Below are positions 1 through 64,000 of a DNA stretch of 64,000 nt, piece after piece. The stretch comes from Branchiostoma floridae (taxonomy: Eukaryota; Chordata; Leptocardii; Amphioxiformes; Branchiostomatidae): assembly GCF_000003815.2 (NCBI RefSeq), contig NC_049980.1, positions 20,651,239 to 20,715,238 of the forward strand. Direction: 5' to 3'. The position numbers and the translations under genes were made by a program. How positions within the stretch are numbered: the first letter of the stretch is position 1; each line of letters begins with the position of its first letter. The notes beneath the pieces were generated by a model that worked only from the letters and a program-made list of their open reading frames with translations, ran no database searches and was not told the origin of the DNA.

Positions 1-17
1 GCTATTTTTGTTGCCAG

Positions 18-344
18 ATTCTGAGCAGGTCGGATGCCTTGAAAGAATCTAACCAGGTCCCAGACCTGCAGCCGGACCCGTGTGCCAGGGTGAGCCCAGT
101 GTGCACGTCTGGGGTTTGTAAGGTGACGTTTGTTAATGGCCGGACACATTTCTTGTGGGACCCCGCGTACCAGTTGGTGTTGCGGTTACGAGGTAACCAA
201 ACGGAAAGCAAGTACCCCTGGTCACGTGCTGTATGTTTGTCTGACTGCAGTGAACAGTCCTGTTTATTTGGCTTGATGGTAGTTCTGCCTTGTACTTCAC
301 CCCTATTGTATAGCATGTTACAGGAAATGTTCCATATTTGTTGA
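18..344 (+). CDS. Possible coding exon of an unrecognised gene entering from the left
   Basis: An open frame follows a plausible acceptor (ttgttgccag, ending at base 17). It reads through a GC-richer stretch containing cysteine-bearing text such as PVCTSGVCKVTFVNG and WDPAYQLVLRLR. It can either splice out at CGAG|gtaacc (base 192/193) or run to the TGA at 342-344. An ATTAAA at 422-427 could be the poly(A) signal of a terminal exon. Composition differs from the AT-rich flanks, which is the main reason to list it. I do not recognise the protein family, and no upstream exon is inside the window. It may be chance. Confidence 0.25.
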   Translation: MLSRSDALKESNQVPDLQPDPCARVSPVCTSGVCKVTFVNGRTHFLWDPAYQLVLRLRGNQTESKYPWSRAVCLSDCSEQSCLFGLMVVLPCTSPLLYSMLQEMFHIC

Positions 345-646
345 TGCCAATACAGAAATACATAACGTTGCAGATGAAGAATGAGTTTACTGTAATTTGT
401 ATTATGCCTTCCTTGGACTATGATTAAAGTGGGTCGTGACGTACTCTCTGATGTCTTCACACGTGTTGATTTTAGACACACCTTGTATTCTAAAAACTGT
501 TCAAAAACGGTGGCTAATGGTCACCATTCACACATCAAGATACTCCAAAGAAGGTCAAATACATGTGAACCTTACGGCAGACGTCTGGGCAATGTAGCGG
601 GGAAGCGTCGCCATGCATATGAGTGTATCTTTATCAGTGTTAACAG

Positions 647-1105
647 GTGGAGAATAAATTCGTCACCTGGGCTCCTAATCATACGTGTCAAGTGCATCCT
701 GCATCTTCTGTACACCACCACACACCAATTCAAGCCAGTTCTCCAAACGTCACACCAAGTCAAGCCAGTTCTCCAAACGTCACACCAAGTCAAGCCAGTT
801 CTCCAAACGTCACACCAAGTCAAGACAGTTCTCCAAACGTCACACAAAGTCAAGCCAGTTCTCCAAACGGCACACCAAGTCAAGCCAGTTCTCCAAACGT
901 CACACCAAGTCAAGCCAGTTCTCCAAACGTCACACCAAGTCAAGCCAGTTCTCCAAACGTCACACCAAGTCAAGCCAGTTCTCCAAACGTCACACCAAGT
1001 CAAGCCAGTTCTCCAAACGCCACACCAAGTCAAGCCAGTTCTCCAAACGGCACACCAAGTCAAGCCAGTTCTCTAAAAGTTCACAGCAAAGCCATTGCTA
1101 TTTGA
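647..1105 (+). CDS. Possible mucin-like exon built on a 10-residue repeat
   Basis: After a splice-acceptor-like gtgttaacag (ending at 646), an open frame encodes a short unique segment (VENKFVTWAPNHTCQVHP...). Twelve copies of a Ser/Thr/Pro-rich decapeptide close to ASSPNVTPSQ follow, and a short tail ends at a stop at 1103-1105. Each repeat carries an N-X-T glycosylation sequon, and several copies differ exactly at X (NVT, NGT, NAT). Such S/T/P repeats are typical of secreted mucin-like proteins. The repeat length is a multiple of three without stops, so the array is open in several frames by construction. The coding claim is therefore weak and rests on the acceptor and the preserved sequons. 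Confidence 0.22.
   Translation: MENKFVTWAPNHTCQVHPASSVHHHTPIQASSPNVTPSQASSPNVTPSQASSPNVTPSQDSSPNVTQSQASSPNGTPSQASSPNVTPSQASSPNVTPSQASSPNVTPSQASSPNVTPSQASSPNATPSQASSPNGTPSQASSLKVHSKAIAI
721..1080 (+). repeat. 30-bp minisatellite, 12 copies
   Basis: Twelve head-to-tail 30-bp units of the form cacaccaagtcaagccagtt + ctccaaacgt fill this stretch exactly. Copies differ by one or two substitutions (for example caagac for caagcc, cacaaa for caccaa, aaacgg or aaacgc for aaacgt, and ctctaaaagt in the last). The homogeneity suggests recent expansion. Confidence 0.97.
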
Positions 1106-4100
1106 TAATGTACAATGACTTAAAAAGACAATTGAAAACAAGAGCTTTAAGACCTTATACCTCCATGGAATATTATGATTATGCATATGACTTTCACATC
1201 TGCATGGTTTCGGATTTATGCTTACACCTTTAACTGATTTACACTGGCCACAATGTTGATAATCCAATTATTTACTACATGTGCTAAGACGAATTAGGAC
1301 ACTTTTACATTAATCATACAAATTTGGGACTTATTTGCATAATTGGTCTCTCCTAATCTTCCACATGCCATCAGCTACATATGTAAAATCTATTTGAATC
1401 CTATAATGGAAAACACTGTAAATATAGATTTTCCTCATGAAGTACGCAAATTAATTCAAAATTTGTATAATTTCCTTATGTACATCTCTGCCAAAGATAC
1501 TTGCATACTAAATATCATGGAAATTCATCGCTCCTACGTTCCGTTATGCTCCTTGATAAGATGTTGACAAAACGCCCCTGTAGTTCCAGAGCAAGCTGCT
1601 ATGGGACCCAAACACACATCACACACCACACTATACCTCTATTTTTCACACAAGATATACATTAACATGATATTAAGGTAGATAGTGCGTGAAACAGAGC
1701 ATGATTAGATTTTAGTATACAGCACACTACTAGTATACTGCTCCCTGCCATGAGTCTGAAGCAAGTCCTGTTAGTTAGTGAAATACTAGTACACCATTTT
1801 CAATACTTATGCTGAACCGTAGTATTGCTATGCCGAAAACTCCGAATCACTAAGAATGTTTGAGACAGTTCTGTTTCCAAGTCGAGGAAGTCTAGCAGCT
1901 GCCTCCCATCACTCGACGCGTAAGTGATACACATGATGTTCCTGTAATGGCTGAGGTGGGAAGTCCGCCCCGGTGATTGACAAGTCAGCAAGCGACAATA
2001 AACAGATCTCTTCTCTTTCCCAGTTTTCACTATTTCCCCTGTGTATGCGTGCATTTTTCTTCTAAAATGAAGATGATGCTGTGGTAGATGGTGAATGAGC
2101 GTGTAGGGAGGAAACAAGCGCGCGCCGGTCCTCGTCTTGAATAGCCCGGCCGGTAAATGAACCAAGCAGCATTTTGGCGGTACAAGGACGCATCCTCGCT
2201 AAGAACTCGACTGTATCCGTTTCAGCAGCAACAGTTTACACAGATAACTTTTGTTGCTATAGTAACGTACTAATCAGAAACACAATCCCCGCCGGTTATC
2301 GTTCTCGGATCCCGGTAAGGCGTCAGCTCCATTAGGTTAGCCCATAAACGTTGGAAAGAAAATACACAGCCTGGCGTGCGATATTCCTCCCACCCAACAC
2401 ACCAAGGTAAACATTTAGACGACCCCCTGACTCCCAGGCATCTATAGCTCGTGTATCATACGGTGTAATGTAAACTTTCTTTTTGTGATGAAGGTGAAAA
2501 ATTAGAGTAAGTTTACTTAGTTTGCGGGAGGTATTGCTGTGCTACTTCTTACGGACCCAAGAGACCCTTACCACTTAGGTCGGTGAACAAGGAAGGTAAA
2601 GTCCCTAGCTCGAACATTGTCAACGGTTGTATATTGTGTGTATGAATGTTACGATGCAGCGTAAAGACAAGGACACGCCCATCCTTACGTGTAGTACATT
2701 CGTGCCAGTGTCCTTATACTTACCACAGACAAGAAAATCAACGGTCACTTCTTACACATGGATGCGGGTTTGACATACTTTATTTGCAAAAGTCATGAAA
2801 GTACACTTATCCCTTCTTGAGCTATAGACACATGGGTAACTTACACTTTAGTAACTTCTTTAGTCATATCCAACAAAAAGCCAATGAACCACCTCTTCCT
2901 GAGAAGAGGACGGACAAAGTTTTCTTCTGTTAACAGGCTGGACAACTTTGTCTCCCCTCACCATTTCCCGTGACGTTGGCTTGTTCTTTTTGACACACTC
3001 AAATTTCAATTAAGTCTGTCACGTCAAACAGAGCCCCACTTTAAAGTTCCACAGACGCCCAGGAAAACGTGTCCTTCGCGTCATTTGCGTCCACCTACCA
3101 AGGTCGGGAATTTTGTGGCATTCCTCAGATTCTTCTGCTGATTACTGCGCAACTCAAAGCTGAGTTTTGTTTAGAATTCCGCCCATAATTCACCTGGGGG
3201 TGAGTGACACACGGTTATACCGGACCTCAGGGGACACTTCAAGCATTTCCTGCTGAGGTGTTTTTAGACGTACCAACCCCTAGGGACGTCCGAAGGTTAA
3301 AGGTCACCAAGAGTAACGCTTTTAGTGAAGCACCTATCAACGTCATTCACAATGGAAGAGGTGATGGTTTTGTTCTTTTATTAGTACTAAAAATATTAGG
3401 GCAGCAAGTGTAAGGAGCCCCGGTAGAAATAGGATGGTACTCAGGCTATTTTCTATGTTTTGGCCCATTCCATTCAAGAAGCAACAATGTTTAAGAATAC
3501 AGAAAGAAATTGCCATAAACTTAGATTTTGATTGGATGTACACTCGAAGAATAACGAAATACGTACGTAAGATAATGCATTTGCACGTAAAATACGTTGA
3601 AAATGTCCAAAAATGGAAAACCGTTGACATGAAGAGTTCCCAAAAAAACATTTATTTTCACACAAGCTTATACAAGATGAAACTGAAAAAACGTACCTGA
3701 AAAATTACGATGAATATAGTCACACGCGCGCAGACGTTGAAACGGAAGAGTAGAAGAGCAACGTATTTTGAGCTTGAATTCTCATCTGCAATGATTGCTG
3801 CAACATTCCTTCTACCCATTTATAGACATATGTATCAATTATTGTCATATTATCTGTCTGCCTGCCCACCGACTCTCACCATGCACATAGCCTGTGTCGC
3901 CCCCCGGCTCGGCTGAGGGAACCGATGTGCGTGTCTTTTTCCACTCCTCTTGAAGGGAAATCGGGTTCGGTGTCCACAAGCTGTACCGGTGTTTATGTGA
4001 TGAAGCTTGTCCAGACGAATCTATGGATATTCTACTGTACCAGCTCGACTGCATGCCAGCTCGTGAAGTGCTGCAGCAGTACCACAACATCTCACAAGAA

Positions 4101-4323
4101 GCTGAGCTAGTTCTTGTGTAGGATTCTCGACAGGGCTTTTGATGGTCCTGCCTTTGTTCATAGTAAACTACCACGCACCTGTCCTCCCAGGGGGTTATCC
4201 GTCATGGCCGTCAAAACTTTTCCTGGGCATCGTGTGGTTGTTTACATTCTCGCCAGACCTGGATAGTGCAATTCCCCGTTCCTCCATCCCCGTCCTCAGA
4301 GTCTACAGAATCTGGCCATCCTT
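1106..4323. other. Intergenic, no gene recognised
   Basis: AT-rich sequence with a GC-richer patch at about 1880-2170. I find no conserved protein, tRNA or rRNA. Open frames here lack splice context or recognisable motifs. A distal regulatory role for the nearby bHLH gene is possible but not shown. Confidence 0.5.
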
Positions 4324-4462
4324 TAGCCTGGATACCAGACCCGAGCCCGATCTCAAAAATATCTACATGTATCACACACCAGACCCCAGCCCGATCTCAA
4401 AAATACTTGTATATATCACACATTAAAGATAGAGATCGGACTGGGGTCTGGTATCCAGGCTA
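4324..4462. mobile_element. Short inverted-repeat element (MITE-like)
   Basis: The left arm begins tagcctggataccagaccc and the right arm ends ggtctggtatccaggcta. The arms are about 31 bp with few mismatches. The interior holds a second copy of the accagacccc..cccgatctcaaaaata segment. The 139-bp palindromic form without coding sequence is typical of a non-autonomous DNA transposon or foldback element. I could not define a target-site duplication. Confidence 0.75.
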
Positions 4463-7400
4463 GATGACCTTCCGTATCTACACAATTCCTCCAAACATGT
4501 AACATTACGGACAGGTGGCATAAGCAATGAGTCAACAGTGAGCCAAAGGAAAGTAAGTCGTTGTATAGTTTGTTTGTGAGTTAATATCTGCCACTATTAT
4601 ACCTTTATAGTTTGAAGAACTAACTTCAAAATTACCCCCAAACATCGAAACTGAAATCTTTCTATCTACATATTGTTTTTGTTAGGTCTGTTAGGTGTAA
4701 TTCTTGTCCTATAGTATTTGACGACTAAGGCCTACGTCACATTTCCAAACCGGTGCCAAGCCGGGCAGGTTTCGGGAATAAAATGTATGATAATAAAGAC
4801 ACATGAAGTCTCCAAACTACACAAGTCGTAAAGAGTATAGCCGTGGCCATTGTTTGTTTATATTTTACGTATACAATTCTATTTTGTGCTTCCACAAACA
4901 GCCCGGCCGGGCCCGGGGTTGGATATGTGACGTTAGCCTTAGGAGGAACGCTGTAGAAAAATTGTAATGGCAGCAAATCATGTATTTCTTTCACTATCTA
5001 CATGTGTATTTTGCAAGTTCGATTCCCGAACAACTGCCAACCTAGCACGTAAATGTACAATGTACGCTACAATATCAAGCCCGATACTAACATCATTATC
5101 CATAGTCCAAAAATAGGAACAAATCCAATAATTAATCTTGACGTGACAAACCAGTTTTCTGCCACGCGAGCTACTATTGTGTAACGTGGTGTCAAATACG
5201 TAGCTACATGTATTTCATACAGCAAATGCCGAATGGACTATCCATATTCTAGTAACTCAGTTAACATCACATATGCTAAAGAACGCTAAGCTAACAGATG
5301 TTACGTGTGTCATGACGTGTTTTTCCCTGCCGTAGTTTCCCCAGCTCCCGTGCAGCAGGTTCGCCTGTCAGCCCGCCAGTGTGAGCAGGTGTGGAGTATC
5401 GCTCAGCCGCACGGTACTCAACAGTAGCTCAACATTGTTGGCTGGCGGTCTTGTGAGGATCAGTAGCGCTGCACGGCGTCTGCACAACAAGCACACCACA
5501 GCTGCCCCGCTTTACATTCAAGAAACAGGACATTGGAATATCTAAACCAATATTCATATCTCTAACAGCCTACCTCTTTATTGCTCTCTCCCTCTATCTA
5601 GCCAGCTAGCGTTACGTTGGTAGCTATCTAAGCTAACTAACTAAACTAACTAACTAACTAGCTAACTAATTAATTAGCCTGATGCCTAGCAAACTAATTA
5701 GTTACAGATAGCTTGCTCCCTAACTACATGTATTTTCTTGAATTCATTTTGGATAACCGTGTATTTCTCAGTTTTTGAAGGCCCTGAAATTGTCATGTGT
5801 CACAGTATATCGACGCAAGTTGCCGGGTAAACTTTGCCTTTTCGTGCATCTTTTCCTGAGTAGCACTAGTCAATCGGTATTTACTGATGACGTGTGGTAT
5901 TTTTTTCATCATCTTTGCAAAGGAATGCCATTGTTCTACCGCATAAAATGGCATGACTAAGAATGGCTGGACACAACTATTCCCAGGAAAACTAAATTCC
6001 GATGTATTTCTATTTTTACGTTTGTTGTCGTCCGTTCAGTTGTTAGTTTTTATATATGAGTAATATTGAGCATAATATGAATTATAAATTGAAGTCTTGA
6101 AAAAACAAACAATAATCTTTGCCATCCATGAGTTGCCGGGCTTATAGATTCAGAATTTAGAACATATTTCTAAAATTAGGGATTTCAGCCCTAATTAAAA
6201 CACAATGGCTGATCACAACAATATATTCCACTGACACGTGTTTCTCAGGTTCTCTTGTGCTGTGTCAAAAATTGCTGATCTGGAATTTGCTTGGACCATG
6301 GTGTAACAAAGATCCTCTCTTTGCACAAAACTTAAGATTCTTCTGTCGAGGATTTTGTTTCAGCCACAAGTTTACTAAATATTCCCAACGAAGGTCTTGA
6401 AAGAAATGAGTGTCTTATTACTATTAGAGATGTGAAAAGTTTGGACGACAGTTCCGACTGTTGACCTAAGAGGGTCTGGATTTCTGTTATACTGCAGCTG
6501 GTTATGTGGAAGGTTGTTCTGACATCTCTTGTTGGCTATGGTGAGACCTGCAGTACTAACTTTATTGCACAGTAGTTCTATATTTTATTTACTTACTCTA
6601 CAAAAGACTATGTAGTGTAGTAACGGATGAGACTTTATGATGTGTATTATCTTTGACACTGCTAATATATAGGTACAGTTTATTATTGTCCAGGACTTAC
6701 AATGCAGGGATACTGATGTGTGGGAAATTGTTTGCATTAATTGAAAAGTTACAAAAAGAAAATAGGTTACAAATGACATACACTATTCAACTTTCCCTCC
6801 TAACTTCATTTCCTGTTTCTCTTTTCTGTCGTCTTTCCTTTCTCTTTCCTTTCTCTACCACTTGTCTGTTTAGCGAAATGACATTTTCACACGTCCGCGT
6901 AAACAACGATAAACCTATAAATGATGAACGAAAATAAGATAAAGAAATATGACAAGTAGACCGGCTGTATACAGTAGTACTTCCTGCCGTGTCATGTTAC
7001 TAATCCATAACGCTGTCCAACATTACACGGTATCACGCAGTATCAGATCCCGGCTTTACGGACAATTAGCTGTCATCACCGTTTCCTGCCAGAAAAAATA
7101 ATCAACGGGGGATTTTCGCAATTTTACTCACATCGTCGGGATTTTCTACAGGCAACCCACCCTCATAGCTCAAGACAAATACACGATTCTACATCAGGAT
7201 CTTAGATACACAGTTTACCTGTTAAGGAACCTTGGCTTAATGAAAAGACTTGAGGAATAAGTGTTACCACGTTAAGATATTGGACAGTCGCACGCAATCC
7301 GCAAGACACGTCACGCGTTGTACTTGTGCGCATGCGGGATAGGTAGACTGACAGCCACGTTTTGATGAATACATAAATTTATATAGGAATGAAACCTTTG

Positions 7401-7695
7401 TTGCACATTTGCAATTTCTCCATTGCGCTTAGCACAAGACCGCAAAAAGTAGAGTTGACGAATACATATATACAGGAGAGTTTGTGTGAGATCATTACAG
7501 TGTCATTACAATTTGATACTGATGGGCAATGAGCTGGAGCAAAGAAAGTTTGCTATCTCCGGGAGAAGCGACTGGTGATTACATGGAGTGACATTTTGAT
7601 GGAGAGGTGGCTTAACGGATAAAAGGATAAACGAATTAATAGAAGGATAATGAAGAGATGAGTCAGCGGATGAATAGCTAATGAATACCGACAAT
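4463..7695. other. Intergenic, no gene recognised
   Basis: No convincing exon, RNA gene or large repeat was found apart from the CTAA microsatellite at 5631-5676. A somewhat GC-richer block lies at about 5330-5520. The right end abuts the assembly gap. Confidence 0.5.
5631..5676. repeat. (CTAA)n microsatellite
   Basis: Imperfect tandem tetranucleotides (ctaactaactaa..., later ctaattaatta) run over about 45 bases. Confidence 0.85.
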
Positions 7696-7795
7696 NNNNN
7701 NNNNNNNNNNNNNNNNNNNNNNNNNNNNNNNNNNNNNNNNNNNNNNNNNNNNNNNNNNNNNNNNNNNNNNNNNNNNNNNNNNNNNNNNNNNNNNN
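7696..7795. other. Assembly gap of 100 N
   Basis: Exactly 100 undetermined bases, the conventional length for a scaffold gap of unknown size. Any reading frame crossing it is meaningless, and distances across it are unreliable. Confidence 0.99.
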
Positions 7796-10157
7796 ACATT
7801 TTCCCGATTTTTCTGTGCGATATAATGCGATAAATGCCACCTTTGGGACGAGACGGAAATGGAAGAAGGAATTAGAGGTATGAAACAGTTGGCATCATGG
7901 CGCATGTATACAACAAAGATAACCACTAGTGAGCAGTTCTTGTGTAAAAACTTCAACATTACATCGGCAGGTTTTAACGCTGCTGTCTCCATGCCCATGG
8001 TCCAACAGAGAGATAGATAAGCAAACTTGCCCTTACCTAGTCCCATCCTATGCAAGCTTAGGTACCGACAAAAAGTAGTCGTATTACATAGATTGCGTTG
8101 TTCATACTTTTCTGATGTTTTCAGGCTTCAATATAAGACCCTGTAGAATACAGCATACTCACTCTACCATTTTCAAATACCACTTAAAATCAAACAGAGT
8201 CATTCCTAAAAAAAAGTGTCAGATGATTTGAAAGACGTCAGTTTCAAAGAAACACTGACCTGGAACTTTGACAACTATACCGTTTCACAACGCTATGGCA
8301 AAGTGGCTAGAACAGGGTCGACCATATCGTAAATATCAAAATAAGGAGCTAAAACGTAGATGAGAATTAAGATACACAGTAGGAATACGCACCACGCTGG
8401 CCACTCACGGTGGTCCTCGATACCAACATACTAATCTACCATCACTAAATCTGCTTAGTCACGCCAGAAATGTAGTTACCACCGATGTATCGATATCACA
8501 TGGTACCAACGCTTACTGAGTGATGGAAGGTCTATGGTACGACGAGTAACGATCATGTGGACATATCTACACGTATATGTAACGTTACATTCAAAAATAT
8601 GAGGCAACGTTGAAGAGATTGTACAATAGTGCAACAAAATACTGAGCAAAGGGAGAATGTGTACATACGAAGTACAAGAAGTATTAGAGCAAACATTGTC
8701 ACTAAGCGAGAGCAAGATTCACGACAGTTCCCCCTCCCCAACACAGGTATGAATATTCATACCTACAACATGTTACTTGAAGGTAGAAACATGACGTCTT
8801 GGTGTGTTTTTTGCGCCTCTGCTGTATTCAGTTCCTCAATACCAATGGTAATGTACTGGTTGCCATTGCCGTGGATGATTCTTATTTCATCACATTGAAT
8901 GAAGTATCAACAGTGAAAAGACGAATGGGTATTTGCATACATTTTCCTCGTATCAACAAGTAATCTGTCTTGGTCTATTTCTCAACGAGATATTTGTCAG
9001 AAATGCCTTTAAAGTCCTTTTAAGTGTAGGCAGAACATATCAGGTTTTTAAACCGTATCATTTTGTTATCTTGGACATCACAATACACTGATGACACGTA
9101 CACAATGACAAGACAATGAATTGGGAAAGAACTTCAACCCGAGCCACACTCTCGTTGACCTTACATTCATTGCAACCATCAATTTTGTTATCAGTAACCA
9201 TTGAGCTACAGGTGCGCTTAAATCATGCCACAAATGTTATCAAACGTTTCGAATTCAGCAGATTTCTATTCAGTTATTTCTTGAAAGTTTGCAGTGATAA
9301 GCAACATTTCATCCTACAGAAGTTTCACAGCATACAAGTACCACATGAGCTCAAGATATATTTATTGGCACGTAAGCTCAAGATATATTTTATGGTCCAT
9401 TCTATGCTAATTGTATCATGGCACATTCTAAAGATTTTAGACATTCTCTGTAGATGATTGTATGCTCTGTTTAAGCTTTACGGTGTTTTGTTGATATGGG
9501 ACATTACACCCCAAACAGTTTCTGGGAAAGTTTCAGACACGTAACGTTCGATAAGATGGTTCAACATTTGTAATTAAACATAACACCTCTCCATCCTTAT
9601 AGATTACATTTCTATCGAAAATATAGGACACACTGTACGACAAATTTTATGTGTAGAAATGGAAAAAAAGTTTTGTTTTTATTATGCAAAATCGAAACAA
9701 TACCGCGATCGTGTTCTTCGTCTGCGGCCACTTCCTTATGTGCCTTAACATCAGATCGGATTTGGTAAGGAATCTGACAAATAGATGGTCTGTCAAAACA
9801 GTCGTACACATTTGTACAGGTAAGGAAACTGCATTGATATAGAATGTAAAGAAGAGTATAGGATGTACATGTGCTAAAATATATCGATGTCACCCCCTGC
9901 ATGCGCAACCTGTTGGTAGCGTCCTATCCAAGTCGATAAAGCCGTGCTGCGGACGTGTCTGTCAACTGGTGGTGGCCTGGTATTACTGCTGTGACTTTTG
10001 TACTTGTGTTATGTACGTGCGACCTAACCCGTGTAGGGACATTTCATGTTAAGTACAGATCAAAATACGGGGCTGTTAGTTGAAGTTAGTTACGAGGTAG
10101 CGCTTTACCTATACAGAACCTTTCCTACTTGGAGTGTACACCAACATACATCTCGCT
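7796..10157. other. Upstream region of the bHLH gene
   Basis: No gene is recognised between the gap and the bHLH start codon. The final 250 bases rise in GC content and probably contain the promoter and 5' UTR of the bHLH gene. I see no TATA box I would defend. Confidence 0.4.
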
Positions 10158-11989
10158 ATGTCGACGGGAACGCCAAGCGACAACGAGGAGCTGAATGACA
10201 CGACCGCGGAAACTATCGAGACCGATCAGGAGAGCACGACTGCCGACAACGTCGAGACAAGTTCACCGGGCCAAGGTGCGACCTCTCCCGAGAACCGAAC
10301 TCGACGGCGCCGCCGCAAGCGGGCCAGCTGGGGCGAGAAAGAGGCCAAGCCGAAACCCGAGCAGAGGAACGCCGCTAACGCTCGGGAGAGATCCCGAATG
10401 CGGACGATGAGCAAGGCGTTTGTGACGCTGAAAACCACGTTGCCATGGGTTCCCCCAGACACCAAACTTTCCAAACTGGACACTTTACGGCTGGCGGCTT
10501 CGTACATAGCGCACCTCAGACAGGTTCTACAACAGGACAAGGTCGAGAACAACAGTCTGCACCCAGTCAACCTGGTAAGTCCAATATCACATGGCCATGC
10601 CACTGTACCTTCTTCTTCAAGCACGACTTCTGGGATTAAAACTACAACTGAATTTGTGATAATTAAGGCTTCTCAGTTTGTCATACAAACTTTGTTAAAA
10701 TGATGCAGAAATGAGAATTGATGTTTTTTCACATTTTCTGACCATTCTAAGTTCTTATGGATTTGTAGTTTATTGGTGTAATTAAGTCTTCTCCGTTAAA
10801 TCCAGTAGTTCGTTACTGTAGGAGTGGAATTGTGGTTAGTTGAGATGCGATATCGATGATGACGTGCCCTTGCGTGATAGCGGTGCATGTGTTCACAGGG
10901 ACAGTCTCTAAGATTAGACCCTCTGACGACCGACTAGGGAATATCATGGCTGAGAATAGTGTCCAGTCTTGGCGTGTCCGCGTGCCGGGGTCTACTGGAC
11001 CGAGATAGCCACATCTTTTAGGGTTCTAATTAGCTGCTTTCAATTCTTACTGCCAGTTAACTATGACCGGAATGGTCGTAATATATATGTATATGTTATC
11101 CGTTTTGCCAACATGTCTGTTTTCAAGGACAACATAAAAATGGTTACCCGGACGTTTGAAACGGACATTTCAATTCAGATACAAATCACAGAAGAATAGC
11201 AACAATTGACCACGGTCATTCCAACACTTTATCTTTTGTGGGCCACGCTAGCGCTGGTAATGCATTGTCGTTTTGTCCATTTTGTTATCAAATGAAAACA
11301 TAGCTGTAAAACGTAATTATGTGACTTGATAGATTAGCCACAATGGGTAAACTTTATTTCATAGGTAAGATAAATCCGTACATGTTCAAGATCCACAGAA
11401 GCAGATATACATAAGCGCTTTTCATTAATCATTCTCTAATTGTAATCCAATCATGCAATCATACATCAGCGATTAGCACACTATAAAGGCACCAATACCA
11501 AATTTTGCAGTTGTTTTTTGAAAATACAAATTCAATGTTCTGCATAGAATGGAAAAATACACTAACCTAACACTTACATCTTGTTTCCATATAGCTTTAA
11601 AATCATTGCGACCTTCAGTCTCTTGCAACAATTGCCAGGGGAGCAACGGTTAGAGTACTCTCCAAGCAGAGGTTAGGCTCTGCGATATTGCAAAACAAAG
11701 CTGGGGTTCATGCCTGATAGCCAACGTTTTATGCATGTTATGTAACGTCACCTCATTAGAGATTAAACTTGGAAAACATGTTACTTTTCTTGTGGCTATA
11801 GCAAAGACATTGAGACCGATGCTAGTTTAAGCTTATCATGATATTCCAGATGCTTGAACGTAACATTTTATGAAGTTGTTTCTTTGCTTACAGACCTGGC
11901 CGTTTGCTATCAATTCCAAAATGCAAGACAGTCGGGAACTCCAGAGACCGGCCGCCACCGGTTCCACCAGAACTGAAACACTGAGGTAG
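10158..11989 (+). CDS. TCF21: bHLH transcription factor, TCF21 (capsulin)/musculin family
   Basis: Two coding exons, 10158-10574 and 11894-11989, joined by a phase-0 intron with gtaagt and ttacag ends. They encode 170 residues. The bHLH spans about residues 69-124: basic region [14 protein letters not shown], then helix-loop-helix with the family signature [19 protein letters not shown] and SYIAHLRQ. The start MSTGTPSD resembles the vertebrate TCF21 start MSTG, so I prefer it to the in-frame upstream ATG at 10134. The intron falls after HPVNL and exon 2 opens with TWPF, as in vertebrate TCF21 and musculin. Residues 50-55 form an Arg/Lys run that may be a nuclear signal. Family members are E-box-binding, E-protein-dimerising regulators of mesoderm, muscle and visceral organ development. 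The C-terminal tail diverges from vertebrates. It may be the single pro-orthologue of TCF21 and MSC, so the symbol is approximate. Confidence 0.93.
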
Positions 11990-14900
11990 CAACTTGTGTG
12001 CACGCGTCATCATTTCCTGAGCACGAGCACGTGAAATAGAAAAAAAGACGTGAATTGACGGACAACTTGACATTGAGAGGCAAGGTTCTCTGGATTTTTC
12101 TGTTGCACTATATGAAGAAAGATGTATGCAAGTGTCTGGGGAACATATACCAATATCTTACTTTTAAGATCTGGTAACAACCTTGTGCAGAATGATGGCT
12201 GCAAACCAATGGAAATATCTGAGATATGCCTTTAAATGGATTTTTTTCGATTGCTAGATAAATACAGTGGTAACAAAACAATGTATCGTTAATGACCTTT
12301 TTAAGAGTACAAAATAATATTTGATGTGTTAGGTCGAAATGTGAAGGCTGATGTGATGGATTGAATGTAAATGCTGCAAAGTGTATAAATGTTTGTGCCT
12401 TTTCATTTTGTTGAAAAATACGAAGACTTTTGGAGTGATGTATTGTGCCTTATTGACGTAAATCGGATCAGCAACAGTAGTGTCAGAAGCTCAACAATAT
12501 GCTCCGTAAGAAGTCTGCATTGCATCGTTTACAGGGTTGGCATATACAGGTCTGAAAGGCATCTGTCATGCAGTGCCGTGTTTGTGGTGAAAGATACAAG
12601 TAAATCATATTGTTAGTGCAAAAACACAGAACGTTTTGGAATGTAATTTTTAACAACCTTTAGTAATGGGTTCACGGAAAACCTTGCGTATTGCACCTTG
12701 CTTTAGGAGACATGAAGATTTAAGGTTTGTGATAAAGTTTCTGTGTGTTTGTTGTGTTCACCGACGAAAAAAGTAACGTTGAACCAATTAGGAACCTGGT
12801 TGTTTGTACCTTGCTTTTCTTTGGGAACATGTTCAGTCCAGTTAGAATACGTACTACACTACATAATACAAACAGAACACAACTAGATACCCCCGCCGGG
12901 ATGAAACCGCCTACAATCATACACAGAAAGTGTATAGAACGACGCTTCATTATTTAAAAAAAAAAAGACAATACAACATGAATTTTGGTGATGTTGGTTG
13001 GTAAGTGCCTGGAGAGGAAGTTCACGTTGAACAGATGCAAAACTGTTGTTTCCCCGACACCGCCATGTGATACGAGAGCTGGTAAACGTTTCTCCGCCCA
13101 GTAAGAGTCAGAACATCTAACACTCTCCAGGACGGCAGGCGATGGCGGCGGAGATCCCGGATTACCTCTGCACAAACCTGGCACGGACTCACGCCATTCC
13201 TCGGGATCCTGTTCCCGTCATTCTGGGATCTAGGCGGTGGGAGATTGTAACATTATCGTGCGAAGGACAACAAAGATGACCCATTCTGAGATCTTAGGCA
13301 ACTAGTTAACAACGCGTACTGCAACGTAACAGGGGCGCTCTGTACCCTCACCTAGTCCAAGTGGATATCAAAACAGGGACCAGCGTTAGGCTTCAGAAAA
13401 CTAGAGGCTGAACTGTTTCATTCCTTACTTGCTTTTATTGGTGCATGAAAATCTCCGTGAATTTCTCTGTGAGAGGCCAGGTACTTGCTTATCTGTTGAA
13501 CTGTGCAACTCAGTTACTCTGTATCCACATGTGATGGTACGTGCCTGCTACAGTGCGCGTATTGTTGTACGGCAACAACAAACAGTATGAGCTCAATGTA
13601 GTCATAGTTCCATAATGAGAGGTCATTGCCAAATACATATCTAACTCGCTCTCAAGTTGACATATCACAATATCAAAGATTACAGAATGTCCTTAAGTAC
13701 AATACATGTCTGTTATGGAGAGACGTCTGTTCTGGTGTTATCAAGTTAATGGTACATAAGTGACGTTTGTTTGTTTGTCAATCATAAAATCCATCGAGAG
13801 GTCACAGTACCGTAACAGACATTTCAGTCTCATCACAGCTGACGTCACAGCTCGGAAACGCCCGGGGATTAATTGCGGACATTTGTATATCCCTTCGATA
13901 ATACGTGTCTATTCTATGTTACTTTACGTCATTTATGCTTGTTTGCATATGGTTTCTGAATCGCGGATTGTTTAAGTAAGTTGATAATTGATATACTAGC
14001 AAATCAAATGTATGTTAAAATGCATTGACATGGGAAATCTTTCCCTTTTTAACGAGTAAGTTTGTAACTCCACCTGAGTTGTAGCTACACCTGAGGACAG
14101 CTCAGCGATGTAAACTTACTGTTCTTCTCTCAAATATCCAAGCCCAGATTCTACAGTATCCCGTAACCCTGATACTTAATTCAGCCAGACGCCCGAAGCG
14201 CACTTGACCGCTGGAGTTAAGGGTGTACTTGGGGGTCTGGCATTGCTCAAGGCGAGGAGTTAAACGTGTGAAGAATGTGCCGAAGTGTTCGCTGATTGGT
14301 GAGCACACGCTCAAGCTGATCGACCTCGTGTCTGCAATTTGTTAGGGAAGTGTTCTGTCTCCGTCGGTGACCTGCCTCGGAATGACAGTCCTCAAACGTT
14401 TCTTACCGACAGGACTGACTAGGTGTTTCCGATCGAGCGTTAGTCTGCGGCATATTTGTTAGTACAAACTGTTTTTGTCCAAAACCAACCCAAACCAAAG
14501 TGGTTGTAATCGGTAGACCAAAACTTACAGGTAGATTTTGGTGGAACACATTTCTTTTGTCTAATTTTAAAGGACAATTCAATTGCATGTTGGTGATAAG
14601 GTAGGTAAGTAATGTTCTAGGTGAGTGGGCGGTGTAGTACGTTTAGAGCAAGAGGGTGGGAGAGAGTGACTAAATGTGATATTTGGTATTATTTTGGACT
14701 TGACCGTCTCACATAAACTTATCATTCGGATCACTTTAGGGATCTGAACGTCTCCTATTGCCTTCAGCTATCCGTTGATGTATCTTTGCCAGCATTTTAT
14801 ATGTTAGAGGCCAAGAAAATCGTTATTTTTAAATAGCCCAAGATCATGAACTTGCAGGGATACGAGGAACTCGTGTTTTCAGGGCCATGTCACTGTTTAT

Positions 14901-15587
14901 CGGTATATAAGACTTGTGAAGAAACAGTATAAACAGGTGTGTTATACCGGCTAGACAGATACAATAGATTGATTTTGATAAATTCATTGTATGTTTGTTG
15001 ATTGTCAAATATCGATGAAAGCTCCTTGGTTTCGGTCAGAAGACAGTGGCTCTAACGCCCCCTGACGGCATGCATTGGGACTACAGTGGAGCCTTGGTTG
15101 CATCTGTTTGCTCTGAGCGAGCTGGTTACATAACCTCTTCGCTCTGAACAGACCCTTGGCATTATTTTTTGGTTCTAGATAGCTTTTGGTCTTATAGAAT
15201 AAAAGTGATGACATTAAAAAAAACTGAAAACATTATGAAGAAGTTTTTGCTATTTTTGGCTTGATGTAGCTCCTTGATGTAACTAGAAGTCGGCACAGTT
15301 TAATTTTTTACACCAAATAAACGTTGGTATGAGCTGTTGTGTCATTGAAAATTTGACTTCTGGAGTTAACATAAGTAAGGGAGACAGAATGCAGAACTTC
15401 CCGACATTACAAAAATGTTTATTAAGTCTTACTTAGTACAACAAACTGATATCAAGATCAATGTCAGTCTGGCCTAAAAATACAACTTCAAGTGCTACCA
15501 CTAGTACATGTATGTAGGATATGTTAGTATCTTGATGAGCTTCGAACTATGTATAACATAAAAAACAACATCACAAGGACCATCTTT
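11990..15587. other. Intergenic between convergent bHLH and SIRT6 genes
   Basis: Contains the 3' UTRs of both neighbours. No further gene is recognised. A GC-richer patch at about 13000-13400 includes a short ATG frame starting at 13142, but it lacks support. Confidence 0.45.
15418..15423 (-). terminator. Probable SIRT6 poly(A) signal
   Basis: TTTATT on the plus strand reads AATAAA on the SIRT6 strand, about 165 bases past the SIRT6 stop codon. Confidence 0.6.
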
Positions 15588-18500
15588 CTATTCACTATCT
15601 AACTTCAGCCTTTTAGTAGCCACAGCACTGTCTGTGTGCTGAGATGAGTTCAGCATTACCTCCTGCTCTGGAAGGTTTGTTGAAGGTGTTTCATGATTAG
15701 TGATTCTCTCTTCTATTTTCTGAAGGGACTGATCACTGGAACATAAACTGTTACTGGCACTAGATCCCACAGAAACTGTTGCTTCATTGTCCCTGTCTAC
15801 ACTGATCTTTACTCTGTCCTCTACCCCTGAGCTGTCTGTTTTAGCTTCTGTTGCTTCTTCTGCTTTTATTGCACAAGTATTGGCACTTTCACTTCGAGTA
15901 TCTTGTTTATCCTGTGGCTGCCCATTGTGAAGGTTGTTGACAGTGTGTTCACATTTGAGTGGTCTGAGCGTGACTCTGTGTCGAGCAGGAGACTCAAGAA
16001 CAGTGTTAGGTCCTGTGTACTTTGGAATGTTTATTCCCAACCGGTTCATCACCATGGACATCACTTCATCCACATAGCCATGAATGCGCAGGTCAGCATG
16101 TTTGTCCTGAAAAAAGATGAATTAGCAAGGAGTACATTTACAATGTAATGTTGGTCAATGGGGTCATTCAGTTCTGCATTCAGCATTTACAGTTTTAAAA
16201 GTCGTTTTTAAAGATTTCTTTTGTAACAACCAGTTATTATCTCAGCATATCCCATTCATCTTTTCATGCTCACTATACAACTATCTGGTAAGATACGTTT
16301 AGCAGACCTAGTGTGTCTGTGACCAGTATTGGTACTAACATGTTTGCTGGCCTGTAAGTTAATGATGACCAGCTTGCCTCCTCTTCTCTTGGTGAGCAGG
16401 GGCAGATTTCCACTGGGTACAATCTGCAGAGATGACCCCATCACCAGGGCAACATCTGCACGTCTGCAACAGGAGAAACCACATGACTCTCGGTATGGGA
16501 GATGAACCCACAAGACATGGGACAAAAGTAAAGCAGCACAGCTTCAGCACAATGCAACTCCACAACAGCTCACATTTTGGCCAAGCACACCAGATCTTCC
16601 TGCCCAACTCGTCTGTGTGTGTTTTTTTTTTTTTTTTCAAATGCAGAGATTTGAAGCCATGATACACTGGGCTGCCAGGTATAAGCCCCCATCTGAAATA
16701 ATGATTTGAGTCTTTCAAGATACGTAAAGACCCAGATGCAAACCCGGGCCTCTGCCTCCATGGAATTTGTACCAGATGTTATTGAGTAATAGAGTGCACA
16801 GACATGTCCTCAAACTAAAGATGTGTGGGCTCCAAAACTCAATGTCATATTCCAACAAGTACAAACAACATGGCAATAGCAGAAACACAAGGACAGTAAG
16901 GTGAAGCACTACCTGTACCAAAGACCTCAGCGGATATATACTTCACTCCTTTGCCATCAGATTTGAAAGACAGACCAAGCAGGTCAAAGGTGAAGCTCTA
17001 TTTCCCAATGTTAACATATCCCAGAAGATATCTCATTGAACATAACCAACCTGCTGTGTTCATCTGCCAGTGTCAGGTCCCTGTCTGGTAGGGAATCCTC
17101 CCAGTCAAGGATGGTGTCATGCAACTTTCCTCTGGATATGTGCACATAAGTGAGGACATTCCTAAATACAGGCCTAGTTCAAGTTCAATAGAACATCCTA
17201 TAATGTTGCTATTCCATGACAATCATTACACACATGTACATGTGATACTGTTCAACAAGCCCAGGAACAACCTTGAACTATTTGTGCAAACATGAGCCTG
17301 ATTCAAATGGTAAAAAAAGAAATGAATAAATCAGATTGTATGACCTTTTGTTTAGATTGTTTTTGATTGATGTATATGTGTGTACTTTTCTATAAAAACC
17401 TAAGAAAAAGATTTCAACAGATACAAATAAAGTAATAATGAAAAATTCTGTTTATGTTTACTCCAGCCAGATTTATTTGTGGCAGGAATGAGCCATTGCT
17501 CTGGAGACACACATTTGAAACAAATTGCAAAATAATAGAGAAGATGACCACACCTGCACCTTCCTCTTGCCTTGACCTGTGTACACTGTCCACCTGTGGG
17601 CTTCAGTGCCATGGTCGGTACTACTGTGTCACGGACGTACTGCCTGGAGGGGAGGGACAACATCAGGTGGGAGACTTCTGATAGAGCCCTTACTCCAGAG
17701 ACAGTATAGAGAGACTACGATAGATTCAATAGAATACGGCACAAACTATATCAGACTTACTTACACTATGTAAGTGAAGTAAATAGAAGAAGTTCAAGAA
17801 AAACTTCTGAAACAAAAACTTCTACATGTTTCAAGAATGAGTTTATATATCTAACAAAACTCAAAAGAGAGCAAAGATACTAAGATGGACGTTATGAATC
17901 ATTTATTCCTTCATCGTGGATCACAGGGCTGTCTCTAAGACATGTCAGCCTGTTTCATGACATGATGAAAATGTATTTTTGTAAGCTTAAGATGACAGAT
18001 TTAACAACATGGACTCACATGCACAGACAATTAGAAGGACAGAAACAAAACATTTATATGCTGTTACATAGTGTCATACCTGTTGTATATTTACCTAAAA
18101 ACAATGCCCAAGTTTTGCCAAGCTGTGCAAACAATATTCATTGATGCAAGCACAGAGTGCTTTTATTTGAGTCCTGATATATGATTACAGTCAACACTTA
18201 AAAAGACTTACTTTCCACACTTGTCACACTGTTCCACAAACATGTTGCCATGGAGTTCAGATAGTTTGTCTCTGTAAACATGAAACAACATGTACAGATA
18301 ATCTTTGCATTGGTAAATAGTAATGACATATCCAGATTGTAATGTACCCTTATTTTCACTGCTTTAATTTGTTTCCAGATTAAACACATGTCATCAGTTG
18401 GTTTAAAATTTTCATGCAAGTGTGCCCTACACAAATCTAACATAAAACTTTAAGTGGTACTAGTCAAATGTATGCGGTCTGTCAATTTTGCCAAGTTCAG

Positions 18501-21500
18501 TTCATTGTACATAAACATGCATTAATGTAATGGCATAGAACATTTATCCGACACTTTCCAGCATTTTCAACACTGAACCATGAATAAACAAGCAGGCTTT
18601 TGGGCATTCCGGAAACTATTTACTGTAAATGCATTTAAGTTCGCGGGGATTTAATTTCGCGGTAGCGGGAAAATGGACTTTTCGCGGTGGTTTTAATTTC
18701 GCGGTAGCACCATGCACTGTAGTCTCTCACTGTTATGGAAAAATGTTCACGGTGGTTTTAAATTCGCGGTGAAGCGGCCGCCGCGAAAACCGCGAACATT
18801 AATCCACCGCGAACATTTCTGCATTTACAGTAGTGCACTGCTTACTATGTTTCCCCGGCCATCACTACACGTGCATTGGTCTCCCACTTTCCGTGGTATC
18901 AGCAGAAATTAACACTTCAAAGAGAGTGTAACTGATAGCAAGTCCCAGGGGATTCTACTCCCAGGGGAACTTTAATCCGTCACAATAATATGACAAGGCT
19001 GATTATCAACGAATTTCATATTTACAACGTCAAATTTGTATCAATCGGCAGTCACTTACTCAAGGTTTCATCGGCAAATCGGCATGTCGGTAAACTGCCG
19101 GCATCGCGATCTAAACATGGCCCGAAAATGCATCAACCAGTGGCAAATCCTTTCTGCTGTTCCACTACACGGTTATGACGTTCTATGAAACTTTTAATCC
19201 GTTGTTTGATAAGCAAATGTCGGTAAATACGTTGTTTTGTGAATGGCTCCCAAAAGATATACCCACACAACATACTACAAACTCCTTACAGTACGTCCCA
19301 TGTGGGGCTGTTGGTATCGCCGGTGAGATCCGCCTTGCTGTGTATTGGGATGTGAGCATTACAGATTGGGGGTGCTGATGCACATTTTCAAAATGGCGCC
19401 TGTGTTCGGAAGGCTGCCGATAAGCATAACAAAGCCGCGTTGTACTTGAAGGAGAGACATTCCAAGGCATGTTGGTTGTCATCAATGGACAGTTCATTGA
19501 TTTGTTATTTATTCACTGTGATTATGGTTTTGTAATGTAAAGACGTAATGTAAGATCCCTCGAAATCATGACCTCTGCCCCCGTCCCACGGCTTCATTAA
19601 CGGCAGGAAAACACACCGGAAGATTGATTAACTTACTGCTCCAACATACGATCTTTGAGAGCTCAAATTTTCAAGGTTTTATGTCATACATGTTACTGGT
19701 TTTATAAAGCACTAGAAAGAATTTGCATGCCAGCGGTAGATTTTTACTGACAGATAGGTAATGAAAAGTGTCGGATAAAAGGGGTGTCGAATATACAGTT
19801 TGTGCCGTTATATAATATCACATTTGTCTAGTTGCTTTAGAGAATGTATATATGCATGTAAAGTTCAAATGTTGTAAAATGAACCATTGATCGATTGATT
19901 GACTCACTCATAACACATTATCATCTGTTGTTAAAGGGGCATTCCACTCCAGAAGGGAGTATTGTTTTCCAATAGATAATGTGTCAATGAATATATAATC
20001 AGCCGAATTTTGTGGAATTCACCTTGGGATGAATTGCGCTATGTGTGTTTTGTAAAACAATATGACACTCACTAAATCCATGCAAACCCTTCCCATGCAT
20101 TCCCTATACGCATAGACACTTTGTTTATCCTGCATATTTTCGAAAAAATGAGGTTCGCTAAGCACACCGAGAAGGCAAATTGCTCATAAAATAGCAAAGA
20201 ATACAAGAAAAAGACGAGATTTCTTAGCGAACCTGAAATTAGTTTCGTAACTGTAGCTAAAAGTTTTGCATTGTATTCAGCAATAGTATTAATTCAATTA
20301 GAGGGTACTTGGGGAGTTTAGTAGAAGACTGAATGCTTTTGAGGCACGTGGAGCAACTGGGTACTTGATCGTATAACGTGAAGTAGTATGCATTTATTAC
20401 TTCCTTAAATTAATTTCTATCAGAAAATAACACTCCTGTGTGGAGTGGAATGCCCCTTTAACAGTGTTACATAGGTGGCCATAAAGGGTCAAGCCCTACC
20501 TGGGGAAGCCTGAGCGTACGTGCAGTCCGTCCACATTCTGACTGATGACGTACTTGACAATGCCGAGTCTCTCCAGCTCTACCAGAGCCATGTGTGTGGG
20601 TGAGGGGCAGGCCGACTCAAAGGTGGTGTCAAAATGGGGAGTTTCACCCTTCTGTTCCAGAGTCCACACACCTTTGGGACCTCTGGAATACAAATAGTGA
20701 AAAAGTAGCATTGATTAATTTCATGCACATCTGCTTAGCATACATGTGTACTTTATAGTGATCACATAGCCTTTGGTGTCAACTCTAGTTCTATGTGTCT
20801 TACCAGATCTGAAAATGTGTGTAGTTAACATGTATTTCACCTCAGGTGGCTTACCTGAAGTCAGGTACCATTAACATGAGTCTCACCTGAAGTCAGGTAT
20901 CATTACCAGGTGTCTCACCCAAAGTCAGGTATCATTACCAAGTGTCTCACCCAAAGTCAGGTATCATTACCAGGTGTCTCACCTGAAGTCAGGTATCATT
21001 ACCAGGTGTCTCACCTGAAGTCAGGTGTTATTGCCAGGTGTCTCACCTGAAATCAGGTATCATTACCAGGTGTCTCACCTGAAGTCAGGTATCATTACCA
21101 GGTGTCTCACCTGAAGTCAGGTATCCCTGCAGATGTACTAATGCCTGCCCCTGTGTGAACCACCAGGTGCTGGGACTCACAAACGATGTCCACCAGCTGG
21201 GACACCTTCTCCGCAAGCACCTCCGCAGGGTCATATTTCTGTACGGGAGTTCAAAAATTTGTCATATTCAGTTTTGTCACAGCTAGAGTTTCTCAAGGTC
21301 AAACCAAAATCAGTGATAAATTTTCTTCTTCTTTCTTTCTCTTGTCATCCACAATGATAAATGAGGTACCAAAAGCTTTCTTTCTTACTTTGAGAGGCAG
21401 TGAGATGACAACACAGATCACTACAAAGACGTAGAAAAATTAATCAAAATGAAAACATGCACAAACCACTTAGCAAACCCCTACATCTGCTTGGAGATTA

Positions 21501-21924
21501 GGTTGCTCAGGACTCTACATATTTTGTGAACCCAATTTCAGACTGCGGGTGTGCCGGTGCACTTAGATATTTGTCTGGGGTTATCTTCGTAAAGGTATGT
21601 TATTAGTGTTGTATGCCAGTGTACGACATGTTTTTGAGATGACAACACTGACCATTCAAAATCATTCATAATCTGTTTCAAAGTTTCAAACCTTTGTTTA
21701 AGATTTTGCTTTTTAGATTATGTTTTGTTTCCTTTTTCCTTTTTGTGGTGAACCTAAATCTTGATGCGCCAGTGCACCAGTCCCCCGAAATTGATTTCGA
21801 GCCCTGTTAGCATACACCAGACACATGCCAGACCATCATGCAGGTAGTGTGTCCTCACCTCTGGTAGACCACATTTCCCCTTGTGATCGTAGTCAGACAG
21901 CCCCGCTGCGTAGTTAACAGACAT
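15588..21924 (-). CDS. SIRT6: NAD-dependent protein deacylase sirtuin-6
   Basis: Eight coding exons on the minus strand: 21859-21924, 21111-21238, 20500-20682, 18212-18271, 17554-17643, 17051-17131, 16340-16463 and 15588-16106. They give 416 residues. The start [10 protein letters not shown] matches vertebrate SIRT6, and the catalytic His falls at residue 133, as in human. Visible motifs: GAGIS (52-56), [15 protein letters not shown] (113-119), ELHGNMF, and zinc-site Cys 141, 144, 166 and 175. The last exon (172 residues) is a long low-complexity tail ending in a Myc-like nuclear signal KRLKLD. The protein is about 60 residues longer than human. Family role: nuclear, chromatin-bound histone H3 K9/K18 deacetylase and ADP-ribosyltransferase in DNA repair and metabolism. 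It lies head-to-head with NSA2. I chose exon 5 to end after GTGCAG because that keeps the fourth zinc cysteine. Confidence 0.97.
18623..18830. mobile_element. MITE with TA target site, in SIRT6 intron 3
   Basis: The left end ctgtaaatgcatttaag and right end tttctgcatttacag are inverted repeats flanked by TA on both sides (18621-18622 and 18831-18832). The interior is unusually rich in ttcgcggt motifs in both orientations. The TA duplication and 208-bp length fit a non-autonomous Tc1/mariner-type element. Confidence 0.85.
19935..20457. mobile_element. TTAA-flanked non-autonomous DNA transposon in SIRT6 intron 3
   Basis: The ends aggggcattccactcc and its inverse ggagtggaatgcccct are flanked by TTAA on both sides (19931-19934 and 20458-20461). 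TTAA duplications are characteristic of the piggyBac and Kolobok superfamilies. An internal hairpin, aggttcgctaag...cttagcgaacct, lies at about 20152-20231. I see no transposase. Confidence 0.88.
20851..21132 (-). repeat. 32-bp tandem repeat that copies the SIRT6 exon-2 splice donor
   Basis: Eight intronic units (seven of 32 bp from 20881 plus a diverged one at 20851-20880) precede, on the plus strand, a ninth unit that is the true end of SIRT6 exon 2 at 21111. On the SIRT6 strand each unit reads close to acctgacttcag|gtgaga. It therefore repeats the last codons of the exon and its donor site. Two units carry ctttgg in place of cttcag. Confidence 0.95.
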
Positions 21925-22359
21925 CTCAACGACCTCTTCCTTCTCCTTCTGCAAATACTGGTTTCAAAATCTTACTCAGAGATCGGTTTCAAAGACCAGC
22001 TATACAGGAATAAACAGCAATGCAATAATGCAATGTTCACAAATTGGCACGCTGACCTCTGAACTAAACTAGACTGTACCATTATAGAGCATAGGAATAT
22101 ACTTTTTAAATTGAAAAATTTCAAAAACTAAGAAACAGAGGAAAACCTTTCATCTAAATGTATAACTTTGAAATGAATGTTCTGAATTTAGCTAAATGAA
22201 ATGTATGTTTCCCGTTATGTTCAATAAACAAAATCGATTGTGTATTTTCCATGTGCCAATGTGATCACCCTCAACGAGAACGAGGCTTGTGAAAGCCAGA
22301 ATCAGGAAGGAGAAAATTCGCTGTTGGAAAAAAGACGAAAGGATCCAAAAAACCCCACC
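21925..22359. promoter_or_regulatory. Putative bidirectional promoter of SIRT6 and NSA2
   Basis: Only 435 bases separate the divergent start codons. The interval must hold both promoters and 5' UTRs unless unseen upstream exons exist. I see no clear TATA box. Confidence 0.5.
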
Positions 22360-25300
22360 ATGGTAAGTTTTATCAGTCTAAGGTGAAGTATATACACCAT
22401 ACATCATGTTTGTGCTGTAGAAGCTAGTGTAGTTTTATTACAATGTGTTTTTGAGTGTTGTCACGAACGTGCACATGTGCGCACATGTGGGGAGGGGGGC
22501 AGCGCAGTGACGCTTGCGTGGCTTAGCGAAAGTCAGTTTTGGAAAGTTCTTCGTTTCAAATTTTCTTGGCCAAGCAAATTCTAGAAACCTATGTAAGGAT
22601 TTTTACACCACCATAGGATTAGGTACTGGATCGGAGACTGGTGTGCCGGGTGCATCTAAGTGCATCTATATTTTAAAGGGACCCTATTCTCCAAGCAGAT
22701 GTTGGGGTAGAAGATCGTAATGTTTTTAGGCTGCCGGGGTACACACACACTAACACTTCCAAGCGTGCTTCGCAGCCAGAAAATATTACGATCTTCCATC
22801 TAAACTTTGTCTCGTTGTTCGCGGATGATACAAAAATCTATGCTGCTACCCAAAAATGCGAACAAAGTGCGCATACATCTTGCCTGCAGGCAGACTTGAA
22901 CAGCCTACAAGAGTGGTCCGTAAAGATGCAGATGCGATTTCATCCCGACAAATGCAAGGTTATGCATCTAGGGAAGGCCAATCCCCAGCACAAGTACACA
23001 ATGAACAAAGTAGATGGAACTAAGCACATGCTGGAGAGTACAGACGAAGAAAAGGACTTGGGGGTCACTATTGACAAAAATCTGAAGTTCAGCAACATGT
23101 GCAAGTGCAAGCGAACAAGGCGAACAGAGTTCTTGGTCTGATCAAGCACAACCTTTGCACATATTGAAAGAGAATCCTTTTTACTTCTGTACAAGAGCCT
23201 AGTGCGACCGCACCTAGAATATGCAACAACAATATGGTCCCCCAAGACCAAGAGAGACAGAGACACAGTGGAAAGAGTGCAAAGACGAGCCACAAAACTG
23301 GTGAAAAGTATATCCCATCTCACGTATCCAGAAAGGCTAAAAGCGCTGGAGTTACCCACATTACACTTCAGAAGACAGAGATCTGACATAATCCAGCTGT
23401 TTAAGATTACACACGGGCTTGACACAGTTAGAGTGAATAACCACTGCAACCTATGCGGGAGAGCCATGTTTACACCAAGCTTGGCATCAAACACACGAGG
23501 GCACCAGTATAAGTATCAAATCCAAAAAGCTACGGGCCCGAGGGCACACTTCTTTCCCACACGAGTTACCCCAGCATGGAATAAACTCTCACAGAGCACA
23601 GTGAATAGCAAGTCAGTGAAAGAGTTCAAGACAAGACTGGGGCAGGAATGGGGACTGCACCCAGACAGACATGAGTACCACTTCTCTTACTGACGCTACC
23701 ACCGCCACAACTAGGACAGCCCTATTACCCGCAAGGGTATCGACTGGCTGTGGTTCAAGGTAAAGATTCAAGGTAAAGATCCCAATATCTGCTTGGAGAT
23801 TACAAAAAGTCGAATCCACATTGCAAAATGTGAAATATGTTTTTTGTCATGAAGTCCCTATAAGTGAGTATAACCAACTAAAATTAAATTGGTAACAATA
23901 GGGTCTTCATGACCAAAAATGACATATTTCGTTATGGCCATGTGTCTGTGTTTATAAACATTGTCTTGTATTCCTGCCCTGAACAGCCTCAGAACGAGCA
24001 TATAGAACTGCACAGGAAGAGACATGGGTACCGACTGGATTACCATGAAAGAAAGTAAGTCACATCAAAGTTTTACTGATCATGTATTGGAAACTGTCTT
24101 GTAATTGAACTTTTAAGGTAGTTTGCTACACTGGACTCTAGGCTACCTGTACAGCATCATATTTATCCTGCAGAAACTCAGAAAGTGTTACCTGTTCTTG
24201 TCAGATGAATAACATATGTTCAAATGTGTCATTGTAGTAATTGTACATTACTATAAAGGTCATTCATTGTACTTGGATATGTATTTTGTCAATGGCCATT
24301 AGCCAATGTAACATACTATAACATTGACTGTTACTTAGTTTAAGTTACTATTTACTAATGATTTAGACATTGCTTGCATTGATTGATGATTCCAATATTT
24401 TTTTGCAGACGCAAAAAAGAAGCTCGGAGGCCTCATGAGATGGCAGAGAAGGCCAAGAAACTCAAAGGACTCAAGTAAGGAAAAACACTTGACTTGTGTA
24501 GTTTTATAATTATGATTTTATGATATGTTCTTACTTGGCTTTAAGTTTTCATGTTTGCATTATTATACTGTTCAACTTTTGACAACAGGAATCATATTCT
24601 CCCATACTATATTACTGTATTAGAATGGTCAATAACAGATGTAGCCTTGAATATATTGTACATATACTTAAGTGTTTACTATTATTATCATTATTGGTAT
24701 GACTTGTTTCATGGGTTTCTAAGGAATAGATTAAGTGATGATTACATTTCCCCAGGGCAAAACTGTACAACAAGAAGAGACATGCTGAGAAGGTACAGAT
24801 GAAGAAAACGTAAGTTGCTTCTATTTGAGCTAACAGATTGGGGAAATTAATTGGAGAAACATAGTTAAAAGTATATTCAATAAGTACGGAAGCTTCACAT
24901 TTCTCTAGTCTCTAGGATTTCTCGTACAGACTCTTGGCATCTTCATTAGTCTTTTGAGGCAAGAGAGTAACCTATGCCACAGCTGGTTATTGAACTTAAC
25001 TATTGAGAAAAGGTCACTGACACATTAAAAAATGGATGCAAAAAGTCTTAAAGTCTTGTGTTTGCCAATTACACTAAATCTATCATCATTAGCAAGCGTT
25101 AGTATTCTCTGTAACATTTGCTAAAAGTATGTCCCTTTGGGAAAATTACTTAAAGCAGGTACATAATTGCCTTTCAGGTTGAAGATGCATGAAGAGAGGA
25201 AGACAAAAGAGCGTAAGGATGACAAGGTTCCCCAGGGAGCTGTCCCTGCATACCTGCTGGACCGGGAGGGTCAGTCTCGTGCCAAGGTTCTCTCCAACAT

Positions 25301-27335
25301 GATCAAGCAGAAGAGGAAAGAAAAAGCGGTGAGTTTCTGTACCAGCAATAGTACTGTCTCACGCAGTTTTGGAAATGTTTTCTACTTAAATGATACAAGT
25401 AGAATGAACTATGAACTGCAGCAATGTGACTTCACAAATGTACCACATAGGTACAAAGACATTTTGTTTACTCCCATATTTTTCTATCTTATAGGCTGTT
25501 GTGTGGTTTTTGCTTGCATTGTTATGACATGTACTAATAGTTCCCCTGTCCATCTTTGATTGCAGGGAAAGTGGGAGGTGCCTCTGCCCAAGGTACGAGC
25601 CCAGTCAGAAGCAGAGGTCTTCAGGGTCGTCAAAACAGGCAAATCTAAAAGTGAGTTTTTTTCTACCAGGCAATCTAGGGGAAAATAAAACCTTTATATC
25701 AGTCCATCATGTATTCTAATAGACTTACAGCAGTAGCCTAGGATAGATTGCTCACTTAGCATGCAACTTGCCCTCTGCTGTAATATTATCAGTGCTTACA
25801 GTTGTGTACCCAAAGGAAACAGAGATGGGCACCGCCCTGTACACCATGTGGTGTGGGAAGGATTTTACTGTATTCCAATGGCAAGGGAACCTCGTTATCA
25901 AACTATTTTTGTTCTGAAATATCAAGGGCAAATGACAAGTACAATAGAACTGTATACAGTCATACTTTTTGTATGAGAAGTTCCAACTACATGAGGAAAC
26001 TGCCCAGCAATGTCACCAAATGAATACTTTATTTGCAGAAAAAGCCTGGAAACGTATGGTCACCAAGGTAACATACGTGGGAGAGGGATTTACCAGAAAA
26101 CCTCCTAAGTACGAGAGATTCATTAGACCAATGGTGAGTTACAACCTACTGTTATAATGTACATGCAGCAATTCTTACATTGCAGAAGTAGAGCAAGCAA
26201 CTATGCGTGAAATGTGTGTAAAGCCCTTATTCAATAAATCTCCTGTTTGATGTTCATACAAAACAAATATTTTCATGTAAGAAACCATTTTGTGCTTTGG
26301 GTGTTTTGGGAAAAACTGTTTTTGTAAAGGTTTGTTTGGGGACAAAATCCAGTCAGTGTCTGGCCGTTTCCCAAATCATATCCAGTTGCTTGAGTAGCTA
26401 CTTTTTTGCATATCTAGTGTAAGAAGTTATCAATGAAATTCAGTACAAATTGTGTTGTAAAAGCTTCACAGTTCCAGTAACCGTACCTGAGTTTGCTGAT
26501 TGCCAGAAGGTCACCAATTCTCATGCTCATTTTCCCTTTAGAGCTCACATCCTCCTCTTGCAACTTATTATCCTGCTGTGTAATGCCAGCTGTTCAATTG
26601 ATATCATTATTCTGTATACTAGTATTATTGTGTTACTGTATAAATCATTATTGTCATGACTTCTTTAGGGCTTGAGATTTAAGAAGGCACATGTAACACA
26701 TCCTGAGCTGAAGGCCACCTTCTGTCTCCCCATCATCGGTGTGAAGAAGAACCCAACCTCTCCCCTCTACACCTCCCTGGGAGTCATCACTAAAGGCACA
26801 GTCATAGAAGTTAATGTGTCCGAATTGGGCCTGGTCACACAAGGAGGAAAAGTCATCTGGGGTCAGTCTTGTCAAGTTTTCTTCAACAGTCCTTTCTGGA
26901 AATGTCATGTTGATTTGATGAATAATAAAACATAACCTTAGCCATTCTGGCAAACGTAAAGATTGATTGAAAGATGTGCCAAGATTAAACTGAAGCTTGT
27001 CCTGACAGGCCTAGCACATTATCACATCTCACCCCTTAATGTAAAAGTTAAACCTATCCTGTTTATCTTTGAAATCAAGGCTAAAACAATAGAAGCAACA
27101 TGTTGCAATTGCTGGTACCTCTCTCTAGGTTTGAGGTGTAGAAGTGACTGCAAAAGTTGCATACAGATGTTGTTGATGTAAGATTTTCCATACACAGATA
27201 AGGTAATGCTTTTTTGCATGTGGTGGTTATGTGTTGTTGTGTCATGTTCCTTTCTTTCACTCCACAGGTAAATATGCTCAGGTTACCAACAACCCAGAAA
27301 ATGATGGCTGCATCAATGCTGTGCTGTTGGTATGA
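22360..27335 (+). CDS. NSA2: Ribosome biogenesis protein NSA2
   Basis: Nine exons: 22360-22362 (ATG only), 23987-24054, 24409-24474, 24756-24809, 25178-25328, 25566-25650, 26039-26133, 26669-26861 and 27268-27335. They code for 260 residues, the same length as human NSA2. All junctions have GT-AG ends and join in frame. The N-terminal half is very basic ([33 protein letters not shown]). The C-terminal half is the S8e-like fold ([36 protein letters not shown]) and ends [14 protein letters not shown]2 is a nucleolar assembly factor of the pre-60S particle, needed for 27S/ITS2 rRNA processing. The first coding exon ends directly after the ATG in a ccaccATG|gtaagt context, so the splice supplies codon 2. 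Intron 1 carries a LINE fragment. Confidence 0.98.
22800..23790 (+). mobile_element. Dead non-LTR retrotransposon (L2/CR1-like ORF2 3' end)
   Basis: From about 22815 the plus strand encodes reverse-transcriptase text: the FADDTKIY box, then KCKVMHLG, and [10 protein letters not shown] frameshift near 23130 is followed by the downstream ORF2 segment [14 protein letters not shown] ... VQRRATKL ... [12 protein letters not shown]. The sequence ends with a short repeated tail (ttcaaggtaaag twice, about 23755-23780), as in L2/CR1 elements. It is 5'-truncated and frameshifted, hence inactive. It sits in NSA2 intron 1 in the gene's own orientation. Confidence 0.9.
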
Positions 27336-28524
27336 GAAGTGCTTGTTGTGGGATATGCAGAGGAAAACAACAACTACAGAAGGATATGTACTTGTAAATG
27401 ATGTTCCTGTAGTTCTGACAAAATGCGTTGTGACCATCCCTGGGCTTCTCCTCAGAAAAATAGAGGAAGTTTGTGCTCATGAGGAGGAGCTGAGGTCATA
27501 ACCATGTGTTTCAACGCCATTATTCTATCCTTTACAGTATTTCTAGATCACTCACCAACATCCTTTGTCTGATGTTGTTTACAAAAGTTATTTACGGGGA
27601 TAACATACATATACAACATGTAATTGTTTTCACTGAAAGTGATGTCTGAAGTTATTTTGAAGGCTATAGTGTGCAAACTATTGAGTATCTGTAAGACACC
27701 TTCAGCCACCAGTATGTTTAACTGAAGAGTATGAAGAGGAGGGGTGCTTCTACCAGCCTCTAGATATTGTAAATAAAGGATATATCAGACTTCATTGTTC
27801 TGTGTTGTGTTGTTACATGCACAAGAACTAATTACAGTCAAACCTGCCAAAGTGACTACCTTTATGTAAGGTCCACCTGGGCAGTGTGGATAATTTTCCC
27901 ATTAACACAAGCATTATGAATCCTGTCTATTATAGTGACTAACTGTCTACATACATGTCAATCAAATTGTCTTGGTCCCCTGAATGAGGTGATGCTATGC
28001 CATGGTCATCTGATATGACAAACTACAGTTCCATAATAATATGTACACCAACAATTGTAGCATTCCAAGAACCATTCAAGTACCATGATTATTACTTAGC
28101 TTGGTTGGGCTAAAGTGTACAATAAAGGTCTTCAATCAATCATAATATTTATGTCTAGAAGTATCTATCAGTTCCCAAGTTACCTATGTCCGTGTAAGAA
28201 GTTCTCTAGACCATGACAGAGATTTGGTGAGTTTGGTTTTAATTTTGGAGTGCAAAGTGATCCTCAGGAAGCTACAGCACTCTCATATTGTAGGAGCATA
28301 AGACTTTAATTGATTATTGATAAAGGCAGTTTAATCCATAAGATAATATGATTACACAATGCAACAGCATATTCAGTGGGCATTTACTGTTGATATTTAG
28401 ACGACTGTATTCAGAAAATACTGATTGTTGTTAATCACTGTTCCCTTCTGCACAAATGGTATCAGTGTGATTTTATGTACTGCAAGGAAATATAAGCAAA
28501 AACAATTCTGCAAAGTACATAGTT
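27336..28524. other. NSA2 3' UTR and intergenic spacer
   Basis: The first 440 bases are NSA2 3' UTR. The rest is AT-rich spacer with no recognisable gene, up to the putative minus-strand poly(A) signal of the Tudor gene. Confidence 0.55.
27772..27777 (+). terminator. NSA2 poly(A) signal
   Basis: AATAAA about 440 bases after the NSA2 stop, followed at about 27793 by a GT-rich element (ttctgtgttgtgttgtt) suited to a downstream cleavage element. Confidence 0.8.
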
Positions 28525-28530
28525 TTTATT
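28525..28530 (-). terminator. Candidate poly(A) signal of the Tudor gene
   Basis: TTTATT (AATAAA on the minus strand) is the only such hexamer I found between the Tudor-gene stop (30130) and this point. It implies a 1.6-kb 3' UTR or an alternative last exon. Confidence 0.35.
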
Positions 28531-28603
28531 GACAACCTGATCTATCCTCGTCATATGTACCTTGACAATCTTTTTGTGCAACAAAATAATCCAAACAGTC
28601 AAC

Positions 28604-28747
28604 TCAAACATACAAAAATAGTTGGTTGTAACACAAACAAACTAATACCATTGTCACAATCTCTGCAAAAATAGAGAAATCTTTAGGACTCCCAGCCATC
28701 TTGAGGATGACTGACCCATCATTTGGGGCATGTGACTCAAAGTAAGC
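28604..28747 (-). CDS. Possible alternative terminal exon of the Tudor gene
   Basis: After an acceptor-like tatggtacag the minus strand reads AYFESHAPNDGSVILKMAG... in frame for 47 residues to a TGA. It would splice in phase 0 to the zinc-knuckle exon ending at 30554, in place of the exon at 30130-30168. A poly(A) signal follows at 28525. I do not recognise the peptide. Its hydrophobic end may simply be chance, so this is only a candidate. Confidence 0.22.
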   Translation of the reverse strand, partial: AYFESHAPNDGSVILKMAGSPKDFSIFAEIVTMVLVCLCYNQLFLYV

Positions 28748-30129
28748 CTGTACCATAATAGGAACCGTATACAAGTAACAAAAAAAAGTTAACTTACTGT
28801 TCATCATGCCTAGATATGGATAATAATTTGGAACAAATTTACCATGCCTCTATACTGCATTTGAAGTCATCAAGCTGCATTAACAAATTTACAATGTAGC
28901 TTCTCAATTTACCATATCTGACTCTCCAACAATATGCCATCTATGAGAAAAATAGCACTGAGTATGTCTTGATTTGGTCTTTACTGACATAGTATGCCAA
29001 GACTTCTCATACCGGATCTTTTATGGAAACAAACACTGTATATCGTTCAGTCATAGCAAGTGTCATATTGTCTTTCAACAAAGCTGATTCTGGTACAAGA
29101 GTAAGATAATAGCAAAGAAAACAACTACTGTCAACAGAAGTACCCATGTACAACATGCACAAACCTTGTAGTCTTTGGATTGAGACACCAATTCAATTCC
29201 TTATTTATAAAACAAATGTGTTATTTCTTTTTGTCAAAACAAAATGGAAATATGGCACCCTTGGAAGTTTGAATGAATTTAAACTCATCATTTGATGTCT
29301 TATCTGTTTACTCAAATGAACAAAACAATTATGCAATACTGCTTGATTTCCCCATCAACTTGGCTTTGCTGATCATGATGCTTACAATATGGCTCACGGG
29401 AGATAACAAGCTCTTCCCACAAATCAAACTTAGGAACTGTATTCTTACTACATGTGTACATTGTAGTAGGACTATATAGTATATAAACATTGTTCTGGTA
29501 TAATATATTCTAGACTCTCCTTGATTTACAGCTATTGAACATTCAACAAGAACTATGTTAAACATAACATAACTTTATCTTCAGAAAGATAACAGAAAGC
29601 ATCTGAGGTATGTACTGTAGTCACAGGGTTCTTTCCTTCTTAAAATCTTTGCTATTGTGACGTCTGAAACAAAAACAGAAACTAAACCTTTGCAACTGTT
29701 ATAATGTAACATTCACAGGAAGAAAATCATAAGAATATGGCGATTAAGTTATGCAACTAACCAGTTTGACCAGACTGTGACACTGTGGTTTATCACTTTG
29801 TTTGCAAGTTTCCTGAGATCACTGCTGGTTTTGTTAGTGTTGCAACACATTGTGATCTTTAAAATAAAATGTCTGTTAGAATATGGTTTTCCCTTGACTG
29901 TAGATGATTAGTGATATGAAGGCTGATTGAAACATAGACCTTTCATCTTGTTAGAAAAAATATTACTGAATGGTCAACCCTTATCTCATTTGAAATGTGA
30001 CATTATTAGTAAAATAACAAAATGAGCAGGATCTCTTTTCTCCTTTAAGTTTGATAGTTACAATCTGAAAAAATAAACTCTACTACCACTACAATGAACA
30101 GTAGCAGGCTGCCAGCTCAGCGATGGTTA

Positions 30130-33100
30130 CTACCACTGGTTGCTTTTTCGACCATTCTTTCTACCATTCTGAAAAACAAAAAGGCAAATTCAATTCCATA
30201 GGTCAACAGGAGTCAAGTGTGGATCTGTATGTATTTGTAAAAACAACAACACGAGAGTGATGAAGGGTACACATTGTTATAGATATATTCTGACAGGATG
30301 CTGTAATCCAAGAAATAGAAATAGCCTTGAATTACAGTAATGTATTAATAAAATAGAGGAGTTGCCATAGAATACAAAAGACCAATGGGTCAGTCTACAT
30401 TGCTCTATATACAAATGAAGTAAAACCAGCCGTAACAGGTTATCCCCAACTCATCCGGGAAAATGCTGGCCAAATGCAGAATGCCCTGGCTGAAATGCAA
30501 ACCACAATGCAGAGTAGCCTACATTTACATGTAAAAGAAAGATGATTACTCACCTTCTGTACACTTCTGCCATTAACGCCGGGGCAGTCAGACCTTATGT
30601 GTCCCTTCTTCCCACAGCGGAAGCATCCCTCTCTGTTGTTATTTGGTCCACTGCGCCTGGGATGTGCACCGGTACCGTTCCTGCCGGGTGGTCGGGGTTC
30701 CACAGCAGGCTGCCTCCTTGTGTCAGCTGACTGCATCCTGAAACAGCACATACCTACAACATCATTGAGGATCATACTGCTGTTATCAACAGGCTTATCT
30801 AATTGTTTTTCAAGCCAAACAAAAAAATCGTAATTTTTGGAGTTGAGCAATGGTGAAGACATGTATTTCAGGAATCATGCACAAAACTGCTGCTAGACTA
30901 CAAACAAAACATAGCACTGGAAATATTTCTAGACTTTTCACTACTTCTGATAGTGTGAAAATAAATGATATTTGGAACAGCCATATTAATACTGTACTTA
31001 ATCCTTTTTGCTAGGATTCTATTTCATTGTAGGAGTGGCAAGGACGTTTTAAGTTCCCTGTCAAATCAAAACAGTACTTTAGTGCAGGACATTTAATTAT
31101 GCAAATTTGCAGTGTCATGATTTTGAAGAGAGGTGCCGGGAAAATAAAACAAATGCAAACATTTGAAGATAAACAGTACAGTGGACAACTTACAGATAGC
31201 CCTGTGTGTTAGGAGGGCCAGGTTGAGCTGGTTCCTGCTGACTGCCCAAGTCTGCCCTCTGAGACAGTGGGTCCTCCCCCTCCACCCAGTCATCCTCATC
31301 AAACACACTGGGCACAGACTGGACCGACCGTGCTGGGGAGCTGCACCCACTCACAGACCTGCTGTCAGCTCCTGTTTCATCTACAGGCCACACATGGGGA
31401 AAAAAGAAAGAAGCCTAAAGCATACAATGAGTGAACAATGCCATGCATGTATGGTCACAGTATACGCTGTTGCGCAAGAAGAATATAATTAAATGTATTT
31501 TTTTGTGTGCAGCCAAAGGGATGAATTTTTAAGTCAAAATTTTACTTTTTATTACTGTACAGCTTCTTACACAAGATAAAGTGGAAACAGAATGGGTCTA
31601 TCAGGTAGCAAGACACCAAAAACTATGGACTGAGGCCTTTATTGTAACGTCTGGTTTGGGCCTGAACTCTTTAGATTTTCATATCCTGTATATTTATAGG
31701 TTTGTGTGTGCGTGCGTGCATGCATTTCCCTTACCAGTTGCTGTTGTGATGCCACTTCCGTCACTTGTCCCTTCAGCCAAATGCTTATCATCAGGCTCCT
31801 GTATGAAAATTTGTAGTGTGGAAGGTAACAGAGACTTTCACGGCACAAAGAGCAAACGATAAGCAGCTGGCAATCTTCCATAAAAAAGACCGATGCAGTT
31901 ATTGATAAGTTCAATCAAGCACGTTGGTTGTTTATTGACATGTTCACTCATCCAGGTTGGTTTAAGGTTGTACCTCCTGCTGTGTCTTGTCTGTCTTGCC
32001 GTCAGTCCAGTCATCAATGGCATCATCCCAGTCTTCTGATGACCCTGATGTCATAGCCTTGTTCTCAGCTATCATCTAGCAAGTAACAAACCACATACAT
32101 GTACATTGTACAATCTGTACTACAATTTGCAGAATGTGTGCACTACTTATCAATACTTATGCCTGCACTCAATATTGCTGCAGGCATAAGTATTGATAAG
32201 TAGTGCACACATTCCAGTACAAGCGTGTAAAAGCATTGCAGTTGAACCAGTACTAGTAACCATGACAAAAGGATCACTGGTCCATTGTGACCATTTTTGG
32301 TGGTCCCCATTGATCAAAGCATTATGTTTCAAGAATGCTGTCAACATTCCACTCAATTTGTTTTTATTTCCTTCAAGTCCCTTGAGTGCTCACTACATAC
32401 AGGTTTGGCTGTAAACTAAAACTCGAACCATTTTCAGGTGTACAGTTCTATCTTCTGTAATCTGTCCCAGAAAATGACACAACCAGACCTGTGAACCTTC
32501 ACCCACAGTTGATAGATCCCTGGGGCAGGGGGTTCCCAAAGGGCACGTTTGTTGCCTTTCCTTTTCAGGGAGCTGCAGTTGCTTGTGTTGCTGACTCTTG
32601 GTCGGATTCTGCTGTTGTCTCTGTTGCCAGCCGTGTCTCAGGTGAGGTGGGATGTACTGTTTCTGTGCAGGCCTTCGCTCCATGTGCTGCTGGTCACTCC
32701 TACTTGGCTTCTCTTGGCGAGGATAAGGATGGGGTCGTTGCTCTTTATGTGCCTGTGGAACTAGATGCTCTCTTGTTCCCTGCTCCCTCTGGTTCCAAAA
32801 GGGGACTTCATGTACTTGAAAAGTTAGAGGATGTGGGCCAAGCAAACCCATCAGATGCCTTGGACACCATGCCTGATCCCCAGAAGCTCGTCTTTGCTGC
32901 CCAGGGAAAGCGCTTTCCAGATATCCCTGTGGTCCTGGAGGTGCTGACTTGGACCTCATCTTGGGAGATCATAGAATGTGATTCAGGTTTTCTTTCATTA
33001 GTCACTATATGTATGTTACAAGAATGGAACAATTGGTCTGTCATGAAGCATGCAATCGTTTGGAAAATGTAATGTACTACCTATTTTGGAAAATACATTA

Positions 33101-36100
33101 CACCTTACAGTTGAAAGGAATGATAAAGAGATGGCAAACCGGCTCCATGTTGGCGGCCCCCAGGTGTGCAGGTGTGTCGCGGGGAGGTGAGGAGTGGAAC
33201 TGGCCGTGCTGGAAACCTGGGACGTGGAGCAATCGCGTGGTGCTGCCGCGGCCGTGCTGGTTATACACACAGCTGTCCAAACGATCTGTTCAGGAGACAC
33301 ACAAACACATACATGGACATCTCATGGTGATCAGGTTTGCCTGAACAGTACACTTGGTCATGTCCAAATTTTTCAGAACCATACACACTGACATGATTAT
33401 GTACACATGTAGATAGATCCACACAAATTATTTTTCATCCATTTCCAAAAAAGAAAATGTACTATTTGTGAACGTACTGTTAAAGTACGAGCAGACACAT
33501 TCATACCTTCATGAGGTTTCGTCACAAAAATAATATTCCTATCCTATCAACATTCTCTCTGTTGAATAGCCTTTCCGCACAAATCTAGATTGGTTATAGA
33601 GCTAGGCAGCAGGGGGAGGGTGTTTCTTTTGTCTTACAACAAGCAGTATTCAAACTTAAGTGAAAAACCTGAGTGTTAGTACCTGCACCAGGCATTACAG
33701 CAGGCATGCTTCTTTGTACAACACTTATCAAGCTGCCAGGATCTGCTGTCAGGGGAAGGCCTGCAAAGTTACTCAGAAACACATAAGCTTGCAGCGCTGA
33801 GCTTCACAACTTTGACAACTGTGTAACTGGAGGATGAGATTCTAGAATAAAAACCGACTACACAAATGTATAACTGGAGGATGACATTCTGAAATAAAAA
33901 CCTAACACTTACCTGGCTCATGTTTTGTAAAGTCCTCAAGGCATAAAAGGATGCTTGATGTATGAGGCTATCTAGATATTCTACACTGGTAATAAACTCA
34001 GATGGGAGGGGGGATATGGTCATGGTTGGGACCAAATCCTTTCCGCAATGCCACCATGCAACTAGTAGCATCCATTCAGGATCCAAGGAAGGTACATGTT
34101 GCCAATGAATCTTATTTACCTTTGACTAACATTGATTCACCTGATCAAGCTATCTGCAGAACATTTGTGTAACTTGGGTGAAAGAACAATAACATGCTTG
34201 ACAATTTCTCCTGTCTTTACCTTTCTGAGTTTGGGCCACTTGTTGGTTGATGGTAAGCTCAACACCATCTAATTCCCATAAACGTACAGTACGTTCTCCA
34301 GAAGGGAGAACACAGGTCTAGAAATGAAGAGAAAATAACACCTTCATCAGTTAAGAAAATAGTAACAGCTACTAATAATATACATACAGCTTACATGAAA
34401 ATAATACCTGATCAAAACAAAAATAGAATTTTTCTAAAGTCAAAAGGGTGACCTTTGAATGACGAAAGAAAATTGTTCTGTTAATTTCCATTATGACTTT
34501 GAAAGTTTGACACAGGACACTATAATCTACCAAACGAATAAAAGTGGAATCTATACAGGGCTCGAAATACCACCTGCATATGCAGGTTAGTGCAGGTAAA
34601 ATTGGAGCTGTGCAGGTATTTGTGATGTCCACCTGCACCTAACCTGCACTGGTCCATGTACTGGGTTTTACACATAAATGTCCTATGATGTATATGGATG
34701 TGTATGTGGATTGTTATTAGCATTGACTGTTACCACCTATAAAGTATAAAAGTAAAAAAGCAATGGTTCCTGAACAATTTTTTAGTATGATCAGGATTCC
34801 TAAATTCAGAGTGGTGCAGGTAAAATCTGTCTGGTGCAGGTAATCTTAAATGTTACCTGCACCAGTGCAGGAGTGCAGAAAAAAGTGTTTCGAGCCCTGT
34901 ATAACAGATACCGCGTATACAGTACATATACTTATCTCTCTGATACATACAGGTAACTGACAAGAGTCAATATAGCTAATATCAATTTTCAAAAAAACAA
35001 ATGATACAATATTCATCAACCTTTAATACTTGTTTTAACGGTTAAGTATTAAAGGTTGATAAATATTGTAAATACATAAGATGAACATGTAACGTCCTTG
35101 ATACAAGTAAACTGGCAAGCAGCACCATGCACAACTCACCACCTGACTCCAGAGTGTCCTCCCATTGGCTGTGAGTTTGTTGAACAGTTCCACCTGTTTC
35201 TCACTCAGGTCTGTATTCACTCCAGCAAGGAAATTCTTTTGCACCTGGAAAAAAACTCATGCTCATCTACCAACTACTTTCTTGGGACATATGCTAAAAC
35301 ATCATTAACAGTTTACGGAATAGAAAGCAAGGTGAGTAACACATTTCTGGTAGCATATTGTCATTATAAAATATGCATTTTTTAGAAGTTCATTTCAGGG
35401 CATCTTCATCATCATCATCGGTCGATGTGCTTACACACGACGGGGTTATACCGCTCCTTTACGGGGTGACATGCCCTTTCGAATAGCTGACTACAAGACG
35501 GGGATGCACCAGGTCTCCTGTCCGGGTGAATGATGTTAATCACCGTATGGCTGATATGAGACAAAAGTTTGCCAGGTCTCCATCTGGGTGATTTGTAGTG
35601 AATCACCAACTCCAGACAGAAGGATTTGCACCAACGTACACCGCACCATCACACGTGTGGGGGTTCCTCAACTCTCTTCATTTCAGGGCTCAAGAGTTAA
35701 ATGCATTTGATACAATCATTCTTTTGAATGAATAATTTATCTATTGTTACCTGGAAATCTATGCGTTGGTACTTGTTTGGAAGAGGCTTGATGTCGACAT
35801 AAGCTATCTCCTCTGCTTTGCCCAGATCCACAAAGCGCACAAGGGCCTGTGTGATAGACAGACGGGGAACAACTTATGTCTGTTTTTCAAATGCCAAATT
35901 ACTGAAAACTGTGCACACATTTCTTACATGAATATCAAATGGAGAGGAAAACAGTGAATAGTATCAGTGAGAAAAAACAGAACTGCTATTGGAGTGAAAA
36001 CGTACTGTCTTGTTGAACTTCTTCTCAATCTCCCCTCTGTACCACATGTTTTCCTTAGCAGACACGGCACACACAAGGAGCCCCAAGATGCAGCTGTCTG

Positions 36101-39100
36101 CTCCCATCACTGCCTCTAGAAGTGGTGCTTCAGCTCTGAAATAGCACAGTGTTCAAGATGATATTGTTTTTATACACTCAGCATAATCTACATGAAAATA
36201 TCATTAACTTAACTATTATAAACACCAAGTGGAGAATCCAAAATATTGCACATTCCCTTAGAATAGAAGAAGGATTAGATGCTGAACAATTCCCATGCCT
36301 ATGCTTACCTCATTTCATCCATCATGAGTTTATACTCGTTGTCCTCCACAGGAATGTTCTTTGTCCAGAAGGACCCATCTGGCTCCATAGGATGTGTCAC
36401 ACATGCCTTCATATTTGGACCTGAAACAATTATGTCAGTTCAATATGTAATAAAATATTAATTCACATAATGTACTGTACATTGTATACAAAGTCTGCAT
36501 GTAATCCTGATTTCTTGTTCCTGACCTTTTCTACTTTCAAGCAAAAAGTTCTCTATCTAAGTTGCAACTTCATCCTTTCAATGTAGCCTTCCATTCCACT
36601 ACATGAATGGATCATCTTTTAAAAAAAACTATGCCAGAATTTACATCAATTTTCCTATATGGATGCATGTTTTGGTGTTTAAACATAGTTATGTATTCTA
36701 CATTTTGGATATGCTTACCTGTCACAAAGCCCTCCTGTAGATCTTCCATCCCCTTGAGGCTTCCAACCTGTTCAAGACTCCCAGTTTCCATACTTGAGGG
36801 CCTGTCAGGTGGATTCTCCTGATGATGACTAGGATGACTGGAAGTGCCTGTGCCTGGGTGATCACCTGCTGTATGCAGCTCACTGCTTATCTCAGATAAC
36901 CTTCCTGGGGTATCTGTGTTCTGATCTAAGGTATTGGCTGCGTCATTGACACTGTCGGCTGCAAACATTTCACACAAGCTAGGGTTTGATTCTCTGCCTT
37001 CAGTACCAAGCCTACTCTTTTCCTCCTCTCCGGAGCTTCCAACACTGCATGTAGCCATGCAACCATCCTGGAGTTTGGCACCCTCTTCTAACACATTTTC
37101 TCCAGGCTTGCCCGAAGTATCAGTAATGTGGTGCACATTTGCATATGTATGATCTACTGGCATGTCTGTCATCAAAGCAGCACACTTCCCAGAACTACTG
37201 CACTTTTCGGATTCCTCCCCAGGTAAGCCTTTCCCTGAGTCATCTTCAGCACAACCAGCTGATCCATTTGTTGAAACCGAAGAGTTGTCAGGATCGCCTT
37301 CAGCCAGGTTCATAAGGTTGTCTAGAAGTGGGGAGGCATACTCATCAGAAGTTTGGGAAAGCTCATCAGATAGGACCTCTCCTTCAATTACAACATCCCC
37401 TGTTAATGACACCAGTGCAGCTTGCTCTGGGGGGTTCTGATGTCCATTCTGTAAACTTCCATTTGTTGGACATGGCTGAGGATATGGGTGGGCTTCTTCT
37501 GCTGAAGATGCTGTGACAGTGGGAAAAGCTGAGTTTACAGTCTCTATTGGACATGCTTCTGTGGCTACAATTTCATACAATGGGGACATGGCTGCTGATG
37601 TAGAGTCAGGTTTTGTTGACGTGTTTGATCTTTCCAATGTCACAAATGTTGGGTTGGCGAATGTGGAGAGGCTTTCTGTTTGTTTGTTGTCAGCTAACGC
37701 AATTACAGGCTGATTAGCTACTCCCAACACGGAGTTACACGGAATGCAAAATTCTTCAAGCTCGTTGTCTGCACTGTCCTCCCCTGAAGAAATACCTCCT
37801 GAAGCTGGGTTGCTTCTGGGTCTTTCCATGATATCGCTTGCATCCACAGCAGACAGAGATGTAGTTGTTGTTACAGCATCTGATGGTGGAATAATGGTGC
37901 TTTCTGTCGTATATGTCCCCTCTTTTGTCTGGTCTGCTTCCTCACTTCTACTCTCTGTTGAAGGTGCAGAGGCAGGTAAATAATCTGCCTGTTCTCTATC
38001 TACAGTACCATCTGGGTACAGTTTATCTGATGACACCATACAGGACTCCTGGTCAACTGGTGCTGTTGAATCCATGGCATTGTTGGTACTGCTCCTGATA
38101 ACTTCCTCATAAGGTGCAGAGGCACATGCCATGGCCCTGTCCTTGGTGCTGAACCCATCAGAGTGACTATCTCCATTGGAAACACTGGAACAGGCATCAG
38201 ACGTCTGCTGAAAGCCATGACAAGCGGTGAGTTCTGACATGAGCAATGCATCAAAGTCCTGCAAACCAGACACTGTCTTAGATCCATTCATTGTAGTTGG
38301 AGGGATCACAGCACCCATGTTGTCACCCCTTTCTGGGTATGGTTCAACTTGCCCATCACAAGTTGCTACAATACCTTCCAAGTATGGATAGCTGTTTCCT
38401 TGCCAGGTTGGGGGTAGGTCCCCAGCTATTGGAACAAAGTGGTGAGGACCTGGACGGTTCATGATGGAGTACCCCTCTGGTGGGGCTGGAGCAATGGGTA
38501 TTCCTGGTGGTGGGTACATGGTGCGTGGGGGCTGGGGGTCTGGTGGTGGGTACATGGTGCGGGGGGGCTGGGGGCCCTGTGGTGGGTACATGGTACGTGG
38601 GGGCTGGGGGCCCAGTGGTGGGTACATGGTGCGTGGGGGCTGAGGCTCTGGTGGTGGGTACATGGTGCTTGGGGGCTGAGGGCATGGAATCCTGGGGAAT
38701 GGTTGCACATGTTCGGCACCTTGCTGGGTGTGCCTCAGTTTTTCCCACCACAAGGGCAGACCTGTGTACTGTCCACATTGACTCCTTTCAGTTGTGGCCA
38801 TGTGGCTAAAGCTAGACAATCTGTTGTCTTCCCTTGTAGATTGATGAAACTGATTGTGAGCAGCTGAGAATGTAGGCCTTGCATCTGCACCCTTCTCTTC
38901 ACTACTGAAGGCTGTATCTGGTGCAGACTCTGAGGACATGGACCTCACACTCTCCAATGTGGGTTGAAGAGGGACGTAAGTTTCTCCTCTTGCCAAGATC
39001 CTGGGTATAGTACCTGGGAACACGCCTGAAACTGGCTTGTTGGAAACCAAGGACTCAGCTGTGTCTGCTCCCTGTGTTACGCCCTCTTTCAGTGGCAGTC

Positions 39101-42100
39101 CAGGTCTTGTGGCTGACAGTACCTTTCCATCATGGGCCTCATCACAGGTTCTGACATCTTTGTCAAAGTCACTGACTGTTACTGCCTCTGACGTGTCCTG
39201 CACGGAGGTCAGATTTAAGAGGATGTTTCCGTCCTCAGTCTCTGAAGGAGTCTTCATTTCAACTTGTGGGGGCAAACTTGTAGAAGCTGATACAGCTTCC
39301 TCACCAGTACATTCGATCATAACATGATTGCTACCATCCACAGGAGCCTTGAAAGAAGAAATATGAACAAGCACATTTAACTGTCTGGTTCCAAACTGAA
39401 GGTTTTCAATGAACAAAGACACTAAACTCAACCCCTTTATATAACCATTAGATCAGATTATATTCACTCCTTCAAACTTACATGTAACAAGCCAAAAACA
39501 TTTCCCTCTGGAAGTTCTTTTCTTCAGTCCTGCAATATTTTCTTAATTCCAAGAATCAAATCAAAATGATATGGCCATATTCGTTGATTTCAAATTCAAC
39601 AACTCCACATCTGACAGACTGGTACTACAGAATATACCTTTACTTGGCTGTCACCCCTGTCCGGTTCTGGTGATGGACCTTTGTCTGCTGCGTTGGTCCG
39701 GATGACTGTCAGTGATCCAGGAACAAAGTCTTCTGCATTATGTTTCAGTCTGATGTCCCGACAAGAGACTTTCTACAAGTTTAAGATACAGGGGAAGGCT
39801 TGTGTGGTGGTATACATGACAAAGCTACCTTATTACACTGTTCCAGACAAATGTATTGAACTGAATGGACAAAACAAATAATGTACTGCACAAGAGAGTT
39901 TGTTTTACCAATACCATTTCTTCAACCAACTAAAGGAGAAAAAAATTGCCAGTTTCTAAATTGCACAGATGGCTATATTCCATACCTCTGCCTTTGTTCC
40001 CTCTTCTTTCACTGTTGGGTGAATAAGAGGAAAATGGCTGTTACTAGTAACACCAACAGCAGGGACTCAACAATTCATAGCTGTAAGTTCGATAAATGTC
40101 TTTATGTCATACCTGTGACGCGAAAACGTTCGATACGGGTGTTCCGGACCGGGTGATAACTTTCCGTATGGCACGGGCTCTACATTGTATCACACGGACT
40201 CCATTCGAATAAATCAAACTATTTCGAGCGGGACGAGTGTGGCGCCGTCGAAAATTCGAATACGTGATTCGGACGTTAGAACATTACTGTTGTAACTCTT
40301 CTTGTTCGAGGGCACCAAATTTGTTCAACTTCTGGCGCATTTCACATCAAAACATGAGTTTTTTCAGGTGGGTATGACATAAATAAAATACAACAAAGTG
40401 TATTCCGGATCACCCTCGGTCCCAGCCCTCCCACAGGTCGGATCACCCTCCAGCCTTCGGCCGATCCTTCCCAGGGTCGGGCTGGTACCTCGGGTGAAAT
40501 GGAATACACCGTGTTGTATTTCATATTACTTTCAAGTACACATTATTACTTGCTCAATAGTGTATGTATTTTGAGTGATTAAAACATTCTCCCAGGCAAA
40601 GGTGTTGAACATCAAAGGTGTACTGCTCAAACAATTTATGTTCTAACCCTTCTGATGGAATCTGACCCTTTCAGAAGTTATTCTGAGCATAAAAACAATT
40701 TGCACAGACCTGATACCACATTCAAACATTTCAAAAGTATAAAAACTTGCAAACTTCATGATCGTGTGCTACTTACAGCTGTGTTATGAATAGGATAGGC
40801 ATAATTTGCTCCTGATTGGTATTTACAAATCTGATATTTCTGTACCTGCAGTAATGATTCTCTCAGCTATGTTCACACCCCCTTCCACATCTTGTAGGTC
40901 CACCTTCCACAAGGTAATCGGCATGTCTGTTTTAATCTGCAAGAGGATGCCAATTGCTTCATTCTAAATCAACATCTGTATATAATCGTGGTACATGTAC
41001 AGGGCTCGTGACTGCGACTAGATTTGGTCGCATAGCGCCTAAATTTTTAGGAAAGCGACTAGAATAGAAATCTTGGTCGCACGGTGCGACTATAAAAATA
41101 CAAGCAAAAATTTATGCCTGCGCATATGTAATGGTTGCCGAACCTTGGCAGAACCAAGGAGGTTAAAACCTCAAAGCCGACTCTGAAGAAAACAAAGCCT
41201 TACGTCTACTGGTTGCCTGAACCCGCCCCGCTGGCTTTAATTTAAATATTACAGTCGGAAAAACAAGGCCCCGCCCCATCCCTGCTAGCACGTGCCACTT
41301 GCTATGGCTGTTCCTAACAAATTGCAGCAAATTACCCCCTATTTCTGGTTTGTTGTGTAACCGGAGACACTCTTGGAACAATTAAAATCTTTCAGTTTTA
41401 AGCATTCACAAGCATGGCTTTGTTGAAAAGATTAATAGAATTGTCCTCTATCCACAATTTCACTTGTTCTAATTCAATTTAAGTCCGTAAAAAAACTGCA
41501 ATTTATTTGAGGGACACTTCAGGAATATATCATCCACACCTTCTGAAATACATCTTCTGAAATACATCGGTAAATATGCTAAATGTAACAGCCGGCTGTT
41601 CCAAAAAATGTGCATCAGAAACTGTAGCCAATCCCCCAGTTTCTGGCCGCTGGCCCTTTGTTGTGAAACTTGAGACACCCTTGGAACAATTAAAATCTTT
41701 CAGTTTTAAGCCTTCACAAGCATGGCAAGAATATTAGAATTGTCCTCTCCCACAATTTCACTTGTTCTAATTCAATTTAACTCCGTAAAAAAACTGCAAT
41801 TTATTGGAGGAACCTATATCGTCCACACCTTCTGTAAACATGGGTAAAGATGCTAAATGTAACAGCCAGGCCACCCCCTTTGAAGGTTCCTGGAAGGTTC
41901 ACAGGCATCTCAAATTTCATAGGCACACAGGCGGCATGGGTCTCTCAAAGCAAAGAAGGAGGGGGCGTGGCTATGTTTCTAGCACTACTAGATCAGCTCA
42001 CTAGATGCTTTAGGGGAAACTTTTTTTTATTATGTCACATCTTGGCAACTGTTTTGATAATTAACATGGCCAGTTTACAATTTTACCTATCTAAATAATA

Positions 42101-45100
42101 TATTTCAGTGTTTCAAATGCAAAACTTTTTTTTTTCTCAGTTGAAAAGCGCTGTTTTCCTTACTTTATCAAAGTTAACTATTGTGAACACACCCGGGTCT
42201 GGCCTGCCCCTTCCATCCTCCCCGCTAACAAATTTGCATACTACTATGTGAGGTGAGTGACCCGCTGGAGCAGCCAAACAGGGGGCTATTTTCTGTTGAC
42301 TTTAATGCCGTATTTTACGTAAAATACCAGGACTCTAACTTATGTAATTTTGTTATTTTCTTACATAATAACTATATGAAAGTAGCCTTTGCAAAATTGT
42401 ATTCTAGAAGGTGATTATCGCTTGCATTCCGCTTGTTTTGTTGGTCGCCGGGAAAACACTATCTACAAATGCTGTACATGTAAATTGTTGCGTTTTCCGA
42501 CTCATATTTTTTTCCATCAACATTTATTTTATCTAATATCAACAATTTGACAAGGTCAAATTCTTTTTTTAACAGAATTGTGTCTTTGTCTTTTGCATTG
42601 TACACGGATACTTTATTCCAGGTTAATAAGAACATAGATCAATAAGAGTACTGAGTAATACTTGGTATGGCAAAAAGACTTTTGCTTGTGCTCCCAACCT
42701 TTTATAGTGGTGCGCCTAGATTCTAGCTGATGCGACCAAGTTTTAGGAGTTAGGAGCACAGCGCTCCTAGGTCAAAAAGTTAGTCTGGAGCCCTGATGTA
42801 CAATTATGCCATGTTCCAAAATGTCAGGGTTTTGGTCTATCTCTAGAGGCAATACTGTATACAAAGAGGCTTAGCAGAACATCTACAAACGTGAGACTGC
42901 AAGATAACAACATTGATTACTGCAAATCATATGACGAACAATTTGAAATCAACATCGAGAACAATAAGTGTTGACGTATATGCATTTGAGGTCCATGTTG
43001 AATGTTGCATACCTCTCTCTCAAAAGTACATGTGATCTCCTTGTGTGATGACAGGTCCGAGAAGAGCCATCGGGCCTCTCTAGGAATCTCTTCTGTCTCG
43101 TCCTCGAAGAAAGTGCACGCCACAGCCTGAAATGGTGAAGTAAATTCACTAAAAGCCCAGTACGTTTTCAACATATATGATACATTCTATTCAACAACAG
43201 GGGTAACAAAAATTAAAAATATCAGAGGAGGGGGAGTTACTTTCTTGCACCCTCATCTTATGGAAGTATTATTTTCAGTATGTACTTGGCAAAAGTAGAG
43301 CTCTAACCTGAAATGGCAGTTGTGGCAGGGTTGGTGGCAGCTCTGCCAGGTCGGCTAAAGGGACGGTCTCCACGGTACCGTAGTCAAGAAGGCGTACAAG
43401 TGCTTTATCCTGGGATTTCATTGACATAGACAATATAATCATCAGAACACTGAAGCACTCGTGGTGGTACACAAACACATATACATAGGAGTTGACGCAT
43501 TGACACCATTCAAGTTTAGTGAAATTAGTGTATAAGTCAGTATTATTAGTACGTCATTAGGAAAATAAAAAAAAAAATTAAAATGCACTTATCACAAAAT
43601 GCAATTTTGTAATCTGTAGCAAACAATGAATTGATATAACAAGACTGGGTTAGCCTAACAGAAGTCCTGCCAAGCTTAGTTAGACCACCCCACCTTCTTA
43701 AGTTCTTCCACAAGTCCACGATACCACATCATGTCCCCTGGATGTCTAACAGCACACACTGAGCCCTCGCCCCCCATCCAGTCTCCAAGGGCCCCAAGCA
43801 CACCAGCTCTCCTAACATCGCAATAAAGCAAACCTTATCTCAGACAACGGCATAGTAAAACAGCTCATCCACTCACTCAGACACCTTCATACACAGCAAC
43901 TTCTGGCAGCACTACATCAGCCTGGATTTTGGACACATTCGAAAACGAACCAGCAGCATTCAGGTGTTTTGGGTTTTACAGGTTCAGGAAAATAAGAAAG
44001 CAAAGTAGACGAGAGTTGACAGCCATTTTAACCAAGTTTCTACATTCAAACGTGGTCTAAAACAGAGGCAGTTATTGTTGTTTACATGAGGATAGGAATT
44101 TAAAACGCCAGTGGACGTTGGATATTGCAACAAGTAGAATTGCTAGTAGGGAAATGGACCATTGTTTTGATTATCACCCTTTCACAAGTTTTCACAAATA
44201 ATTAGGTCCAGATTTAGGTACGGGCCAGTACCTGATCGTCTGGACCTGGACAATAACGTCCACTTTAATTTTTGTACCGTTACCCACCCGTAGATGAGAT
44301 GCTTTATTCAATTCTTTAAGCATAGCAGTACATATTTGACAAAGATAAAACACAAATGGCTCTTTACCTCAGTGCATGGTGCAAATGTTCTATTACCTGA
44401 TGTGAAGAGACAACGCTGACAGAACCTCCCGGGTCGGTACATCCAGTTCCTGTCGAATGTAGATGATGCCCTTGGCAGACATCCTGCTCTCCACAAAGAC
44501 TGATTGCTGTGTTCCAGTCTCGATTTGTTGACAGCTTCCAACATTTATCTCAGCTTGGATACACAAATAAAAAACATCATTATGCAAACTTGGAAGCAAG
44601 TATCTCAAGATGAGACAAGGAGGGTGTTAAGAAGTTCATTTTGAAAAAAAATAAAAAAAATAACCACAGAGTAACCTCAACACCACATAGAGCAAAACAA
44701 TGACCAAAGGCTTTTATATTTTTAGAAAACTAACTTTTGAGTATTTCTACAGCACTGCAGAGAACTCACCTAGGTCATCAGGTGGTGCAGGTATAGCTGT
44801 GAGCTGCCAGTCACTTATGGCAGTTAGGACTGAGCTGACATCACACATCAGATGGATGCGAATGTCTGGGAACTTTGTCTCCAAGTCTGCCAGTAGGGGA
44901 ATTTCCAGCTAAAAACAAACCATCAAAATACATTTTATACAGGACGACAATATATGTTTATTTGTAACATTAATACAGCAGTCATCATGTCCTGAGCGTT
45001 TCAAGTGGTTTGTTTTACAATAACATAATACTAATATCTCTACCAGAATCATGTATCAATCGTTCCTCTGACGGTCTGACCTTCTGAAGTATTGCAAATA

Positions 45101-48100
45101 ACAATGTGTCTGCATCATACATGTATCACTTTGGTCTCTTTTCTGGGAATTAATGAGAACTGTAGTTCAACCTTTTCCTGGAACTGTGCTACTTTCTCTG
45201 TCTTGTCCTGAAGGCTGTCATCGGGGTTTCCAAGAATTTCATCAGCTTCTTTACACAGCTGTAAATAAGAATGGAACAAGATCATACAGTTGTATGTCAC
45301 CATCTGTATATCCAAATCATATTGTATGTTGGAGCCCATGGATTATATGCTACAGCCCCGTTATGAGACATAGCCTTGTCCACACCACCTTTCTATGTGA
45401 GTTTCTGTTAAATCCTACTCAATTTTACTCAGAAAATGTCTACATTTTGTATAGATACCACCGGTGCGTATACTGTGATGCCTTCTTACTATCAGAAAAT
45501 TGAGGGCATTTGGGGGACTGTCATTGATGCATCTTGCACAAAACAGAATTTATTTTGCATATCCTTGTTGATTGTCATTGAATCCCAGGGCTCAAAATAC
45601 GTTTTTCTGCAGGTAACACTGAAAATTACCTGCACCAGACAAATTTTACCTGCACCACTCTGAATGTAGGAAGTATGGATTATACTTAATAGCTGATAAC
45701 AGTCAATGCAGCTAATAGCTATCCACATACACCTACATCATATGATATTCATGTAAAAATTCCAGTACATGAACCAGTGCAGGTTAGGTGCAGGTAGACA
45801 CCAGAAATACCTGCACAGCTCCAATTTTACCTGCACTTACCTGCATATGTAGGTGGTATTTCGGGCCCTGAATCCTATAGCAAATAAACTGCTTTTGTTT
45901 TAGTATTACTCACAGTCTGATGTTGCATCATCACATTCCTACACAGCTCCTCACACTCTGCCAGCAGGCCAGTCTTCTCCTCTGATACCTGCTGCACCTG
46001 GCCTAACAAATCTTCAGCCTGAGACTTGATCTTCTGCTGCAACTTAGTTGCCACCTCCTTGATATGGGACTGGTGTATCTGGGAACTGTGTAAAACATTT
46101 GTCTTTTGTTGTAATATACATGTCTAAGTCATCATATATGGACTATAGAACATCTCAAGTACATGTAGTAGTGGTCATTTTCCTGTATCTTTAGCTACTT
46201 AGTTGTTGTAACAACTGTGTTGATACATCATATTATGTTACGGTGTTGAAGTACAATAATGAATTTTCAGAAAGCCCTAAAAAATTTTTTGACATGTTTC
46301 GAAAAGCTAACTTCTAATGCCTTTTAAAAATACGAGGAGATTTTGGAAACATTCCAACACACAAAATATAACAAATTGCAAAATGACTTTGAATTGTTGC
46401 CATACATCATATCCTGTACAATTGTCAAGCAATGAAGTTCATTTATTCATTCATTAACCCAGTCATTCCATTAACCCAGTCAGTCTCTATGGTACAGTTA
46501 GAGCTGTGTACCTAAAGAAATTTTAGGTACAGGTACAGGGGTTTAGGTTCAGGTCCAGACCTTTACCTGTACCTAAGCAAGTTTGATCAATCATCTGTAA
46601 ATTATAAATGTAGCCAACTGTCTTTTTCAGTGAGAAGTTGACATCATTATATGAGGATTTAGATATTTGAACCTCAAAACAAAGTTTTCTTAATTTTCAA
46701 CTGCAAGATGATCAAATTGTCATTTTTGATTTGGGAATGTACTTATTGTTAGTCTCAAAAAGTGGTGTTCAACAGTGATTTAGTTTGTTTAGGTACAGGT
46801 ACAGGTACATAGAAGTTTAGGTCCGGACCTGTATCTACACAATTTTATAGGTACGGTACAGGTACGGATATTTAGGTGCACAGCCCTAGGTACAGTATAT
46901 AACCTAAGCACAATGAGTTATTTTACTCACTACTTAAGAAGGTCCCTCTTTGAGTTGCACACCTCTTCAAGTCTTCTCTTCAACTCACTTGATTTACTGA
47001 AAGATCAAGGAATAGAACTGAATAAGCCAAGTTTCCCTCTCTACATAACTCACCAAAAGTCTTTCATCCACAAAATAGTCTCACAAACTAGGGCTTGAAA
47101 TTACATCTGGAACCTGCACTTTCAGAAAAGCTTTGGAAATTGAAGAGGAAAAAATGCAACATTTCTAGGCTAAAGAAAGAGTACAAGCTTGTCCTTATGA
47201 TTATGAATCCTTTGTTTCAGAAATCAGGAAAGTAATCAAAGTTTAAGTAAAAAGGTCTCAAGTGTACCTCTTGAAGGTATCCAGACTGGAACAGAAGTCC
47301 CGAATTTCCTGAGGAGAATTAAAATATTGGGTTATTGACTCACTGCCTCTGGAAACCACTCTAAATTTTTCAACCATTACAACTAATCAGCAAAAGGCAA
47401 ATATGGAATAAATTGACGTTGACCATTTTTATCTTGTTAGGCCACGTTGATTTGATTATATGGATGACATCTGCGCTCGACCACACAGTAAATTGTGCAA
47501 AGCAGCTGTAAAATGAGCACAAATATTCCGTAGATTGAAAAAAAAGTATAAGAAAACAGATAACTAATGCCATAAATAGAATGCCAAAATGAATTTAAAG
47601 TCAAAGAATAAGATGTGAAAGGACGGAAAGAAAAAAAAATCTATTGTTGGTTGGGAGAGGTACCAGTACAGAAAATTCAGGTCCAGAGTATCATGGTATA
47701 CCACACTATGTGTGTTTAGTCCTATGTTCAACCTTCCTGGCCACTTTGATTTCATACTGAAGGCAACTTTTTTTTTTGGCCAAACTTTTTTTTTATTCGC
47801 TCGCTCGCATCAGTTTTGGAGTTCCCGGAGGATGTCATCCATATAATCAAATCAACATGGCCTTACCAGCCTATACCTACCTGTCCAGCTGCCTTTTCCA
47901 CCTTGTGTGATGAGAACCTTCCTCTGTGGATTGCATGGTGGCAGTCTTCACACAGCAGTAAGATGTCAGACTCATCTGTAAAACAGGACTAATTCATAAT
48001 TCAGGGAAAATTTTGAAATCTAGACCCTCTTAAAGTTAAACGCTATTTCCTGTATTTTGAGGTGCAAATTTTGCTGGTAGACTTTAATGGTTCATGACAT

Positions 48101-50476
48101 ATCTATTTTTGGGGGGTGGAGGGTGCGGCCACATATATTTTGGAGGATGATCACCCCTCCTGTGTCATTGAACCGATTTTCGTCTTGGCAGCATGACATA
48201 ATGTTCCACACAAGCTACACTATGTTGTATCAAATGGACACAGAAAAGAAACAATAAGTTTAGGACAACAAAACTTTATTACGTATCAACGTCTTACATT
48301 GAATATACACAGAAGTCAACATTGGTCTCATACTGAAAATAATGAGGAATTACACACCCTACTATAAGACAGAACGAGCTATACACTATTTTGTGTCTTT
48401 CACTCTTTGCTCCCTTGTTTTCCCCAGAAACTTTCTCCGGTAACTTTGCAAAAATGTGATCAAAATTCATCAACCCAAGCCTTCCCAACAGTTGCTGTGT
48501 CACTGCCATTAATTACATATTCAATAAAATCTAATTCGCACTTAGCACTAGGGCTGGGTACCAGTACAGAAAATTCAGGTCCAGGTCCGGTTCAGGTCCA
48601 GGTCCGGACCTGAACCTGATTCAGTATGACTCGTACCAATGGTCCATTTCACTACAAAGTGTGTAAACATGTGTGAACATGTGTGTATGGCGGCTTTGAA
48701 GAGGTGACCTTTGACACCTGTTTTGCCATACCCTCCATTGTCATCGTATATGGAGAATCCTAATAAATAAAGAAAGAAAGAAATCTGTTTGGTGCAGTAT
48801 TAGACTTACACTGGTGTTTTAAAATCCTACAACGCTAACTGCACCTGTAGGATTGGCTGTAAAACTTGGTAGAAATTACTATAAACTCTACTCTACTTCA
48901 CTCTTGTTATTTTCTTCCACCTGCAAACACCAAAATGTGTGAATGTCTGATAAATAAATCTGTTAATTTTCTAACCAGTCCAACGTCCGGTCCACCTAAT
49001 TTTTTTTAGGTCCGTTTTTTCTGGTCCGGTCCAATAAGAAAAAACGGTTTTGTACCGGTATGCTGTACCGATAGCCAGCCCTACTTAGCGCACATCTTGC
49101 AATTTGCATGATTTGCACATTATTGGTCGATTTTCTGTGACACAGCTTGGACAGGCATTGTTATTGGTGGATATCTAAAGTCTCCTTTTTTGTGGGAAAA
49201 TACATGTAATTTGGATTGCAACTTGGAAATGTTTTCAAAATTACAGAAAGCCTGATAAGAATAGGAGTATTTCAGATTTTTTTTTCTTTTCTTTGGCAGC
49301 AATAACTGACTATCCTGACTTAATTCTTGAAAAGTTTTAACTTCTGTCTTTACTTTACGGGCTGATATCTGTCTGTCAAAAGTAATAGAATGGGGAAATT
49401 TTTGTCCGTCCTGAGCAGCAAAATTATGTCAGAGGATGGAAGGAATGACACTGGCTAGAACTTCAGTAGAAGAAGAACACTGAAAGATGCAAAAAATGGA
49501 AGTTCCACTGCAGTACCAAGTTAACACACCTGGAGGCCCAAAGTTGACCTTGACCTTTCCAGTTCCCAACCAAAACCGACCATAACCAAGAAGGCTGCTG
49601 AACATTGCCATAGGCAGTCCCGAACAGCACCAAGTTGTGTTGTCCAATATCATGGCATTGCTGTCTCAGAAACGGGAGACAAAGGTCAAAGCTTTGGGCA
49701 GTTTTGCTAGTTTTTAATACAATTCTTAAAATTTCTTTATCATGGGGATGAAGTTTCGAGTGTCTATAAATAGTTTAAAATATCATTCAGCTGCATTTTT
49801 CTCTGCACCTCTGACTCTGGCTTTGCTTCTGTCCTTTCTCCTTACTCTAGATTCGAAACAGCTGTTTACATGTCAATGGGAACACCAACCACACAGGGCT
49901 CTTGTCTTGCTAAGTTGCTTTACAGTCCCTAGGGACTTGGGTTGCCTTGAAAACAAGAGACTTGTTCAAAATAACTAAACAAAAGTCCATATTTGACAAC
50001 TTCTCGACTTATTGTCTTCAGGAACAGACCTACTGACAGCGACGCAAAGTTAGTAAACGTCCTTGACATATGGCGCATGTGCCCACATGCCTAAAGTATG
50101 CCTTGGTTGTATGTCGACTGTGGGACCTTGGTGGGACAAAACTGTCTATCATTGTCACAAATAACATAACATATTCAAACATTTCACATGTAGGTTCGAA
50201 AAAGGAAAGGACTGACACAAGACTGGTTAAGTAACCCAGTTTATATTACAATACAGGGCCGGATGAAAGTTTGTCAAGTCTGTCAAAATCTAAAACTAAA
50301 AGATGGCAGCAAAATCTGCCATGAGACCGTGGGCATCAAGAACAGGCGATATAAAACTCCTCTTATTCCTAACGTCTGGCTCCAAAAATACATTCCTAAC
50401 CTTTTCCACAGTCCTTACACTGGTGGGCGTGCTGTTTCTCTTGACAAATGTCACAATTTTTCACCGCTTCCATCAT
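30130..50476 (-). CDS. B-box / coiled-coil / Tudor-domain / zinc-knuckle protein (RNF17/Qin-like?)
   Basis: About 27 coding exons, roughly 1,940 residues. Exons 5' to 3': 50401-50476, 47881-47975, 47268-47308, 46931-46996, 45914-46085, 45172-45258, 44770-44908, 44397-44553, 43694-43811, 43308-43409, 43013-43126, 40846-40936, 39638-39768, 36719-39347, 36309-36420, 36006-36135, 35751-35846, 35140-35244, 34221-34317, 33683-33760, about 33104-33285, 32503-32959, 31974-32068, 31735-31798, 31194-31380, 30554-30737, 30130-30168. Order of domains: B-box (about 8-49), coiled coil (about 58-180), Tudor 1 (about 240-460), disordered region (464-1339), Tudor 2 (about 1340-1490), low-complexity tail, CCHC knuckle. 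Tudor multidomain proteins act in germ granules with Piwi proteins; a B-box with Tudors recalls RNF17/Qin, but no RING is visible. Germline RNA function is inference. The first exon may lie further upstream. The 33104 donor is uncertain (33140 and 33109 are alternatives). Confidence 0.85.
30554..30737 (-). other. CCHC zinc-knuckle exon of the Tudor gene
   Basis: This exon encodes a Pro/Arg/Gly-rich linker (PRPPGRNGTGAHPRRSG) and then CFRCGKKGHIRSDC, a perfect C-X2-C-X4-H-X4-C zinc knuckle of the kind that binds single-stranded RNA. The final exon (30130-30168) adds a basic tail and a Trp before the stop. Confidence 0.93.
31194..32959 (-). other. Disordered tail of the Tudor protein with YIPPHLR and acidic-Trp motifs
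   Basis: Four exons. The first (32503-32959) is rich in Gln, Pro and His and contains QKQYIPPHLRHGW, similar to the YIPPHLR motif near the N terminus of DDX3/Ded1 helicases. The next exons hold acidic tryptophan motifs: SSEDWDDAIDDWTDG in 31974-32068 and VFDEDDWVEGED in 31194-31380. Such short acidic-Trp motifs often serve as docking peptides. The function here is unknown. Confidence 0.8.
32132..32214. repeat. Perfect 36-bp inverted repeat with 11-base loop
   Basis: The left arm (32132-32167, starting gaatgtgtgcactac) and right arm (32179-32214, ending gtagtgcacacattc) are exact reverse complements. They lie 64 bases upstream, on the gene strand, of the acceptor of the exon starting at 32068. 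Confidence 0.97.
34556..34899 (+). mobile_element. CAGGGCTC-type inverted-repeat element, copy A
   Basis: Starts cagggctcgaaa and ends tttcgagccctg, flanked by tata on both sides. The interior has many acctgcac/gtgcaggt words. It is non-coding, intronic in the Tudor gene, and closely related to copy B at 45586-45870 in the opposite orientation. Confidence 0.88.
35008..35067. repeat. Near-perfect 25-bp intronic hairpin
   Basis: Arms caatattcatcaacc... and ...ggttgataaatattg pair with one mismatch around a short loop (gttttaacggtt). It lies in the intron after the exon ending at 35140. Confidence 0.9.
36006..36420 (-). other. Start and core of Tudor domain 2
   Basis: Exons 36309-36420 and 36006-36135, continued by 35751-35846 and 35140-35244, encode an extended Tudor module. 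It opens with PDGSFWTK (the strand before the core), followed by SCILGLLVCAV...MWYRGEI and LVRFVDLGKAEEI. The canonical D-Y-G-N loop reads D-L-G-K here. Confidence 0.85.
36719..39347 (-). other. 2.6-kb single exon coding the disordered middle of the Tudor protein
   Basis: One phase-0-starting exon of 2,629 bases (876 codons plus one base) is rich in Ser, Thr, Glu, Asp and Pro, with no visible folded domain. It is bounded by ctttcaag and gtaagc splice sites and joins in frame on both sides. It separates the two Tudor modules and contains a 12-residue Pro/Met/Tyr repeat. Such long disordered exons are common in granule-forming proteins. Confidence 0.92.
38505..38690 (-). repeat. 36-bp in-frame repeat coding PQPPRTMYPPxx, five copies
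   Basis: gggtacatgg recurs at 38512, 38548, 38584, 38620 and 38656, exactly 36 bp apart. On the gene strand each unit codes PxPPRTMYPPxx with variable last residues (EP, LG, QG, DP). The array lies inside the large disordered exon. Confidence 0.95.
40384..40528. mobile_element. Foldback repeat in a Tudor-gene intron
   Basis: Left arm taaaatacaacaaagtgtattcc and right arm ggaatacaccgtgttgtatttca pair imperfectly. The interior is GC-rich with a repeated cggatcaccctc. It resembles a small foldback or MITE remnant; ends are approximate. Confidence 0.6.
41000..42795. mobile_element. 1.8-kb CAGGGCTC-ended element with 5-bp duplication
   Basis: Ends cagggctc and gagccctg are flanked by atgta on both sides (40995-40999, 42796-42800). 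Words resembling gactagatttggtcgcat recur inverted near the right end. The interior holds a direct duplication (about 41368-41515 and 41676-41810). I see no transposase. It lies in the intron between exons 43013-43126 and 40846-40936. Confidence 0.75.
43013..43811 (-). other. Core of Tudor domain 1
   Basis: Exons 43694-43811, 43308-43409 and 43013-43126 encode SVCAVRHPGDMMWYRGLV, then LVRLLDYGTVETV and QAVACTFFEDE. These are the typical strand order of an extended Tudor module; exons 40846-40936 and 39638-39768 complete the flanking fold. The conserved loop D-Y-G-N reads D-Y-G-T. Confidence 0.88.
45586..45870 (-). mobile_element. CAGGGCTC-type inverted-repeat element, copy B
   Basis: Starts cagggctc, ends gggccctg, with aatcc duplicated on both sides (45581-45585, 45871-45875). 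It is the reverse-orientation relative of copy A at 34556-34899, sharing words such as gcaggtaaaattggagctgt. Confidence 0.88.
46499..46888. mobile_element. hAT-like MITE with exact 8-bp duplication
   Basis: Ends tagagctgtgtacctaaa and tttaggtgcacagcccta are flanked by ggtacagt on both sides (46491-46498, 46889-46896). An 8-bp duplication is the hAT hallmark. The interior is made of aggtacaggtac-type words. It is intronic in the Tudor gene. Confidence 0.9.
47436..47866. mobile_element. 431-bp element with 36-bp terminal inverted repeats
   Basis: Left gttaggccacgttgatttga (47436 on) and right ...tcaaatcaacatggccttac (to 47866) pair over 36 bp with two mismatches. It contains a fragment of the gtaccagtacagaaaattca family also seen at 48549. 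Its right end lies 14 bp from the B-box exon 47881-47975. Confidence 0.85.
47881..50476 (-). other. B-box zinc finger, split across the first two coding exons
   Basis: Exon 50401-50476 (start MMEAVKNCDICQEK) and exon 47881-47975 together code C8-X2-C11, C20-X2-C23, C34-X2-C37, H42 and H49, a complete B-box ligand set. A phase-1 intron of 2.4 kb separates the halves. The ATG at 50476 is preceded in frame by 30 open codons up to a TGA, so a start further upstream by splicing is possible. Confidence 0.85.
48549..49083. mobile_element. hAT-like element TAGGGCTGGGTACC
   Basis: Starts tagggctgggtacc and ends gatagccagcccta. It is flanked by cttagcac (48541-48548) and cttagcgc (49084-49091), an 8-bp duplication with one mismatch. 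The interior has ggtccggacctgaacc repeats. It is non-coding, in the first intron of the Tudor gene. Confidence 0.87.
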
Positions 50477-51254
50477 TTTTCGGCGCCAGGGAGCACAGGT
50501 CACCCTTCTCTTTATCCAGTCTTCCTCAAACTTTCCTGCTTCCCGCCTTCAAAACTTGGCCACATGCATGGCTGCCTGAAAATAGTCGACAATTCGCAAA
50601 CATAGGATTCGTTCAACTTTCTTGGAGAAAAATTGTGAAATACCCACAAGTAGTATTGTTCTGTCAACTATATGGTGAAGAAAAATAATGATAAGATATG
50701 TCAGCTTTGAAGACGCAATTCTAGTCGCGTGTTTGGTGGAGAATATGAATTTAGTAAGAAGAGGGAATCATTGGCAGCCTGGTAGGGACCCCATTTTGTT
50801 TCGCATAGTGGTTCCTTCCCACTAGCTAGCGGTCGCCTGAAAGTCTGTCGGCTCAAAACAACTTTCGTTTACACATACGCAAGAAATCAGATATACATAG
50901 AGGAAGAAGAAAAGTGTGTTTATACTCCAAGTTTATTCACGTAAAATGATATTTCTGATAACCACATCTGAACTCTTGTAAACTTTTGTAACTGATCACA
51001 TGACGCTGACAACACAACAACAAGTCATGACAGATAGTGTTGGATTGGGGAATTATGTTGCAATATGGTTATGTCAAATAGTCAGTGTAACCTCATTCTG
51101 TAAATTTTGGATTTATTGACTTTCGGCTTACTTCAAGTACGTTGTTATTGACCCTTCGGAGCCGCATGAGATGAAAAATGAGTATGTAAACATATTATGG
51201 AACTCCCCTACTTCAGTAGTGGACTCTTCCAGATCCACACTGCAATTTCGCAAG
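50477..51254. promoter_or_regulatory. Putative bidirectional promoter of the Tudor gene and SNX27
   Basis: About 780 bases separate the divergent start codons. No coding exon is recognised between them. Both 5' UTRs and promoters should lie here. Confidence 0.45.
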
Positions 51255-54200
51255 ATGGCGGAGAGCGGTGGAGAGGAAGACCTGCCGAGCCCGGAACAAG
51301 TCTCTACAAAACCTCGGGTTGTGACCATCTACAAAACAGACACAGGCTTTGGGTTCAACGTTCGAGGGCAGGTGAGCGAAGGAGGCCAGTTGAGGAGCAT
51401 CAACGGGCAGCTGTACGCGCCTCTGCAACATGTTTCCGCCGTCCTCGAGGGAGGAGCGGCCCACAAGGCTGGCATCCAGAGAGGGGATAGAATCCTTGAA
51501 GTGTGAGTTAACTTCGGTTTTCATTTTGAAAACATTACCAGCATTCTTCGATAGCCCTTTTCGACATGTATACAATGTCCAGTCAGTAGAGTAATGTCCC
51601 CCATATTTTTGCCTTTGTATATATTTATGTTCAAAGTGTTTATGCTGCGAAATTGACACTTCCGTGTCCTATTTAGTTTAGCCTTTTAGTACAGGTAAGA
51701 AGAAAAACATGAAAAAAAGAGAAACAGAATTATTGTAGTTACACACTGTATACAATATTGTGATGTCGGGGAGAATCATTGCCGAAGTACATGCTTAGAG
51801 TAAAGCCTGTATAACCTATATAATAATACTGCTTTGTATAAAGACCAAAGGTCACTCAGTACAGAAAATGAGAAATGCAGTTTTCAGGTAAGATCTCATC
51901 ATCTCATAATTCAACTGACCTCCCCCAAAATAGGACCCTGGCAGACACGAAGTGTAGGGAGCACCCTGCTGTGTGTTAACACCATTATGTCAAGTCACCC
52001 ATGTCTAATATTTTCAAGTTCATGGGCAACAAGATGCATGGTCACGTCCTGCCAGTTTGCTGTAGTTCCCACCAGTGTGATAAAGCCAGCCCACGATAAT
52101 AACGGTGTACTCATCGTAATTGAAACATTATGTCTGTTATTACGGACGTAGACAGCATGTCTACGGTTCTGTAGGAACTTTTAACCTGGTTTTCCCATGG
52201 TTGCAGAGGGCTCAAATGATGATGCAAGTTGTGTTCTGCATCACTACATCATTTACTAATATGAATATTGACTGCTCATGCTGTCTTATAAATATATCTT
52301 GTATGCTGTACATGTAAATCCATGTTACTCGGTGTATGATTTTGTCTGATGAAATATTGTGTTTTTGGTATTGTGTAGTCAATACTATTGCGGACTATGA
52401 AATAGCCTTACTGCAGTTTGCCACTACTACGGATCGTTCAGTGTAATATAACCAGCTGCTGCTGCACCGCGTGCCGTGTGCCTGCGAAGCTGGTGTGTTA
52501 CGCCGAAGGGCGGTTATACCGGCTATATAGGTACAGATACAGATACTACATTTACTTTTTCTACGCATAGTAAACAGTGTACAAGTTTTATCTGTTCATG
52601 TTAGATGGGATGTTTTACTAAATTGACATCCATTCAAAGCTGTGCACAAGTACAAGGTGAATTTGTCCAACTCCAAGGTTAATCTGAACATAACATTTGA
52701 AGTGAATCTTTCTATTTTTAAAAAGTGTGGGATGTAAGATTTCTTTTTGTCAATGAATTGGCTTCTTTACAATATGGCACACACATGTACTACATGTAAG
52801 ACCTGTCCAAAATCGTGGTATACATGTAAACAGAGATCGGACATTGTAGCTATAGAATTGAGATGGTGAGGGTGGCATGAACTGTTGAAGCTGATGAGGA
52901 AGGGAACATGCTAGCAAATATCTTTATCTCTTCCTTCAGTTTATTGATGACATTGGTATGAAGGTATGAATTGCCTTTGTAGTGAAATACCAAGGGCACT
53001 ACGTAATTTGTAATTATATAATGTCCTTGGAAGCACCAATTACATGTATACCCACTTACCTTCAGGTGGATTGATGGATGCATTCAGTTTGTACATATTT
53101 GGACTCCAGGATGGCTTTTCGCACACTCAAGGACAGAATCATCCATGATCCAGAAAATTCAATGTCTCAGTTTTGTTTGTCTGCTACAGAAGGTTAGGAA
53201 AATTATGACTGAAATATCACACATGGCATTGCAAAATAGCACTGTTGAAAGTTGTGATCATCTTTGGATGAAGGAGAGTAATACTGGAGATGCATCAATG
53301 GTCATGTAAGGGTTCATTTGGCTGTATGCCAATGCTCATTTCCCAAGTGTGTTTCAACACTATAGCCCTGTAATTACAGTGGGTCTCTTGAATACACATT
53401 GCTCTGTACCAGCGAGAACAATTACATACCCTAAACCTGGATTAATCTGTGAATCTGAATTGGAAGTGAATGGTATTATGCTGCTCTGGAGTGGAACTGA
53501 AAATTATATTTATTTCAAATTCTTGATTAAATGTGCATATACATTATTGTTAGCAAGTAAATCAACCAATATGTGAACAAATATTCATCGGTTATCCAAT
53601 AATTTACAAGCTGTAGTTCCAATTTCTCCGTATTTGAATGCAATGATGGTAGTGCTTTAAATTCATTTATTTTCAATCAAAGATGAGCCTTGCAGAAGTG
53701 TTTTTGGTTCACAGTTGGAACAATTCCATTCCATAGTGTAGTTAAGTAGAAATACATTGAGGATTTGAGCCTGTTGAGGTACATATTTGCAGTGTCATAA
53801 TTTGTGATGAACAGGTCACTAGGAACACTAAGGCCCCGTTCATGATGCAAAAAATGAAACGGTTCTATCGGTTAGGCCTGGAAATCCGACAGCAAACGAC
53901 CGGAAACGGTTTGCATTTTGCGTTCACGATGCAAACTTGCAAACTGTTTCAGTTCCTTGAAAAGGCATGGTAATGCATGGTAATGCGACCTCTGACCCCT
54001 GAGGTTGTTGTGATCTTGCCTAAACTTGTACTTCTGTGTCAGATTATTGGTCTTTGATCAAAATTTAACCAATGTCTTACTGAATTTGAAGCTGGGTTCT
54101 GTCATGACCTTGGAAATGCCTCTGAAAACATATGCCATGCCATGACATTTCCACTGGATCTCCTGACAAATTCCCTTGCGATATCTGGACTGCTGGCTCC

Positions 54201-57200
54201 TCAGTTTACCAGGAGGCGGCCCGATAATAAAAACAAATTTTACAAAATTGAAAACGCAGCTGCAACACCCGAATATGAAAGCACATGCCCGGATGTAAAA
54301 TGGATTGCGCCACTTAAGTGTTCATGATGAAAATTCGCAATTCTGGATAACCTAAAAAAAACGTTTTAGAACCACCTCCCGAGGAGGTTCCGAAAAAAAA
54401 CGTTTCAGATCCGTTTTGGAGCGTTCATGATGACCGCTCGATGGATGGATGGATGATGACAAAACTTATCCGTTTCAGCTTGCCTAAACGATAGAACCGT
54501 TTCATTTTTTGCATCATGAACGGGGCCTTACTGAACATTTAGATGTAAAAATTTACTATATACAATGATCAGTATGAACAGTTTACAGCCGTATTTGCAG
54601 ACATGTACAGATGCTGAAGTTTGTAGTGATTGTCTCAAACATTTATCTTATATTATGAAAGCTTCGCTTTACAGCTGCAGATTTAAGAAAGAAACTAAGG
54701 AATCCTTGATCTATAGTCTATACATGATGTAACATGATCACCTTGCATTATAAGGTGTTGTAACATGGAAGAGTAATTTTTTGTTTCTTTAATCAAATTC
54801 TCTGTGAGACAAATGTCATATGCAGTGGATTGTGGTAGTTTTACTGACATAATACCTGGTACATTGCACTGGTACATGTACTTTTTTGTATGTCATACAC
54901 CCAAAATGTTGACAATGATGATTGGTTCCATACTGTGCAATTAGGCATGTGCCAAAAATATCTGTTACCTCTACCAAGGTTTTTATGTGTACATGTTCAG
55001 TTGCATTACCGGTAGCTTCATTATCACTTGCGCCAAGGTATTGAATGTGTAAGGAGCAAATGATTGGAATGTGACGTCAAGGGATACAAATTGGCTAAGG
55101 CCTATAGCTAGAAATAAAAAATGTTGGCTTCCGGTCACCTGACTGACCTCACAGGTGGCATACTGGGTATTTCCTAGCCTTTTTTGGTCAGTCACTAGCA
55201 AGAGACATTACCTCAGTCTATGTGTTGTACTGATTTAAAATGTCTTGTCAAACTGAAGCAGGTTGAAACTAGGCTGTGCCAAACAAGATCTGGTTGTGCT
55301 TCACAACTGGGCAACCAGGTATTTTCAACCCTGCTTGAGGAAAAATGAATCAGTGCTTCGTGAACTGTTCTACACCTTGCCATATTATTACATTGCGGCC
55401 AGCCAGGATATCATTTTTTGTCTCTGAAAGGTTAAAACCACAAGGCTGAGGATGAAACTGTGGTGACTATAAAGGCCAATGCTGTCATGGCATTATTCTC
55501 ATTTCTCTACACTGAAAGTGCAAAGTAAAGCACTTCGTAGGGTTGTTTCAGCTTAAAGTAGTTTGAACTCCCTTTAGGCATTCCTCGTCCCATTGTTCAT
55601 GAATACTGCCCTGGTTTTTGATGGAAGGGTCAAATTAATAGCCCGTAACAATTGTAGGTTGCTGCTAAGGTATTGATCTGAGTTACTTGTTGATTTGATA
55701 GTTGTAGTGCTAGAACTGTATACATGTATGACAAAAATCAATATCGCATAAAATCAATAATTGCTTATTGAGACGGTCACAATGTGTTGATGGAAAAGTC
55801 AAGGAGTTTTTATCTGTAATTTCTTCACCTTGTGACTTAGCATATGTCCCATACATGTTGGATGATGCAGCATTTTGAACAGGAATACATGTTTTTCCAC
55901 AGAAATAATGAGAATGTTGAAGGTGCTACTCACAAAAGAGTGGTGGACCTGATCAAGTCAGGAGGGGACTCTCTCACGCTGAAGGTCGTCTCAGTGTCCA
56001 GAAAGGAAGCGGCGCGCCTGGATGCCCAGGGCGACGACAACTCTGCCTCCTACGCCTGCGTAGACTACAGCGAGAAGAGAGCTCTTCCCATCTCCGTACC
56101 AGACTACAGGACAGTAGAAACTTCGGCCGAGAAATTTGTGGTAAGTTTGTCTAGTATAATGGCCACAGTTCTAATGATACAAGGTTGTCCAATCAGAGTC
56201 AAATGACCATTTTTTAGATTGTCCAATACTGAAAGGCAATTAGTCTTTTGAAAATCAATGTAGCTTCATTCTGTGGTCAGAAATAATATACCTTTTTACT
56301 GCTTGCTGGTACTAGTTCATTTAGAATGTCAATACCTATTAGATAGATGGCAAATAAAACATCTTTTGACCTGTTTCATCATCGTCACTGCTGTTTGGTC
56401 ATTGACCTATTTAGCAAAAAAAAAAAGTTTAAAAAACACCAATTTTATGCCAAGTAGCTTACAAAAGTCTATTTCTTTGTCGGCCCACCCTTAGCTACCG
56501 TGACCTGATTCATCTTCAAGGATACTTCCTATGCTGTAGTACAGAATTATAGAACGGAAGGTTCTAATGTCTGTACTGGTAAAGATCCTACATACATTTT
56601 CATGTACATCTCACACCTTAGGGGCATCAACAAATTGACTATCTCAAAATTACTCGTGGTTTCTTTGGAAAATTGTTGCCACGGGAATGTGAGTAGCTGC
56701 AATACAGATTGCCTGAAATTACATGTACATGATACAGTTGTATGCTGGCAATGTTATTGTACACAGTTCATGTTTCCCTTGTCAATTGGTGTATTCCAAC
56801 TTGCACCGTGTGTCTGGAAAATTTGATATCTCAGTCTCAGAGCTAGCACTGTGTGAGCTAGCTTTAAAACACTGATAATGGTCCTGTAGTCTAATGTAGA
56901 CATGACTTTTACACAACCTGATAGAAAATTACTTGCCAAAGTTTTGGCCTCTTCTGTCTCATGGTAATGAGTTTCTTTTGTGCGAAGCTAAATGTCATGA
57001 TATTTTACTGTGTTCAAAATCGATATCAACACTTTAAAAGAGTAGCCAGTACAAATTTGTGCCAATTCAGTGGTTCAGTTGGGAAAGGTTAAGGGTTTTT
57101 TGACTGATAAGTTCAATCTCAGGCAAATCAATTTGGAAGAAAAGTTGTCCCCTAGACCCTAGCATACTTACTTGACAATGTTTGTTTTTTGTTATCAATG

Positions 57201-60200
57201 CATCAAACACAAAGTGATTATGGTATATTCATTATGCATTCTATCCATAAAGGTTTTAATTTTCCTGTAGAATATTGATCATACTGAAAGAAAACATCCA
57301 GAGTAAGTCTGAACTTTGCCATGTTTATAGCAGTACCACCCATGCATCTGACTCTACATGTAATTGTGGTGCTCCATCTCCAGTCTTTACTACTTCTCCA
57401 TCTAATCTGCACTTCCCTTTTCTACATTGCCTTGAATGTATCATCAGGTAGACTCCAGCCATGTGGGACAATGTCATTTACTTCAGGTTGGGTCAACCAC
57501 CCACCAAAGCCAATCCTTTATCAGGACCTTTGTACACACAGCTTCTTTCTCCCATATCTTCTGCCAATCAAACTCCTGTAAGACTTAATGTCACTGGAAT
57601 CTTGTTTGGAAGATGTCCAAGCAATTTTACCTCCTGGCAAGCTGCCCTGTTGATGCCCTTCCTCACACTCACAGCCATCTTTATTGGCTGTTGTGAAGGG
57701 AATGTGTCAAAAACAATATTCTAGGAGGATTTGGCATTTGAAAAAAACATTTTGAATTATAATTGTAAAGCAAATTGTTGTCATCAAATACATTTGGAAC
57801 AATACAAAGTAAGATATCCAGGGGTTAAGTGTAAAAAACTTATTAAAATAACATTGCCAGATGCTCATCATCTTGTTCCACCACTGGATCCATCCTTGGG
57901 CAGCAATGTTGGCGTCTTGTAGGTTAGATGCTGTGTGTGTGGAAGTGGTATGCTTTGGGTCTGTGTAGGGGTAGCCTGACTAAGGGAGAAGGCCCCAAAA
58001 GACCCTCACAGTGGGCAATTTGTAATACAGGCTATGTGAATCTCTGATACGGCATTGAGCCAGAATTAGACATCTGAAGTTTTGATCGTCTTTGCTCCAG
58101 GTGTACAATATCTACATGGCAGGGAGACAACTGTGTGCCAGGAGGTACCGGGAATTTTCCAACCTTCATCAGACCCTCAAGAGGGAGTTCCCAGAATTCC
58201 CTTTCCCCAAAATGCCTGGCAAGTGGCCCTTCACCCTGTCTGAGCAGCAGCTGGACGCCCGCAGGCGCGGTCTGGAACAGTACCTGGAGAAGGTCTGCTC
58301 CATCAGAGTCATCGCGGAGAGTGATGTCATGCAGGAGTTCCTGGCTGATATCACAGAAAAAGATGTAAGTTACTACAGTATCGGAATAAATAAAAGAAGG
58401 TAGCATACAGGGAAAGGAAAAGTTACTCATATACATATGCAATTATTATATTGTGTTTTCAATAGTAGTGCTGTCACTTGTGTCGCAATGTGTCCAAAAT
58501 TCGTATGTCGTTTTTTTTCAAGAGATAGACAGTCTCTTTTCTGAATAGAAATGGTTAGTTGTTACTTGAGTCGTTGAGTCATTTACATGTAGATTGACTG
58601 GTACAAGCAATCCATAGGAAAGAAATGACAGTGTGAAGTAAATCCTGTAAACCTTAGACAGACACTCAATTATATGTTCATGTGTGGTTAGGTTCCAGTA
58701 AATGCCTTATTTTACACCCCAGTTGGTCTTGAAAATTAAAACTTTAATTTTTGTTATCAACATGTATATATAGATCCTCAATAGTAGCCACAACAACTTC
58801 TCTTCCAGCAAGGAAAGCTGTATTACTAACCTACAAGGCAATATGTATAATCAGATACTGCTACTGATAGAAGCATTTATTGAGCTATTGTCTGCCTGGC
58901 CTAGGCAGAACATCTGCTACACAGTCAGCATGATTTGTCTCTGTCCTTGCTCTCTCTCCTCTACTTAGCCCAACCCTGAGTGGACTGTCAACATTAACGT
59001 GCACTCTCTGGTATGGCTACTACCAGTTTTCATTTGCTCACCTTGTGCTCACTCACCACTCTTCACCATTCAACTGATGAAACAGATCGCTTAAAGGGCT
59101 GATTATTTGGCTTGATTCTATTTTTGTATTTTTTTGTTTCAAAACAAAATTTCTTTCTTAAATTGAGCCATTTGCTCATCAGGATTGACACATGATGTTG
59201 AATACTTCTATTGCTATCAAAACTTGTCTAGTTATTTTCATTTGTTACTTTGTTATTGCTTAATTTTGCTGTTCAGCTTATCTTGTTTTGTTAGGTTAGT
59301 TTTGTTGATATATTTTGTTCTTTGTCGAATATTTAGTTGGTGTCTTTGTCTACTTAACATGCACATGGGTATGGAGTATTCATGGGTATGGAGCTGCCCA
59401 AAATCATCTTGCCTTGATGGCCTACTATCTTTTAAAAGTTTAGAACATCACAAAAACAAACTGTGTGCTAGCTTCATGCAGATGAAACTATAATCTGAAA
59501 GAAAGGAATAGATTCCTGTAACATACAATACTGTAACAATTTAGGGCTGTTTTTGATAAGATAGCCCTTTATTGCGATGTGATTATCTTTTTACTTAGAG
59601 AAACGGATTTTATTCTGTAAATGTTTTAACACTGCTTCATGCCATGCAGAAGTAGAAATAATTATTGTTTCCTTCCATCCAAGTTGCTTCCCCATTGCCT
59701 CCGCTATGTACTTGTATATCTATGTCCATAGTCAGAACCGTAGTGAACCTGCAAGTACATGTATTTGTATCATGCTTCATGTATAACTGAGTGTCGTCGT
59801 AACTGCTGCAGGTGAATAGTGGGACAGCAGAGGTAGACCTGAGAGTCCTGTTACCAGACAGAAGTACACTCACTGTCACCATCAGGAGAAACAACAACAC
59901 AGACCAGGTCTATGATGTAAGTCTGTGCACTGTCCATCAGGTTTCTGTGACATGTTTGTGGCAATGGGTTTGTGGAAAGTCCATAGACAGAATAGTCAAG
60001 AACCTTTTAGATTTGAATAACGTACATTTTGTATTTAACATTGGTAGCTTGTCTATGATGTACATTGTGGTTAGGATGGGAGGCACCAATCTCTTAAGGA
60101 TACTTCAGTCTGTGCCATTACCACTTTTACATGGCAGTCAAAGAGCCGATGGAAAGTTAAACTGTATTTGTATTCCTCTCACCCCTATATTTGAAACCAT

Positions 60201-63200
60201 TAGTTTCCTGTGGTTGCAGTGACTGCTACATGTATACAAACCTGTTTTTTTCCACAGGCTGTAGTAGACAAGCTGGGGCTTGATGAGGAACTTCTTCCCT
60301 ACTTTGGACTGTTTGAAATTATGGACACAAACTTTGGTGAGTCACATACTACTTAGCAATCTTTCTTTGGGACATTCAAGATGCAAGAAATTCTGTGTTA
60401 CCTATAGCTTGTTCATGGGTGGTTGGTTGGCTTGTGTGGCATGTGTATGTGGACCTACATTGCACATGTAGCTGGTCAGAATAGCTGTTGATCATTACAG
60501 TTAAATGGGACCCTGCCATTGTCTATTGTTTTTACCTGACAGGAAGTTATCAGTTCAGTTATACTGTTTTCTTTTAATCCTTAGATCAGCCTTCCCAACA
60601 AGGTAGAGTTCTGCCATCACAAGCACTATTATGTATGATGTTGAATGCAAAATGTTTGAAAGCTTGTGCCACAGTTTTGCCTTATGTTTAATTTGTTCTT
60701 CTTGTTGTATTCTGTAGAGAGAAAATTGGTACCTACAGAGTTCCCCCATAACCTGTACATCCAGAACTACACGACGGCAGCCTCCACATGCATCGCTCTG
60801 CGGAAATGGCTCTTTGACCTACAGCGAGAACTCCAGCTGACGCACCTGGACATGGCCAACACCTTCTTCTACTGGCAGGTGGGTGTAGGTGACTGTACTA
60901 GCATATCGACAGTTGTTTGTCAAGTACATGTACAAGTACAGGTACTCTGCAGTAATGGTGTCAATCAATCAACCAATCAATACATCACGTAGACCAATCA
61001 TGGTAATAGAATCGATGTGCCGTTAACTGATCTGTCTGGTTCAGCAGGTTAAGTTTGATATATATATAGGGCTGTCTACAGTACCCATCCTTCCGACGGA
61101 CAAGAATCGAAAGCCGAAGACAGCTCTTCTAACATGTCTGCGTAACACCTTAATGTCTGTTTCATCTTGCCTTCAATGTATCATCTGGAGGTCAGCAACG
61201 ACAGGATTGGGCCCATTTAGCCCTGTTGTCAAACATCAGTCCAGCTCACAGCTAAGCAGGGTTGAAGATATGATTCCAGGAGAAGTCATAGGTCAATAAC
61301 AGTCCTGGCATTAAGTGGCATTTAGCAGTCAGTGGCCCAGGCCTGGTAGTCAAGACTGATGCTGCCTGTCCAGTCTGTGACAAGGCAGTTCCATCATGGA
61401 TCAGTCTGTCAGCTGACCTCTACACCTGCAGATAAAGGGAACATACATCACAGGGCTCAACATGCTGGGTCCTTATGTAACTTTGGGCACCCAAAATTGG
61501 AGTCGTGCACCTAATCCTTGCCTGGGGGTTGGTATGTTGGGTTACATATGAATGAATGAACTTCATTGCTCAACAATTGTACAGGATGAATGATCTGGTC
61601 TCACATTTGGACTACTGTGCAGATATATTGACAACATAAGTGAATGTACGATTGTACTCTAGTATACAGCATACTATTGACATGTAAGGGTCAGAAAAGT
61701 GACAAAACCTTTGTTGTATGAGTTAAAGATTTTTAAGTTGGCCATAGAATTTCAGATTTAAGAGAGATTCTGACTGTCTTCAGATTATGAAAAGTGTGAG
61801 TAAGGTTTATAATTAGGTTTTGCAACCATTTACATTTCTGTAGTTCACCCAATTTCCAGCCTTGCATCAGACTTTCAACACATCACAGACTATCAGATGT
61901 GACCCATGGGGTGCGGTTTGACAGGCTCGTTAGAAGCACAGATGTGGAACAGGGATGATTGTATAATGTGTCAACATTCAACCTCATGGATCCATGGTCT
62001 GTCTTCCTGCAGCATCAAATCTGTCTCTTTGTCGTCTCAAGGGAGAGAAGCATGAAATACTGGAGAAACCAAATCAAAGTTTACACAAGTACCAGTGCAC
62101 TGTTGCATGAGAAAGGAATTCTAGTTGTAATTGTTGTCTGTGACAGGAATATGTCTCACTATAATGATGCTGTATATATTTTTTGTGCAGTTGTTGTTGT
62201 TATGAGATGACTAACATGAAAGTTGTTCCCTGCAGGCTGTAGATGATGTAGGGAAGGGCAGGATCAGACCAGGCGACCACATTTATGAACTAAAGTCTCT
62301 GCAGGACAGGGGCAAGAAACAAGAGGTAAAACCTGCTTGCACATACACGTAGATGTTGTGCCTTAATGGCAGATTGTCAGGTGCCTCTAACATATCTAAT
62401 AGTACATACTAAAGTTGACAGTCTTCATACAGGTCCACTTTTCTGCACACCTGTCTGGAATAATGAATGTCTCTTAAAAAGAAAGCAATGACAACACCTC
62501 AAACATTGTTAACCCTTAAACACATCTGTTTAATGTTAATCGACGTATTGTTACAGTTGACCTCGAAGCACCTCAATTGACAAAATTTTTTGTATCTGTT
62601 TGTGTCATGTCTTGTTTGCTTTTAAGAAATATATCATTCAATTCATATCTCCGTCAGAAATATGGTATTCCATCTTGATGAACTATAATCAGTGCTTTGT
62701 CTTCACTATCAAGCCAATTTTGCCTCCTTAATCTAATCAGAGGCACTGTGGCGGCGCCACTACTTTGACACTATCATGTTGTTTTTTCAATCAGTCTTAC
62801 TGAATGACAAACTTTTATCATGCCAAGCTATAATGTTGAGCTCTATTTCATCAGTTTCTATCCTTCCCTTCAGTATTTGAAGCTGGTGCGGAAGTGTGAA
62901 GGCTACAATGAGATTGCATTCCCCCACTGCCCTTGTGACTCCAGGAAAAAGGGCCACGTCATAGTATCCCTGACTATAGAACACTTCATACTCACAGCTT
63001 GTACAGAGGAGGGGGAACCAGAGGTATACAGTAGTTTGTTTACTCATTTGTTTCTTTGTTTGTTTGTTTGTTTGTTAGGCATAAAACACCATTTGTATAT
63101 ACAAGCTGCTTAAGGCAGTTCTGTAGGGTTTGGTCCATTCACATCAGGATGGACCCCGACTCTTTTTGATAAGTGTGGTTTCTTTATTGTGCTTATTGGG

Positions 63201-63652
63201 TGGGTCGCCTCAAACACAGGATGTCTGACTTAACATCCTTTCCAAGGGGATGTCCCTAAACAAAGCTAGGTTTTCATTTTCAATTGAGTGAGGAAATAGT
63301 TGTGTTTTCCAAGGACATAATATTAAGATCTCCTATGAATTCAAACCCAGAACCTTTAGAGTCTAAACCTTGCCAGCTTTTGTTAGACAACAGAAAATTT
63401 GTACAATGCACTCATTATGTAGTTTAAAACAAAACCACTATTCACATAACAAAATCAGTGAGGTATATGACCTGTATATGAACATAGCTAGTCCCTCCCA
63501 TGACTGTGTGTTCCTCTGTGCAGAGTCAGGTGATCACGTTCAGCTGGGAGGAGATGACCCAGTGGGAGGTGGATGATGAGGGCATGGCCTTCTGTTTCCA
63601 GTACCAGCGAGGGGAGAAGAAGCCACGCTGGGTCAGGATCTTCTCCCCACAT
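51255..63652 (+). CDS. SNX27: Sorting nexin-27 (3' end beyond window)
   Basis: Nine exons: 51255-51502, 55903-56140, 58101-58364, 59812-59916, 60258-60336, 60718-60878, 62236-62325, 62874-63023 and 63524-63652. They give 488 residues so far, all joined in frame at GT-AG sites. PDZ domain about 20-115, with carboxylate loop GFGFNV (31-36) and class-I helix histidine in [12 protein letters not shown] domain about 140-250, with RRYREF (176-181) and the [19 protein letters not shown] block. The FERM-like F1-F3 lobes follow ([64 protein letters not shown]). About 40 C-terminal residues are missing at the window edge. The family recycles PDZ-ligand cargo from endosomes to the plasma membrane with retromer/WASH, binding PI3P. 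The vertebrate Gly-rich N terminus is replaced by a short acidic one. Confidence 0.97.
53829..54530. mobile_element. 702-bp element with about 42-bp terminal inverted repeats, SNX27 intron 1
   Basis: Left taaggccccgttcatgatgc and its exact inverse at the right end (to 54530) extend as perfect arms for 42 bp and imperfectly for about 10 more. Flanks aggaacac and ctgaacat match at five of eight positions, which may be a decayed hAT-type duplication. No transposase is seen. Confidence 0.9.
63051..63078. repeat. (TTTG)n microsatellite
   Basis: Tandem tttg units in the SNX27 intron between exons 8 and 9. Confidence 0.85.
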
Positions 63653-64000
63653 GTAAGCCTTTCATTGATCTGCTCCATCATCTACTCATCTATCACCACT
63701 GGAAAGTTTCTTTAAATATGTCATGATTATAGATTTCAAACGTGTGACTGTACTCACAATCATGTGAGATACATGTATGTGTTCATTTCTTTTGTGCATT
63801 GTTGTTTTTCTCAGCAATATAGATATAGTACAGTGGAATTTGGAAAAATGTTATTTAGTTGTCAGTTGTAGATAAAAAAAACAATGGTTTCATCTCATTT
63901 ATAAAACTATGACTGTGAACAAGAATGGGTATGAATAGATAAATGATGAGGCTTAATTTGAATGATTTGTTTTTATGGTACATGTACATGTCTTTCTAGT

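Follow-up and report, generated by a model that had tools for sequence, protein, structure and literature searches.

A predicted Branchiostoma floridae gene joining a zinc head, two cage-poor extended Tudor domains and a CCHC knuckle

The window analysed here, a 64,000-nucleotide stretch of the Branchiostoma floridae genome (contig NC_049980.1, positions 20,651,239 to 20,715,238), carries on its minus strand a series of open segments that a preliminary description had joined into one Tudor protein of unusual domain order. This raises the question of whether these segments form a single gene and, if so, what kind of Tudor protein it would encode.

Gene model and integrity of the locus

The gene model comprises 26 coding exons on the minus strand between window positions 50476 and 30130, which join to 5,622 nt encoding 1,873 aa. 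The only stop is the final codon, and all 25 junctions follow the GT-AG rule, in agreement with the in-frame chain of about 27 exons that had been claimed before. The model was obtained from a small predictor and was then partly built by hand from the sequence; the direct splice between exons 1 and 2, exon 9, and exon 10 in its full length were placed by hand and occurred in no predictor run. Small exons called by the guided predictor between exons 1 and 2, 5 and 6, 8 and 10, 11 and 12, 12 and 13, and 20 and 21 were discarded by hand, because direct in-phase splices unite recognizable domain halves. Furthermore, introns harbour short repeats at window positions 34801-34843, 45630-45840, and 48574-48607 whose cores resemble GTGCAGGTA or CAGGTCCGG; these mimic splice sites, and some repeats of this type were called as exons by the predictor.

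Negative acceptor scores were found for exons 8, 9, 10, and 14. When codon scores were derived from another Tudor gene in this genome, the chosen frame outperformed both other frames in 24 of the 26 exons, with weak values for exons 3 and 20 and a LOD of 134.9 for exon 15, in which the other frames scored negative. The two exceptions were exon 25 (30554..30737), which contains the zinc knuckle match and in which another frame was preferred, and exon 26 (30130..30168), which supplies the last codons and the stop and combines an unsupportive codon score with a strong acceptor score. As judged from the sequence, the chain is coherent and has the appearance of a genuine lancelet gene encoding a large Tudor scaffold.

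The region between the two Tudor modules bears on the alternative that two neighbouring genes are present, the first encoding a zinc-head, helix, and Tudor protein of about 430 aa that ends after exon 12, and the second a Tudor and knuckle protein starting at exon 15 or earlier. Reading through past exon 12, with intron 12 retained, leads to a stop within ten codons, and the best two-gene split scored about 6 nats above the single gene under three settings (348.9 vs. 342.8, 321.7 vs. 315.6, and 297.8 vs. 291.8) when split points were tried at 500-base intervals between 45.0 and 36.5 kb and no charge was made for the second gene. However, the favoured split, at 43.5-44.0 kb, cuts the first Tudor module in half. 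The linker is encoded by exon 13 (39986..40011, 26 nt) and exon 14 (39638..39772), the latter not being chosen by the unguided predictor; nevertheless, both bridging exons are in phase, and their codon scores were reached by none of 500 open intron segments, a comparison that is tempered by the exons having been chosen partly for such scores. Moreover, the minus strand contains no polyadenylation-type hexamer (AATAAA or ATTAAA) from 40900 to 36700, whereas the average density in the window predicts about 4.7 for an interval of this length; much of this interval is coding, however. On balance, we regard two separate genes as unlikely and continue with the single chain.

Several other genes or gene fragments were noticed in the window. 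A head-to-head neighbour on the plus strand, extending from 51255 to about 58400 and featuring a PDZ exon and a PX-like exon near 58.1-58.4 kb, is presumably an SNX27-like gene. Its start codon lies 778 bases from that of the Tudor gene, and this head-to-head spacing suggests that the two genes share a promoter region. At 10101-10700 (plus strand), an open frame encodes what we take to be a bHLH protein of musculin/TCF21 appearance; open frames at 15591-17714 (minus strand) presumably represent a SIRT6/7-type sirtuin, and a fragment at 22677-23690 (plus strand) resembles, in our assessment, the reverse transcriptase C-terminus of a non-LTR retroelement.

Zinc head, helical stalk, acidic block, and tail

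The N-terminal 57 aa form a cysteine- and histidine-rich head following the pattern C-x2-C-x8-C-x2-C-x10-C-x2-C-x4-H-x6-H, that is, three C-x2-C pairs and two spaced histidines. Its first half (CDIC and CKDC) resides on exon 1 (50401..50476), with the ATG at 50476, and its second half (CEDC and both histidines) on exon 2 (47881..47975), the two being connected by the hand-placed phase 1 junction. The preliminary description had named this head a C6H2 B-box. While the Cys/His pattern is indeed present, the identity as a B-box was borne out only in part: a 477-aa query matched no B-box model in Pfam up to an E-value of 10, and the 57-aa head by itself reached only sub-threshold matches, namely ANCHR-like_BBOX (E 0.028, 15 bits vs. 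a cut-off of 27) and zf-B_box (E 1.2, 9.8 bits vs. a cut-off of 24.1), both over nearly the full length, as well as PHD (0.06, across the first half of the model) and HNH_2 (0.025, across one third). The head thus falls below every Pfam cut-off, and the top match in the solved-structure search was an unrelated zinc ribbon (E 0.012). We consider the head to be B-box-like, and refrain from calling it a B-box. RING models were matched by neither the 477-aa nor the 57-aa query and, since the B-box is likewise sub-threshold, the earlier label of a TRIM-like head was too strong.

The following stalk is encoded by exons 3 (47268..47308), 4 (46963..46996), 5 (45914..46078), and 6 (45121..45258), the last of these possibly featuring a shorter in-frame donor after the QFQEK codons, and exon 7 (44770..44908) provides the link to the first Tudor module. 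An amphipathic period is visible in exon 5, and for residues 58-184 a hydrophobic period of 3.6 was determined that none of 1000 shuffled sequences reached. In place of the helical heptads described previously, a strongly amphipathic helix is indicated, which is probably a coiled coil.

Exon 15 (36719..39347) separates the two Tudor modules by 2,629 nt or 876 codons, open throughout, and an in-frame acceptor slightly upstream, near 39395, may also be usable. Serine, proline, threonine, glutamate, alanine, glycine, and aspartate account for 61% of the residues of this low-complexity acidic block, its net charge amounts to -79, and a 36-bp tandem repeat of 5.1 copies (38503..38687, minus strand) encodes a 12-residue unit of the PPRTMYPP type. 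No Pfam family was detected within exon 15, and a tblastn search for paralogues of the block in 17 genome loci returned nothing better than E 8.9. The length of 876 residues given in the preliminary description was therefore recovered; the disorder ascribed to the block would rest on composition, charge, the in-frame repeat, and the lack of Pfam families, the FoldIndex being near zero at just -0.04.

Downstream of the second Tudor module, exon 21 (32489..32934) encodes a Q/R-rich tail including the sequence YIPPHLR (32656-32636), which to our eye resembles a motif of DDX3-type proteins and for which the solved-structure search gave no match. The tail then becomes acidic in exons 22 (31974..32075) and 23 (31735..31798) and continues in exon 24 (31194..31380); it contains the tryptophan motifs EDWDD (32036-32022), DDWTD (32015-32001), and DDWVE (31294-31280). 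Exon 25 adds a basic stretch and a CCHC zinc knuckle, CFRCGKKGHIRSDC (30584..30625), with the pattern C-x2-C-x4-H-x4-C. The knuckle had been recognized at the end of the chain before, and this assignment holds in Pfam (zf-CCHC, 6.2e-5, 23.4 bits vs. a curated cut-off of 20.8). The HMM search that had been proposed for the predicted protein accordingly recovers two Tudor domains and zf-CCHC above their cut-offs and leaves the B-box below. NCBIfam, a prokaryotic library, yielded no useful match for the protein.

Tudor domains and their methylarginine cages

Both of the previously reported Tudor modules surpass the curated Pfam TUDOR cut-off of 23, with values of 4.7e-15 (56.2 bits) and 1.2e-12 (48.4 bits). 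The first extended Tudor (eTudor 1) covers exons 8 to 12, comprising an N-terminal part assigned by eye (exon 8, 44397..44553), the Pfam-matched core with WYR (exon 9, 43694..43811) and LLDYGT (exon 10, 43308..43409), a C-terminal part (exon 11, 43013..43126), and the end of the module (exon 12, 40846..40936). The second (eTudor 2) consists of its N-terminal part (exon 16, 36309..36420), the Pfam-matched exons with WYR (exon 17, 36006..36135) and FVDLGK (exon 18, 35751..35846), exon 19 (35140..35244), and the end of the module (exon 20, 34221..34317). Model positions 55-118 are covered in Tudor 1 and positions 10-121 in Tudor 2; the flanking exons fit an SN-like extension by eye. Among proteins of solved structure, Tudor-SN and TDRD1 were the best sequence relatives of Tudor 1, and TDRD3 was the best relative of Tudor 2. 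All three are methyl readers, which counts against the methylation-independent role proposed below.

Cage positions were transferred using the spacing of Krimper eTud2 (Tyr624, Tyr630, Tyr646, Tyr649, and Asn651, as given in PMC8249470), which scores five out of five in each of the structures 2wac, 5m9n, and 4b9w. Tudor 1 presents H/W/L/Y/T and Tudor 2 S/W/F/L/K at these positions, so that two out of five residues are kept in each case, the tryptophan of WYR in both, together with a tyrosine in Tudor 1 and a phenylalanine in Tudor 2. Both domains have lost the first aromatic residue, one further aromatic residue, and the conserved asparagine, and neither combines the four cage aromatics and the asparagine of a reader of symmetric dimethylarginine (sDMA). 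Since both cages are degenerate, a bridging of methylarginine ligands, as put forward in the preliminary description, is less likely than first supposed. Weak methylarginine binding by either Tudor is still conceivable, because Trp and Tyr persist in Tudor 1 and Trp and Phe in Tudor 2.

These observations also bear on the reading of the protein as a canonical methylarginine-binding scaffold of the Piwi pathway. The Pfam scores of both Tudors, the retained tryptophans, and the presence of Tudor-SN and TDRD1 among the best solved relatives are in line with it, but the residues missing from both cages render it rather improbable. Another explanation would be that the gene is decaying and that the cage residues were lost under relaxed selection, with the poor codon scores of exons 25 and 26 as a further sign. 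However, no stop or frame break was encountered across the 26 exons, and the codon bias of exon 15 is strong in frame (see the LOD above), which makes decay very unlikely.

Other Tudors of this genome can have degenerate cages as well. Of 25 further cores, 20 keep at least four of the five residues, two keep three, and three keep two. A pattern that misses very diverged Tudors was used to find these cores; they come from mechanically built gene models, nine of the 11 Tudor-bearing regions modelled being represented, and a single locus supplies 15 of them. Non-canonical pockets have been described in other animals. In Krimper eTud1, Asp373, Thr380, and Leu397 replace cage aromatics while Phe400 is kept, and this domain binds unmethylated Ago3 (PMC8249470); in TDRD2, a single cage leucine goes along with a preference for unmethylated arginine (PMC8249470). 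With leucine at the third and tyrosine at the fourth cage site, the predicted pocket of Tudor 1 most resembles that of Krimper eTud1 (Leu397 and Phe400). As a cage leucine accompanies the binding of unmethylated arginine in Krimper eTud1 and TDRD2, Tudor 1 may, by analogy, behave likewise, and Tudor 2 may be devoid of any arginine pocket.

Relationship to known Tudor proteins and proposed role

RNF17/Qin had been named as the protein nearest in spirit, and it does appear to be represented in the lancelet genome, as a separate gene. Another contig (C9) carries three exons of the expected kinds: one for a RING at 4051583 (zf-RING_UBOX, 1.7e-7), one that is Cys-rich and B-box1-like at 4053578 (zf-B_box, E 0.058), and one for a B-box at 4054539 (1.2e-11). 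By 27-30 kb they precede, on its own strand, a gene for which Pfam reports six TUDOR rows. We infer that these exons and the multi-eTudor gene constitute one gene, the expected RNF17/Qin; this RNF17/Qin-like locus spans the regions L029, L026, and L018-L020 (C9:4.05-4.11 Mb). When an approximate stretch of human RNF17 was compared among the modelled Tudor genes of the genome, the C9 model scored 3.7e-41, a multi-Tudor model on contig C2 4.6e-28, and the window gene 7.9e-4. Independently of this comparison, region L009 (C2:24851000-24860999) was seen to hold a single frame that stays open for 3,013 codons and has 13 Pfam TUDOR matches, with more Tudor pieces in L010.

It could be asked whether the window gene is itself the orthologue of RNF17/Qin in the lancelet, or derives from it as an incomplete copy that lost the RING. 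The plans are similar (zinc head, helix, Tudors), and the head shares C-x2-C-x8-C-x2-C with the Cys-rich exon on C9, an alignment equalled by 12 of 1000 shuffles; against the other two C9 exons, 193 and 362 of 1000 shuffles aligned as well. However, the window gene encodes two Tudors, a zinc knuckle, and no RING match, whereas the combination of RING, B-box, and multiple eTudors as well as the best RNF17 match reside on C9. For these reasons, the window gene was considered distinct, and identity with RNF17/Qin was rejected as highly improbable. Genome searches with residues 1-433 and with the part from eTudor 2 to the end revealed no relative outside the Tudors except for one weak CCHC-like match (E 0.118).

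Known systems share parts of this architecture. RNF17 (TDRD4) and Qin (Kumo) likewise place a zinc head before eTudors, and differ from the window protein, in which no RING is matched, the B-box is under cut-off, only two Tudors occur, and an 876-codon insert and a terminal CCHC are present. Qin was described with RING and B-box (PMC7641849) or, elsewhere, with RING and two B-boxes (PMC6550069). B-box fingers also occur in coral eTudor-YTH proteins and were apparently lost from vertebrate RING-eTudor proteins (PMC7641849). By description, the coral proteins resemble the window protein in uniting a B-box or B-box-like finger and eTudors, and differ in their YTH domain and in having several eTudors (PMC7641849). 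Drosophila Krimper, likened here by description and not by sequence, has an N-terminal region that self-interacts and, behind it, a pair of eTudors, of which eTud1 has a non-canonical pocket carrying leucine at the third cage site; the cage of its eTud2 is complete, in contrast to that of Tudor 2, and the available text of PMC8249470 mentions neither a zinc head nor a knuckle, both of which the window protein possesses. Aedes Veneno combines a zinc finger and stretches of low complexity with two Tudors, and just one cage residue is kept in its second Tudor; it differs by its MYND finger and by a first Tudor that reads sDMA on Ago3, and a CCHC is not mentioned in the portion of PMC6411831 available.

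The exact order of the window protein was not found in the literature searched, part of which was accessible as partial text; the earlier statement that no described gene has this order is to that extent uncontradicted, although the union of B-box and eTudor is already in print (PMC7641849). The terms looked for were absent from the main text of a Tudor survey (PMC12147562, GBE 2025). For B. floridae, 15 Tudor gene models, ten of them with ESTs, were reported with their domains drawn in a supplement (PMC3735472), so that the window gene may already be among them.

The interpretation that we favour, with roughly an even chance of being correct, is that the gene encodes a 1,873-aa self-associating, RNA-tethering eTudor scaffold that would bind its partners without classical sDMA reading. 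The order of C6H2 zinc head, amphipathic helix, eTudor, 876-codon block, eTudor, acidic tryptophan-containing tail, and CCHC knuckle could be understood as follows: the zinc head and helix would mediate oligomerization, the long acidic block would space the two Tudors and favour condensate behaviour, and the knuckle, together with the basic tail, would hold RNA. The Tudors themselves would bind unmethylated PIWI tails, or other proteins via non-cage surfaces, in place of sDMA. Judging from the class of protein, the site of action would be germ granules.

A more specific proposal starts from the tail. In the silkworm, W99, D100, and D101 of Gtsf1L contact a second pocket of a Vreteno eTudor (PMC10711660). 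The tryptophan motifs EDWDD, DDWTD, and DDWVE are similar to this W-D-D tail, a short likeness that may be due to chance. If it is meaningful, the protein might be a methylation-independent germ-granule scaffold carrying its own ligands: the tail motifs would cross-link eTudors of the same protein or of others, unmethylated PIWI would bind to the cage-poor Tudors, and RNA to the knuckle; we consider this version a long shot. To our knowledge, no described Tudor protein combines tail tryptophan motifs, cage-poor Tudors, and an RNA knuckle.

In the lancelet, inherited germ plasm is believed to set the germ cells apart (PMC3735472). If the chain of 26 exons is indeed translated as one protein, it would add to the eTudor architectures of chordates one that seems to have dispensed with methylarginine reading while retaining scaffold and RNA-tethering parts, and it would offer a natural test of cage-less eTudor function in a germ-plasm animal.
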